From: Kappaphycus alvarezii
Lineage: Eukaryota; Rhodophyta; Florideophyceae; Gigartinales; Solieriaceae
Assembly: GCA_002205965.3 (NCBI GenBank)
Contig: NADL03000515.1
Span: 1-64,000, forward strand
Length of the DNA stretch: 64,000 nt
Direction of reading: 5' to 3'
Part shown: one piece after another, positions 1-64,000 of the stretch
How positions within the stretch are numbered: the stretch's first letter is position 1
Layout of the letters: every line of letters begins with the position of its first letter
Program-made: the position numbers and the translations under genes
The notes under the pieces: model-generated
The model's database searches: none
Seen by the model: only the letters and a program-made list of their open reading frames with translations
What the model was told of the DNA's origin: nothing

Positions 1-414
1 TAAAAGCATCAAGCGCAATATGGCCATGTTTCATGAAACATAGAGATATCTGATGTTACAGAACCGGTCCTTTCTGTAGGAGAGCGGTACTCTATACAAA
101 CTTCTGTGTTCTCCTTCTCCATGAGCTTGCAAAACAAATCTTCTCGTCAATTTTCTTTTAGGAAACAAAATCATGATACGGGGTTTCCCATGAACCCAAA
201 TTCACTTTGCAACTCCATTTCTATTTTGTCTTTGAGCATTTTGGCCCTCCTTTTTCAAAATAGGAATCTTCGACTCGTGATCCGCTTCGTCCTCTAAATT
301 CAGTTCCGATATTTTATCAAGCAGATTTTTAGTTATTGTCTTCATCGCATGCAAATTCAAAGCTGTAACATTGCCTCACATTTTTATTTCATCCAAGGCG
401 TGAAACTTTCCGAA
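1..414. repeat. Left-edge repeat fragment of the cassette family
   Basis: The first 42 bases closely match 43096-43137, where the same block precedes another copy of the acidic-protein cassette. The rest of this stretch is AT-rich and shows no convincing reading frame. It probably belongs to the outer part of the first cassette copy, cut by the window edge. This is based on direct comparison of the two sites; the true outer limit is not visible. Confidence 0.5.
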
Positions 415-424
415 TACGTTGACC

Positions 425-433
425 AATTTAAAG
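425..433 (+). promoter_or_regulatory. TATA-like box of cassette copy 1
   Basis: AATTTAAAG sits about 80 bases before the ATG at 511. TATA-like sequences occupy the same place in the other copies (3971-3980 on the minus strand, about 4677-4686, and 44707-44716), at 75-100 bases from each ATG. Conservation of position across copies supports a core promoter. Confidence 0.5.
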
Positions 434-510
434 TCCGAAATCGACGTCGTTGAGGCAATCCCCTGCCATTAACTACCCCATCGGGTCACCCCTTTTGTTT
501 TGCCCTCAAC

Positions 511-1094
511 ATGATAAACTCCCCGCCCGTCCATCACCATTGCAAAGTTATCCCGAGACCCCCATCCCCTCAACGCTCTGGCCCTGACGGTAAATGGTCC
601 AACCGACTACGATGACTACTGTAGAAGAATGGACTCGGAACGCGTTCGGGAGTAGGTCCGCCGCAATTGCTTCGAGCAGGTAGAAGAGGTAGAGGAGGAG
701 GTAGAGGAAGAGAAGAATGAAGAGGAGGACTGGGTGGAAACGTGGGAGCCACTAGTGTACAACGGTGGGGGAGCTCCTATGGAGAACCAAGAGGGAGACT
801 GAGGGAGTAATCGATATCTCTCACTCTTCTGGCAAAGATGAAGATAAGTGCGAAGAGGAGGACGAGGAGGATGAAGGGGAGAGAGATATGGAAAATGCTG
901 GAATAGTGGGGAGGGGGCCGGAAAGTATGGACCAGGTGTTCCCGACTCTGGAACCGGATGAGGGCATCTTCAGTGGTCTATATATCTCCCAGAAGGCAAT
1001 GGAGAATTCTAAGCCGTTCGCGGATATTTGTGGGGACTGCTTTGGTGGAATGGATATTTCGGGGGAACTGTCTGGCTCTGATCTAGAGGACTAA
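511..1094 (+). pseudogene. Acidic cassette protein, copy 1 (broken)
   Basis: I do not recognise the family. The ATG at 511 lies about 80 bases after a TATA-like box and aligns with the ATG of the right-arm copy. The first half has lost its reading frame: there is an in-frame stop near 653, inside the RE-W region. The second half (765-1094) is open and encodes the same residues as the right arm: a Glu/Asp-rich stretch (KCEEEDEEDEGERD), a VFPTLEPDEG segment, and the C-terminal tail GELSGSDLED. There is no ATG for that half before codon 42, so it is not an independent gene; the two halves lie in different frames, as in the right arm. It is probably a nuclear or regulatory acidic protein, but that is inference from composition only. 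Confidence 0.5.
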
Positions 1095-1509
1095 GATATT
1101 AAGGAATAAATCGAGATATTTATCCTGATAGTATCTGCGCTTAGTCTTTCTCGTTCACACGATCCCGTTTGATGCATTTTATGGCTCTTAGTATGTTTCT
1201 TTGAGACTTTAGGGTTAGCCAAAAAGTCTATATAAGCTGAGTAAATTGCTTCCTCTTGGAGAGGTCAAGAAAGTTGGCAGACAAATTCAAGTCTAGTCCC
1301 GAGTAGTAAGAAGTTGTGAGTCAACTTCAAACCCAACAATCATTTTTCTTACGCTGGTCAGAGAGACTCAGTGGTAGACCCTGCTCCTTCTATACTTGCT
1401 TGTAGCCCTCTCAACTGTCTTCCTTACCAAACCCTTTTTGCTCGTTCAACTATACCATGGAGCACTTTTTCCCCTTGCAACACCCCCTTCTTGGGTTAGT
1501 TTGTTCTGA

Positions 1510-1956
1510 TTATCTCTTCTCCCGACGATTCACCCTTATGACAAACACTAGGATTTCGGTCTCAGAAGAAATGGGGTACTGACTCTTTGTCAAGAAGGTG
1601 ACGCTAATGAGGGAACACGGAGTGCTCTTTTTCTGTGACAAATGCGCTGGTTGAAACCGACTCAACTTGCATGGTATTGCGTATGCACTAAAATGCTGCG
1701 GCTGGCGCAGCTGGAACTCCATACTACAGGGCAGTCGACACTAATGGGGCTTAAGATAAAGAAAAAGAAGTATTGAACGGTGGAACACGGAGGGTTCATT
1801 TACTATAGAAGACAAGCGGGCTGATGCCCAGTAAACTTGTATGGTGTTAGTGAATCGTAAAGTAATATTGCCAGGTGCCGAATCGGCAGCAACAAAACCC
1901 TGATACAGTTTTGGTTCTATTCTTAACTTTCCGTAGTCTTTAACTACGGGTAGCAT
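1510..1956 (-). pseudogene. Repeat-domain cassette protein (module M), copy 1
   Basis: This region reads on the minus strand, facing the acidic gene. Two open segments in one frame (1956-1741 and 1722-1510) are separated by a single stop. Conserved pieces include DYGKL.EP..Y, NTIQV, SSIVNEPSVF and SVTFLTKSQ. The same sequence recurs on the plus strand at 43230-43735. Inside the module a unit of about 190 bases appears to be tandemly duplicated, with each copy ending in a CTCCGTGTTCC-type block. I do not recognise a database family; the alternating hydrophobic pattern would suit beta structure, which is inference. Confidence 0.45.
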
Positions 1957-2861
1957 CTCCTTGTTGTCATTTCACAAATTCTTTACAGTTAGCCCTTGAA
2001 GCATCCAAAGCTGCTATCTCGTCAATTAAGAGGGAAAGGTTTAGATGTTTTATTCTTGGAAGATATATTCGATCTATGCCAATTAAAGTGTCATTAAACA
2101 TGACTCCTAATGTAGGGGCACGCAGATATAATTTTTTTTCATTTTCATTGCAATTTAGTCACTCTGATAGGTAGAATATGGCACCGAAGGAAGAAGGAAC
2201 CCCTAACCACCCGAGGTGAGATTCGCTGCGAGCGACTAAAGTGCCACGGTAGACTTTAACGGGTGGTTGAGAGGAGTGGACGTGAAAGCTGAGGGACTGC
2301 TCTTGTAGAAAACTCTGAAGTGGCAGGATATACCACTTATGCTCCGCCACTGGCGAAAGAAAAGGTTCTTGGGTCTAAAGGTGAGTCTCAACTTCCCAGC
2401 TAATCAGGACTGAATCTGAAGTTGTCTGCCAACTTCCTTTATACTGTAGTTTGTGCGTGAGTTTAGTTTGGTGAGCGTCCCACTAGGGTTTTCTGATCCC
2501 TCAGTACTCCTAAAATTTCACTAGTGCCCCTCCTTACATATAGCAGTGAAATGCCTAAATTTGTAGCACCCGCGCATTACCTTTGCCAGCTCTGTACCGC
2601 TACAGTACAATGCAAAGCATACCTCTAAAAATAATCTAGAATCAAACTTGAATCCCAGTGCCAGCGCAGCATGGCAAAATAAATATAGAAAACTTGCATT
2701 CCAGTGCTAGCGCAGCCAACGCAGCATTCTTAAATAGTATCCAGCCAGCGCAGAACGCCAGTTCATCCAGCGCAGCCAGCGCAGCATTCCCAAGTAGTGT
2801 TCAGAAACATTTCATTTACAACAAACTCCACTACCCTTCCTGAAGATATTTTTAGGAGTAA
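1957..2861. other. Loop of the palindrome with partial cassette copies
   Basis: There is no intact gene here. 2160-2470 is a diverged partial copy of the right arm in the same orientation; compare 2349-2460 with 3036-3140, sharing TTGTCTGCCAACTT. 2640-2830 is rich in degenerate CCAGCGCAGC repeats that encode Ala/Ser on the plus strand, and it resembles the Ala-rich part of module M (around 1690). The loop therefore looks like remains of further cassette units rather than unique sequence. Confidence 0.45.
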
Positions 2862-3297
2862 ATCGTCGGGAGAAGAGATAATCAGAACAAACTAACCCAA
2901 GAAGGGGGTGTTGCAAGGGGAAAAAGTGCTCCCATGGTATAGTTGAACGAGCAAAAAGGGTTTGGTAAGGAAGACAGTTGAGAGGGCTACAAGCAAGTAT
3001 AGAAGGAGCAGGGTCTACCACTGAGTCTCTCTGACCAGCGTAAGAAAAATGATTGTTGGGTTTGAAGTTGACTCACAACTTCTTACTACTCGGGACTAGA
3101 CTTGAATTTGTCTGCCAACTTTCTTGACCTCTCCAAGAGGAAGCAATTTACTCAGCTTATATAGACTTTTTGGCTAACCCTAAAGTCTCAAAGAAACATA
3201 CTAAGAGCCATAAAATGCATCAAACGGGATCGTGTGAACGAGAAAGACTAAGCGCAGATACTATCAGGATAAATATCTCGATTTATTCCTTAATATC

Positions 3298-3895
3298 TTA
3301 GTCCTCTAGATCAGAGCCAGACAGTTCCCCCGAAATATCCATTCCACCAAAGCAGTCCCCACAAATATCCGCGAACGGCTTAGAATTCTCCATTGCCTTC
3401 TGGGAGATATATAGACCACTGAAGATGCCCTCATCCGGTTCCAGAGTCGGGAACACCTGGTCCATACTTTCCGGCCCCCTCCCCACTATTCCAGCATTTT
3501 CCATATCTCTCTCCCCTTCATCCTCCTCGTCCTCCTCTTCGCACTTATCTTCATCTTTGCCAGAAGAGTGAGAGATATCGATTACTCCCTCAGTCTCCCT
3601 CTTGGTTCTCCATAGGAGCTCCCCCACCGTTGTACACTAGTGGCTCCCACGTTTCCACCCAGTCCTCCTCTTCATTCTTCTCTTCCTCTACCTCCTCTTC
3701 TTCCACTTCCTCCTCTGCCTCTTCTGCCTGCTCGAAGCAGTTGCGGCGGACCCATTCCCGAACGCTTTCCCGGTCCAGTCTTCCACAGTAGTCATCGTAA
3801 TCGGTTGGACCACTTGCCATCAGGGCCAGAGCGTTGAGGGGATGGCGGCCTCGGGATGAATTGGCGACTGCGAGGGGCGGGCAGAGGTTGGTCAT
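3298..3895 (-). CDS. Acidic cassette protein, copy 2 (two overlapping frames)
   Basis: The start is the ATG at 3895, about 80 bases downstream of a TATA-like box at 3980-3971. The first frame (3895-3590, 101 residues) runs from an N-terminal part with DYDDYCGRLDRE through a Glu-rich run to WVETWEPLVYNGGG. The second frame (3627-3298) overlaps it by 38 bases, has no ATG of its own near its start, and continues with acidic sequence, VFPTLEPDEG and the tail GSDLED before the stop. The tail matches the other copies: GSDLKKEDCE before 5312 and ESDLKDQNCMD before 45354. The gene is therefore probably one acidic protein of about 200 residues, with a frame change near the overlap that could be a lesion or a recoding site. 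The family is unknown to me. No signal peptide or membrane segment is seen. Confidence 0.5.
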
Positions 3896-3970
3896 TTTAA
3901 GGGCAAAAAAGAGGTGAGCCGATGGGGTAGTTGATGGCGAAGGGTTTTCCTCAAAGATGTCGGCTTTGAA

Positions 3971-3980
3971 CTTTAAATAG
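3971..3980 (-). promoter_or_regulatory. TATA-like box of cassette copy 2
   Basis: CTATTTAAAG on the minus strand lies 76 bases before the ATG at 3895. The leader between box and ATG is also conserved with the left arm (ACTACCCCATCGG block), which supports a shared promoter and 5' leader. Confidence 0.5.
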
Positions 3981-4763
3981 GGCGACGTCTTCGAAAAGTA
4001 TCATGATTGCGGACGTGTCATGACATCTATTAATGACAGCGTGCCTCAAAATAAAAAAATCAACCCATGAATTTGACACAATCATCCAAATTAAAAATAT
4101 CTTGCAAATTCAGAAACTGTATCCGAGTTTGGTCCTCTTCTAGATTTTTTTTCGGGTGAAAATTTAGTGCACATCAGTTTACTAATTTTAGAACTCGATT
4201 TCTCTGTTACCTTGACTCTTATTCTGTGTTTAAAATTTTCGCATCTTCCTTTTCGAAAAACCATTTATAATATGACGCCCTTGAAAAGGAAAGCGACGGA
4301 AAATTCTATTTTGAAATATGATTAAAGTGTCAAGGGAGAAACTGAAGGGATTCTCTTTACGAGCAGAAACTTTTTATCGTAAGTTTCTCTCCACACTTCC
4401 CTGTTTCTTTCAAGCGGTCAAATTCCCAATTCTTTATGCTCGTTTCTTTTTCTCTTTTGTGTGCGACTATCTCCATTTGGCACAGTGATTCTTACAGTCT
4501 TATCTGGGTATTTGATCTTCTTCGACCATAAATATCTTTTTCCATAATCAATATTTCGACCTGTAATTTTCTCCATAATTTATCTTTTGAGAGGTGACTT
4601 TAACTAATTTCTACTGCAAGACTAATTCAAGCCTATTTTTGAGTTAATAGGCCTGCAAATCTGAGCCTGCTGAAGTTATTTAAACCCTTAGGGTGCGGGC
4701 ATAAATTCATCCACGGCCCTTGGACAACAAAAGCCGACAATTTAAGACTATTTAGTATCCATC

Positions 4764-5312
4764 ATGCCCGTGCTTCCCCCTACACACCCCATTTCCAAAT
4801 CCTGCCATACTCGCCCATAACCGTCTCCCCTCCTTCCCCTCGGACGCAGCCGAAGTATAGGACTTACTTCGTCTGAAAAGAGGAAGCACCTGGCGGCGCT
4901 GCGAACGCGTCATCTAGTAATGATTGAGGCACAGGTTGCGGCGGAGGGGAACTTGGAAAAGAAAGACTGTAGGTCAAAGGATTGCTTCGAGGAATAGGTG
5001 GTCCCGGATATGGCCTATGGGATTGAAGGTAAGGACTGCGGGGACGTGTCCGAGGATGAGTAAGAGGGGTTCAAGCATGAGGAAGATTAAGAGAGACAAG
5101 TCAGAGCGGATAGAAATGGGGGGGAAGGAATAAAATGTATGGACCAGAGAGTCCCGACCATGGGTCTGATGGCAGGGGCATTATTTTCTTCGCAGGCGGG
5201 AGTAGGAAATTTTGAGGCGCTCACGGTTTTTTTTGGGGACTAAATGAGTACTTATGACGTCTTGACGGAAGTGGTGGGTTCTGATCTAAAGAAAGAAGAT
5301 TGTGAGTAGTAA
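4764..5312 (+). pseudogene. Acidic cassette protein, copy 3 (broken)
   Basis: The ATG at 4764 follows a TTATTTAAAC box (about 4677-4686). The frame stops after about 15 codons and several further stops follow, so this copy is dead. Toward the end one can still read VPTMGLMAGALFSSQ and the tail EVVGSDLKKEDCE followed by a stop, which lines up with VFPTLEPDEG and GSDLED of copies 1 and 2. Retention of the tail and of the stop position in diverged copies shows the family was once under coding selection. Confidence 0.5.
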
Positions 5313-5686
5313 ATTTTTAGCTTCTCTAAAGTATCTACTTGAAATCAGCTAAGTCTAAATGAAGTATTTTCCTAGGTTTTCTGCCGTTTTTAGTAGTTTT
5401 ATCGAGATTTAAATTTGGAAAAAAGTCTATATAATCTGATCAAATTGCTTCTAACAGGAGAACGAAATTAAAATGGGAGTCAAATTCAAACAAAAGCTTC
5501 GACTAGCTCTTGAGGCCTTTTAGGCTTGAAGCGAGGCGGCAGAAAACTGACCCTTTAGAATAGGTTACAAGAGAAATAACTCCTTTTTCACTAAAAATAC
5601 TCATTCTTGTACGTTAACGTCTACTGTAGCACCATATTCGGCTGCAAAAAATCTCAACTCAGGTAGTTTGATTTTTACTTTTCCGT

Positions 5687-6163
5687 TCACTCCATTTTTA
5701 ACCTTTCAGTATTTTCAGAGTGTTCTATAGATGTAGCTGTTAGCGAGATGGAAACATTTGGAGAAGTTTGTTTAGTGTTAATGGAAAGGCATGCTGCAGC
5801 GACTGTGACGTCAAATTCCGTGCGCTTTATGGTCGTTTTTACCTCAGTACTTTGAGTTACATCGTGATCTAATCTTGTGACCCTCTGAATACCGGGTGGA
5901 TAATATTCAGATAGGTTTGCGATAAGTTCCTGATACCTACTTCCCCGTACATTCCAATAGAATAATGATATATTAATTCCACGAAGTTTGGACCGGCTTC
6001 CATAGACCTCCCATTTTGTAACGAGAATAGAACTAATATTAATAGTTAGTAATCTTCTTCGGCAAAAAAGGCCGTTCAACTTGCGGAAACATAGGCATCT
6101 ATTAATGAAGAACTGGATGATTACGTGGAGGTCAGATAGTCCCGCTTGAACGAGATAATCCAT
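5687..6163 (-). CDS. Repeat-domain cassette protein (module M-like), copy 3
   Basis: This is an open frame of 158 codons facing the acidic gene of copy 3. Its middle part (TIKRTEFDVTVAAACLSIN, about residues 109-127) matches TIKHVSFAFTAAASFLSTN in the minus-strand frame at 46214-45972, and in both copies the match is preceded by a Q-TE motif. The pattern also resembles module M (NTIQV...LSSIVNEPSVF), so both may contain the same domain. No known family is recognised. The N-terminal 70 residues may be outside the true gene because the homology to copy 4 only starts around residue 75. There is no clear signal peptide. Confidence 0.35.
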   Translation of the reverse strand: MDYLVQAGLSDLHVIIQFFINRCLCFRKLNGLFCRRRLLTINISSILVTKWEVYGSRSKLRGINISLFYWNVRGSRYQELIANLSEYYPPGIQRVTRLDHDVTQSTEVKTTIKRTEFDVTVAAACLSINTKQTSPNVSISLTATSIEHSENTERLKME

Positions 6164-6499
6164 TCCCAGCCTCTTTTTCTCCCATATGAATCATTCTATA
6201 GTTGTAGATGAGTGTATTTCGTGATTGCACATCTTCCTGTGCTAGAAGACATTCGTTGGGTCTCTTGTGAGGGAAAAAGACGACATGTATGGATGTCCCT
6301 ACTTGATCTCTTCCCTGAGCTTGAATTTAGCTTGTAATGCAGGTGTCCTTCTTCCATAACGTTGCAAGGGCTCGAGTACTTCTTTTGGGAGGCCGGCTAC
6401 TTCACAGCCTGATGAATAGCTTCTCCATGTATAACAATAACTCTATACGGCCGACTGAAACTGTTTGGAATCGATGCTCTGTACCCTTGTTTCTTTTCA
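6164..6499. other. Unassigned sequence between cassette copy 3 and a Ty3/gypsy fossil
   Basis: Only short, mutually overlapping frames are present and none matches anything I recognise. It may include the 3' terminus of the degraded gypsy element to the right, but no LTR could be identified by eye. Confidence 0.4.
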
Positions 6500-9400
6500 T
6501 TGTTAACGCGCGGAGTGAGTTCCAACCTTCTGTGGCAAATAGTTCGAAATTTACACCCTCCGCAATGGTTTTATTTGTTAATAGATCTCTTTTTAGGATT
6601 CTCGGAGCCCTTTCGTACAAAAGCTCAGACTGAAAGCGTCCAAGTTTTCATCTCCTTCGGCGATAACCGTATAGCATCTATGATAGATCGTTTTCCCATT
6701 TGATTTCATTCTCCGATGTGGTTTTCGATATTTATGGTTTGATGGATCCGGTAATTCTTTCTTTCTTCCCAATTCGGCGTAGTAGAACAAGCGACAACTG
6801 CTTCAAACTGAATCCCTTTCTCCCCAAAAAGCGAAGAAGTGGCCTTGCAGTGAAACAAAGGGCGTTTCCCGAGATGATCCATTCAGAAAGACCAAACGAT
6901 TCGATTATTTCTTTTTCGAGGAACTTCAGTCCACCTCAGCATTAGCCTACTCAACTGAAACCGACAATGGCCATCAAGTGAGATGCTTCACCCCTGTAGG
7001 GAGATATTTGCTTCTAGAAGACGTTTCCTTGAATGGGCTTGCGAATTCGATTGAGAAGCTCTCAAAGAGACCGGAAACTGGAACGCCTAGAGTATTCTTG
7101 TACTTTCGGACCAGAGTGAAATGTTTTGACATTTTCACAGATTTTCGCGAAATTATAGATGTCCTTATGGATACTGGGCCACCAGAAAATTTCTGTATTG
7201 AATTGCTTGGATGTTTCAAGATCCCAATGCCCTAACGCATCATGAAAAGTCCTCAAGATATTCATTCTTTCTTTCAACGGGTCTACTAATCGGAGGCTGG
7301 CTTTGGTTTATTATAAGAGTTTCACACCCCACGATGTAAAACCTTTTGGTTCCTGCTTAACCAAATTCTGCGCTCAAGATCAACCTTTAACTTCCATAAA
7401 GCGTTTTCAATAGTCCCTGAATATTAGCTTCCTAATTGTTACCTTGTGCTACCTGCATGCCGTTAACTCCAAAAATTTTCTCGGAAGCCTTCTCACTTGG
7501 AATCATTGTATATCTTAAAAGTGATAGGTCACTCTCAAGATGATTATTTTCGTCTGGGTCTATGCACAATTTAAAGCCAATATTCTGCAAAAATTTCAAG
7601 CAATCGAGCCAAACGGTTATGTACATCTATTTTTTTGGGATGCCGTCTAAATTTTCGGATGATCAGTTATCAAAACACATTTTTCGAGAGATAAACATAG
7701 ACAAAAAACTTTTTCAACGCGCAGAAAAAAGATAGTGCTTTATTCTTGCAGACTGAGTATCTCTTTTCTGTGTTATTTAGGGCGCGAATTGCCAATTGAA
7801 CGGAATACACCCCCCCTATTTCATTCTTCTGGGACAAAGCCGCACCCAAAGACAGTTCTGAGGCATCTGTTTTAACAATAAATGACCTCTTGAGATCCGG
7901 TTACAGTAGGATTGGAGGAACACCTAGCTTATCTTTAAGTTACCCGAATGCATCCCGCATTTATTTGCTCCAGGCAAACTTCCTGTTCTTCGTAGTACCT
8001 GCATGTAAAAGAGTTTTTTTCTTGGCTAAATATTTGAGAAATCTCGGATATATGATACCGGACCTAGGAAGCTTCGAACTTTTGTCTTTGAAGCGACCCT
8101 TGATGCCAACTTTATTGCTTTCATTTTTTTGACAGAGTACCTGGATAGATTTTTTCGCAAAGAAGCATGTTCTCAACTTATTTTTCAGGCTGTCTGTAGA
8201 TATCCTACCGAAAACAGCCTTAATAGCTTATATTTTTTCATCAAAGATCTTCCAAATATTATCACATCATCGATATATACCCTCGCAAATGAAATTACAT
8301 TCAAAACCTCATCCATCATGTTTTAGAACGTATCTGATGCATGCCTGACACTGAATGGCATCTCCTCGAATCTAAATGTGCCCACCTTGCTTGTAAATTT
8401 TTTATCTTTGCGTTTTTCATCAAACGGAATTTACCAATACCCGGTGCACAGGTCAATTGGTATAAAATATTTCACGTCCTTTAAGTCCTCGATAATTTCT
8501 TCAACATTTGGAATCGGAAATCTATCGGGTATCATTTTTTAGTTCAATTGAAGGTAGGTGACGTTGAAACAAAGCTTGATATCCTTTTAGGGGGCGACTA
8601 CAATGACCATGGAGACGAGTTTGGTCGAATAATGCTATTCAAGGGTATATTTGTAACATTCTCCGAAATAAACTGATTTAAGTTGGGTGATTTATGTTTA
8701 GATATATCCTAAATTGGCTGAAAATTGGTGCGCTGGAAGGAATGGGTGACTGGTACACTCGCTTGTCTTAAATCGAAAACGCTCCATGCAATAACTTCGG
8801 AAGATGTTAATATATCGGATATTTTCTTTGACGCAGAAGCAGAAAGGTGCCGCCTTTTTTCTTCAATTTCTGCGATCTAACGCTCTTCTTCTTTTTGATC
8901 CTTTCTCTTCCTATTTTGAAGGAAATCTTCCGGTGTGCTCATATTTTCAGATATGACATTCGACAAACTATTATTCTCTTTGCACAAATTTTCGCCTTTC
9001 AAACTCGTAATACTGCCCTTTGATTCTATATTATCGCAAAATGAAACACACTCGGGGCCAAAAATTCTTTAGAATTCCAGTCTTCATCTTTTTCAAATCC
9101 AGAATTATAATCATGCCATGCCATGTTTGGTGGTACTCTTCAAGCATATGATTTTCCATTTCCAAAAGTTTTAGTTGGTTCTTATCCTTCGATATCGTAG
9201 CTAGAATTTAAATATTTGGTGTCCTTTTTTCTCAGATCTTCTGCATGTATGCTTTTGTAGAAGTCCAGTGGCATCTTTACGATTCTACCGTCAATATAAA
9301 CTGAATCACTTGGGTTGCCGATGTCAGTGCATGTCCCCAGTTCTATCTTGGTCGGAAAACCAATGATTTCATGGAAAGGTAGCTCAGGCATGACAAGAAA

Positions 9401-9800
9401 ATCAACATCAATTGTCGAATCACAGTAGAGCACTGAATCATTGTGAACAATGCCCATGAACTTTGAAACGATTCCAACCCCAGCAGTTATTCTTCGCGTA
9501 GATATAATAAGTTCGAGACCGAGATCTGTCACTAAAATTTCTGAAATGAGATTTTAAAAAGCGCCCAAATCGAAACAAGCCTGGTTTTTCATTCCCAATA
9601 CTTTGACTTCTACCAGCATAAGCTCTTGTTTCTGTCGAGGCCGAGTGAAAAAACAATTTCTTTCCCTTATCGGACTTATTAGACTATATAATTTTTTGAG
9701 TTCTTTACTCCGATCCTCTGCGTCGCCCCTTACGAGCTGACCAACAGAGAGAAAGTCAGCTTCTTGTATCTTTTGGTGCTCCATTCTTACCTAAGATATG
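6500..9800 (-). mobile_element. Ty3/gypsy retrotransposon fossil, internal region
   Basis: Parts in the expected gypsy order can be read on the minus strand. A retropepsin-like region lies at about 9790-9180, a reverse transcriptase at about 8650-8100 (with the YIDDVI catalytic box at 8280-8263 and EEMPF before it), and the integrase zinc-binding region at 7277-7062 (HDALGHWDL, then WWPSIHKDI, then C..C-like spacing). The integrase core remains down to about 6600. LTRs were not found. The element is very broken, with many breaks in every part, and base composition has drifted toward AT. It is clearly old and cannot be active. Confidence 0.75.
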
Positions 9801-10197
9801 TTGTTCTGAGGATTCATGGTACTTTTCACCCACTCCTATAGCATTACAGCTTTCTGCACCTGAATCCAAGCATTCGATCTCACTTTCTTTAAGAAAATGA
9901 TGCCATCGGTCAATACAGAACTGCATTACATTATCAGTGTAAGTTTATTACGAATGATCGACGTATTTTGTATCCCATTGACGGATGTAAGCTATCCATA
10001 CGTTGTTTGTTGACCCTCCGTAGAGGCACATTGCTGTACTGAATAACGAATCATCGAAAACCACGTGGAGGATGGGCATGCTTTGAAGGAACAGAAGATC
10101 CATAAGTACAGTACGGTTGAAGACTATATCTACACTTGGAAGTGCGACACGGAAACTATCAGATTGGTCCGAGATCCTTTAACAAACATCACAAGAT
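9801..10197. other. Stretch between gypsy and copia fossils
   Basis: No gene is visible. It may contain the junction between two fossil elements, or decayed gag sequence, but nothing is recognisable. Confidence 0.4.
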
Positions 10198-11880
10198 TCA
10201 GTTACTTTTTCTAGTGCCTTGAGCGTCTCTGTTGTCGCTTGAATATCTTCGGTCAGCTTTATCATTTTGTAAATTCTCAGCGGATGCGGATAATAACATT
10301 TTCGATGAATCCTCTGCAATTCTGATTATTTGTACATAACTTCTTAGTTTTTTATAGTAGAAATGGCCTAGCTTTCGAATGAGAGGTGCGCTCCAGAGAA
10401 AATCTTTGCATATGATACGATTTTTGACGATTTCTACTAAAAAGTACTTATCACTTACTTCAAGAAGTGCTATTCCAATATATACAACATCCAGAACGAT
10501 CTTCATTGGGAGTTGTCGCCGTATGGGATCTAAAACTTCGCTTTCCATGCTTCTTTTACTTATGGCTCCAAATTTGTTGACCGTTGCTGTTGACGGAATA
10601 AGAGCGCGGTAGATTCCCATGAGGCGGAATTTTACCTCAGCTTGACTCTTCCCTACTACAGATCTGTGAGCTGCAGTATCCAAACAGGCTCCATTGAACT
10701 TTTCAATAGATTATAGATCCGAAGGAGAAGTGAGATTGATTTTGGGTTCAGAAACAAATTTTCATCATTCGTTTCTACCACATAATTAATAAATGCATTG
10801 AATAGATCAAAGTCTAATCCTTTACTTAATTCTGTAACATCTTCTGGTACTTCTTCACTCATTTCCTCTTTTGACTCATTTGCAGAGTTGAGCTGTTTGA
10901 CTACATAAAAAAGTCAACGTGAATATTTCGATTGTTTACAGTATCCTTTGAAATATGCTCCATTTTTCGACAAAATGCTTTGAAACGATCAATCTTATGC
11001 GGACATGAGCTTAGCATGTGATCAGGAGAGTCATAATCGAAGCATTCCATAACCGAAAGTGGTCCAGATGGATCCCTCTTGGCCAGAAATGACGCGTATC
11101 ACGGACGGAACCGTGATAAATTTTTTGTAGCGATCAGGTCCCTGATATAGTATCCCAGGAACCATCTTGTCCCCATCCGAAGTATTTTATGACCTAATTG
11201 CAACTTTTTCTCTCATATTTGCCGCTTAAACTTCCCTAGGGAGACACAGGGCTGCTTCAAGTTCTCCATAAAGTTTTTGAAATGAGAGACCATGAGTAAA
11301 GACACAGCTTGTCAGCTCCGTCGTCATGCATAAAAGACGCTAGCATTGCGGAGAAATTCATTCTTTTGTGCCTTACTTCTGTGCGAAAGGTCACTTGCGA
11401 TGAAAGCTTTATTTTCAGATTGTACAGTTTTTCAAGTGCTTCAAGCTCATTAGGACCTTCAGAAGTATGATTAAATATCCTAGGTCCACCGAGATAGTTC
11501 TTCACTAGGTTTTTTCTAACCATATAATTGTACTCTATTCCGATGATGTTCATCGCCTCAGTGAAGTAGTTTACCTCTTTTCGATTTGATCAAGTTAAAA
11601 TCGCCTAGCATCTCCACGCAGTAAATTATGAAGATATTGCTTCTTCTGTGCCGCGTTTAGACCATAATCACGAACAACTTTTTGGTACTCGGCAACATAT
11701 TCCATCCATGACTCGCCAATGTCTCCAGAAAACTTTTGATCTCTGTCCCAAAATCTGGAGCCCAGGTAATATGACATTTTGCCTCGTTGCGTAGAGACGG
11801 ATATAGCACGAGATTATTCTTATTCAACTGCAGATGGTTCTTGACCTCTTGCAGCAATTCGGCGACCGGCCTTTAGCAGT
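10198..11880 (-). mobile_element. Ty1/copia-type gag-protease fossil
   Basis: On the minus strand the gag region (about 11860-11257) contains KFSGDIGESW and KKQYLHNLLRGDARRF, followed by RKNLVKNYLGG, a layout familiar from copia gag proteins of fungi and oomycetes. Downstream, at 10683-10198, MDTAAHRSVVGKSQAEVKF resembles the copia aspartic protease active-site segment (here D-T-A). No reverse transcriptase or LTR is linked to it; the gypsy fossil to the left occupies the place where pol would lie. It is a broken, truncated and old element with several breaks. It could instead be the gag of the gypsy element, but the protease type argues against that. Confidence 0.55.
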
Positions 11881-13831
11881 TCGTTAGTGGTTTTTTCTCT
11901 GGCTAGCTTGTCTTCGTCGTTAGTATAGTGATTCGAGGCTACTTGTCAGGTAGCGCGACAAGAACCATGTGGAAGCATGTTGGCCTCAACTTCATTCAAC
12001 CAATCACGAAGGGCTTTGTAAGCAATAAGCATAGATTGCATAGCATGGGAGAATAAAGAAGCCGGCTGAGGCAGTTCGGCTAACTTATCGACTCGCTGGG
12101 ATCCATTTATCGATCGAGCAGAGACACAGTTCTCGAGTAGTCAAATTGAATTGATTAATATAGAAACATTTGGCGATACATTTTCCAGTGCTATTTCACA
12201 CATGTACAGGTCTGCGACATCATCAGTGCTTCCTGCATCCACGCTAAATCATTACCCTTGAATTCGGACGTACATTGACTTGGCTTGAACAAATTATTGG
12301 TACAGAAGTGACGATAGGCTGCTAATGTTGACGGAAGGATACTCTGACTTTGGTACAGTAGAGGATAATTTGTGAATCTAGAATCAAGCCTAAGAGGCAG
12401 AACGTAGCAATGTTGCTGGTGGAAGTCTACTGTAAGCCTTAAAAGCCGAGCTTACAACGTTTGACATAACTACTGACTGTTATGCTCGATGGATTGGTTT
12501 CCCCTTATTGTGACAAGAACAATTACTTAGTTCTTCCGTCTGATGGTTGATTATTCTTTTCTTGGACTTACTCCGATACTCGGTACGCAAGCCCTTTATA
12601 GACTTTTGTAGCCCCTCTGTACTGTATGTAAAAGTATAGTATTGTAATGTGCAGTGTAAAAGTTAGGCTACCATAGAAAATAAATGAGGTGGCTACGGTA
12701 CATTAATGTTTTGCACTTTCTGGTAGACTGTTGCTGGTGCTAGCATTTGACAGCAATCATTTGTACATTGCTTCGACCATCGGTACATGTATTTGATATC
12801 CCTAATGCAAAGTTTTTATGTGCGGCAAAACACACATTAATTTTAAAAGCCCAGAAGTAAGAAATAAGACAACTACACAGTAAAGTAACGGCATGACAGT
12901 GTTCACGCCTTTTTGGTGTCTCCACTGCTTTGTAGCTAAATTGGGAAAATAGCGGTTCTGTGGCATCTTCGCAAAGTCAGGCTTTCGAGGATGGTTCTAA
13001 GAGGCCGAAAAGTCCCTTATAGGCGATAAAACGCACATAACAGAGAGAACTTTACCTTAAAAATAGCACAAAATGTCTTAGCTTTAGCTCGTTAGGAGTC
13101 GTGTCGTCGCTGGTTCGGAGTTGCCGTCCACTTGTTGAGACCTCCACATGGACGATCGCGTTGAAACCATGCTTTGTCTTGCACTTTCAGCTCTCCATCA
13201 TGATCCCCTGATGGCGGCCAAGCACGTTCTGCAGTGGCACTACGTCCATTCACCAGAGCTAGGATACGCGTTATCTCCTTCTCCGCTCGCACTCTCCGCC
13301 GTGCTAGCACCATTTCTACCACACCTTGAGGCTGCCCTCGCTGGTATTCTCCGCTAATCGAGGTGCTTGGAACTGTGCCAAACATGGAAGCAACTCTTCC
13401 TGAATCCAGGTGGCACCTTCAAACAGAGGTGCATGGAGCACAAGTTGCACCTGAAGGTTTTTTTGTGCCCTCAATGTCCACGAGTATGCTGACAACACGG
13501 CGCGCAGTGTATCAGAGGTCCCTGCGAAGTATGATGTCCGCAAACGGACAGGCGCCACGCGACTCCATCGGTAGAGTTGGAGAGTTTCAACCTATTTCGC
13601 TTTTTCGAGTGGGCGAGAGAAATGAGCCGCTTTCCCCTTTTGGTGCTGGTTTAAGCAACATTTTCCGTTCCATCCTCTCTACCCTCATGAATTTGCATAC
13701 TAGAGGCGTAGCTGAGCAACTCTTTCGCAACATCAAACATAAATTCAGCTGTATCTTGAACCTTGTTCAATGATTTTTGATAGTTATCCACAGACTTGAG
13801 TGAATCATCTGATTATAGGAAATATTGCCTC
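11881..13831. other. Unassigned accessory DNA
   Basis: I see no recognisable gene. 12440-12740 is AT-rich with repeated TGTA/TACA words and might be LTR or UTR sequence. 13090-13560 has overlapping open frames on both strands with higher GC; by position it could hold the C-terminal remains of the transposase to its right, but no zinc-finger pattern is clear. Confidence 0.4.
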
Positions 13832-16450
13832 TCAAACATTCGCCATACCAAGAAGGTGTTCACTTCGAGCGTTTTGATAGTCTGGGACACTACCTTTTGC
13901 TCCCATTTTAAATGAGAGGTTGAGCTTCTCAAATCGCTCGCAGTTGTATCGCACCATCAACGCCTGCCTTGGTCTTGGAGTGGAAGTTTGGCGCGGCATG
14001 TTTGAAAAGCTTAAGAGGAGCAAAAAATCCACTTGTGTGGACATGTTTGTCCACAACCTGCCAAAATGTACGCCTCGTCTCTAGTTGCGCCCGGTTTTTC
14101 ACATCCAAAAAAGCAAGGAATGGCATGTCTTCGGCAAAAACCCAGTCCACCCAGGGTTGCGCAATAGAAATGAGTGAGGACTGAAATGTAGAAAGTGCAG
14201 AGCGTGGGATATTTATGAGCAATATGTACAGTAAACCTGTCTCCCCTGCAACGACGTATAGACAACACTTTAGCTGTAGCACCAGAGCTTGGGGAACAAG
14301 CTGTGTCATTTGTTCTCGCAGCACGTACCTTCCGAACGTCTCATCACCGATGCTGCATCTAACTACGTCCAGCGATGATAACTGGGCGGCCTAAACCAGC
14401 GCGTACGCTGCTACCTTCGTCTTAATCTCAACAGAGGCCATGAACACCTTGCTTACTCGAAATCCAGACAAAATCTCAACGTTCGACCACTCCACAGACG
14501 GCGCTATGTCCAGAAAAGCCACGGCGTCAGGAAAGCAGGCAAGATAACGGGCTGTCTTCATGTACAGCATTCCCACATCAAACACACCTTTGGCGATCTC
14601 CAGAGCATCAAGCGCGCTAACGACAGCAGGCTCGTTTACTCTACCTCTCATCATCGCTTCAGTTGAAGTCTTAGAGCTAAACCAGCTCTTGTGCAACAAG
14701 CTGAACCACTTCTGTTGTGCCTTCTAAACTTCTTATTCAACTGAAAGACCTAGAATGTCCATGTCTGCTGTAGATGACATCAACAGGAGGCCCGCGCTTG
14801 TACTTGTCACTCGAAATTGTCGCAGCACAAACCATTCGGCACAACGCTGTCCTAAAGTTAGCACTTCACGTACGCTAGCGATCTGTTCCTCGGCTTTAGC
14901 CTCATGAACTGCATGCCCTCACTCTCCTGTTCCACACCACTGAAGGGGGTATTGCCTAAGAAATTATTTGGTTTTGGCGCAGCAATCCACGTATTCAAAC
15001 TTTGCTGCATTTGTGGCGGGACTTTGTACATAAACCTGAGCACCTTGGCAAACTTATTCGTACCATGTTCCCACACTGCGGAAGCAGTGGCAATGTTTTT
15101 GCGTATCCTGCGGCCTATTAACGGGATTATCTTCGATGAAAAATACACTTCAGTTCCCATGTCTGGATCGTCATCAAGCACAAAATCTTTACGACGATCA
15201 AGCACAAAATCTTTACGACGATCGTACCATTGAGTGTTGCCCGCACGCCGCTCTGCAGTATTAGTTTCATTATCGGTCCTTGTCGATTATTGCTCTCTGT
15301 GCGAATCGTTGGCAGCTCCGGTTGTAGGGACTCTTGCAGGAACGCTTGTGGGTACGCTATCATTAGGGTTCGGTGTAGCACCTACTGCAGAGTTCTCAGC
15401 TTTGCGGACATAAGCATTGGTAGAATCCACGCCCCCATCGGCTTCTTCTTCTAGATCACCGCAAAAGGGTTCAAGTACGACTTTCTGACAAACATATGGC
15501 AGCTCAAAATGTGGTCCGGCATTACAAACACAGAACAAAGGCCGAAGTCCATCAGGATTTTCATGAAATCCTCATTACCGTACCCTCTGTCGGCTGTGAT
15601 AATGCACCAATCAAATACTCCTCACCGCTTCCATCCAACAACGTCCCGAGAAGCTTTCAAACAGAGTCTTCCTGCTTTTCTCCTCTTCTTCTGAACCGTA
15701 GCGCAAAAGTTATCCAAAACAGTTCATCCGCGACGGCGTCAGCCAAGTGACCTTCCTTATCAGCTTTCTTCGTGCCTTGCATCTTAATTTGACTGTCGGC
15801 TGCTCGTGTGCCGAATAGGTCATTATCCAACCTTGACATTAAGTGAAGCTGTATGAAGAAGATCTTCCAAGTTTCTCTGAACGCGATCACTTCAAACTCT
15901 GTCAATTGGCGAGTCTGATTTTGCTGCGGTGACCAGATTCTTTGTCCACTTTTCCCGCTTTCAGTCGCTGGTTACGACAGGATATGTGACGATATGAGCC
16001 AAATTCGCTCCAGAGAGGGAAGGATACTCCCAGCCTGTCGTAGGACTGAAATTGCCTTTTCAAAGCTAAACTGTGTCGTGTGGGAAAACACTAAAACAGC
16101 AACGTAGCAGTACAAGCCAGAAAACGCAAATGGGGGTTTAGACCTGTTTCGTAGCCTCACAAACTCATTTATCCAGTCCAACAATTGCCGCAGCAATGCG
16201 TTCATTACCAATACAACACACCAATCCTCTTCTGAGAAAGTCTGTTGACATTCGTCTTCAATTTCATGTTCATAACAGCCACCTTGCACAACAACCTGGC
16301 CCTGTGTTGCAAGAAATTATTGAAGAACCCTTTTCCATCATAACCTAATTGCATTGAGTAACACTCATCGTCCAACTCGCGCTAGGCCCCCACCGTGGAG
16401 AGTGGAAGGGCAATGAAGCCATGCCCAGGACCCTTTGAACCATAAGTGGA
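13832..16450 (-). pseudogene. piggyBac-like transposase with embedded YqaJ-type nuclease (broken)
   Basis: Read on the minus strand, the transposase pieces come in order: LDNDLFGTRAAD (15833-15796, probable first Asp), ITADRGYGNEDF (15600-15565, second Asp) then FVMPDHIL, and SKTKAGVDGA (about 13980-13951, the third-Asp GVD motif typical of piggyBac-like DDD enzymes). Between the second and third Asp lies a PD-(D/E)XK module: RGRVNEPAVV (14651-14623), FPDAV (14535-14520), VEIKTK (14432-14415) and then QALVLQLKCCLYVV, the pattern of YqaJ-family exonucleases. The whole spans about 870 codons. Reading shifts frame and meets several stops, so this copy is dead. TTAA-flanked inverted ends were not identified. 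Oomycete genomes carry transposases with similar DRGYG/GVDG signatures; the assignment is from memory of motifs. Confidence 0.6.
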
Positions 16451-16691
16451 GCTAGTTTATTACGAGTGGTGCAATGGTTGGGAGTCTCATGAATTAGCAT
16501 TCAAACTATGATTCAGGATCGATAGTCATTCAAGAATAAAGGAGCATTTCTACCAACTAAAAAAGTAGCTGGTAGCCCCGTCGACTAGCAAGCGGCGTTG
16601 AATGTGACCATCAACGCGGTGTGGGCAAATTTTCATGTATTCCGTGTGGGGAGAGTTTGTGTAGTATGGGTCATTTCCTAAACTGAGGCCA
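16451..16691. other. Short dispersed repeat upstream of copia A
   Basis: 16461-16590 resembles 40170-40290: both have GGTTGGGAGTC followed some 80 bases later by a GTAGCTGGTA block. TGGTGCAATGG at about 16468 fits the Pol III A-box consensus, and GATTCAGGATC some 40 bases later is a poor B box. A tRNA-derived SINE is possible but unproven. It is the pre-existing flank of the copia insertion. Confidence 0.3.
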
Positions 16692-16696
16692 GTTGC

Positions 16697-16943
16697 TGTG
16701 TTAGCCAGTAGTTAGTCGACTCATTTAGGGCACATGTGTAGTACGATTGTGCTGGTCGGCTCGACGGTTTCCGCCGCTTGGCCCCGACGAACTTTTACCC
16801 ATTACTTATACCGGGACACATCTGCCCCAGAGTAAAGAGGTAACCGAAGGAACATCAACTGCATTTTATCACGACATCGAACCACCGTTCTGTTGTGAGT
16901 TGCAGTTGCCCCTTCGTGTCCCAACCAGTCGTTGTCTACAACA
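16697..16943 (+). repeat. 5' LTR of copia A
   Basis: It is 247 bases long, begins TGTGTTAGCC and ends CTACAACA, and matches 22025-22272 and 27054-27301. GTTGC directly precedes it. Confidence 0.93.
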
Positions 16944-17198
16944 TTCCGGAATCAGTAGCAACGCTGCTGCTTTGACTTTTCCTTTTTTTCAACCCCCGGC
17001 TGTCTCGACACGCGACGACTTTGCTGCAACGTCGTAAAGCGACTTGTGTGTGGTAGCTTGCTAACTCCCTGACGACGCCTGTCTTCCATCCCAAAACACA
17101 CAAGCGTGAATCGGCCTCAGTATTGCGCCAACGTGATACGAACCGGACGAAGACTTGGAACTTGGATGACCCTCTTGGAAATCAACTAGCCTCCCAAC

Positions 17199-18560
17199 AT
17201 GCCTTATGAGTCACAGATTAAGGCCACTTTGGCACATGATCAGGACCTACGACACCTTCTCAATCTTTGGGATGACTTGGAAAAGCCAACCTTGCTGGAA
17301 GCCATCAAGGAAACACTGTCTGCCAAGATCTTAGCCTCGCTCAGTGTGTATGAATTTCGCAACTACCTTCACACGAAGGAAGTTGACATTGCAGAATTGG
17401 ATGAGGATGGAAACCCGAAGCCTTCGCTATGGTGCCTGGCCGGACTGCTACTCCCCGATCAACGTGACCAAGTCCGTGAATACATTAACACTGGCTCCAT
17501 CACCGGTGCCACACCCTCAAAAACTGGTGTACACCACATCACCATACCCAACGACCCGAATGGTACTTCATACCACAGTGGAACCAAACTTGGAAAGCCA
17601 AGCGACATCACAGGAAAGTTCAACCATGGTGATCAGAAGTACAGTGGACGAATCGACCAACCATTCCCGCGCTTCGAGATAACATATCGACGTCTTGTAA
17701 ACACTCACCGTATTTCGCAAGCGGATGCAAAGAACTGTCTCGCATGTATTTTCACTGGACCTGCCCTGAAATGGTACAAAGACTATATTGAAAATCAGGT
17801 GGAGGATCTTGATGAAGCCTTCAAGAAACTCAACATGCATTTCAACAATGATGCTGTCAAGACCCGCACCCGTGCAGAATGGTCTAAGATCCACTACCGC
17901 CTCTATCAACCGGACCTCGAACCTGATGCGGATAGCTTGTTCAAGATGCGTTCTCGGATGTCGGAACTTCAGGACATTGTACCAAAAACCTTCCGTGGAC
18001 CAGAACATGACCTTGCGCAGTTCAAAGATGCAATGACGAACGTACCGCTCGCGGATATGATCTTATCACAGATGCCCAAGTCAAGCATCGACCTTGAGAA
18101 CAAATTTCAACTTCGTATAGAGGAACTAAACAAGGATAAGGTCGTTACCAAACCCGAACATGCATCGCCAACTTCTGTTGCCGAGATCCAGAAGGGATTG
18201 GCGGAACTTCTCAACGTTGGAAGATCTTATGGGAACCGCCCGAACTATCGTCAAAATCAGAATCGCTACAAAGGCCGATATTCTAATCGGGACCATGCTC
18301 GCCATCACCCAAAGAATACCCATTATGGATCACGCAATGCTAGATACAACGGATCGAATCGCCAAAATGCAGTTCGCAAGAACCCGATCGATCCGAAGAC
18401 TGGAAAGCCGGCAAAGTGTGACTTATGCGAATCGGTCACGCATTTTTGGAAGGACTGTCCAGAAACTCCACCCGATGCTAAGCCGAAGCATCAGATACAA
18501 CTTATTGGACTTGACGGATACTCTGCAGACTTGACGGATACTCTGCAGAAAGCATACTCA
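17199..18560 (+). other. Copia A gag region
   Basis: The start is the ATG at 17199, 255 bases after the LTR. The encoded gag has a central capsid-like region (FPRFEITYRRL, then CIFTGPALKWYKDY, about residues 155-195) and a C-terminal zinc knuckle CDLCESVTHFWKDC (about residues 407-420), preceded by an Arg/Asn-rich basic stretch that suits RNA binding. The type resembles gag of copia elements from fungi and other microbial eukaryotes. As part of a fossil element it is described only in outline. Confidence 0.8.
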
Positions 18561-21500
18561 ACTTGGCAACTGACCTCGCTACGGACAATGACCGGTATGA
18601 CAGATCCCCTTCATCACACCATGAACCCGACTTCGACTTCCATCCCGGAGATGGTGAGGACTCTGACGATGAAAGTGCCAACTCCGTTCACTTCGCTGAC
18701 CATGACGATGAACGAGATATCAACTTCGTCTCTGACTTCACATCCTCGCTGCATGAGCAACTATGCGACAATGCAATTCGTCACTCACTCCGTGCCGAAC
18801 CCAACCCAATTGTCTATGACCATGCTGCTGAAGAGATCAACACATCTGATCTTATATCAATGTGGTCCAAGGCACGCCGTCGGAAGTTGATGAAGCGAGC
18901 AGGGAAATGTCGCAAGCGAGAAATCATTGTCGAGGATCCTAGAGGTGTACTCAAACCGATCAATCATGCCATCTACAGCGAAGACGACTTCATAGGAATA
19001 TGCACGGATATTGGAGCTTCTACTGCTTGCTCTGGCCTGGATCAGTACAAGGCCTACTGCAAGGTGAAAAGTTCTCCAGTTCAACTGAGACCCTCATCAC
19101 ACATTCTAAAGTTCGGTGGTAAGCGACACAGGTCTCTGGGAATTTCAACCATCCGCGTACCTATTTCAGACAGTTCTTTCTTCCAGTACGAGTGCGACGT
19201 TGTTAAGGTTGATGTACCAATGCTACTGGGACTCCGTCAAATGGATGCGAATGGTGTTTACGTGAATAACATCACCCGGCAACTCATTCACCACTACGAT
19301 GGATGGACCCTCCCCCTAGCTCACATCAACGGTTATCTATTCATTCAGTTAGACCACGAAGTGATGTTCACGGAAGCAGAGCTGCGAAAGCTTCACTGGC
19401 AATTCTTTCACCCCAGTGTCGCCCGTCTATATGGACTACTGAAGCGAGCAAGACCTGAAGAGGTAGGACCTGAAACGAAGAAGGCTATACAGGAGATCAC
19501 AGACGCTTGCAAGACATGTACCGAGCTGAAGCGGCGACCGTTACCCTTTGTTGTTTCTATTCCTGAGGAAGGCCTTGTATTCAATCGAAGCGTAATCATT
19601 GATCTCTACTACCTGGACGGACGCCCTACCCTTTCGATCATCGACAAGGATACTAGCTACTTGGCCTCTAACTTCCTCCCCAACATCACTAAGGAAGCTG
19701 TATGGTGTTCCTTCCTTCTCACATGGGTTAACACTTATGCTGGATGGCCTGATGCAGTGTCACGAGACTCTGGATCTCAACTTCGCTCCCGCAACTTTCA
19801 GCAGTATCTTGAAGGCTCAGCTGTCGCGTTCAACGCAACTGGTGTAGAGTCTCATCACTCCTTGCGCAAAGGCGAACAAGTTCATGACTCTATCCGACGC
19901 ACCTACAAGAAGGTTCGGGCAACCTTTCCGACCGTCTCCCAAGAACATTCACTAAGCATTGCCGTCAAAGCATACAATGATACGGCTAATGTTAATGGAC
20001 TCTTCCCATCGTTGTTGGTCTTCGGGATCATGCCACGTATCCACATTGGTAACGAGGAGCTACCTGATGAAGAGACCCGTTTCAAAGCAATGACCGAAGC
20101 ACGGAATGAGATGGAGACCATTATGAATCAGCGTCGAATCGACAAGGCACTTAAGAAACGGACACCTTCCGCTGCAAACCGCACCTACCAACCCGGCGAT
20201 GAAGTAATGGTCTATCGTGAACGTTACCAAGAGCAGAATGTGAACAAGTGGGTCGGACCTTTCAAGGTTATCAAGCAAGTGGAAAAGATTTTGACCGTGA
20301 AGGACAAGGAACGCGAAGTGGAGTACAACATCGATCAAGTCAAGCCTTACATTTTTCCTGCTGTACAGTTCGCGAATGTTCTTAGCGATGCCTTGTCAAA
20401 CCTGCACAGAGACACGAAAGATATCTTCATCACTGAAATTCTTCCCATCAATGATCCTCGTGTTAAGGACCCACGCTTCGCAGAAGCCAAACTCAAAGAG
20501 CTTCAGGGACTCATTAGTCGCGGCATGTTCAAGGTTTGTCTCAAGAAGGACATTCCAAAAGATGCAAACATTCTGGGTACTCGTTTCGCTCTCACGATCA
20601 AGAATCTAGAAACTGATGAACCTCTCTTCAAGGCTCGTCTGATTTCACAAGGTCACAAGGATAAGGACAAGGACTTTATCATCAACTCCGTCACTACGTT
20701 GCACAAGCATAATGTTCGTCTTATGGCCTGTATTGCTGCTACCTTTGGTTTTGATATGTTTTCTCAAGATGTCACTCAAGCATACACCCAGGCAACGTAC
20801 TAACTACTTCGGGACGTCTTCATACGCCCTGTTAAGGAATTCCGTGACATGATGAAACTTCCTGCAGGTGCCCTATTGAAACTGCTGGTACCTCTCTACG
20901 GAACCCCAGATGCTGGAGACTATTGGGAACTGACCTTCAAAAACCATAACACGGAGGACTTACAGATGAAGCCCACCGTAATGGACAGTAGTCTCTTTGT
21001 CCACCATACTGAGAAGGATGGGAAGAAATTTCTGAACGGACTCTCTGGTACTGTTGTTGATGATGCATTACAATTCGGAACAGAGGATTTCAAGAAGCTT
21101 ACCGAATTGACTGGTCAGAAATTTGATTCAAAGCCTCGTGAATATGGAAGTACAAACTTCACTGGAATCCGTATCAAAAAAACCGGAAAAGCGTTTCACA
21201 TGTCAAAAATTGACTATATCAACAAACATAAGCCTCTTTCGAAAGACTGTTCGATGACCGACTTCCGTTCATCCAGAGGTGGTATCTCATGGATCCTACA
21301 CACCAGACCGGACATCGCGTTCAACATCGCTCAACTTTCACAAGTCACGGAAGATGAGCTAGATGATGAAGCAGTTCGCGCGGTGAACAAGGTCGTCACC
21401 CATCTACAGAGTACCAAACATCGCACCATGAAGTTTGTACCCCTGTACATCGAATCATTGCACGTCGCTGTGTACACTGATAGCTCCTTCGCGAAAATTT

Positions 21501-22000
21501 TGGACCTCACATCACAATTAGGCGTTGTAGTGCTGCTTGCGGATTGCAAAAAAAGCTGCAACCTTCTTCATTACAACTCATACAAAGCACGTCGTGTTAC
21601 GAGATCTGTCCTTGGAGCAGAGCTTTACTCCTTCGCAGATGGATTTGATTTTGCTTTCTCAATGCAACACGATCTCAACTTCATTCTCAACCGAGATGTT
21701 GCTATCAAGATGTACACTGACAGCAAGAGTCTTTTCGACATACTTGTTACCGCAGGTTAGACTTCCGAAAAGCGTTTGATGATTGACTTAAGTTCTCTTC
21801 GAGATGCATATGACAGAGGTGAAATATCGGATGTTGCTTGGATCAGATCCGAATTTAACCCCGCGGACGCTATGACCAAGCTAATCAAGTCGGACGTTCT
21901 GGACAAAATCATGAACCATAACGTTATTGACCACCCCGTTGAACAGTGGGTCGTGAAAAAAACTGCAACGTCCATTGGTAGTTCAACTGCTTAGTCGCCT
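18561..22000 (+). other. Copia A pol region
   Basis: Recognisable parts in order are as follows. The protease has TDIGASTACSG near 19008. The integrase zinc-binding region has HWQFFHPSVARLYGLL and CKTCTELK. The integrase catalytic core has IDLYYLDGRPTLSIID, then DSGSQL. It is followed by a chromo/SH3-like tail with KWVGPFKVI. Reverse transcriptase starts at about 20520 (GLISRGMFKVCLKKDIP...FSQDVTQAYTQA), with VVDDAL near 21055. RNase H is at about 21470-21960 (AVYTDSSFA, WIRSEFNPADAMTK). The order is diagnostic of Ty1/copia. It is broken at about one or two points, so no active polyprotein is expected. Confidence 0.85.
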
Positions 22001-22024
22001 AAATTCGCGACAAAGTAGAGGGAC

Positions 22025-22272
22025 TGTGTAAGCCAGTAGTTAGTCGACTCATTTAGGGCACACGTGTAGGACGATTGTGTTGGTCGGCTCGTCGGTTTCC
22101 GCCGCTTGGCCCCGACGAACTTTTACCCATTACTTATACAGGGGCACATCTGCCCCCAGAGTAAAGAGGTAACCGAAGGAACATCAACTGCATTTTATCA
22201 AGACATCGAACCACCGTTCTGTTGTGAGTTGCAGTTGCCCCTTCGTGTCCCAACCAGTCGTTGTCTACAACA
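22025..22272 (+). repeat. 3' LTR of copia A
   Basis: It is 248 bases, TGTGTAAGCC to CTACAACA, followed by the target duplication GTTGC and then host flank. It is nearly identical to 27054-27301 and about 96% identical to the 5' LTR. Confidence 0.93.
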
Positions 22273-22689
22273 GTTGCTTTAAAAGGGATTAAGCGTATTT
22301 GATGTAAGCTTACACACTAGGAACTCAGCAGCGCGCCCAGATCACCTCAAATCCCGCGAGTGGTATGGTTTTGCTTCAACCGATAGGAATATGGAACTCT
22401 GAGGGTATGCTCTGCTCTGCCGTCCTACTTTTCAATCATTAAAACACACCAATTTTTCCCCTTTGCTGTGTTATAGTAAATGAACCAGCGTGTTCCCCCT
22501 ATGCTCTGTCGGGGCCATCATGATACGAAGACATGCTGCGTCACAGAATGCTTCGAATGCGGCATGTCTATTGACAGAACTGATTGTTACTTTTTAGTAG
22601 CTGTTCCATAGCACCTTCACTCTTGGCTAGGCTCCATTGCCATTCTAATAGATTGTTGAGGAAGAAGAGGAGAGACTATTGGAATATTT

Positions 22690-22985
22690 GAAGGCACGGG
22701 AGGAATACAGTACAGCGAATACTACAGACTGGACCTTCACCCCATGGTTGCTGATGTCTATGGTTGCATTGGACCCGGGTTTGATCAAGCTTTGCAACAA
22801 GTCGCCCACTTTCTCGCCAGCAAGCCTGGTACCTCTGTTGCCGCCGAGAAAGAATCGCTCGCGTTAGATTCGTATGCCTGGTTGTCCAATACGTTGCTAC
22901 GTCCGTTAATCGGCGGCGTCTTGACCAGACCACCGAATTGGCCCCTGCTGTGTAGTCCCAGGCCCTGCGCTGTATGGCGCTAGCG
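22690..22985 (+). pseudogene. RLE-type LINE, C-terminal fragment (copy in unit 1)
   Basis: The frame reads KAREEYSTANTTDWTFTP then MVADVYGCIGPG and ends with a stop at about 22983. It lines up with FHPMAFDIYGSAGSG (31-kb LINE) and LSPVGIDIYGALGDN (40-kb LINE), each preceded by K..Y spacing. I infer that these are the last 100 or so residues of a non-LTR reverse transcriptase protein ending in a restriction-like endonuclease. The upstream part is missing, as is usual for 5'-truncated LINE copies. Confidence 0.5.
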
Positions 22986-23090
22986 GTCTCCTGAGTATTG
23001 ATCATTAAAGGTGATGCTTTCGTACAGTATTAAGAGAAATATTGTAGTTACAGTATTAAGCTGGCCCGATCTTACCTCAAAAAAGCTGCA

Positions 23091-23432
23091 ATGGAACCCT
23101 GCGGGACAGCCGAATTGGCAGAACTCGACAAGCTGAAGACCTTCGACTGCTCATTGAGAGCTGCGTTTAACCTGACCTCGGACGCTACTTTTCCAAAGGT
23201 CGGTTTTCACTTTGTTCCGCTCGCTTTCGACTCTTTCGCCGCGCCCTCTAAGTCATCCTCCGGAGTAATTGAGACGCATGCGAAATTGATATCGCGACGA
23301 CTGTTCTGTACACCAGCGGCGGCCCTTGACAACCTGCGGCAACGAATCTCATCGATAAAATGGTCTACCTTTGCAACATCGATTCTACCGCGTACTCTCA
23401 AGCTAGGCAGCGACGAACTTCAACTATCTTAG
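23091..23432 (+). CDS. Unrecognised open frame in duplicated flank
   Basis: It has 113 codons from an ATG, with no family recognised. The translation has no clear signal peptide, domain or repeat. It is preserved unchanged in the second duplication unit (28120-28461), but the units are too young for that to mean selection. It may be part of a LINE 3' region. Low confidence as a gene. Confidence 0.15.
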   Translation: MEPCGTAELAELDKLKTFDCSLRAAFNLTSDATFPKVGFHFVPLAFDSFAAPSKSSSGVIETHAKLISRRLFCTPAAALDNLRQRISSIKWSTFATSILPRTLKLGSDELQLS

Positions 23433-23634
23433 CAATTTCGGCCAGGCTTGTACGCCTCTCATAAAACATGAAGTAAAGAGGGGAAATTTGGGGTGTTTTT
23501 AATCCATGAAAAATATGGTCAGCTGTTCCCTGAGGGATGTCGTGATGTGGGTAAAGGCTTAAAATGTAATGGATTGGCATGAAGCCGTCAAACAGGCACG
23601 CCGCATTGGATAGCTGCCGCAGCGGCATGACGCT

Positions 23635-26600
23635 CCCCTTCATCACACCATGAACCCGACTTCGACTTCCACCCCGGAGATGGTGAGGACTCTGACGATG
23701 AAAGTGCCAACTCCGTTCACTTCGCTGACCATGACGATGAACGAGATATCAACTTCGTCTCTGCCTTCACATCCTCGCTGCATGAGCAACTATGCGACAA
23801 TGCAATTCGTCACTCACTCCGTGCCGAACCCAACCCAATTGTCTATGACCATGCTGCTGAAGAGATCAACACATCTGATCTTATATCAATGTGGTCCAAG
23901 GCACGCCGTCGGAAGTTGATGAAGCGAGCAGGGAAATGTCGCAAGCGAGAAATCATTGTCGAGGATCCTAGAGGTGTACTCAAACCGATCAATCATGCCA
24001 TCTACAGCGAAGACGACTTCATAGGAATATGCACGGATATTGGAGCTTCTACTGCTTGCTCTGGCCTGGATCAGTACAAGGCCTACTGCAAGGTGAAAAG
24101 TTCTCCAGTTCAACTGAGACCCTCATCACACATTCTAAAGTTCGGTGGTAAGCGACACAGGTCTCTGGGAATTTCAACCATCCGCGTACCTATTTCAGAC
24201 AGTGCTTTCTTCCAGTACGAGTGCGACGTTGTTAAGGTTGATGTACCAATGCTACTGGGACTCCGTCAAATGGATGCGAATGGTGTTTACGTGAATAACA
24301 TCACCCGGCAACTCATTCACCACTACGATGGATGGACCCTCCCCCTAGCTCACATCAACGGTTATCTATTCATTCAGTTAGACCACGAAGTGATGTTCAC
24401 GGAAGCAGAGCTGCGAAAGCTTCACTGGCAATTCTTTCACCCCAGTGTCGCCCGTCTATATGGACTACTGAAGCGAGCAAGACCTGAAGAGGTAGGACCT
24501 GAAACGAAGAAGGCTATACAGGAGATCACAGACGCTTGCAAGACATGTACCGAGCTGAAGCGGCGACCGTTACCCTTTGTTGTTTCTATTCCTGAGGAAG
24601 GCCTTGTATTCAATCGAAGCGTAATCATTGATCTCTACTACCTGGACGGACGCCCTACCCTTTCGATCATCGACAAGGATACTAGCTACTTGGCCTCTAA
24701 CTTCCTCCCCAACATCACTACGGAAGCTGTATGGAGTTCCTTCCTTCTCACATGGGTTAACACTTATGCTGGATGGCCTGATGCAGTGTCACGAGACTCT
24801 GGATCTCAACTTCGCTCCCGCAACTTTCAGCAGTATCTTGAAGGCTCAGCTGTCGCGTTCAACGCAACTGGTGTAGAGTCTCATCACTCCTTGCGCAAAG
24901 GCGAACAAGTTCATGACTCTATCCGACGCACCTACAAGAAGGTTCGGGCAACCTTTCCGACCGTCTCCCAAGAACATTCACTAAGCATTGCCGTCAAAGC
25001 ATACAATGATACGGCTAATGTTAATGGACTCTTCCCATCGTTGTTGGTCTTCGGGATCATGCCACGTATCCACATTGGTAACGAGGAGCTACCTGATGAA
25101 GAGACCCGTTTCAAAGCAATGACCGAAGCACGGAATGAGATGGAGACCATTATGAATCAGCGTCGAATCGACAAGGCACTTAAGAAACGGACACCTTCCG
25201 CTGCAAACCGCACCTACCAACCCGGCGATGAAGTAATGTTCTATCGTGAACGTTACCAAGAGCAGAATGTGAACAAGTGGGTCGGACCTTTCAAGGTTAT
25301 CAAGCAAGTGAAAAAGATTTTGACCGTGAAGGACAAGGAACGCGAAGTGGAGTACAACATCGATCAAGTCAAGCCTTACATTTTTCCTGCTGTACAGTTC
25401 GCGAATGTTCTTAGCGATGCCTTGTCAAACCTGCACAGAGACACGAAAGATATCTTCATCACTGAAATTCTTCCCATCAATGATCCTCGTGTTAAGGACC
25501 CACGCTTCGCAGAAGCCAAACTCAAAGAGCTTCAGGGACTCATTAGTCGCGGCATGTTCAAGGTTTGTCTCAAGAAGGACATTCCAAAAGATGCAAACAT
25601 TCTGGGTACTCGTTTCGCTCTCACGATCAAGAATCTAGAAACTGATGAACCTCTCTTCAAGGCTCGTCTGATTTCACAAGGTCACAAGGATAAGGACAAG
25701 GACTTTATCATCAACTCCGTCACTACGTTGCACAAGCATAATGTTCGTCTTATGGCCTGTATTGCTGCTACCTTTGGTTTTGATATGTTTTCTCAAGATG
25801 TCACTCAAGCATACACCCAGGCAACGTACTAACTACTTCGGGACGTCTTCATACGCCCTGTTAAGGAATTCCGTGACATGATGAAACTTCCTGCAGGTGC
25901 CCTATTGAAACTGCTGGTACCTCTCTACGGAACCCCAGATGCTGGAGACTATTGGGAACTGACCTTCAAAAACCATAACACGGAGGACTTACAGATGAAG
26001 CCCACCGTAATGGACAGTAGTCTCTTTGTCCACCATACTGAGAAGGATGGGAAGAAATTTCTGAACGGACTCTCTGGTACTGTTGTTGATGATGCATTAC
26101 AATTCGGAACAGAGGATTTCAAGAAGCTTACCGAATTGACTGGTCAGAAATTTGATTCAAAGCCTCGTGAATATGGAAGTACAAACTTCACTGGAATCCG
26201 TATCAAAAAAACCGGAAAAGCGTTTCACATGTCAAAAATTGACTATATCAACAAACATAAGCCTCTTTCGAAAGACTGTTCGATGACCGACTTCCGTTCA
26301 TCCAGAGGTGGTATCTCATGGATCCTACACACCAGACCGGACATCGCGTTCAACATCGCTCAACTTTCACAAGTCACGGAAGATGAGCTAGATGATGAAG
26401 CAGTTCGCGCGGTGAACAAGGTCGTCACCCATCTACAGAGTACCAAACATCGCACCATGAAGTTTGTACCCCTGTACATCGAATCATTGCACGTCGCTGT
26501 GTACACTGATAGCTCCTTCGCGAAAATTTTGGACCTCACATCACAATTAGGCGTTGTAGTGCTGCTTGCGGATTGCAAAAAAAGCTGCAACCTTCTTCAT

Positions 26601-27306
26601 TACAACTCATACAAAGCACGTCGTGTTACGAGATCTGTCCTTGGAGCAGAGCTTTACTCCTTCGCAGATGGATTTGATTTTGCTTTCTCAATGCAACACG
26701 ATCTCAACTTCATTCTCAACCGAGATGTTGCTATCAAGATGTACACTGACAGCAAGAGTCTTTTCGACATACTTGTTACCGCAGGTTAGACTTCCGAAAA
26801 GCGTTTGATGATTGACTTAAGTTCTCTTCGAGATGCATATGACAGAGGTGAAATATCGGATGTTGCTTGGATCAGATCCGAATTTAACCCCGCGGACGCT
26901 ATGACCAAGCTAATCAAGTCGGACGTTCTGGACAAAATCATGAACCATAACGTTATTGACCACCCCGTTGAACAGTGGGTCGTGAAAAAAACTGCAACGT
27001 CCATTGGTAGTTCAACTGCTTAGTCGCCTAAATTCGCGACAAAGTAGAGGGACTGTGTAAGCCAGTAGTTAGTCGACTCATTTAGGGCACACGTGTAGGA
27101 CGATTGTGTTGGTCGGCTCGTCGGTTTCCGCCGCTTGGCCCCGACGAACTTTTACCCATTACTTATACAGGGGCACATCTGCCCCCAGAGTAAAGAGGTA
27201 ACCGAAGGAACATCAACTGCATTTTATCAAGACATCGAACCACCGTTCTGTTGTGAGTTGCAGTTGCCCCTTCGTGTCCCAACCAGTCGTTGTCTACAAC
27301 AGTTGC
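23635..27306 (+). mobile_element. Truncated copia A copy made by the tandem duplication
   Basis: It contains protease, integrase, reverse transcriptase, RNase H, the 3' LTR (27054-27301) and the right target duplication GTTGC (27302-27306). It lacks gag and a 5' LTR because it starts at the duplication breakpoint. It shares the same breaks as the parent element, as expected if they predate the duplication. Confidence 0.93.
27054..27301 (+). repeat. Duplicated 3' LTR of copia A
   Basis: It is identical by eye to 22025-22272 and is followed by GTTGC and the same flank. With 16697-16943 it makes three LTR copies in the window, a substrate for unequal exchange. Confidence 0.93.
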
Positions 27307-27718
27307 TTTAAAAGGGATTAAGCGTATTTGATGTAAGCTTACACACTAGGAACTCAGCAGCGCGCCCAGATCACCTCAAATCCCGCGAGTGGTATGGTTT
27401 TGCTTCAACCGATAGGAATATGGAACTCTGAGGGTATGCTCTGCTCTGCCGTCCTACTTTTCAATCATTAAAACACACCAATTTTTCCCCTTTGCTGTGT
27501 TATAGTAAATGAACCAGCGTGTTCCCCCTATGCTCTGTCGGGGCCATCATGATACGAAGACATGCTGCGTCACAGAATGCTTCGAATGCGGCATGTCTAT
27601 TGACAGAACTGATTGTTACTTTTTAGTAGCTGTTCCATAGCACCTTCACTCTTGGCTAGGCTCCATTGGCATTCTAATAGATTGTTGAGGAAGAAGAGGA
27701 GAGACTATTGGAATATTT

Positions 27719-28014
27719 GAAGGCACGGGAGGAATACAGTACAGCGAATACTACAGACTGGACCTTCACCCCATGGTTGCTGATGTCTATGGTTGCATTG
27801 GACCCGGGTTTGATCAAGCTTTGCAACAAGTCGCCCACTTTCTCGCCAGCAAGCCTGGTACCTCTGTTGCCGCCGAGAAAGAATCGCTCGCGTTAGATTC
27901 GTATGCCTGGTTGTCCAATACGTTGCTACGTCCGTTAATCGGCGGCGTCTTGACCAGACCACCGAATTGGCCCCTGCTGTGTAGTCCCAGGCCCTGCGCT
28001 GTATGGCGCTAGCG
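27719..28014 (+). pseudogene. RLE-type LINE, C-terminal fragment (copy in unit 2)
   Basis: This is the duplicate of 22690-22985, offset by 5,029 bases, with the same reading frame and stop. See that entry for the family reasoning. Confidence 0.5.
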
Positions 28015-28119
28015 GTCTCCTGAGTATTGATCATTAAAGGTGATGCTTTCGTACAGTATTAAGAGAAATATTGTAGTTACAGTATTAAGCTGGCCCGATC
28101 TTACCTCAAAAAAGCTGCA

Positions 28120-28461
28120 ATGGAACCCTGCGGGACAGCCGAATTGGCAGAACTCGACAAGCTGAAGACCTTCGACTGCTCATTGAGAGCTGCGTTTAAC
28201 CTGACCTCGGACGCTACTTTTCCAAAGGTCGGTTTTCACTTTGTTCCGCTCGCTTTCGACTCTTTCGCCGCGCCCTCTAAGTCATCCTCCGGAGTAATTG
28301 AGACGCATGCGAAATTGATATCGCGACGACTGTTCTGTACACCAGCGGCGGCCCTTGACAACCTGCGGCAACGAATCTCATCGATAAAATGGTCTACCTT
28401 TGCAACATCGATTCTACCGCGTACTCTCAAGCTAGGCAGCGACGAACTTCAACTATCTTAG
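28120..28461 (+). CDS. Unrecognised open frame, duplicate
   Basis: This is the duplicate of the 113-codon frame at 23091-23432, with no differences seen. It is not recognised and may not be a gene. Confidence 0.15.
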   Translation: MEPCGTAELAELDKLKTFDCSLRAAFNLTSDATFPKVGFHFVPLAFDSFAAPSKSSSGVIETHAKLISRRLFCTPAAALDNLRQRISSIKWSTFATSILPRTLKLGSDELQLS

Positions 28462-28663
28462 CAATTTCGGCCAGGCTTGTACGCCTCTCATAAAACATGA
28501 AGTAAAGAGGGGAAATTTGGGGTGTTTTTAATCCATGAAAAATATGGTCAGCTGTTCCCTGAGGGATGTCGTGATGTGGGTAAAGGCTTACAATGTAATG
28601 GATTGGCATGAAGCCGTCAAACAGGCACGCCGCATTGGATAGCTGCCGCAGCGGCATGACGCT

Positions 28664-29358
28664 GTGTTAAGACTTCTTTGACCTTTGCGTAGGTGTCCAT
28701 TGCCCTCGTAGCGACGTTGCGTGCGACGTCGGTTAACAACGCTTGGACGTCCGGGTGCCATCCTCCGAGGGCAGAGATAGGGACGGGCACCAGCCTACTT
28801 CTGGCGGAAGACGCGATAAAGGACTCGTATCTTCTATTTTTCGCCGTTCTTGCTGCCTTGAGCGAAGTGAGTAGGTTGAAAGTCCTTACTCTCCTGTTCG
28901 AGATTCAATGCTAGTCTTTAGGCCCGGGGATGGGGTGCAGTACACCCAATCATTCGCACCGGGGAGCCCCATGTAGGCACGGAAGGCCTGCTGTATTTGT
29001 CGCCCACATCGATCTCTTCCTGCACCCGCTCGTGGATAGCGTCCGATGGTGTCTTCTGTGATGGTGTTTTGTTTGAGCAGAAGCAAATATGATTACACAT
29101 TATGACAAATCTTGGCTTTCTGCAAATTGCATAAAACGGACCGGTGTCATGCCTCCGCGCACTCTTCCGTTGGTCCTTAGCGGCCTTGTATTTACTGACC
29201 CTCAGCGGTAGTGATGGCCAGCACTATTTTTTAAAAAATTGTAGGTAGTGGTAATACATTTTGAACACCATAATAGTGCATGGCAATAATGGTGTCCCTG
29301 GGCTATAGTGCATATAGCGGCACTAGCAGGCAATTTCAGGGCACCCCTGTCTCCAGTG
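28664..29358. other. Mosaic DNA right of the duplication
   Basis: No confident gene. The minus strand from about 29086 to 28886 has an open stretch with QQAFRAYMGLPGANDWVYC that might be a retroelement fragment, but I cannot place it. Base composition is near 50% GC, like the LINE-rich parts of the window. Confidence 0.35.
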
Positions 29359-29510
29359 CCCCCTGGTCGCCAGTGCCCTTGGTCGCCAGTGCCCCTTGGT
29401 CGCCAGTGCCCCCTGGTCGCCAGTGCCCCCTGGTCGCCAGTGCCCCTTGGTCGCCAGTGCCCCCTGGTCGCCAGTGCCCCCTGGTCGCCAGTGCCCCCTG
29501 GTCGCCAATG
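29359..29510 (+). repeat. 17-bp minisatellite, nine units
   Basis: The unit is CCCCCTGGTCGCCAGTG, with a CCCCTTGG variant, one 16-base unit and a degenerate last unit; partial units lie on both sides. Because 17 is not a multiple of 3 and the unit contains no stop in any frame, long open frames appear on both strands. These are artefacts, not genes. The G-rich strand is GGGGGCACTGG. Confidence 0.95.
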
Positions 29511-30101
29511 CCCTTTGTACAGTGCCGTACAGTACTGGCAACGCTTCGGCTTTGACACAAGGCATCCTGCTATTCGGTAGCTAGGGCGTCCGCTGGAGCC
29601 TTCGGTTCAACTTTAACCCCCTTCCTGAACCCCGTAATTACACTGCTCAAGCTACGCCCCGGCCCACGCCGATGGCCCTTCAAGGTCATGGCCCACTGAA
29701 GGTCCCTTGGCCAGATATCCAACAAATGTTCAACCCACCAAGAAACCATTCCGGCGGCTTTTAGTAAAGGGATAAATAAATGTTCACTACACCAAGGCCC
29801 TTGGCAACGGGGACTAAGTAGGGTAAAAATGACCTTATTACTATGAAGGATCAATGACAGATGGGGTTGAGCTATAGATTACGGGGACGAGGTCTAATGC
29901 GCTTGGCGACTTATTTATCCAGGGGTGGAAGTTTTGGGTGTTTTACTGTTGGAAGAGATATCCGATTTATTCTGAGGTGAGAGGTTCTCTGAAACCAACT
30001 TCCTGTGGTATTAAGTTCGGCTCAAACCATGCCCCAACAAACAAATGGCGGTACACTTGAATAGTCTTGCCGCGAGGCGTGCAATGAAGGGAAATTTTGG
30101 G
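29511..30101. other. Mosaic DNA between minisatellite and open frame
   Basis: It contains GTACAGTGCCGTACAGTACTG just after the minisatellite (TACAGTA-rich words recur at 37.3-41.4 kb). A 94-codon minus-strand frame at 29854-29570 is unrecognised. 29921-29945 carries a partial copy of the GTGGAAGTTTTGGGTG-type dispersed motif. Confidence 0.35.
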
Positions 30102-30605
30102 TTATTTTAATGCATAGAAAATTTGGTCGGTTATAACGAACATAGTTTGCTGCGCCTCAACAATCGTAACAGCAATATGTGCGGCAGTGCCAGTCGCATT
30201 CCGGCTGGCGAAGTCTCGAGCAGCTTGGTTCCAGCCCCCCAATGTAGAAAGTGGGTGGGCAATGAAGCGATAACCAGGACCCTCCGGTCGGATTAGTTCG
30301 GTAAAACCAGTTTCCTTGCCAGGGCGGGCGTGGTAAAGGGGCTTGAACGAAAATCGTGCAAGGGACGGGAAGCGGGCAAGGTTCAAGGCATGAATGGCGG
30401 CTGCGTCATAACAGTCTATGCCCCCTTTCTCTTTAAGCCCCTTGATGTCTGAGCGAGCTTCATTGCCGCGTTTTGGGGGCTCGAGGACAGGTGTCGAGCG
30501 GCTACCTAACTTGCAAACCCCGAAACAGTTGCGCAGTACCTGGGAGGATGCATTCGCATATTGTAGTTCCACGACGGCCTGCACAAATGGTTCTGAAGAG
30601 TGCAA
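30102..30605 (-). CDS. Unrecognised 167-codon frame of a dispersed repeat
   Basis: The translation contains GLKEKGGIDCYDAAAIHALN, then GPGYRFIAHPLSTLGGW, and ends VITDQIFYALK. The ending recurs, usually followed by the same stop, on the minus strand at 37310-37245 and 41330-41265 (ITDHI..ALK) and, without the stop, at about 23530-23474 (ADHIFHGLK). The GPG..FIA.PLST block also recurs at about 16440-16385, just before the piggyBac-like transposase. It is therefore the C-terminal part of a protein carried by a dispersed element. I do not recognise the family; no catalytic motif is evident. The true start is unclear because the first 50 residues have no counterpart elsewhere in the window. Confidence 0.35.
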   Translation of the reverse strand: MHSSEPFVQAVVELQYANASSQVLRNCFGVCKLGSRSTPVLEPPKRGNEARSDIKGLKEKGGIDCYDAAAIHALNLARFPSLARFSFKPLYHARPGKETGFTELIRPEGPGYRFIAHPLSTLGGWNQAARDFASRNATGTAAHIAVTIVEAQQTMFVITDQIFYALK

Positions 30606-31017
30606 GCGTTTAGTAAAACCCCGCCTCCTGAATTCACTAGAGCTTACGGGCGCATTGAGTACTGCGTGTCTCTCGTTGTAAATCTGCTGGATCTCCGATT
30701 TGTACGCGGCTTTAACTGCCTCGCTTAGGGTTGTGGGCCACCATATCTTGTACTTACGGAGTGCCTAGTGTAGAGGCCGTAAGGTAACCTCATACTGCAT
30801 TTGAATAAAAGTTCACCTCTTCCTCACTTTAAGCCACATTGTATTGCCTCAGGGGAGGACAAAATTGCTTAACTTTCAAGAGAGGGTCCCGCATGGCCAC
30901 TATATAAAACAATCTTCATAGTACCACAGCTGCAGGAATATGCCCTGGAGCTCCTTCTCGCTCCCGGATAGCTGCATGTCCTTTATCTTCAGGGTTAGCA
31001 TGTGGAGCCATAGAAGA
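30606..31017. other. Spacer between open frame and LINE tail
   Basis: No gene seen. It ends at the (GAA)n tail of the minus-strand LINE. Confidence 0.4.
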
Positions 31018-31679
31018 AGAAGAAGAAGAAGACTTTACCAAGCAGGAAAGGGGGGCTAGCGGCCCTCAAAAGGGGAAACTGCCTTTCCGTATAGCGATAT
31101 ACTCAGCAACTCTGGACAGACCTCTTTCGGCACCGGAACCGGCAGACCCGTATATATCGAAGGCCATCGGGTGGAAGTCGATACGTAGTTCGGCGCAGAG
31201 GTGGCCATAGCGGAGAGATTTCGCGCGCTCAGATGCAGTAAGGGCAGCGAGGGGCGTGTGAATCCGCTGTTGAGCGTATGGAGCTGAGTGGGGTCTGATG
31301 ACAGTGACGTCGTAGCCCTGCGGGACGGGAGAGAACTGGACGTCATCGATGTAGGTGTCGAGGCGGCGGCGGGAGTTGGAGGGTCGGGGCAAGTCTTGCG
31401 GGAAGGTCCATTCCCGGACAGGGCGAATCCCAATTGATAAGCGTGATACCTCGGAAATGAGGCGGTCGCGAACACAACTGTGGCGCCGAATGGAGCCGTC
31501 GGCGCAGGGACAGACAGAGGCATGGTGTCCGTAGGAATGCAGGGTGGGGACAGTACGGAAGTGGGCGGCGGCGCAATAGGTGCAGGGTTGTGTGCCAGAG
31601 AAGATGGGGACACCAAGACGGAGGCAAACCATGGTTCGCCAGACTTCAGGAGCGGCCCGGGTACCGAGATGGCTCTGCG

Positions 31680-31978
31680 AAAGGGAGCAATAGGTTTGGT
31701 ATCAGCAAGTTGGCAGCAGCAGCGGTATCACAGTATCAAAAGAGGGATATCAAAATGTTCTTTACGCATGTGTGCTCACGTCTATCGTCTAGTTATTCTC
31801 TGTAGCTAGAGCTTTAATTAAGCAACCAATCCAGCGAGCAGCAGTTTCAACCATGAGTAAATCTTCAATAGAAAAGACCGTTAACAAATAATAGAACGAC
31901 GCGCAATCAACGGCGTCCTTTAAACAAATTACATCATCATTAGGAATCAAACAGAGTCACAGAACATCAGTTTCAATT
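31680..31978 (-). repeat. 3' LTR of copia C
   Basis: It is 299 bases and matches 36501-36799 with two substitutions. The limits are set by the CTGCG target duplication and the adjacent polypurine tract. The ends are AATTG...CCTTT rather than the usual TG...CA, so the exact terminus could be off by one or two bases. Confidence 0.88.
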
Positions 31979-32007
31979 CTCCCCCCTGTTTCTTCTTTGG
32001 CAGTTAT

Positions 32008-34835
32008 CTATCCTGAGAATTGATGGGAGTTTCGGTCCAACGCGTCTTCAAAGGAGAGTCCAAGTTCTCCTGAGTACATCGTCAGCTGTAGAGGTTGTAC
32101 CAATGGACTATTGGTTTTGGTCAACGGGTCAGCAATATTAACTTTTCCAGGTATCCAAAATATCCTGTTCACGTTATGGGTCTCAAATTCATAGCGAATA
32201 ACGCTAACATCTGCGCGAATCGAGCGGTCAATTGAGTTGCGACAGGTTGACAGAGTGTTAAACAGGTCCTTAGAGTCAAGAGCAACCATCAGATCCACAT
32301 CAGTATCAAGCAACACGCGATAAGCATTCACGAGCACTTTGCCTTCGTCAATTGCTTCACCTGCAGCGAGTATTTCAGCTGCTCCTATAGACTTTACGGG
32401 CCTCTTAGATTTGTGGGAGGACCATGACAAAGTGTGCCACACTGATCCACCTTTAAACTCTCCAATAAGCAAGCCAGCCATATATCCAAGCTGACCATAG
32501 TCAACAGTTCGACTTGCATCCGCAAATACAAGAACTGAGAGAGGGTACTGACCTTTCTCAGGTCGCTTGTATTTGATTGTTGTTCCCAACTTCTTTAGCA
32601 ATCTTAAAGAATTGATTTGCGTTATTAGATCACTGACTTTAGTTGACGGAACCTTTTGTTGGAGGTAACTAGCATGGAATGCACAAAAGGGGGATGCAGC
32701 AATTCCAAGCCATACAATTGAACTGTTCAGAGATCAAAATGAGCTGGTTTCGATTGCGTTAAGCATATTATTGCCTTCCTTCCTTCGCTGTCTCGAAATT
32801 GGGAAGGCTTCCAGTGCATTAAGCTTTTCATCGGCATGAATTTGGATGGTAAAATCCGAATCTTGTGTTATCATCAGGCCGTAGAAGTAGAAAGAGCCTG
32901 GTCCGTAAACAATAGTCCCAAGTTCATACTGCTTCTGTATCTTAACAATAATATCATGTATTACATCCGGTTCTCCTGCGAACAGCACATCGTCAACAAT
33001 TTTCACAGCAACAAGCTCGAGCATACCAGAAGATCTTCGCTTGTAGAAAAGCTGTGGGACATAAACAAGCTGCTTAAGCCCAATTTTAGCGAAAAGTATA
33101 TCACTATGTTCCTGCCATTTAGCGTTGGCATTGACTAGGCCGTACGAGGCAGTGAGAAGAAGCCAATACTTTCCTTTTCTTTGCTTTCACGCGAGAAAAT
33201 CACATATACATCGCGCTGTGCCTCTCCTGTTTGCAGAAATGCACTCCTAAAATCAATCTTTGCAAGGCACCATTGAAACATACTTGCAAGTGAGAGCAAA
33301 ATTCTTATGCCAATAGGCGGGCAGACGGCAGAGTCCGTCTTTAGTTGAGACTTCTCAGTATCCTTATTGCCATATGGAGCTATCCTGGCTTTCATCTTAA
33401 GCGTGCCATCATCATTTGGTTTCAATTTGTAAATAACATGGCTAGTGATTATGTTAGCACCTTGTGGAACTCTCGTTGCAGTAGTTGTCTTAACAGTTTT
33501 CTTGAATGCTTCCTCCTCACTTTCGTAGGCATTTTGGAGCGGAAAGCTGGGTAGACCTTGGGCATGATGTTGGAGAAACACGTTGTGTCCGAATGTGTCA
33601 AGGTAGCTACGAAGAACGTCTTGCTCAGAGCTAGTCGCCTCTTTTTCCGCAATAAAAGCATTATTCACATTAGTAGTATCACCAACACTGGAAGAAAAGC
33701 GCCACGTCTCATTTGACATGTCAAGCGTTTCTTTGTCACCATCGTCATAGTCAATATTGTATTTTTCATCGTCATTGTTGATTGACGAGACTTTGCCCGG
33801 GTAGAATGTATCATCTTCAGGCCAATACACTTCAATATTATCACCGACCTCAGGCATCTTGGAGAGCCTTTCGTCTTCATCATCTACCATCGTATCATCC
33901 TTAATATATTGTGTTTCATCTGATGGTCCTTCATTGTTATCGTCTGTCACTGTAGGCATATCACCTGCGGTGTCATCTGAGTTTTGTGTGCCTAGTTCGT
34001 CAATGTATGTATCAATATTTGAGGCAACAGAGTCGATGCCTTCCTGTATGGCACTTGCCAATGAGTCAGTAGGCAAAGCATGCCGAACGTCTTCAATGGC
34101 AGCCTGTATCTTGTTGTTGATTTTTCCTGGTACTGTAACAGTTCCAGTTTCTTTATCAAACGCTAAGACAATTTTCGGCGCAGACCACTTGCCTCTTTTT
34201 TCAAACTGCTCTTTCTTATATATTTGAACGGTGTCACCAGGGCTTACTGAAATGTCATGAACTGCCTTCGACTTGAGTATGCGATTCAGCTTTCGACTCG
34301 CGACTAAATCCTTGTGGGCTTCCAATATATCATCAGGAACTTTAACAGGTAGCGAGCCAATTTCCACAGGTCTAGTATAACCTTTAGCAAGCTCTTGAGC
34401 AGAGCAAACATCTGTTCCATAAAGATCGTTCGAAACTCTGAGAGCAGCTTGAATGATCATCCGTTCCTCCTTTTGGTTCTTCGGTTGGTACTCATCTTTC
34501 AAGCGCAAGTAGATATCACGTATTACCTTATGTTTTGATTCTAAAACATTTTTGTTATGTCGCCGAGGAGGGATAGGTCGAGATTCAATAGCATGACTTT
34601 TCAGGTATTCACCGAATTCGTCATTCCCAAAAGCTGGGTCAAACAGAACACTTTGTGGTGCCCAGAACTGACTTATCCATAAAGTTTCAAATAGCAGTAT
34701 GGCATCCGCCATGGACGTTGTATCAACGACATCACCGACAGAGTAGCGCGTAGTAGAGTCCATTATATGAAACACTCTATTGCCATCGAGATGGAGATGG
34801 TCAATACAAACCACGGTATTGAAGTCACGGCTCAT
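32008..34835 (-). other. Copia C pol region
   Basis: Integrase lies at 34835-34480, with IDHLHLDGNRVFHIMD, LFDPAFGND and LESKH carrying the D, D and E. A Tudor/SGF29-like module lies at about 33845-33700: GDNIEVYWPEDDTFYPG, then YNIDYDDGDKETL. Reverse transcriptase is at about 33600-32734 (CLAKIDFRSAFLQTGEA, VKIVDDVLFAG). RNase H is at about 32540-32070 (VFADASRTVDYGQLGYMAG, WIPGKVNIADPLTK). The parts are in standard copia order, and a few breaks separate them. Confidence 0.85.
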
Positions 34836-34952
34836 TGCACTTAGCGATACTTTCCTTGTATCAGCCGGTTTAGAGGTTACCGAACAACTGCTACACTCTT
34901 CCAGAGTATTAGCGAGATACTTCTTTACTTCAAGATTCCATAGCTTATTACG

Positions 34953-36299
34953 CTAAAGCAGTATCTTCATGTCACTGTACGTTGAATGTCCGCAGACATG
35001 TTTATGAACCTTGTCAAAGATTTTCTTAACTTCAGACCAAGGTCTATTCAGTACTACTTCACTAATCTGAGCAGTAGCACAATATATTTTGTTCCGAGTT
35101 TCCGACAAGCCAATAACATTGGTCGCCAGAAATCTTTCATACGGAATAAAGCTGTGTAGATCATGATCAACTAGAGAAATGCAATCATCCTTGTTAGGCA
35201 GTAACAGCCTGTTCGTGTGAATGTGCTCAATATTGCACTTGCGTGTAACGTTTCGACCGACTACCCATTGCGAGGATCCCTCAATAATCAAATGTCGAAT
35301 TGCAACTGTATCATCGTTGTCTGTGCGAGAACTTAACAAAACTGACCCCAAAATCTTTCTAATCTCACTCGAATGTTCTCCATTACCGTATTGCCAATAT
35401 GGCCTAGATTGAAGATGTTTAGGGAGCGGTAGTAACTCACCATCCCATTCTGGTAGCAGTACTGGTTGAAGTAGTTTAAACTCGGATAATCCCATGCCAC
35501 TGTACGGGGCACCGTCGTCCAACAGCGGACCGACGAAATCATCATCAATATCGTTATTGTCTGATACCACTTTAACCATACTAAATGTAACAGTTTTCTT
35601 TCCAGAACTTGATCTGGACTCGCTTTGTATCGGTTTGGGGTGTGATTTAGCTCTGGGCTTCAAACTTCCATCGGAATTATGGTCAGAGTGCCAATGGCCA
35701 TATTCCCCACATTTATGGCATTGACTCTTGCTCTTAAGGTCACTAAGCTGAGCAGGCGTTAGCTTGCTTTTACGGGGCTTATACCCATTCCTTCCGGATG
35801 TATTGGCGGAACTGGCAGACAGGAATTTAGGTTCCTCATTCTTGTCACTCTTAGCTCTGTGACATTGCCTCAATACTGATGCTACTTTTTCATAAGAAAC
35901 TGATTGTAAGAACTCATCAGTTGTAGCACTAGAATTTAGTGCGATGCCATTGGATGACGCAGCAAGTACTGAAATTCTCTGACTGTTATCGACGGATGAA
36001 TTAGCGAGGAGCGTAAAGGCCATTAGCGCTTCAGGCAATTTACAACAGTTGGTTGTCGAGTTGAACTTCGAGACTTGCGCCATAAATCTTGATTCAACGT
36101 TTTTACAGGTTTCATTAGAACCTCTCTTCATAGAAAGTAGTCCGGTAAAGCTTTGGTAAACCTCACTGACAACAGATAAGGAGTCACGCTTGTAGACTGC
36201 TTCCACAATTTTCTTCCAACCCTCGGCAGACTGAATTTGGGAGTCAGAGATGGACCTACAAATGTCTTTGGCTCTACCATATAGCTGCAACTGTAACAT
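34953..36299 (-). other. Copia C gag-protease region
   Basis: It covers 448 codons with a gag-like helical N-terminal half (QSAEGWKKIVEAVY, YQSFTGLLSMKRG), a basic stretch and a zinc knuckle of CHKCGEYGH type at about residue 195. It is followed by a protease-like segment (LLDDGAPYSGMG). The gag start upstream (36497-36309) lies in another frame. Described only in outline because it belongs to a fossil element. Confidence 0.8.
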
Positions 36300-36500
36300 A
36301 ATACCACGTTACTCAACCGATATCTTGTTTGAGTTAGAGTCTGGTAGCTTGTTATGAAAGGCGTTCCATAGCTCGACCGACTTAGCATACTCCTCTTGGT
36401 TGCCCTTACCATCTGTCCAGGGTACATTCTTCAAATCCCATGAGAAGCGGGGCCTACTCGGCATGCCAGCCGAGCTTGAGTCTATTGCTGGGCCCATAAC

Positions 36501-36799
36501 AAAGGGAGCAATAGGTTTGGTATCAGCAAGTTGGCAGCAGCAGCGGTATCACAGTATCAAAAGAGGGATATCAAAATGTTCTTTACGCATGTGTGCTCAC
36601 GTCTATCGTCTAGTTATTCTCTGTAGCTAGAGCTTTAATTAAGCAACCAATCCAGCGAGCAGCAGTTGCAACCATGAGTAAATCTTCAATAGAAAAGACC
36701 GTTAACAAATAATAGAACGACGCGCAATCAACGGCGTCCTTTAAACAAATTACATCATCATTAGGAATCAAACAGAGTCATAGAACATCAGTTTCAATT
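36501..36799 (-). repeat. 5' LTR of copia C
   Basis: It is 299 bases, followed on the plus strand by the target duplication CTGCG and then the interrupted LINE frame. See the 3' LTR entry for the boundary reasoning. Confidence 0.88.
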
Positions 36800-37140
36800 C
36801 TGCGGGAGGTTGTGAAAGGGACGCGAGGCGTGGGAAGAAGCGGCGGAAGCTAGGCGGCGGAGTAGCCGGGAGACTTCAGAGGAGGAGAGGTCGACGGAAG
36901 AGACAAGTCTGGCGCGAAGCGCCTTTGTGATCTCAGCAGTAGCGGTTGTCTGGAAGTCAGACAGGCCGGGGGAAGAAGAGGCGCGGAGACCAGCAAGGGC
37001 GGCGGGGGGGAGAAACTGTCGGGGAGGATGTATTAGGCCCGGATAGAGGCGACAGGCGTTGAGATCAAGGGAGAGACGTCGAAGTAATCACCGAGGAGGA
37101 GGCGAAGAAGTGGGTAGGAGGAGAGAACAGAGCCATGAGT

Positions 37141-37535
37141 CCACTGGTTAGGGAATATAGGCACTGCCATAAGGGAACTGGTTAAGGAATAGAGGCACTA
37201 CCAAGGCCATAGGGGCACTGATAGTGACATATTTTCACCAGGGGGGGGATTTTTGGGTTATTTTAATGCATGAAAGATGTGGTCGGTTATATCCAGGCGG
37301 CTAATGCGTTATGTGGTATAAGTAGTCGCTGATGGGTAACACTACAGTACATGACCATCCTTACATCACCAGTGCCGTACTGTTCACATCCCATGACAAG
37401 TGCCCCTACCAGTGGCAATAATTTTTACACAATTTTCGTTATTGTACAGTACTGGCAATTGTCAAAATTGCAATTATAATGCCCCTACCATGCGATTGCC
37501 AAATAGTACAGTACATACTGTACTGGCCTTCACTA
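37141..37535. other. Spacer with dispersed motif and TACAGTA-type words
   Basis: 37241-37355 matches 41262-41365 at roughly 85% (TTATTTTAATGCATG, then GTGGTCGGTTATATCC, then GATGGGTAACACTACAGTA). It is followed by many TACAGTA/TACTGTA words. No gene is seen. The end TA at 37534-37535 is the target site of the MITE. Confidence 0.5.
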
Positions 37536-37976
37536 GTGTCTATTGGACCGTTGTCCTCATATGAGGACTACTTTTAGCGCTTCTTTTTCAACACAAAATT
37601 TTTTTACCTCAGCGCATTTCTTGTCCCTCCGCATTAGTTCATGAGTGTAGATAGCCGATCAAAACAAACTTTTCAAGATTGTTGACCTCGGTGAAGGCTA
37701 GACCAGTTTTCCCTCACCAGCTTCCGCTCTTTGCAAAAAGTTGGGAAAACGACTTCATTTTGGAAGGTAAAATAGTTCGTATTATCGTGGGGGTTTCAGA
37801 AACGAGGGCGCATGTACAGTAAAACTTACTGTACTTTAACTAAACATAAAAAACCTTTTTTCCAGTAAAATTTTCGGGCTTCCAAAACATTTTCCTTTCC
37901 AAAATGTAACGGAAATTGTCCTCATATGAGGACAAAGTGTGCCTCATATGAGGACAGTGCTTGGTCTGATAGACAC
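37536..37976. mobile_element. MITE copy 1 (441 bp, TA target)
   Basis: It begins GTGTCTAT and ends ATAGACAC, with TA on both sides (37534-37535, 37977-37978). The perfect 16-base palindrome GTCCTCATATGAGGAC occurs near each end (37553-37568 and 37918-37933), with a third near-copy at 37942-37955. It has no coding capacity. Copy 2 at 43955-44459 aligns along its whole length. The TA target and short inverted ends suggest mobilisation by a Tc1/mariner-type transposase; its ends differ from those of the Tc1 element next to it. Confidence 0.85.
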
Positions 37977-38113
37977 TAGTCAGCGGTCACACTCCTCCGG
38001 CCAGTGTACTGTACAGTAACACGGCAGCGGCAACACTGATGGACAGCTGTCCCATATCCCGCGGATACTAGGGATATCAATCATTACAGTAGCCTACACT
38101 ACAGCCTACACTA

Positions 38114-39648
38114 CAGTGCGCGAATTACCTATAAGACACCCCAGTTTTCATATATATTTCGAAAAAAATTCACCCGAATTACTTGAATCTTCGCCCAGCT
38201 CTTTATCTTAGCAAAGCACATAAAAGACCAAATTTTCAATGCAATTCAACAATTTTAATTATAAAATATAGAAAAAAGGTTACTTGGGATGGTGAAACTC
38301 CTATAAGACATTATGCAATCCCAAGCACCTGCTGCGGAATCAACAGCACTTATCAACGAACACAGACAAGCCTAGCCCCTTCAGATCTCTCTAGCCGCTT
38401 CAAGAACAGACAAAATGCCTCTTGGAAAGCGATTGAGTCAACTTGAGCAAGGAAAGATTCTTGGCTGGAACTATGACAAGGTATCACCTTCAGCTATTGC
38501 AAAACGACTGCAGCGATCCAGAACAGCCATTAATAGTTTCTTGAAGTCCCCATCAACCTATAACAACCCGAAAAGTTCAACAAACAAGCCAAAAATTGCG
38601 CCTCGGGACACCTGCCGTCTCATCCGAGAGGCTTCCAAGACCAATAAGTCAGCTGATCAACTTCGCCGCGACCTAAAACTTCCAATCGGCAAGCTCAGAA
38701 CGCAGAAAATCCTATCTTCGGCCGCGAATCTGGAGTACAGAAAGATTAAACGGGCTCCACATTTGACCGCTTTTCATATGTCCGTGCGGTTGAGATGGGC
38801 CCGGGAAAAAGCAACTTGGTCCATGCGGGAGTGGGGGAAAGTCATCTTCTCACATGGGAAGAAGTTTAACTTGGACGGGCCCGATGGCCTGCTGTGCTTT
38901 TGGCATGACATAAGGAAAGATTAAGAGGTTTTGCTGAGTGGACAACAAGGTGGAGGGTCGCTGATGATTTAGGGAGCTTTTTCGGAAAAAGAGATCAGCT
39001 AGATTGCTATTCTGCGTGGCAAACAAGATGCTGCGAAGTACATTAGGACTCTGGAAGATTATTTGGTACCGTTTGGCATTTCAAAACACCCTTTTGGTTA
39101 TATTTTTCAGCAAGATAATGCATCTATTCACACTGCCCGAGTTTCCCGAGATTGGTTTTCGTCGAAGAATATTTCTGTTATGAGTTGGCCTGCGAAGAGT
39201 CCTGATTTGAATCCAATAGAAAATGTCTGGGGGTTGCTAGCACGTCGGGTTTATAAGAATTTGAGGCAATTTTTGTCGCTTACTGGGCTTGAGGAAGCTG
39301 TTCGTGAAGAGTGGCAAAAATTGGACTCCTAGTACCTGTATAGTCTCGTTCGGGGCATGCAAAAGCGTTGTTTAGATGTTATAGAGTGCCAAGGACGTAA
39401 GACTAAGCATTAAAGTGCTCTCAATCAGCTTAGAAGTTTACAAACGTTTCAATGTCTTATAGGAGTTTCACCCCCTGGGTAACCTTTTTTCGATATTTTA
39501 TAATTAAAATTGTTGAATTGCATTGAAACTTTAGTCTTTTATATGCTTTGCTGAGATGAACAGCTGGCCGAAGATTCAAGTCATTCGGGTGAACATTTTT
39601 CGAAATATATAGGAAAATGGGGGTGTCTTATAGGTACTTCGCGCACTG
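38114..39648 (+). mobile_element. Tc1/mariner element with 199-bp inverted repeats
   Basis: It is 1,535 bases, flanked by TA (38112-38113, 39649-39650). The ends are CAGTGCGCGAA...TTCGCGCACTG. The inverted repeats run 38114-38312 and 39451-39648 and match over about 198 bases with scattered differences. One transposase frame lies between them. The repeats are much longer than the 20-30 bases of classical mariner and resemble long-repeat Tc1 relatives. Confidence 0.92.
38415..39415 (+). pseudogene. Tc1-like DD34E transposase (broken)
   Basis: The frame starts at the ATG at 38415. It has an N-terminal HTH region (LSQLEQGKILGW, then SAIAKRLQRSRTAINSFL), a second DNA-binding part, and the catalytic domain. 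QQDNASIHTA supplies the second Asp and SPDLNPIENVW the Glu 35 positions later, which gives DD34E. The first catalytic position, normally in FSDEKKF, reads FSHGKKFNLDGPDG, so its Asp is lost. The frame continues without shifts to about 39410, but has stops at 38922, in the MI-GAF and EIS-IA segments near 38970-39000, and at 39330. It is a dead copy, about 330 codons long as expected for the family. Other copies elsewhere would be needed to mobilise it. Confidence 0.9.
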
Positions 39649-40252
39649 TACAGTATATAGTAGCCACAGTATTTGATGGTCCCTTCAGACGGACCCTGCT
39701 TGCCCCTCCTGGGCCATTACGTACAGTGCTGCGGCTAGCGTCGCCACCGTTGAGGTCTTCACATTGCACACTGCGTCGACAGCCACTGAGTACGCCGGTT
39801 TTACGCGAGACAGGTTTCTACCTGCCGCCCGCATCCGTAGTTAATTTGTGAATACCCTCCGCACGCTTCTGTGCAACATTGTACAACCCGTGAAGATTTA
39901 CCACCACGGTTTTAGCCAACATCTCCATTACAGTGGAAAATTGGTTTTACTTGAATGGGTGAATGGGGCTTACAGTCGAATGGGTTGGTATACTTAATTT
40001 TCCTGCCAGGAGCAATCACAGACTAGGACTACTGTAAGTAGGGTAACCACTTACTGTACAGTACATACCCTCAGAACGGAGGTTCTCTGGAATACTGTAC
40101 ACTGTATACACAATTTCAAGTTGTAGCCTAAGTGTCGCTCAAGACTCCTTCCAACAACCGGCGTTATTCTGGTTTACTGCGAGTAATGGAACGGTTGGGA
40201 GTCCTCTGTATTTGTAATCAAACCATTGGCGGGACCTATATTGCAAGTGCTT
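39649..40252. other. Spacer with a truncated LINE tail
   Basis: 39814-39905 is a direct repeat of 40656-40750 (CGCCCGCATCCGTAG, then TGAATACCCTCCGCACGC). It is a short 5'-truncated LINE 3' end. The rest is rich in TACTGTA/TACAGTA words. 40170-40225 resembles the short repeat at 16461-16510. Confidence 0.55.
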
Positions 40253-40293
40253 GAGCGTGTGTACCAGCTAGAAAGTAGCTGGTACACACGCTC
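40253..40293. repeat. Perfect 18-bp hairpin
   Basis: GAGCGTGTGTACCAGCTA (40253-40270) is followed by a 5-base loop (GAAAG) and its exact reverse complement (40276-40293). The neighbourhood repeats at 16461-16590 in diverged form, where the stem is no longer perfect. It could be a SINE end, a cruciform site or a stem near the end of a transposon. Confidence 0.85.
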
Positions 40294-40299
40294 CATTAC

Positions 40300-40755
40300 A
40301 GTAAATGGCCCCCGCACTTTCCTCCACGATTTTTTCGTCGATTCTTCGACATCGCTGTACCGCATAGCCTCCCACCCCTCTGCACGCCGCCACATTTCGT
40401 CAAGTACGGTTACCGCAGGCGCTGCCGCAACACTCGCAGAGCGCGACAAACATCGTCATTACGGCACTTACTGCAACCAAAACGATATCCTCCTCTCCCC
40501 CGTCGGGATTGATATCTATGGCGCCTTGGGCGACAACGGCAAGGGTTTTTTCCGCCGCCTTGCTTCCTTCGCTGCTTCCCGTCGCGGTTCCTCCCCTCAA
40601 CAGGAGCTCCGCGACTTCGTTACCCGTTTTGCATTTAGTCTCCAAATAATGCAGGCGCGACAGATTTCTACCCGCCGCCCGCATCCGTAGTCAATTTATG
40701 AATACCCTCCGCACGCTTCTGTGCGACATTGTACAACCAATAAAGATTTACCACC
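40300..40755 (+). pseudogene. RLE-type LINE, 3' end (C-terminal fragment)
   Basis: The frame open to 40690 includes AERDKHRHYGTYCNQNDILL, VGIDIYGALGDN, FRRLASFAASRRG and ISTRRPHP before the stop. K..HYG..C followed by IDIYGA lines up with the 31-kb LINE (KSLRYGHLC, FDIYGSAG). The 3' UTR is about 60 bases, with AATAAAGATTTACCACCAC at the end, a possible polyadenylation signal and tail. It is a 5'-truncated LINE copy; the part to the left carries no nuclease core. Confidence 0.55.
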
Positions 40756-42359
40756 ACCTTGGCCTTTAACCTACTTTCCAGACGAAGTAAACCAATACCA
40801 CGTTTCCTCCCTTTGCTCCGAGCAGCCGTGACTAGCAGTAAAGCATCCAAACTTTTACCCCTGTTGCCCTCGAACCATGATTTTTTTAGATTGTAATTCA
40901 ATTGAGATGGGCCCTCCTCATACAATCTACCGTACGTGCTGTTATGTCAGGGGTTTTGCTTGAATTCCATGACAACATGGAACTGCTATAGATAAGGAAT
41001 TTTTAATCCCTTCAGGATCTAAAACGCGGTCCATGCTGATAATGAAAATGCTAGGAGTTTACAGCAATGTTACCCTGTTGGTACGGGCTCGTCACTCTTC
41101 CGGTAACCTCGCCTGACTCTGTCTCCTTTTCAGACCCTCCAATACACGGACCGGCCCTTCGTCGTCTCGGGAAATAGCCGTCCTGCATATCTAGTCACAG
41201 AACCCCTCAATTACCCCCCCTTTTCCTCCCTCCACGCTCGGAGGATGATATCCCGATGGGAAAATTTTCGGTTATTTTAATGCATGGGTGATGTGGTCGG
41301 TTATATCCACGCGGCTAATGCGTTATGCGGGATAAGTCGTCGCTGATGGGTAACACTACAGTATCCCGATGCGTTCTCCCAAATCATGGAGGTGGAACGT
41401 TCGGGCGCCGGCCGAGCCTTGGACCAATAGCTAAAGGTGAGGGCTATTCTCCTTCAACTACACCCTGGGATAGGTCGGAAATATCTTCCAACAGTAAAAC
41501 ACCCAAACGTTTTCCCCAGGTTGAAAGTCACCTCAAAAAACCCCTGCTTGTCGAGGGGGCTACGTGTACTAGTTATTTTTAGTTGGCGGAAATGCTTTCG
41601 TGTTCGTACTATAGATCCTGCAACATGCTTTGTATGCAATTGGAGAGGACTGCTAATCTTCGCACCGCTCATAGTAAACCAACCTCATTTAAACCTTTCG
41701 ACGACATGACTACCAAAGTTTGCGATGCAATTCAGATAGATTTTAAACAGAATCAACGAAGTGTTGTGCTCTCTCACCATGCATGTTGTGGTTGGGGTTA
41801 TGCAATGGCAGCAAAATCATACTTTCAAGCATGCAATGCATTCTTGCGAGAATTTTATGGGATCGACCACTAAGTGCACGATGGTACACTCTTGGCTTTA
41901 CACAGCAGAGTGATGCTGTTATGGAATGAATTGAACTCTGGAGTCATAGTCTGGTTCGCCCATGGTTAGGCTTAAGACATAGCCATTGTTGAGTCAAAAG
42001 AGGTCGATAACATTGCCTGCGCTTAATGGCAATTTGCGAGGACAGACTTTTATCGTCATGTCAACAGCTGAGACTTGAATTGTAGCACTTTTCAAGGTGA
42101 CAACCACTCTGCGGGTTTTCATCAACATCTAAATTACAGCCAATGAACCCCTCCTTTTCCTCTTCATAATTGGAGAGGATGGATACTTTGATTGGTATAA
42201 GTACTGGCGAAGGTAATTCAACTAGGACGGATATTCTGGCAACTTAGCCAAGGTGATCTTCGCACCAGGAGTCTAATTCCCAGGTATTAGCTTTCGACTA
42301 GTTTCCTACCCTCATCCATTCAATTTGTGAGAGTTTCGCCCCATCACATCCAAACATCA
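40756..42359. other. Spacer upstream of the cysteine-rich gene
   Basis: 41262-41365 is a copy of the dispersed motif (minus strand ITDHITHALK then stop). 41592-41873 holds an open frame ending CNAFLREFYGIDH that I cannot place; it may be coincidental. Direct upstream DNA of the secreted-protein gene (42000-42359) shows no clear TATA box. Confidence 0.4.
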
Positions 42360-42902
42360 ATGATGAAGGTCTCTAGTCTCATTCCCCTATTTGCACTTAT
42401 TTCGATCGGGTTTTCAGAGGGTGCTGTTAAAGGGGCCGAGATACCTTTCCAAGGTGTGAAGAAGTCCGAAACCGCAGTCCGTCAAACATGTGCGGGTAGA
42501 GATGACATCTGCCTTACCAATACCTCCCTGGATAGCTTGACATGCTGCAGTGGTTTCACGTGCATCTCAAACAGGTGCACGAGATCTTCCAGCGGATCTT
42601 CCACCGTCCCGCAAACATGTCGCAATGCCGGAGATTCCTGCCGTTCGTTCCCAAGAACTAACCGTTGTTGCCCCAACCTGGAATGCAGAGATGGAAATTG
42701 TTGCGCAGAACTTTTCCGTCCGTGTACAACGTTAAGAGATTGCTGCCAGCCGAGGCAGCCTGGATTTCTTGTTACATGCCAATCCGGTCAATGTACTTTC
42801 TGTGGAGGAAGTGGTGATCCGTGCTCGTTTTCGCGCCCCTGTTGCAGGAATTTCGTTTGCAGTAGAGGCAGCTGCCGCTCATTCGCTAGTTTTCTCCTTT
42901 AG
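42360..42902 (+). CDS. Secreted cysteine-rich protein with knottin-like repeats
   Basis: Two ATGs lie in tandem at 42360 and 42363; the second has A at -3, so either may be used. The first 20 or so residues (MKVSSLIPLFALISIGFSEG) are a good signal peptide. The mature part has three to four Cys-rich modules of the C...C...CC....C....C type: C-AGRDDI-C...TCCSGFTCISNRC, CRNAGDSC...RCCPNLECRDGNC, CTTLRDCC...C, then CGGSGDPC...PCCRNFVCSRGSC. A Ser-rich linker separates the first two. The CC pair and spacing are those of inhibitor cystine-knot folds. The whole is about 180 residues with no introns or breaks and ends in a hydrophobic FASFLL. It is probably an extracellular protein. A protease inhibitor, wall protein or defence role are all possible; none is shown by the sequence. 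Confidence 0.8.
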   Translation: MMKVSSLIPLFALISIGFSEGAVKGAEIPFQGVKKSETAVRQTCAGRDDICLTNTSLDSLTCCSGFTCISNRCTRSSSGSSTVPQTCRNAGDSCRSFPRTNRCCPNLECRDGNCCAELFRPCTTLRDCCQPRQPGFLVTCQSGQCTFCGGSGDPCSFSRPCCRNFVCSRGSCRSFASFLL

Positions 42903-43095
42903 AGATCGAGGGCCTGTCCTAAGAGTGTGCTATGGAGTCCATCCGCGAAAATTTCGCAGATGTGAGTGGAGCAAGTGAGTAGTGCAGAACTCAATTTCTA
43001 CTTTATCATCAAAGTGGTCCGAAGTAGTAGTGTAGTTAATGAAGTAATATACGTCCACACCCTTCCTTGCGTGGACAGATCCATTTATAATTGCG
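42903..43095. other. 3' region of the cysteine-rich gene
   Basis: It is short and non-coding. No AATAAA lies close to the stop. The cassette family repeat starts at about 43096. Confidence 0.4.
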
Positions 43096-43229
43096 TAAAA
43101 GCCTCAAGCCGATATGGCCATGTTTCATGAAACATACAGACCTCTATAGGTAAGATAATGGAGCGGCTAACTTGCAATGACAATGGCAACTAGTATTCAT
43201 CTGCGTGCCCCTACGTTGGAAATCATACT

Positions 43230-43735
43230 GAAAGAGACACCTTAATTGACGAGATAGCAGCTTTTGGTGATTCGAGGCCGAACTGTAAAGAAGGTGTGAA
43301 ACAACAGCAAAGAGATGGTACTTGTAGTTATAGATTACGGAAAGTTAGGTGTAGAACCCAGAAAGTATAAGGTTTGCGTTCCTATGAATTCGCCAATTAG
43401 AAATATTGCTTGAAATTCACTCCCACCATACAAACCGACTGGGTATAAGCCAGCTTATCTGGTAAAGTAAATGAAATCTCCGTGTTCCACCTTTTGCAAT
43501 ATTTCGTTTTCTTTATCTTTAGCCTCATTAGTTTCGAATCGCTTGTAGTGCGGAGTTCCATCTGCTCCTGCCGCAACATTTTATTGCAAGTACACTACCC
43601 TACCAGTTGCCTCGGTTTCAGCCAGCCTATTTGTAGTAGTAAATGAGCCCCCGTACTCCCTCATTAGTGTCACCTTCTTGACAAAGAGCCAATCCCTCAT
43701 ATCTTTTGCCATCGAAATCCTGGTGTTTTCTACTT
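43230..43735 (+). pseudogene. Module M of cassette copy 4 (broken)
   Basis: It is the inverted counterpart of 1535-2050. DYGKLGVEPRKYK, then LFVVVNEPPYSLISV and FLTKSQSLIS can be read in the same order as in copy 1 (DYGKLRIEPKLYQ, SIVNEPSVF, FLTKSQYPIS). Stops interrupt the frame. Conservation of these pieces between copies that differ widely at DNA level suggests a once functional protein. Confidence 0.45.
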
Positions 43736-43954
43736 GTAAAAATCGATTTCTCTGTTTACTCGACGTTTTTATGTGTAGAAATTTTGCCTCTTTTCAAAAA
43801 AACTTTACGGTGTGAACCACTTCGAAAAGGAAAAGGACAGAAAAATCTACATGGAAATGAGCTTCACGTGTTGAGGGAGAAACTGAAGGTATTCTCTATA
43901 GGAGCAGAAATTCATTTTCATAAATTTCTCTACATTTTCTTTTTTCTATCACGA

Positions 43955-44459
43955 GTGTCTATAGGGCCGTTGTCCTCATGTGAGGACTACTTTTTGCACT
44001 TCTTTTTCAATACAAGTTTTGTTATCTCAGCGCGTATCTTGTCCCTCCGCATTAGTTCATGAGAGTAGATGGCCGATCAAACCAAACTTTTCAAGATTGT
44101 TGACCATGGTTAAGGCTGCAGCAATTTTCCCTCACCAACTTCCGCTCTTTGCAAGAAATTGTGAAAATGACTTAACTTTGGAAGGAAATATAATTCGAAT
44201 TTTCGTGGAGGGGTTCAGAAACGAGGGCGCATGTACAGTAAGAATTACTATACTGTGACGTGATATAAAAAAACCTTTTTGCAGTAAAAATTTCGAGCCT
44301 CCAAAAAATTTACATTTCCAAAAGAAGAAGAATGACGCTTTATTGTTTGAAGACAAGTCCGCACTACACAGGACTACATTTCCAAAATGTAACAGAAACT
44401 GTCCTCATATGAGGACAAAGTGTGCCTCATATGAGGAAAGTGCTATGACGGATAGACAC
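43955..44459. mobile_element. MITE copy 2, carrying a 51-bp retroposed insert
   Basis: It aligns with 37536-37976, with the same GTGTCTAT/ATAGACAC ends and CTCATATGAG palindromes (the left one changed by one base). The right flank is TA and the left flank reads GA, so one target base has changed. At 44324-44374 a 51-base piece interrupts it, flanked by the 13-base duplication TACATTTCCAAAA (44311-44323, 44375-44387). Confidence 0.85.
44324..44374 (-). mobile_element. 51-bp LINE/SINE 3' tail insertion
   Basis: On the minus strand it ends CAATAAAGCGTCATTCTTCTTC-like, with a polyadenylation-type AATAAA and a (TTC)n tail. The 13-base target duplication and the empty site in MITE copy 1 show target-primed retroposition of a severely 5'-truncated element. 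The (TTC)n tail matches the tail style of the LINE at 31.0 kb. Confidence 0.75.
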
Positions 44460-44706
44460 TAGACGACATTCCCGTTTCTTTATACTCCTCTCTTTTCCCT
44501 TTTCGCGTACAACGATCACCCTCATTGACAGTCATTCTTTTAGTCTTATCGGGTTACTTGACTTCGACCCTAAATATCTTCTTCCGTAATCGAGATTTCT
44601 ACTCGTACTTTTCTCCATTAATTATCCCCTTCAATGCGATTTTCCACTAATTTCCACTGTAAGAGTCGATTTTGCCTGTTTGACTCAGGAAGTCCGCCTA
44701 TCTTAG

Positions 44707-44716
44707 CATATAAAAG
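44707..44716 (+). promoter_or_regulatory. TATA box of cassette copy 4
   Basis: CATATAAAAG lies 90 bases before the ATG at 44806, which sits in a strong Kozak context (gccaccATGc). It occupies the position seen in copies 1-3. Confidence 0.6.
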
Positions 44717-44805
44717 CTATTGAAACCCTTCAGATGTGGACTAAAATTTATTTACAGCACCTTAGCAACAACAACTCGACAATTTAAACACCTTTGGTAG
44801 CCACC

Positions 44806-45354
44806 ATGCATATAATTCCCCCTTTTCGCCCCATTACAAATCGGGCCATCCTCGCGTCATCACCGTCTCCCCTCTATTCCCTTCGACTCAACTGGTGTAG
44901 AGGACTCCCTCCGCCGTATAACATTAAAGAGCCTGACGAAGCTTGTAGCTCCCTACCTAGTAGAGATCGAGGCACAGGACGAAGCAAGGAGGGACTTGGA
45001 TAAAAGGAGATGGTAGGTCAGAAGAGTACTTTGAGGAGTGGTTGACCCCATAACTAGTCTACGAGATTTAAGAAGAGGACGGCGAGGAAGGGTCCGAGGA
45101 TGGTGAAGAGAAGCCTGAGGATGAGGAATGGTAAGCCGGAACGGATAAAAGCGGAGGGTAAGGAACAAAATGTAACGATTAAGTGGTCCCGACCATAGGT
45201 CCAGTGGGAGGGACGTTGGATAAGCTGAATTTCTCGCAGGGGGAAGTAGACAACCAAGAACCACTCATGGTTATTTTTGGGACTAAACCGGGACTTGTGA
45301 TGTCTTGACTGAAGTAATTGAATCTGACCTGAAGGATCAAAATTGCATGGATTA
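44806..45354 (+). pseudogene. Acidic cassette protein, copy 4 (broken)
   Basis: From the ATG at 44806 the frame runs about 65 codons (MHIIPPFRPITNRAILASSP) before a stop. Later pieces VVPTIGPVGGTLDKLNFSQG and ESDLKDQNCMD-stop match the family tail in copies 1-3. Several stops and frame changes make it dead. Promoter and start context are the best preserved of any copy. Confidence 0.5.
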
Positions 45355-45971
45355 GATTTGTTCAGTTTCTGTCAATGCATTCTCCATCAAGGTAGCTACG
45401 TCTACATGAAATCTTTTCTGCATTTTTTGGCATTTATACCAGTTTTATCGAAATTTTGGTTTGCACAAAAGCCTATATAAGATAAAAAGATTGCTTTATT
45501 GTGAATAGGTACAGTATATTGGAAGTCAACTTCGAGAACACCTTCTACAAGCTCTCTAGACTCTAAACGTAGTGGCTGAGCCTTACTTTATAGAATTAGC
45601 TACTAGATCAGTAACTCTTCTTTTACTACCAATCTTCAGACTTGTAAGCTAACTTCTACGGTACCAGTTTAGTCGCCTGCAACAAACCTCATCTCAGGTA
45701 GTTGAAGGTTTCCTTTTCCGTTGACACCATTTTTACCCTGTTACTGTTTTCAGAGTATTATCTAGAACCGTTTATCTACGTCCGGAGTCAGGAGTATTGT
45801 TATTAGGAACCATTTTGAGGCGGATAAGGAACATGAACGGATACGCGATATGGAGAAAAGGGGTAAAAAATAGGTAAAGATTATTGGCCCTGAAACTATA
45901 GATGGGCTTTATTCGGCTTTAATATTAGCAAGGACTGAAAAGTGCCTGAATTACCAGAAGTGAATCGCAAC

Positions 45972-46214
45972 TTATGTTTGACCTAGGCTCTTTCCAGTTC
46001 CTATTTCCAAATTCGAAGACCGGAAACCATGCGCATATAATGGGGTAACGAACAATGCTTGGGACATATCGTTAAGAGCGATGTAATCGTTCGGAAAGGT
46101 TAGTTCGATATTAGTGGAAAGGAATGATGCAGCGGCTGTGAAAGCAAACGATACGTGCTTTATGGTCGATCGTTTCTCGGTATTTTGAGGGAAATCGTAA
46201 TCTTTCCTTGCCAT
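45972..46214 (-). CDS. Repeat-domain cassette protein, copy 4
   Basis: An 80-codon frame starting MARKDYDFPQNTEKRSTIKH faces the acidic gene. TIKHVSFAFTAAASFLSTN matches TIKRTEFDVTVAAACLSIN of copy 3. It is probably the remaining part of a longer gene: homology to copy 3 resumes at 45690-45760, beyond an unmatched stretch (45780-46080), so an insertion or rearrangement separates the parts. The family is unknown. Confidence 0.35.
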   Translation of the reverse strand: MARKDYDFPQNTEKRSTIKHVSFAFTAAASFLSTNIELTFPNDYIALNDMSQALFVTPLYAHGFRSSNLEIGTGKSLGQT

Positions 46215-46230
46215 CTTCCATCATTTAGCC

Positions 46231-49200
46231 TTCTCTATAAGCCAACTCTCCTGGTAGAAGCCAGTATATATTCCAAAATTAAACCACCCTAAACGTTGAC
46301 TTTATTTGTGAGAAAGGAGAAAATAAGGTGTTTTTTTCCTGTAAGAGCTGGGATCGCTGAGAAACTGTGGAGTTTTGAGGACGGTGCTGCGGAAAAGAGA
46401 ATACAAAAAACCAAAAGAAAGTGGGATAAGGATGACTGCATGGTTCAATATGAATCGTATTTGCGATTATCCGTAAAATATTAAAGTACTGACATTTAAA
46501 TAATAAATAAAATTGAAATATTATAAAAATTAATTGCCAGAAATACGGCTTCAAGTAATTAATATTGAAAACAAACAATTTAAACAATTTCTGAACGAAT
46601 AGTCTGATGGACCGGAGTTGCGCAAAATATTTCTAGGAACGTAGGCCTATTTATGCTGCAGTGAAAAGAATATATGCTACTATAGTTTCAGGTGAATGTT
46701 TACTGATTTCGTAACCATGAATCAAACAGAAATGATTCTTGAAATATTATCCAGGCAAGAGAACTTACGGATAAAGTTTTTCTTACAGTTTTAATATTTA
46801 AAACAATCGCAACCTGTAGAATATTAAATTCTAACTGAAATATGTAAGACTTGTTTCACACTAAATAAATTAGGAAAGGGGCCAGAATATATTATATAAA
46901 ATTTTTCTTCGAGTATATTATATAAAATTATCCTTCGCATACTCAAAATAAATATAAATCTCGGTTTTCAATTAAAGATATTCGCCCAAAATTAAGATTA
47001 GATAACTCGCTGTAGTCATCAAGGAGGATAAAATGTACAACAAATTACACAATATAAAACTTACTAAGCGGATACTATCGCAGTTAAATTCGAAGGACTG
47101 CACATCATGTTCTTTTCCACCGCCATCTCGCTCTAATATCCGTGACTCAGGGACCTCCCGCGAAGGATAAATCCTGATTTGGATGAGGTATAGCTCCCAC
47201 CGTACTACTAAATAGTAGTTCGTCTCATCCACCTCTTCAGTACTTTACCCACGGATATATCACACGCTACTGGCCACCCGTGAAGGCTAATGTGGCAAAT
47301 TTCCGAACCATTATGGGTTGTGGCAAAGCATGTGTTGAGATAAATTAAGGTTAGAAAGGACCAAGGTTAAAGGGTTATTGTTCAGTATAAACGGAACTAT
47401 TGAAGTCGTTTGCTTTCGTGACTTTGATGGGGACCAATGGCGCCAAATTTAAAACTAAAAAGTGGGTATGCATTTATGATATAGGTGTCCAACAAGCTCG
47501 GTAGGGAAGCAACAGAAAATCGTGGCCCAGATTTTTGTTGATCATTAGCATATATTTTTAAGCTTTGTTGTGATGAACGCCATATAGATCCGCAAAATTT
47601 GATGAGGTGTTCAGTTTTTGTACAGAATGAAAAAAAATTGTGAAAACGCAAGAGAAAAAAGGTTCCGTAAGATTTTCTGAGAATGGTGGTATGAATGACA
47701 CATATAATCATATCAAATTAAACTTTTAGATGTTTTGGAATGATTTATGGAGAGTTTTTATCGGCTTAGTACATGCGTATCGCTGTTTGTTCACGAAGAC
47801 TCCACTGAATATTTCGTGTCGATACTTCGTGGAAATAGATTAGATGACGTAGCATCATCGATTTAGACTTTAAGAGAGAGTTTCAAATTGTCAAAGTGAT
47901 GCACAACGTATAAGATTGGGTGGAGTAGCGATTTCTGATTGACCTTACTCCAGTGATAAGCTTGTAGAGCTACTCTAATTACTACTATATTTTATTTGAG
48001 GTCCTTTGCAAAAGAATAAAATTACAACTAGCTTACTGTTTATGATCTCACTCATTACATATACACCGCATATACCATGACTACGTTGTATGGAATTGGA
48101 AGCAAAAATAGTAATCACATACTGACTTCAAGATTATGGGTTTCAGTTAAAAGCGTAAAGCTTCAGATCATTGTTTGTATAGAGAAGTGCGCAACCAGAC
48201 CGCAACAAGGACACACGTAAATCTTAAGCAGATAGTATTGACTTAAAAGATATTCTTGGAAAAAGGATAAGATTATTTCAAAATAAGCGGTGCTGAAATT
48301 TTACGTTACGACAAAAAGTGTAACTAACAGCACTGAATATCATGGCGAAATTTGTTTTCCCTACTTGAAAATGATGAATAAAATATTTCAAATTGTTGGA
48401 TATCAACAAATGTCAAGGGGAGACATTTCTGCCACATATTCGCAATAGATTCTTCTGAATTTCATCAAAAAAGAGGTTTGAAAAGTTTCCTTTGACAAGC
48501 TGCACCGCCGTCTGACTACATCGCACAAGTTACGGTGGCGGACATTTACAATTTACTGTATAAAAGGAGGTAATCTTAGAGTTTACGGCCTATCACCCAC
48601 GAACATACGCCCTGCTGGAAACAATGAATAGAAGTATTGAGGAAATGACTCGTTACTTCGTTAGCTTCGACAAATTGGGCTGGGACAAATACGTGCTACA
48701 TTTTAAAATTAATTTTAAATTATGTAATATAAAGTATGTTGTACTATAGTTATGATATTTCCAAAAAATACTCCGAACGACTCTAAACGCGAGATAGAAA
48801 ATTTTCCAATTGTCAATATTACATTTTCTTACCAAAAATCGAGATAGGTAAAAATTTAAGAAATGAAAATCCCATTGAAGCAATCCTGAAAGATTAGGTT
48901 TGAATAGAACGGGAATAATATGCATGTTACAGGGGGCGACATTTTTATCAGTGATACAACCTATGTGGACTAAATTGAACAGAACGGCCAACGATAACGC
49001 CGATTATTCACTCATTACTTTAGGCATCCGCTACTGTTACGAACAGTGATCACGTGTTTGTCGATTGACTTACACGTATTTGCATGCGAAGAAGATACTG
49101 AGTCGAAAAATAATGGTGCCCGGCTACCCCAGGGTTTTCGTGGCATCTATCATATTAAGAATAAAATATGTTGACAGCATACAACAATTATTTCAGCTTC

Positions 49201-51340
49201 ACCACGAAAGATAACACCTGGCCACTGTAGGGCATCAGAGGAGGCACTTTGCAGTGGATTGAGTTTCGTATCGACATGTCGTTTGACCTCGACTAGTATT
49301 CCATCTGCTCTTGGTCAAATACTATTGTAATTGGGCTTTTCGCCGCCGACTTTGTCAGTTTAATCAAGTGATTTACCTGTAGAGCTAAGGAAAAAACCAG
49401 ATGAAGGTGGAAATGGGCAAGGGCATCCCAACTTCGGTCAATTAGAGGAAATTTTTTTTTTGCACCAATCATTTTTTATTGGGATATTTTCTATCAATTG
49501 ATGAGAATCAATTAGGGTAATTCGGAGGTCAATTCCTTCTTTAATGAATTTATCTCTTCGGAAACGGTCCAATAGTAGCTTTGGCTCAGTAATAGGCTGA
49601 AGATGGAATAGCAGTCACATTTTCGCTAGTTGAAAGTACATAGAATTCGAATGCAATCCATAATTTTATTGAGATATTTTAGCGATACTCAGAGGTACTT
49701 TTATATGCAATGAAGGATCTAAAGCTATATAAATGTTATTAAATTCTATGATATACATCAGTCAATGTAATGTAATAGGAATATGAAATATTACTGCGTA
49801 ATCTCAGGCGAGTACTACTGATATATTCAGTACATTGAAAAAAATTATTGCATTAATGTATATAGTATCAAGATTAACTTTTTCGTCTAATATGTACCCC
49901 CAATCATCTTTTAGTGTCATTTTTCATTAGAAGCTATGTTAAATATTTCCTAAATGCTTTTAATTTAGTCTCCAACATATTCATAGAACATATTCTTGTT
50001 CAATGATGACTTAGTTTAGAAAAAAAATCATTTTAACAGCCGTATAATTCAAAGCGAATTAATACAAGGGAAAGTTAAATCAGAGTAGGAGTATGAAAAG
50101 TAAGTGTCAGAATTATTTCTTTGCTGGTTTTCAAACAAGGAGCAAATGTCTTACAAAAAAACTCCAAGCTATTCAGAAACGTCTTTACTGGTAAAAAATT
50201 ACAACAAAACCGGAGTCAATTAAACTCCAGGCTATCGCAAAACCAATACAGATACATCCCAAACTACGAAATTCTACTTTCTTAGGGGTTTAGAAGCAAT
50301 AGAAGTGTAAAACTGAAAGGGAATGAGATTACACGGTTGTGAATAGAGGTATCCTTTTTTCTTAATTTTTGTGCAGTGGATAACCGGAACAGGAAAATTT
50401 TCTAACTTTGAAGTTAGAATCTAACACTATTATATTTTTTTCTACTATTAAAACTGTCTACCAAATTTATTTCCTTCTCCCAATGGATGAAATCAAATTG
50501 ACATTAAGTGACTTTTGGCTAATTCTTAATTCTCCAAACGGTATACTAGATATTATGATTTGATTCAATTAAATCATTTGGAGATCCATCACCACTTAAC
50601 AGCTGACTTGAAGATTAAAATAGAGCCGTATCTCCTCAAGGATAAATATGAATAACAAATTCGTTCCTACTCCTTTTTGCATTTGAGTATGCTCTTCAAC
50701 TTGGGTGAACTCTCCCGGAGGAATGTAGCTACTAAGATTGTGTTGACATTTGAACATGACTGAAAATATTAACTGCGCATACTGAATAAAGTGAACTGAT
50801 TTAAAGTGAAATTTGTGAACAAAATCCACAAGAACTAATATAATTTAAAATTTAATAACTCATATTAATCCATGGAGCCTCTAATGTAAAAAGGCAGTAA
50901 TGTATTAAAATTTTCCTTATTATTATTGTTCTCACAATCATACTAGGGTTTTTTGAATATCTTTGCGTACACGGCCACCAGTTTTTGCCAGCATTTCAAC
51001 ATCTTCAAAAAATTTTATCATAAAATTGTCAGATTCAGACAGTGTGTCTATGGCTTCTTAGAGGTTTAATCTACTATTGCGGCTTCATCAATGTGGTTAG
51101 TGGTTTTATTTTTCGTAATTATTGCCTACTGATATCGTTTCTCGGGCCCTATTGGGTATTATTCTTCCCACCCGCTCTTTTGCCCCTTATATCTCTAGCA
51201 ACTTCTTTTTCTTTGTATGTACATTCCGATTGCATCATATGGCTTAATCAATCCTCCTGTGATCGCCTAGATTGCCGCGTCTTTATCTTTAACAGAGTGG
51301 TCGATCTCATTTTTGAGTACCTCCTCTCTTTATCCTACAT
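46231..51340. other. AT-rich DNA without recognisable genes
   Basis: GC falls clearly below that of the left part of the window. Open frames are short and equally frequent in all frames. I see no tRNA, no tandem array and no recognisable transposon. There are several long A/T runs, for example around 49450-49460 and 50410-50450. Confidence 0.6.
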
Positions 51341-53560
51341 TTGAGGAAAAAGTCGCTAAATCTGTATCTACGTCCCTTCAGAGTAACCCTCAATTTCAAT
51401 TTTTGGATATCAGTTAAATTCTGGCGGGTTTTTTATAAACCTTACGGGTCGCTACTACCTCAAAAAAATTCTATTGATTTTCTGCAGAACTCAGAGTCCG
51501 TTCTCCAAAATACTCATACTTTAAGATCTCAATTACCGTATCCACATGCCGTTTCCGCTAAAAAAATTGTTCCGATACCGCTCCAACACTTCCTATTTCT
51601 CAAGAGCCATGGCCTCACACACCCCTCTTACCCTTCTTAAACCAAAAAATCAGATAAAATAGTACGGGGAGGACTCCACGCCACCCGCGGCCTCTGAAGA
51701 GGAAACTAAAAAATCCTCATTGTCGTTACAGCCCCAATGGATCCACTTGTCAACGACTACCCAGCATTACGCGTGGAGATTCCTAACGAAGGCTTCTCCG
51801 GCTCTTGATGCATTCAGCCCTTCACTTCTTCCCATTTCATCTTAGTCTGCCGCGCCCAGCGCGACTTACTCTTCCTAAAGCCAAATTACTCCTCATTCTG
51901 CGACCTAGTAGTGACGTCGAGTAAATTAAATTTTCTGGCATTGGTTTTTTCGCATTCCTCTGAATCTCCATGGAACGTAAAATGACAAATTTATCTCAGT
52001 TCCACTCATCCTTCGGGTAGAACTCGCTCGTCTCGAATCCCATTCTGCCATTTATACCCCAAACCTCTTTTCGCTTATTATACTCGAGAAATGGAATCTA
52101 CAGTGTGTAGTACTCTCTGTAGAAGCCGCTATTACCAGTTCACAGGACCCACTCAATCCCTCATCACACCCGACCTCCTTTACCGAACTCCTTCTCCTAC
52201 CTTCCCGATTTAATATAAATTGATGCAATTGCGCAAGATATGCGGCAACGAGCTTCCTCTACGGCTGCTTTTATCACGCCCTTCCGTAATTTTGAAACGG
52301 CTGTCTTAACTCTGGTCGTTGGACACACCATGTTTGGCACATATCGATTCCGGAATCAGTGTATCGCTAACATTGGACTTCTTCCGGAATCCTGGCTATC
52401 CTAGACGAAAACTAGCGACTACTCCGAACCGTGTGCCATTTTTCCTCTCCATCTCTTAGTTTCCGATCCCTTTCATATCCTACCTACCAAATTATTTTCA
52501 ACCTGACTTTCATAATCTCTTCTTCTGCGTTTTTAAGGCCTACAAAAACGAATACTCCCGAAAGACGGAAACGTAGTCTATGGGAGCGAAGTAGCTGCCA
52601 CCGTGCCTAATTCCATCGCCATTTCCGATTCAGCATCCTTATGACTGTAGAAAGATTCTAAATGGAGCTTTACTCAGATTTAATTGACTGATTGGGCACA
52701 TTCCGGACTCAACGCCCCTTTTACCACCCGCTTTCGCCACGTCGTTCTGCAACGAGCGCCCATTAAGGCGATTGACACCATCTGATTTTAAATTTGACGT
52801 TCATCTGCTACTACGCATATCGAATCTCTCTTGGGCCATTTCTATCCCTCACCAAATATTAAATTTTCCCTTACCCCTGTAAATTTGCCCCAAAAAGTCT
52901 TTGTTATGTAATAATACCGAAGCTCTTTGTCAACTTGCCCTCTGAATACAATGAAGTTACCCAGTCTCTGAGCTCATTCTACCTGAAACCATTTATTTTA
53001 GTCTATAAAGTCCGCTCGCGTGAGACAGAAGATGATACCCAAGTCATTCCACCCTGTAAGTGCTCCCATTTTTTGTCAACTCCAAAGTATGTGGCCGAAA
53101 TACAGGCGGATATCCGCAATTTTAGCATTCATTACTCTAATCTGCATTGGTAGGACGTCTGCGATATACTTCTGCCACTAGCAAGGGGCAAAATTCCCCG
53201 ACAATTCATCCAGTCGTTCGGGGCATTTCTACGCAGAACTCCCTCGTCTCGTCTCGTAGAGTATCCATCACCAGCTCTTCGGTGAAATACGTCACGAAAG
53301 AGAGGCAAACGGCCACGTGAGAAGGCTTCGTCCTCCCTTTTCGACAGATTGAGCTTCTATTATCGTCAAATGGAAAGCTCAAACGTCTTCAACAACATTA
53401 AATGCAAACTTTTACTTCCAGATGCGACTGAAAATATTTTCGACCTCTCTATGCACAATTTGTAGGAATATGATCCACCCCTCTGTTCGACAAGAAATTT
53501 GTCCACAGATTTGCAGGAAATAGCCGGGGAGATATACCCGGGAGTATATTTCCGCACTTG
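51341..53560 (+). pseudogene. Decayed coding-like tract, plus strand
   Basis: GC rises here relative to both sides. From an ATG at 51738 (MDPLVNDYPALRVEIPNEGF) one frame stays open for long stretches to about 52310 with only about three stops, and pieces such as TSSHFILVCRAQRDLLFLKP and SFCDLVVTSSKLNF look like real protein. A further open piece at 52935-53153 has VIPPCKCSHFLSTPKYVAEI, and 53344-53550 has LLLPDATENIFDLSMHNL and LQEIAGEIYPGVYF. The family is unrecognised. It could be an old host gene, a transposon or a virus-like fossil. It is not functional as it stands. Confidence 0.35.
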
Positions 53561-54060
53561 TAATGCTGTAACAATATCTCTGTTACAACACTGTGTAATA
53601 GAAACTTGTTCGCTGTCGCTATTCCAGTTCTCTATTACACAGTGGTGTAACAGAGAAACTATACCGTCTTGAATGATTTTAGAAATTTGATTTTCCTTAA
53701 ATGTTTTTATTTGACGTGGAGCCCCACGTTATCGTTTTATTTACGTAGTTATATTCTAGATAGTACAATTCTGTAGCTACACCTCTACTTTCTAGTAAGT
53801 TCTACTGAGCTAACAAAGTAAAGAATTTCTATAGTAGAGCTACCGTACTGTCTATAAAAGGGGGGGTTCATCTGGATTCTTGTGGGAATCCAGGTACACT
53901 CCAAACACCCTTTGCCCCCAACTTTCTGAAACCCTTTACCATCGCCTCTACTGTTCCTTTAACAGCGCCCCGGCTGCATCCCTCTTTGTTTCAAATGCAC
54001 TCATGGCTCTTCCAGGTCTCTTCAAGTTTAAAAAAATGCATTAACGCATTATTTTTCAAT
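53561..54060 (+). repeat. Dispersed repeat Y, copy 1, with hairpin
   Basis: It matches 61340-61880 in order: the TGGTGTAACAGAGAAACTAT block, a TATAAAAGGGGGGG box (about 53853; weaker at copy 2), GGTTCATCTGGATTCTTG, then GAATCCAG, then AGCAGGACCATAAACGCTC. The box plus a following C/T-rich leader look like a promoter, but no gene follows. A near-perfect 25-base stem lies at 53577-53601 and 53632-53656 (one mismatch, 30-base loop). Confidence 0.55.
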
Positions 54061-55254
54061 AGCAGGACCATAAACGCTCTCCCAAACCCATGTTTCTCTG
54101 TTTAGAGCTTTATCTCTGAGGTAGCTGATAGAGATAAATCAAAGAGAACTAGATTCTCAGAAAACCAAATTTTCCCAAAAGAGGTGCTATAAGCGTCTAG
54201 AGGGCTGCCAATATTTAAATTTTGGGGAAAAGGAAAGACCAATAAAGACTAAGTACAAAGGTTATATAAGTGATCATGAAAGTGAAAGGTCTTCTACAAC
54301 GTGTATTCTTTGTCTAACGGAATTGAAATGCATCAAAGGTCAAAAAATTATCTCTCAAATCCCGATTTTCTCGGTTCTTCACTTCAAGTTTTTCTTTTTC
54401 TTACCTGATCTCTTCTAGAGCAAGCAGCGTATTTAATCTATAAGTTCTTATTACATAATATGTAAATATTAGGAAAAAGCCAACGAAACTCCATAAGGTG
54501 CACAAAGAAATAATGTGGACGGTGAAGGATAACAATAAGATACTTTAAAGACGAGCATGTTTCTGTAATCCTCAGAATAACTTCGCTTGAGATTAAAAAG
54601 AGTCCACTAATCAAAAATATCCGTACTTACGATTCAGTACCTTTAAATCCCATTGCATTCCACCAGATTTGAGATATCCTCCTTGGAAATCGAAGCCATC
54701 CAATTTCTAAGGTTTTCTTTTTCGAGGAGATTTGAATCACAATTAAATCCTCTTCTTCCTAGTTTTTCTTCACAATCGGAATTCTTCAATCAGGAGAACT
54801 CTTCATTAGATTTTATTGTAATGGATCCCGTAAATAAACACTCGCCTTCTTATTCGAAGCCTTCAGGCTGTTAACTCTCCTCGGTCTCCTCAGCTTTCTT
54901 TAAAATGTTCAGAATAACTCACTTCCATACGCGTTGGTCGTCCATCCCGCGGTGTTCGTTCTCGAAGTTTGTCCACCTATGCTGAAGCAATGCCAGACAG
55001 TTGATGCAGTCTGACCTTTCTGCTTAGTAATTGATGGTAGAGAAGATTTGGATTTTTATCGTGTTGGTAGAATTAAAAAAGATCTGATGGTTTGTTCCTC
55101 CAAGATCGATGATGACGTTGGGTCGCTCTCTTATGGTTTTAAGTAGTTGCAAAAAATAGACCGCTAGACCTAATGAAGAATGTAATAAGCAAAATTGATC
55201 TTTAAATTAAGCTTTAGCGGTCACCTCGTTCGTAAAGATGAAATCTTGTGATAT
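54061..55254. other. AT-rich DNA
   Basis: No recognisable gene. A 73-codon frame (54653-54874) has no features. The rest is low in GC. Confidence 0.55.
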
Positions 55255-55285
55255 AATCATCATCATCATCATTATCATCACCACC
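55255..55285. repeat. (ATC)n microsatellite
   Basis: About nine ATC/ATT/ACC triplets run ATCATCATCATCATT...CACC. It is short and imperfect. Confidence 0.85.
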
Positions 55286-58200
55286 AAAAAAACATTATCA
55301 AAGGTGAAAGTATTTAGGCTTGAATGGGGCAAAATATCGCCAAGAGATTTCGGACAAAATGTTGGTAAGAAAGGGAAGGTACAATTAGCTGTTTCATATT
55401 TAAAGCGATTTATTTGAAAAGAGAGAAGGACACAAGAAATTTCGACATAAATTGAAAAGAGAGGAATTGGGAAACCAGGACGACGGGATAATTCTGCGCG
55501 AAAAGAATTTTCATAAAAAAGTCTCAATTCTGTACTCTCATAACAGTTTACTTTTTGAAAGCATAAATTATTCTCTATGACTCTTTCTGGATGCTCTCTT
55601 GAGTATATTTTAAAGTCGAAAATATACTCCAGGAATAAAGAACAAAAAAATTCCCTGTTTATAGCAGTCCTTGAAAAGTCATTCAGCTTTCTGTTAGCAT
55701 GGTAATAACAACGATATCGCGCCCCGTCCTAGATCTCTCTTTCAATTCTTTACTTGATTCAATACCATTATATATACATTTTGAGAACCTGTTGACTCTC
55801 CTCTAATCCCAAATTGGCACTCTTCAGGCCTTTAATTTCTTTCTTAAATCTCAAATAGATGCTAATTTCAAAGATATATCTGCAAAATGTAGTGTAGAGT
55901 GATTTTAAGATTTTTTAACAGCTACTTAGACAATAATAAAGCTACCGCTGTATCATATACGTTTTTAGCTTCACCCTGTTGTAATTAACTACTTATATAG
56001 CTCAAACACTTTTTTCAAGTGTGCGAAAGGTGTTAAAGGTCATGAAATTTCGTCATTCAGATAAAAAGCTTAAGAGAATTATTTTTGGAAGATTTATCAG
56101 ACACCTAAAAGTGCCAGACTTAACAATCTGCTCTAACTTTCTATAGGATATTTCTGCCTTTCCGTTAGCCACCTAATAGCAGAATTACGCTTTGGGGGCT
56201 CTGTTTGTTCTTTTCATCCACTTTTATCTATCCTATCTAGCGATCCTTTTAAATTTTCGGCTTTAAACACAACTGTACCTACCTCCCTGCATTTCAAACT
56301 CAGTATCTCTCCCTTTTTTGCCTCATTTATACGCTTTATAGCCTCTCTTATTCTTTTCTGGACGGTATGCTTGACTTCCCGACAACAGCCGCAGCAGAGA
56401 TCTGGGAAACCCCCCGAGCGAAGCTAATTTCTTCGGAATACCTTTCATTGCGTTCAAGTATGTATATATCTTGTGAATAGGAGCTCATTTGTCTGTCAAA
56501 GCAGGCAAATTTACGACTGAGACGTAAAAAAGCTGTATGAAGGCGTATATTTACCTTTCTTGAAGGCTTAATTAGGAATGCCTCGCTATAATTGGGCAGT
56601 TCAGTACAGTAACAGATTTTTCGGTAAAAATAGGTGCTATGTAAGGTATAGAAGCCGTTACTGAGATACTGGATGCCATGAACAACAGCGCGGTACTCAT
56701 TTATTTGAGAGGTTTGGCTAAACAATAATTACTACCGTGCGACGAAATGTCGATTTTAAGTAACGCAAATGGTACAGTAAAAAATTGATCTGTACCCCTG
56801 AAACTTCAATAAAAGCAGCGCTTAATACAACAGAATCACTTATCAGGGCTTTCAACTCAACCGTAATGAGCAAAAAGTATGTGAAAATGCGTGAACCTGT
56901 AGATTAAGTCAGAGAAAAGTCAATAGGAACCAGTTACGACTTAACAAAACGCAACGAATGTATGGAGGCTGTCGAAATCTTGGATGAACAAGCAATAAAT
57001 TACAAAATATCAGTTATTAAAAAAAACAGTAGAGCACGGAAAGTTTGACATGCGCTCAATTGTGCAATATGGGCCGTGTGTTTTCAATAAGGCACGCCTG
57101 AGGAGATGTATGTTGAGCTTTTCATGACAGTCACTTTTGCTCGCAATTTCATTGTGAGATACGTTAATGAAAAGACACCACAAGAGGAAGGTGTTATAGA
57201 AATATCTATTGCCGAGCAATTCAGAATATTATGAATTTTCGTGCGGATGCAAGTTTATGACAAAATGAGGCATAATTTTGAGCCTAGAGCGAAGAATATA
57301 GTGCTATTCAGTGCTCTAGGCTGTAGAAACGACCTATTGTGCTTGAAAGAAACATTTGAAAAACACTGTAAGATAAGTAATGTTCAATCAGTTAATATTT
57401 TTGTTTGGAAGACACCGAGAAACATCACTATTCGCTATGGAATCTTGGAATGTAATGAGCTTTAAAATACTGAATATGAAAAGAATAAATCTCTTTCATG
57501 TTAAATGAAGTGGATTATGTTGATATGTAAAGGGCAAATGTGTGCTTGTCATACTTATTGATCTTTTAAATAATTTATGAGTAGCTTAAAACTATTATCC
57601 GGCAATTTGAAGTGACTCAACTTGAGGTAATCATTGGATATGAAATTAATGTCGTTCTGATGAAAATGATCAAGTTTTCACTTAAAAAGATGTAACTATT
57701 TTCGAGAAACAAAACAGTACCAAAAGTTCGAGAACGAAAAAAAATTCATCGTCAAAGATCATATATATGCGTCATATAAATTTTCAACAGTGTAGTTTTG
57801 AATGGGTTTAAAAATTTCTAGGACTGAAATCCATATCCTTATTCTTGTATTATTTGTACGATGCTGTTTTTGATATTATGTTGAAATAATGAAAAAAGTA
57901 AACGAAGTAATCAAAACTGTCAAGCTCAGCCCTTTTCCGTCGGGACGAAATTTTTTTTACAAAATAAACTGGCAATGTACAGCAATAACGGAAATAGATT
58001 TTCAATAGAGACAAGAGCTAAAATTCAATTTATTCGTCAGAAACAAAGTCATCCGCGATGATAGACCCTCACCACATTAATTCATGTGGAGCGTAAAGTT
58101 CCCTAAAATAGGTTCAAATGAGATAAATTATGTCAAATAAAAATAGATTGAAATAATAACGCAGACCTGCCATCCAGATGCAGAAATTGTGATCCACTGT

Positions 58201-59100
58201 TAGATTTATTAAATAAATAAAAGTATTTTAACGCACAGTTACGAGCTGTTAATATTAAAATTACAGAAATCTAAAGTTTTGATAAGGCGTTAGGTTTCAG
58301 AAAATAATTTTCCATATATAACTGGAAAACTCTTATCATTTTTTTAAAATATGAGAGAGAAATCCAATGAAGGAGGTAATTGAGTTTTCCTGCAAAAAAC
58401 AGCAAAATGAAATAGATTCAAAATTAATGGTTTTTTCTGGACTTCTTTTATCTCTTTGCACTCTTTTCTTTCCTGAGGATCCTTTTTCAAATGATGGGCG
58501 GACCTCAACTGGATAGTAATGATCTTCCATGTCAGGCTTCGACATTAAAGTTTGATATGTTCAGGGTACTGTCATGGAAAATTGGTTCTCTACGAATCTC
58601 ATCCTCAAATTTATCGGCTTATTCCTCTTTATAAGGGAAAAAATCTCACGTAATCATTTTGAAAACGTAATATCAAATTTCATCCCTCTTTTGTAAATAA
58701 AATTCAATACGCAACTTTAACTTTATTTTTTAAATTAAATAATTTGATCCCTTTCTCGGAAGAAACTTTTTAATTAGAAATCTATTTGTCCTCTACATTC
58801 ATCTCAGTAATTTTTCCATTCATATTTTTACCCGAAGCGCACAAACTAGCGTAAAATCAGAACATCAAAATGGCCCAATTTCTTATTATTCACACCATGC
58901 CTTGAAACTTATAGAATAAATTCCCTCTTTTAGAGTACTGTGGCATCTTTTTTCAAGCAAAAACCCTACCGTCAATAATTCCGACAAATATTGTGCACTT
59001 TTTCTTACTTTCATATTGCCACGACCAAACTTCAATATTCAATTACCATAAGGGAGTCAACTAGAGCCCAAGGCTACATTCTCGGACTAGATTTCATGTT
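55286..59100. other. AT-rich DNA without recognisable genes
   Basis: The longest frame is 125 codons on the minus strand (56725-56348) and has no recognisable motif. Composition is around one-third GC. I see no RNA gene or element ends. Confidence 0.6.
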
Positions 59101-60000
59101 TGATGAGCCCGTAGACTATGGAAACTCTGTCAGAAGTTTGGACTGAGAATGCCTAAGGAAATGGGTTCGTCTCCAACTTTAAGGGGAGACAGAGAAGAAA
59201 TTTGAGGATGAGGTGAATGTGGAAGGAAACAAAGATATGTAGTGCATGTTAGACCCGTAGAAGCCGTCGGATTACACCTGTGGGGAATTTTTGTAGACAA
59301 CGAAGGAGGAGGTGAGATTTTTACCGTAATAAATTTCTTCTCAGTTGGTGATGTGGTAGAAGTTGAGAGCTTTAAGGAAATATTGGGGGATCTAAGTATT
59401 TCCGCGAGGTTCATCTACGTTTTTGAGCTTTTCAAATGAATTCGTGGGAATTGTATTAGATACATGGATATTTGAGATGAATATTGTTGTGATGTCCTCT
59501 AAGATAGCGGTTGTGAGGGGCCGTGATACGTAATTTTCTTTGTATTATCCACTGTTCAATTTTTCGCCCTTAAGTTTCTCCTCAATCTTTTTTGTGATCT
59601 ACGCTCCGGTACAAATCTACTGGGTACCAACACACATATCTACCACAGTAAATTAACCCTCCATTTCACTTTTGTGATATTGAGTATGGTTAACTGATAA
59701 TTTATATTAAGAGAATAGTCTACACAAGCTGACTAAACTAGTTTTACTTGGGGGCAAACAAATTAGGAGAACTTTTCAATTGCAGAGCCATGTAGTCTCG
59801 AAATTAGAAGTTAGATACAGTCCTATTAGGCTTTTTATTTCGTTTAGACACTAAAGAAAGATGAAATAGCCTCATTCTCCAGCCACGAATATAGACTATT
59901 GATTTAAATTCATTTTTTCCACTTTTCTTTGTTACCAAAAGAAGACTCTGGTAGCTCTGTTGTCGCTCGATACAACTTTATGTTAGATTAGATGACATTG
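59101..60000 (+). repeat. Possible strongly diverged cassette fragment
   Basis: AGTCTACACAAGCTGACTAAA at about 59719 resembles the GTCTATATAAGCTGAGTAAA block that follows the acidic gene in copies 1 and 2. The preceding purine-rich stretch (59180-59440) could be a remnant of the acidic coding region. The match is short and may be chance. Confidence 0.25.
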
Positions 60001-61339
60001 GAGTCCCATGAACGCTGATTTACTTATCCCAGCTACAAATACTCATTCTGTTAAGCTTTTACATAATTTTGAGGAGCTTACCATATATTTTCACCTAATA
60101 TTACCGAAGAATAAACCTAAAAAGGCCAATACCTTTACTAAATCTTCAGCTAGTCTCAATAATCTGGGAAAATTTACCTAGGGGTACGGTTCCTTATTTT
60201 GGAGACTAGAAACTGCAGATAATGAAACAAAATGGTGGGAGACTCTCACGAAACTGCTAAAACGCAATTATTCTCAACAATTAGCTATAGATTTTGAATT
60301 AGTGTGCTTCCACAAACAAATAAATATCAAAGACTGAATTCGAAACTGAAGGAAAGAATTTATATATTCTAGGCTTACATAAAATTAACTTTTTAAGATT
60401 CTTACAGATAATTGAGGTTAAATATGGATATGACTGGTCGATACCGACAAAAATCTAAAATATATTTTCTTACCGAGTTCAGGACATATGCCTCCGAGTT
60501 TAACAATTGCGAACAAACATTGTTTTGATTTTGCGGATATCAAATCCCTAACTTTTTTTCCTTAGATTTACGAAGTCTCCTAATGAATATATAACTTACT
60601 TTATTAATATAGTTTATGGAGTACAAGGTTAGTTTTTCTCTATCTAAATTTTAACGCATACACAATTAAACCTCCTCTTTATTCAAAATTTCTTTGAACA
60701 CATTATTTTATACGATTTTTAGGTTCAAGATAGAGTTCATGTCCTAAATAATACAGCAATTGGATGATATTTCGCCTCCTCTTGCACTAATGGTGGAATA
60801 GAAACATCTGGAGCAACACAAACGAATTAAAAGCAGATGATCGCTAAATTGGAAGTGACGGCGGGCCAAACTCTTTCCATTTTTTCTCGTCAATTCAGGG
60901 ATCAAGATATATGCATTTACTGTGGTAGTTTGAAGGGAAGAGAACAGGAAAGTTTTGGAGACGAAAAATGCATCCAGTTGACATCCTACAAAAGTCGTAA
61001 ATAGAGTTGTGTTTACAGCAATACTTCGCAGTGTTCAAAACGTAAGGAGTTTTAGATGCCAATTTTTTGTAAATTAATAGACGGGAGACGTCTTGATTTT
61101 ATCTACACAGATGTGGGGAGACCAGACAACAAACAGTTCGCGTTGCAGGTGGCCATTTTTCGATACAAAAATCCCACTTTAAAACTTTCCCGGCTTTAAG
61201 CCCTTCATATCATTACAGTGAAACCACTCATTATATTAACTTTTTGCATGTTTTAGTTATAAAAGAACTGATATTTTCCTAAAGGCATACTCCATGGTTC
61301 TATTCGCAACACCTTTTGTTAGGTGTCAAACGTTCCCGT
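60001..61339. other. AT-rich DNA
   Basis: Nothing recognisable: no long frame, repeat or RNA gene. Confidence 0.6.
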
Positions 61340-61890
61340 TATACTTCTGTGGAATAGACTTTTTTCTCTGCTTTTCTTCCATTTCTACATTTCCCCATTA
61401 AGTAGTGGTGGAGCAGAGAAATATGATCTTTTTTATGCATATAGATGTACCGTTTAACATATTAGCTGTTATATTACTGCTTTTTTATTTATCTTCAAAG
61501 TTTGTTCTTTTGCCGTGAAACTCAACATTTTCTTTTCCTTTATTTACCTATGGTTCAGATGATACTATTTTCAAATTAAAAGTCTACTATCCAGTACCCA
61601 CTACTTATTTGACAGAGTTATAAAATTTATTTAGTATAGCTACACTATTGTACATAACATGAGGGCTCATTTGGGTTCCTTGGAGAATCCAGCAACAATT
61701 TATTGACCAACTAACAACATATTTCTTGAACTCAGTACCACAGTCTCTTGCTTCTACTAGAGAAGCTCCACGGATTCTTCTTTCCCTATTTTGACATGTT
61801 TGTGTTAATAGAAAATTCCTCTGCGTACCATCTTCAAAGAGGAAAACTAAAATGTGGAGGAGCCTGGTCCTATAGAGCGATTCAGAAATA
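61340..61890 (+). repeat. Dispersed repeat Y, copy 2
   Basis: It is a diverged match to 53561-54060: TAGTGGTGGAGCAGAGAAATAT, then ATGAGGGCTCATTTGGGTTC, then GAGAATCCAGCA, then GAGCCTGGTCCTATAGAGCG, in the same order and spacing. The hairpin stem has decayed in this copy. Confidence 0.5.
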
Positions 61891-64000
61891 AAGTCCACTT
61901 TTCTTTTATGAAGTATCAGGGCTTATACAAGTGACATGGTTGAGCTTCGATTCTTGGACTGGGAAGGGATTAGTGGGTTGCAGAACGTGATAGTGTAAAT
62001 TTACGTACCATCTGTAGCTCCTATAACTCTTTCATCAGGCCTCGTCTTGTGAAATATGGCAGGTTGAGGATCAATGACAATTTGCTTTTGCGTACGTGTG
62101 ACGTCGTTACCTTTGAAAACTCAAAATTCTTGAGAAGAGCGTTCTGCTTTTTGACCTCGCTGAACGAGGTGCGAACTGCGAAACACAGGAAAGATACTGC
62201 TTTCATTGCAAATCACACCAGACGTAGGCCCATATCGGTCTCTATATCTACTTATTGTGGTTGAAATCACGCAGAAACATCTACATATAGGGAGACCTGC
62301 GGAAAGAGATGGATAGTTCCACATGATACACCTGCAAATCTTCGCAATGGTGACCATCATTTCAAATGCAAACTGCCTGATAGTCATACCCGAGACGACT
62401 CTCTATCACCTTTTGCCTCCCCTTTGTAGCATGCCAATTTTCGACCGCGTGCATCAAAAGAAAATAGCCGATAACAGCTCTAAAACATTTAAAAGACTAA
62501 ACTTACTATATCCTTCTCCCGCCAGGCTACAGAAAATATTATTGAACAACAAGATCTCTTCTTCACTCGTTTCTCCAAATTCTCAACAACGCGCCGCAGC
62601 TCATATCAGCCACCGTAGTCCACAGCGCCATTCTTCGCCGTATTTTTTGGTTTCTGTGATCACTGGGTAAATATGAGTCGCTTACTGTGGATATTAGGCC
62701 GCAACTGTGTATTTAAAACTTTACTTCACTCGCATCTGGGTATTCAAACGAACTGATCTGCACAATCCTATATTTTTTGTTCATGTGTCTATTCTCATCA
62801 CTCAGCTCTTACCAGGTAAAACTATTTCTATCTTCATCTGGCCACTCATAATACGACAACGAAAAGTCGTCGCGCAACCTTTTTGGTCTTAGGCGGCCCG
62901 TCATCCCCCTTCTCTTTTGTTTGAATCTCCCAATTAATTGTTCCCGGGTTTTCGATCCAATATCTCCGTTTTTATTGGATGTATCAACGATTGCTGAAAC
63001 ATCACCCTCACCGCAGCACTCGATACGGGAAAACCCAAAAAAGGCACCCAAACAGAGTTATTCGAACGTTAACCAAAGCGATCAGTTTGGTATCATCTCT
63101 GGTGGTCATTTTGTGGGTTCCCTGGTGTGGATTCCACTCAGTTATATTATGCTAATTATCAAAGTACTTCAGTGGGTAACATGTACACTGACAATATACA
63201 CACTCATTCCGAGATTGACTGGATACGTTTTTTGCTCCCATTTTAGTTAGAAATTTTTTTTATTGAGCTACAGCATTCAACGAAAATACTGATTTTCAAT
63301 ATATTACCCCTTGTCTCCGTAGTTGCCTGGGTAGCAAAACCATAGAATTCAAAGTATAAATTACGGACCGGAGGTCTCTGAAGGATCTCAGTGCTACGTA
63401 TAATCGATGAGTCTTTTAATTTCTCGTCTACTCAACGTAAGATAAATATCGCAATGCTGCTAAATATCTGTCAAAATATATATGTAATTCAAAAGTTTCT
63501 ATTCAACCCGTCATCCGAAATTAAACGGGCTCCTTTGTTCCGATATTCGCGAATGCAACGGCAATGGGCTCATCCACTTTATACATAACTTACTCAAAAC
63601 CTTTCCGAACCCAACTGCAGCCATCTGTAATTATATTATGATCGATTTTATTCAACTTGAGTCCCTATCCACTACATTGTCCGCGGCAGCATGTTTCGCC
63701 ACCACATCTTCCACTAACGAATAGCCGCCCCACTAATGACTTGAGAAATTATTTATTCAAAAGAGATGATTTCTCTATCTCTGTTATATAGAGGATTACT
63801 ATTTATGTGTCTAACGGAGATGTACCCTGTCTACGACCTACACTAACAATGTTAGACTTATACATAGATACGCATTGATGATATTAAAGATGAGGCCACG
63901 GATTTTTGATCGTAAATATTCCAAAAGGTAACACTGTTACCCCTAGGTCCCCTTCCTTGTGCACCAAATACAATGATGCTCCCTTTCGTATGCCAGATAG
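61891..64000. other. AT-rich DNA to the window end
   Basis: The open frames are short. A plus-strand frame at 62921-63250 has a hydrophobic C-terminal stretch (VGSLVWIPLSYIMLIIKVLQ) that could span a membrane, but nothing else supports it as a gene. Confidence 0.5.

What the first reader, a model, noticed from the sequence alone, without database searches (positions are those of the whole stretch)
415..6163. Unrecognised convergent two-gene cassette, repeated at least four times
An acidic protein gene (TATA box 75-95 bases before a conserved ATG; conserved tail ending in SDL plus a few residues) always faces a second gene with a repeated domain (TIK...TAAA.LS.N or NTIQV...VNEPSVF). Copies lie at 0.4-2.0, 2.6-4.0, 4.1-6.2 and 43.1-46.2 kb. 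No reverse transcriptase, transposase or known family accompanies them. Conservation of promoter position, start, tail and stop in diverged copies points to a once functional mobile or virus-derived unit that I cannot name.
Basis: partly seen in the sequence, partly recalled or inferred. Interest (0 to 1): 0.72.

Follow-up and report, generated by a model that had tools for sequence, protein, structure and literature searches.

The report
Acidic protein gene inside retrotransposon LTRs
The repeated "cassettes" are mostly lone end-repeats (solo LTRs) of a Ty3/Gypsy retrotransposon, and unusually these end-repeats carry what looks like their own small gene for an acidic protein, while the supposed partner gene shows no sign of being a gene.

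Summary
The acidic ORFs are real repeats, but not a two-gene cassette. They lie inside long terminal repeats (LTRs). Window 51-1541(+) and ~2850-4176(-) are LTRs of one high-copy family (A); 4328-5708(+) and ~43868-45742(+) belong to an older sister family (D). LTR evidence: TG..CA ends, 5-bp target duplications (at least 4/5 in 16 of 24 family-A copies with both ends found), and 928 genomic LTR ends followed by TGG (93 of 100 listed read TATCA-TT-TGG). One full element (L059) has identical LTRs and protease, RT, RNase H and integrase in Ty3/Gypsy order. In ORF-bearing LTRs a 190-207-codon acidic ORF sits upstream of the LTR TATA box, with a TATTTAAA-like box 82-86 bp before the ATG in family A. 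Intact ORFs of two diverged LTR families share 49-51% of residues, more than neutral drift gave. This resembles MMTV sag/naf, a gene in U3, but in a retrotransposon of a probable red alga. The convergent "second gene" shows no coding signal: it is partly decayed 3' sequence of an opposed Gypsy copy, partly duplicated flank. 9 of 12 PBS-linked LTRs read lack the ORF, so it is dispensable in cis. Function is unknown; a nuclear, perhaps transcription-activating, accessory protein is my guess.

The parts
51..1541 (+). LTR of family A, class 1 (TGATGTTACAG...CACCCTTATGA), solo, no convincing TSD
   Evidence: Ends shared with L011, L015, L018, L022, L024, L025, several of which have TSDs
425..432 (+). 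TATA-like box AATTTAAA of the U3 ORF, 86 bp before the ATG
511..1094 (+). Acidic ORF remnant (frameshifts and stops) in U3 of copy 1
1229..1235 (+). TATATAA, putative promoter of the retrotransposon RNA (U3/R boundary just downstream, inferred)
   Evidence: Sequence read; also in L028, L059 and L082
1543..2030 (-). NTIQV 'second gene': non-coding segment also present at 43241-43728(+)
2850..4176 (-). LTR of family A, class 2 (TGATGTGCAC start), inverted relative to copy 1; exact 3' end uncertain
3298..3895 (-). Acidic ORF remnant of copy 2 (frameshift between two open halves); TATTTAAA 84 bp upstream
4328..5708 (+). LTR of older sister family D (TGTCAAGGGAG...ACCTTTCA), solo
4677..4684 (+). 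TATTTAAA, 87 bp before the ORF ATG of copy 3
4764..5309 (+). Acidic ORF remnant of copy 3 (family D)
   Evidence: sequence read
5687..6163 (-). 'Second gene' of copy 3: 5898-6163 is the decayed 3' ORF of a Gypsy element; 5735-5885 is a segment shared with other copies, without coding signal
5898..9744 (-). Decayed Ty3/Gypsy internal region (protease to integrase and 3' ORF), 75% identical to L059 over 3917 aligned positions
43868..45742 (+). LTR of family D (copy 4), ends approximate, interrupted by another insertion at about 43949-44462

Best explanation
The units are LTRs, mostly solo, of a Ty3/Gypsy retrotransposon lineage in a eukaryote that is probably a red alga. The ORF-bearing LTRs have a long U3 that contains what looks like a complete small gene: TATTTAAA, about 85 bp, ATG, a 190-207-codon ORF, then the LTR's own TATA box, R and U5. 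Because it lies in U3, the gene should be present in both LTRs of an element and survive in solo LTRs. It encodes a protein with a basic N-terminal part and a long acidic middle and tail. Shown: LTR nature, Gypsy internal region, ORF inside U3, intact copies, and more protein conservation between LTR families than neutral drift gives. Inferred: transcription from the inner TATA. Guessed (about 0.25): the protein is a nuclear accessory factor, for instance a transcription activator or chromatin binder acting on the element's LTRs in trans, which would let ORF-less LTR derivatives coexist with ORF-bearing ones.
For: Ends and 5-bp TSDs (at least 4/5 in 16 of 24 copies with both ends; family D: 4 of 13 loci by eye, one exact). 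L011's two flanks lie side by side without an LTR in L016. LTR end followed by TT-TGG in 93 of 100 listed of 928 pattern hits, backwards control 0. Full element L059 with 719/719 identical LTRs and Pfam RVP, RVT_1, RT_RNaseH and rve in that order, in separate frames. Of 12 LTR-PBS loci read, 3 carry the ORF region (L064 and L071 broken, L069 intact) and all 12 share the L059 internal start at 93.7-100% over 119-149 bases. On C51, ORF matches 7481 bp apart with a PBS junction between fit an element with the ORF in both LTRs. 24 listed matches without stops. L028, L073, L074 v L069: 49-51% residues identical, pN/pS 0.42-0.48, third positions differ most. 1000 neutral simulations from L028: 1 without a stop, 0.1% quantile of pN/pS 0.544, highest residue identity 0.41. 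A DNA-guided alignment gives 24/17/38. TATA spacing 28 of 28.
Against: Within family A the 28 copies do not clearly reject neutrality: singletons fall 57/50/51 over codon positions and shared variants 24/27/35, pooled pN/pS about 0.57 (neutral median 0.72 at low divergence). Leaving out acidic columns, the comparisons with L069 give pN/pS 0.53, 0.57 and 0.63 and 43-47% identity, nearer the neutral range. That alignment was guided by protein, and the simulations were not realigned, which favours constraint. In the DNA-guided alignment the ORF part differs more (79 of 269) than the downstream LTR part (81 of 445). 9 of 12 PBS-linked LTRs, and L059, lack the ORF region. L082 has two compensating frame changes. 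Only 8 of 25 family-D loci show a TATA-like box 85-100 bp upstream. No transcript or protein evidence.
Confidence: 0.83

Rival explanations
1. The ORF is a fortuitous open frame in a G+A-rich U3 sequence that is conserved for regulatory, not coding, reasons.
For: Purine-rich GAG/GAA runs give acidic residues in one frame; family-A copies alone are close to neutral; without acidic columns pN/pS rises to 0.53-0.63; most PBS-linked LTRs read lack it.
Against: Diverged intact ORFs keep 49-51% of residues where the neutral maximum was 41%, with third-position excess and no stops; much of the conservation is in the non-acidic N and C termini.
Confidence: 0.15
2. The acidic gene is a host gene captured once into the LTR and carried as a passenger.
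For: ORF-bearing and ORF-less LTRs share the same ends and internal start, so the ORF block behaves as a module.
Against: Present in A, A-prime and the older D LTR families, so if captured it was early; no Pfam family reached its cut-off. A host parent gene was not sought apart from the repeat copies.
Confidence: 0.2
3. One reading: a convergent two-gene mobile cassette distinct from known retroelements.
For: The same neighbour recurs beside several family-D copies.
Against: The neighbour segment has no coding signal; similarity between family-A loci ends at the LTR ends, and flank matches between them are at other offsets; LTR-PBS-internal linkage.
Confidence: 0.02

Closest known systems
Mouse mammary tumour virus sag/naf (ORF in the U3 of the LTR, expressed from a second U3 promoter; one passage of PMC9412291 seen)
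   Same: ORF inside U3, upstream of the main LTR promoter, with a promoter of its own (here only a motif)
   Different: No superantigen family among the Pfam hits; Ty3/Gypsy retrotransposon, not a betaretrovirus; acidic protein
Grande gene23 and Retand TRP28 antisense ORFs (plant Gypsy; passages and a reference entry of PMC11963269 seen)
   Same: Accessory gene of a Gypsy element; the title of the Grande paper reports a nuclear protein from its own promoter
   Different: Those lie between pol and the 3' LTR; the Retand ones are antisense. Here the gene is sense and inside the LTR
Retrosat2 ORF0 (passages of PMC3485330) and bdelloid rotifer ORF3 (passages of PMC5408684)
   Same: Extra ORFs of LTR retrotransposons
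   Different: ORF0 is reported upstream of gag-pol; ORF3 comes after ORF1 and ORF2. Neither was described as lying in the LTR in the passages seen

Membership tests
LTR of an LTR retrotransposon | TG..CA ends | tested here: met
   (individual old copies deviate)
LTR of an LTR retrotransposon | Short target-site duplication (5 bp) | tested here: met
   At least 4/5 bases in 16 of 24 copies with both ends found; 28 examined, L072 dropped before as identical to L028; one of the 24, L064, is followed by the PBS
LTR of an LTR retrotransposon | Primer-binding site directly after the 5' LTR | tested here: met
   928 hits, 93 of 100 listed TATCA-TT-TGG, control 0. The primer tRNA was not identified: 39 hits against 31 in the control
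LTR of an LTR retrotransposon | Two (near-)identical copies flanking an internal coding region | tested here: met
   L059, ORF-less variant. For the ORF-bearing variant only a pair of ORF matches 7481 bp apart
Ty3/Gypsy | Order protease, RT, RNase H, integrase; RVT_1-type RT | tested here: met
   on separate reading frames of L059
MMTV-like U3-encoded accessory gene (works like) | ORF wholly in U3 | tested here: met
   ORF 313-903 of a 1350-bp LTR, main TATA at 1035; the U3/R boundary itself is inferred from the TATA box
MMTV-like U3-encoded accessory gene (works like) | Separate promoter for the ORF | tested here: inconclusive
   Positioned TATA motif only; no transcripts
MMTV superantigen family (membership) | Homology to Sag | tested here: not met
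   No such family among Pfam hits up to E 0.5; that Pfam holds a Sag model is recalled, not checked
Gypsy accessory genes of the Grande/Retand kind | Gene located between pol and 3' LTR | tested here: not met
   ORF is inside the LTR

The most novel reading that the evidence does not exclude
A non-retroviral LTR retrotransposon lineage carries an autonomous gene in its U3, so that each intact solo LTR is a self-contained transcription unit for an acidic nuclear trans-acting factor. The element thereby seeds the genome with many helper genes that support ORF-less LTR derivatives in trans.
Probability: 0.25. Interest if true: 0.75.

Novelty: new variant of a known kind. Interest (0 to 1): 0.5.

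Why it matters
LTRs are normally regulatory DNA. In my phrase searches of open-access papers the only case of a gene inside the LTR that I recognised was MMTV sag/naf; I did not see one for a Ty3/Gypsy retrotransposon. If the ORF is expressed, solo LTRs, usually dismissed as dead, would be active genes spread through the genome. The coexistence of ORF-bearing and ORF-less LTRs on one internal backbone would make trans-complementation by LTR genes directly testable.

Tried and rejected
Host or effector gene family: rejected once LTR ends, TSDs and PBS appeared. Fungal host: my first guess, dropped after a best actin match in one open frame and three phycobilisome-family (PF00502) matches on contigs of this assembly, which point to a red alga but do not name it. 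The 336-Mb size recalls Kappaphycus alvarezii from memory only; paper searches for its assembly listed no such paper. Primer tRNA: pattern search gave 39 hits against 31 in the control. Known families for the acidic protein: Pfam (on window pieces, on intact ORFs: only hits below cut-off), PHROGs (one E 0.005 hit to an unknown family) and PDB (one E 0.11 hit in an acidic stretch) gave nothing usable. Relation of the acidic protein to the element's own internal frames: no match better than E 1. Papers whose listing suggested an LTR gene (PMC12037069, PMC4016481, PMC1560396; passages) and PMC10787394 (passages) did not describe one. No structure prediction was run, because the tool's stated list of admitted sequences does not name loci of the genome search.
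Full report
What was checked. The window is the first 64 kb of contig C511 of a 336-Mb eukaryotic assembly. Self-comparison confirms the repeats: 401-1533 against 4003-2858 (94%, inverted), 4422-5731 against 44468-45766 (68%), and a separate segment 1543-2030 against 43728-43241 (78%).

They are LTRs. Searching the genome with 401-1533 returned 41 matches at 76-100% identity, itself included; only 40 of 6368 first-look candidates were scored. Among 20 oriented loci similarity ends at common points. Some loci share other repeats in their flanks, at other offsets, and the two window copies overlap in their flanks. L011's two flanks lie side by side without an LTR in the flank of L016, an empty-site-like pair. 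The left end is TGTTGTTACAG (class 1, about 1.5 kb) or TGATGTGCGC (class 2, about 1.35 kb); the right end is ACCCCTATCA. Of 28 copies (L072 had been dropped as identical to L028) both ends could be placed in 24; 16 of these 24 have a 5-bp duplication matching at 4 or 5 positions, and 8 do not, one of which (L064) is followed by the PBS. The older family D, read at 13 loci, ends TGTCA...T(T/G)TCA in the better copies and has such duplications at 4 loci by eye, one exact. The family-A right end followed within 0-6 bases by TGG occurs 928 times, backwards control 0; of 100 places listed, 93 read TATCATTTGG. That is the signature of a primer-binding site after a 2-base spacer, although the primer tRNA was not identified.

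The element. L059 has two LTRs of 719 bp, identical to each other, around a 6-kb internal part. Separate reading frames match aspartyl protease (RVP), RVT_1, RNase H and integrase core (rve) families in Ty3/Gypsy order; its pol is not one open frame. After integrase it carries two tandem copies of a roughly 130-residue domain (32% identical, E 2e-20) without Pfam match. Window 9744-5898(-) is a decayed copy of this internal region, 75% identical over 3917 aligned positions, spanning the part that holds protease to integrase in L059. So an RT remnant lies about 2 kb from one of the units.

The gene in the LTR. In L028 the 1350-bp LTR has TATTTAAA at about 227, an intact 196-codon ORF at 313-903, a second TATA (GTCTATATAAGC) at 1035 and its end at 1350. 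A TATA-like box is 82-86 bp before the ATG in 28 of 28 family-A copies (19 exact TATTTAAA, the rest within one mismatch), 97 and 113 bp before it in L069 and L071, and 85-100 bp before it in 8 of 25 family-D loci; the other D loci lack a recognisable box or ATG there. Family-A copies share ancestry, so their agreement is not independent. Of 12 loci read at LTR-PBS junctions, L064 has a family-A ORF-bearing LTR (ORF broken), and L069 (ORF intact) and L071 (ORF broken) a third type, A-prime. The other nine, like L059, lack the ORF block but share the ends. All 12 continue into the same internal start at 93.7-100% identity over 119-149 bases. On contig C51 the A-prime ORF occurs twice, 7481 bp apart, with a PBS junction between, as expected for one element with the ORF in both LTRs; that element was not read whole.

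Is it coding? Of the matches listed, 24 cover at least 186 of 196 residues with no stop. The listing is ranked by similarity to an intact copy, so it is enriched for intact ones. L028, L073 and L074 compared with L069 share 49-51% of residues with pN/pS 0.42-0.48; L028 and L069 differ 70/62/107 over codon positions. Without acidic columns the values are 43-47% identity and pN/pS 0.53, 0.57, 0.63. Of 1000 neutral simulations of the L028 ORF at this divergence one had no stop, the 0.1% quantile of pN/pS was 0.544 (median 0.78), the 99.9% quantile of the third-position share was 0.399 (observed 0.448), and the highest residue identity was 0.41. The simulations had no realignment step, so the comparison is generous to constraint. 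A DNA-guided alignment of the last third of the ORF gives 24/17/38 over 269 sites; the downstream LTR differs less (81 of 445). Within family A the signal is weak, as expected of copies that have mostly drifted since insertion. Family-D ORF remnants match the L028 protein at 27-44% in the better matches, and window copy 3 matches the L069 ORF at 29% over 200 residues. The protein has a basic N-terminal 55 residues (pI 8.9) and an acidic remainder (pI about 4).

The second gene. The NTIQV segment differs 35/39/31 over codon positions between its two window copies, and every frame of both stretches has at least 5 stops. The TIK segment (151 bp, so low power) shows no third-position excess in five comparisons, with stops in the aligned frame in L002, L003 and L004 but not in L039 and L040. 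Window 5898-6163 is the 3' ORF of the decayed Gypsy copy, and that stretch makes up 29 of the 40 matches, at 79-80%. The units at 4, 44 and 121 kb of C511, on C719 and on C557 share flanks outside the LTR, which I read as segmental duplication.

Function. Nothing here shows what the protein does. Position, promoter motif, basic plus acidic layout and the presence of ORF-less LTRs on the same backbone suggest a trans-acting nuclear accessory protein. I put about 0.25 on a transcriptional or chromatin role. The closest published architecture seen is MMTV, whose U3 contains the Sag/Naf ORF with a U3 promoter (one passage of PMC9412291). Plant Gypsy accessory genes lie elsewhere in the element (passages of PMC11963269 and PMC3485330). 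Five phrase searches (open-access papers only) listed no Ty3/Gypsy LTR gene that I recognised; I looked into passages of eight papers and not into the rest.

Host. The best actin match is a single open frame, and three PF00502 matches lie on contigs of this assembly; a red alga is likely but unproven.

Change at checking.

Noticed in passing
L059:6348-7266: After integrase this Gypsy encodes two tandem copies of a ~130-residue domain (32% identical, E 2e-20) with no Pfam or PHROG match; a possible second accessory gene in the env position.
   Followed up: partly
678-1460 and 2932-3714: The inverted pair of LTRs is 99% complementary over 783 bp but 83% (ungapped) in an overlapping outer 203-bp arm, a pattern suggesting gene conversion between the two arms.
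   Followed up: no
18593-28663: A 5-kb tandem duplication at 99.8% identity holding Copia-type frames; RVT_2 match weak and below cut-off.
   Followed up: no
33135-34952(-): Copia-type frame with RVT_2 and Tudor-like matches, all below cut-offs, in one open frame.
   Followed up: no
42291-42902(+): Cysteine-rich, possibly secreted protein of up to 203 residues without Pfam match; a close copy lies beside the related unit on C719 (L040).
   Followed up: no
L060-L071: ORF-less LTRs are 9 of the 12 PBS-linked LTRs read, while ORF-bearing A-prime LTRs share the same near-identical internal start; ORF loss in cis apparently without loss of mobility.
   Followed up: partly
2165-2830: Another high-copy repeat (38 of 40 scored places, at 74-83%) with a short stretch similar to the presumed R region of the family-A LTR; perhaps the LTR of a further family.
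   Followed up: no
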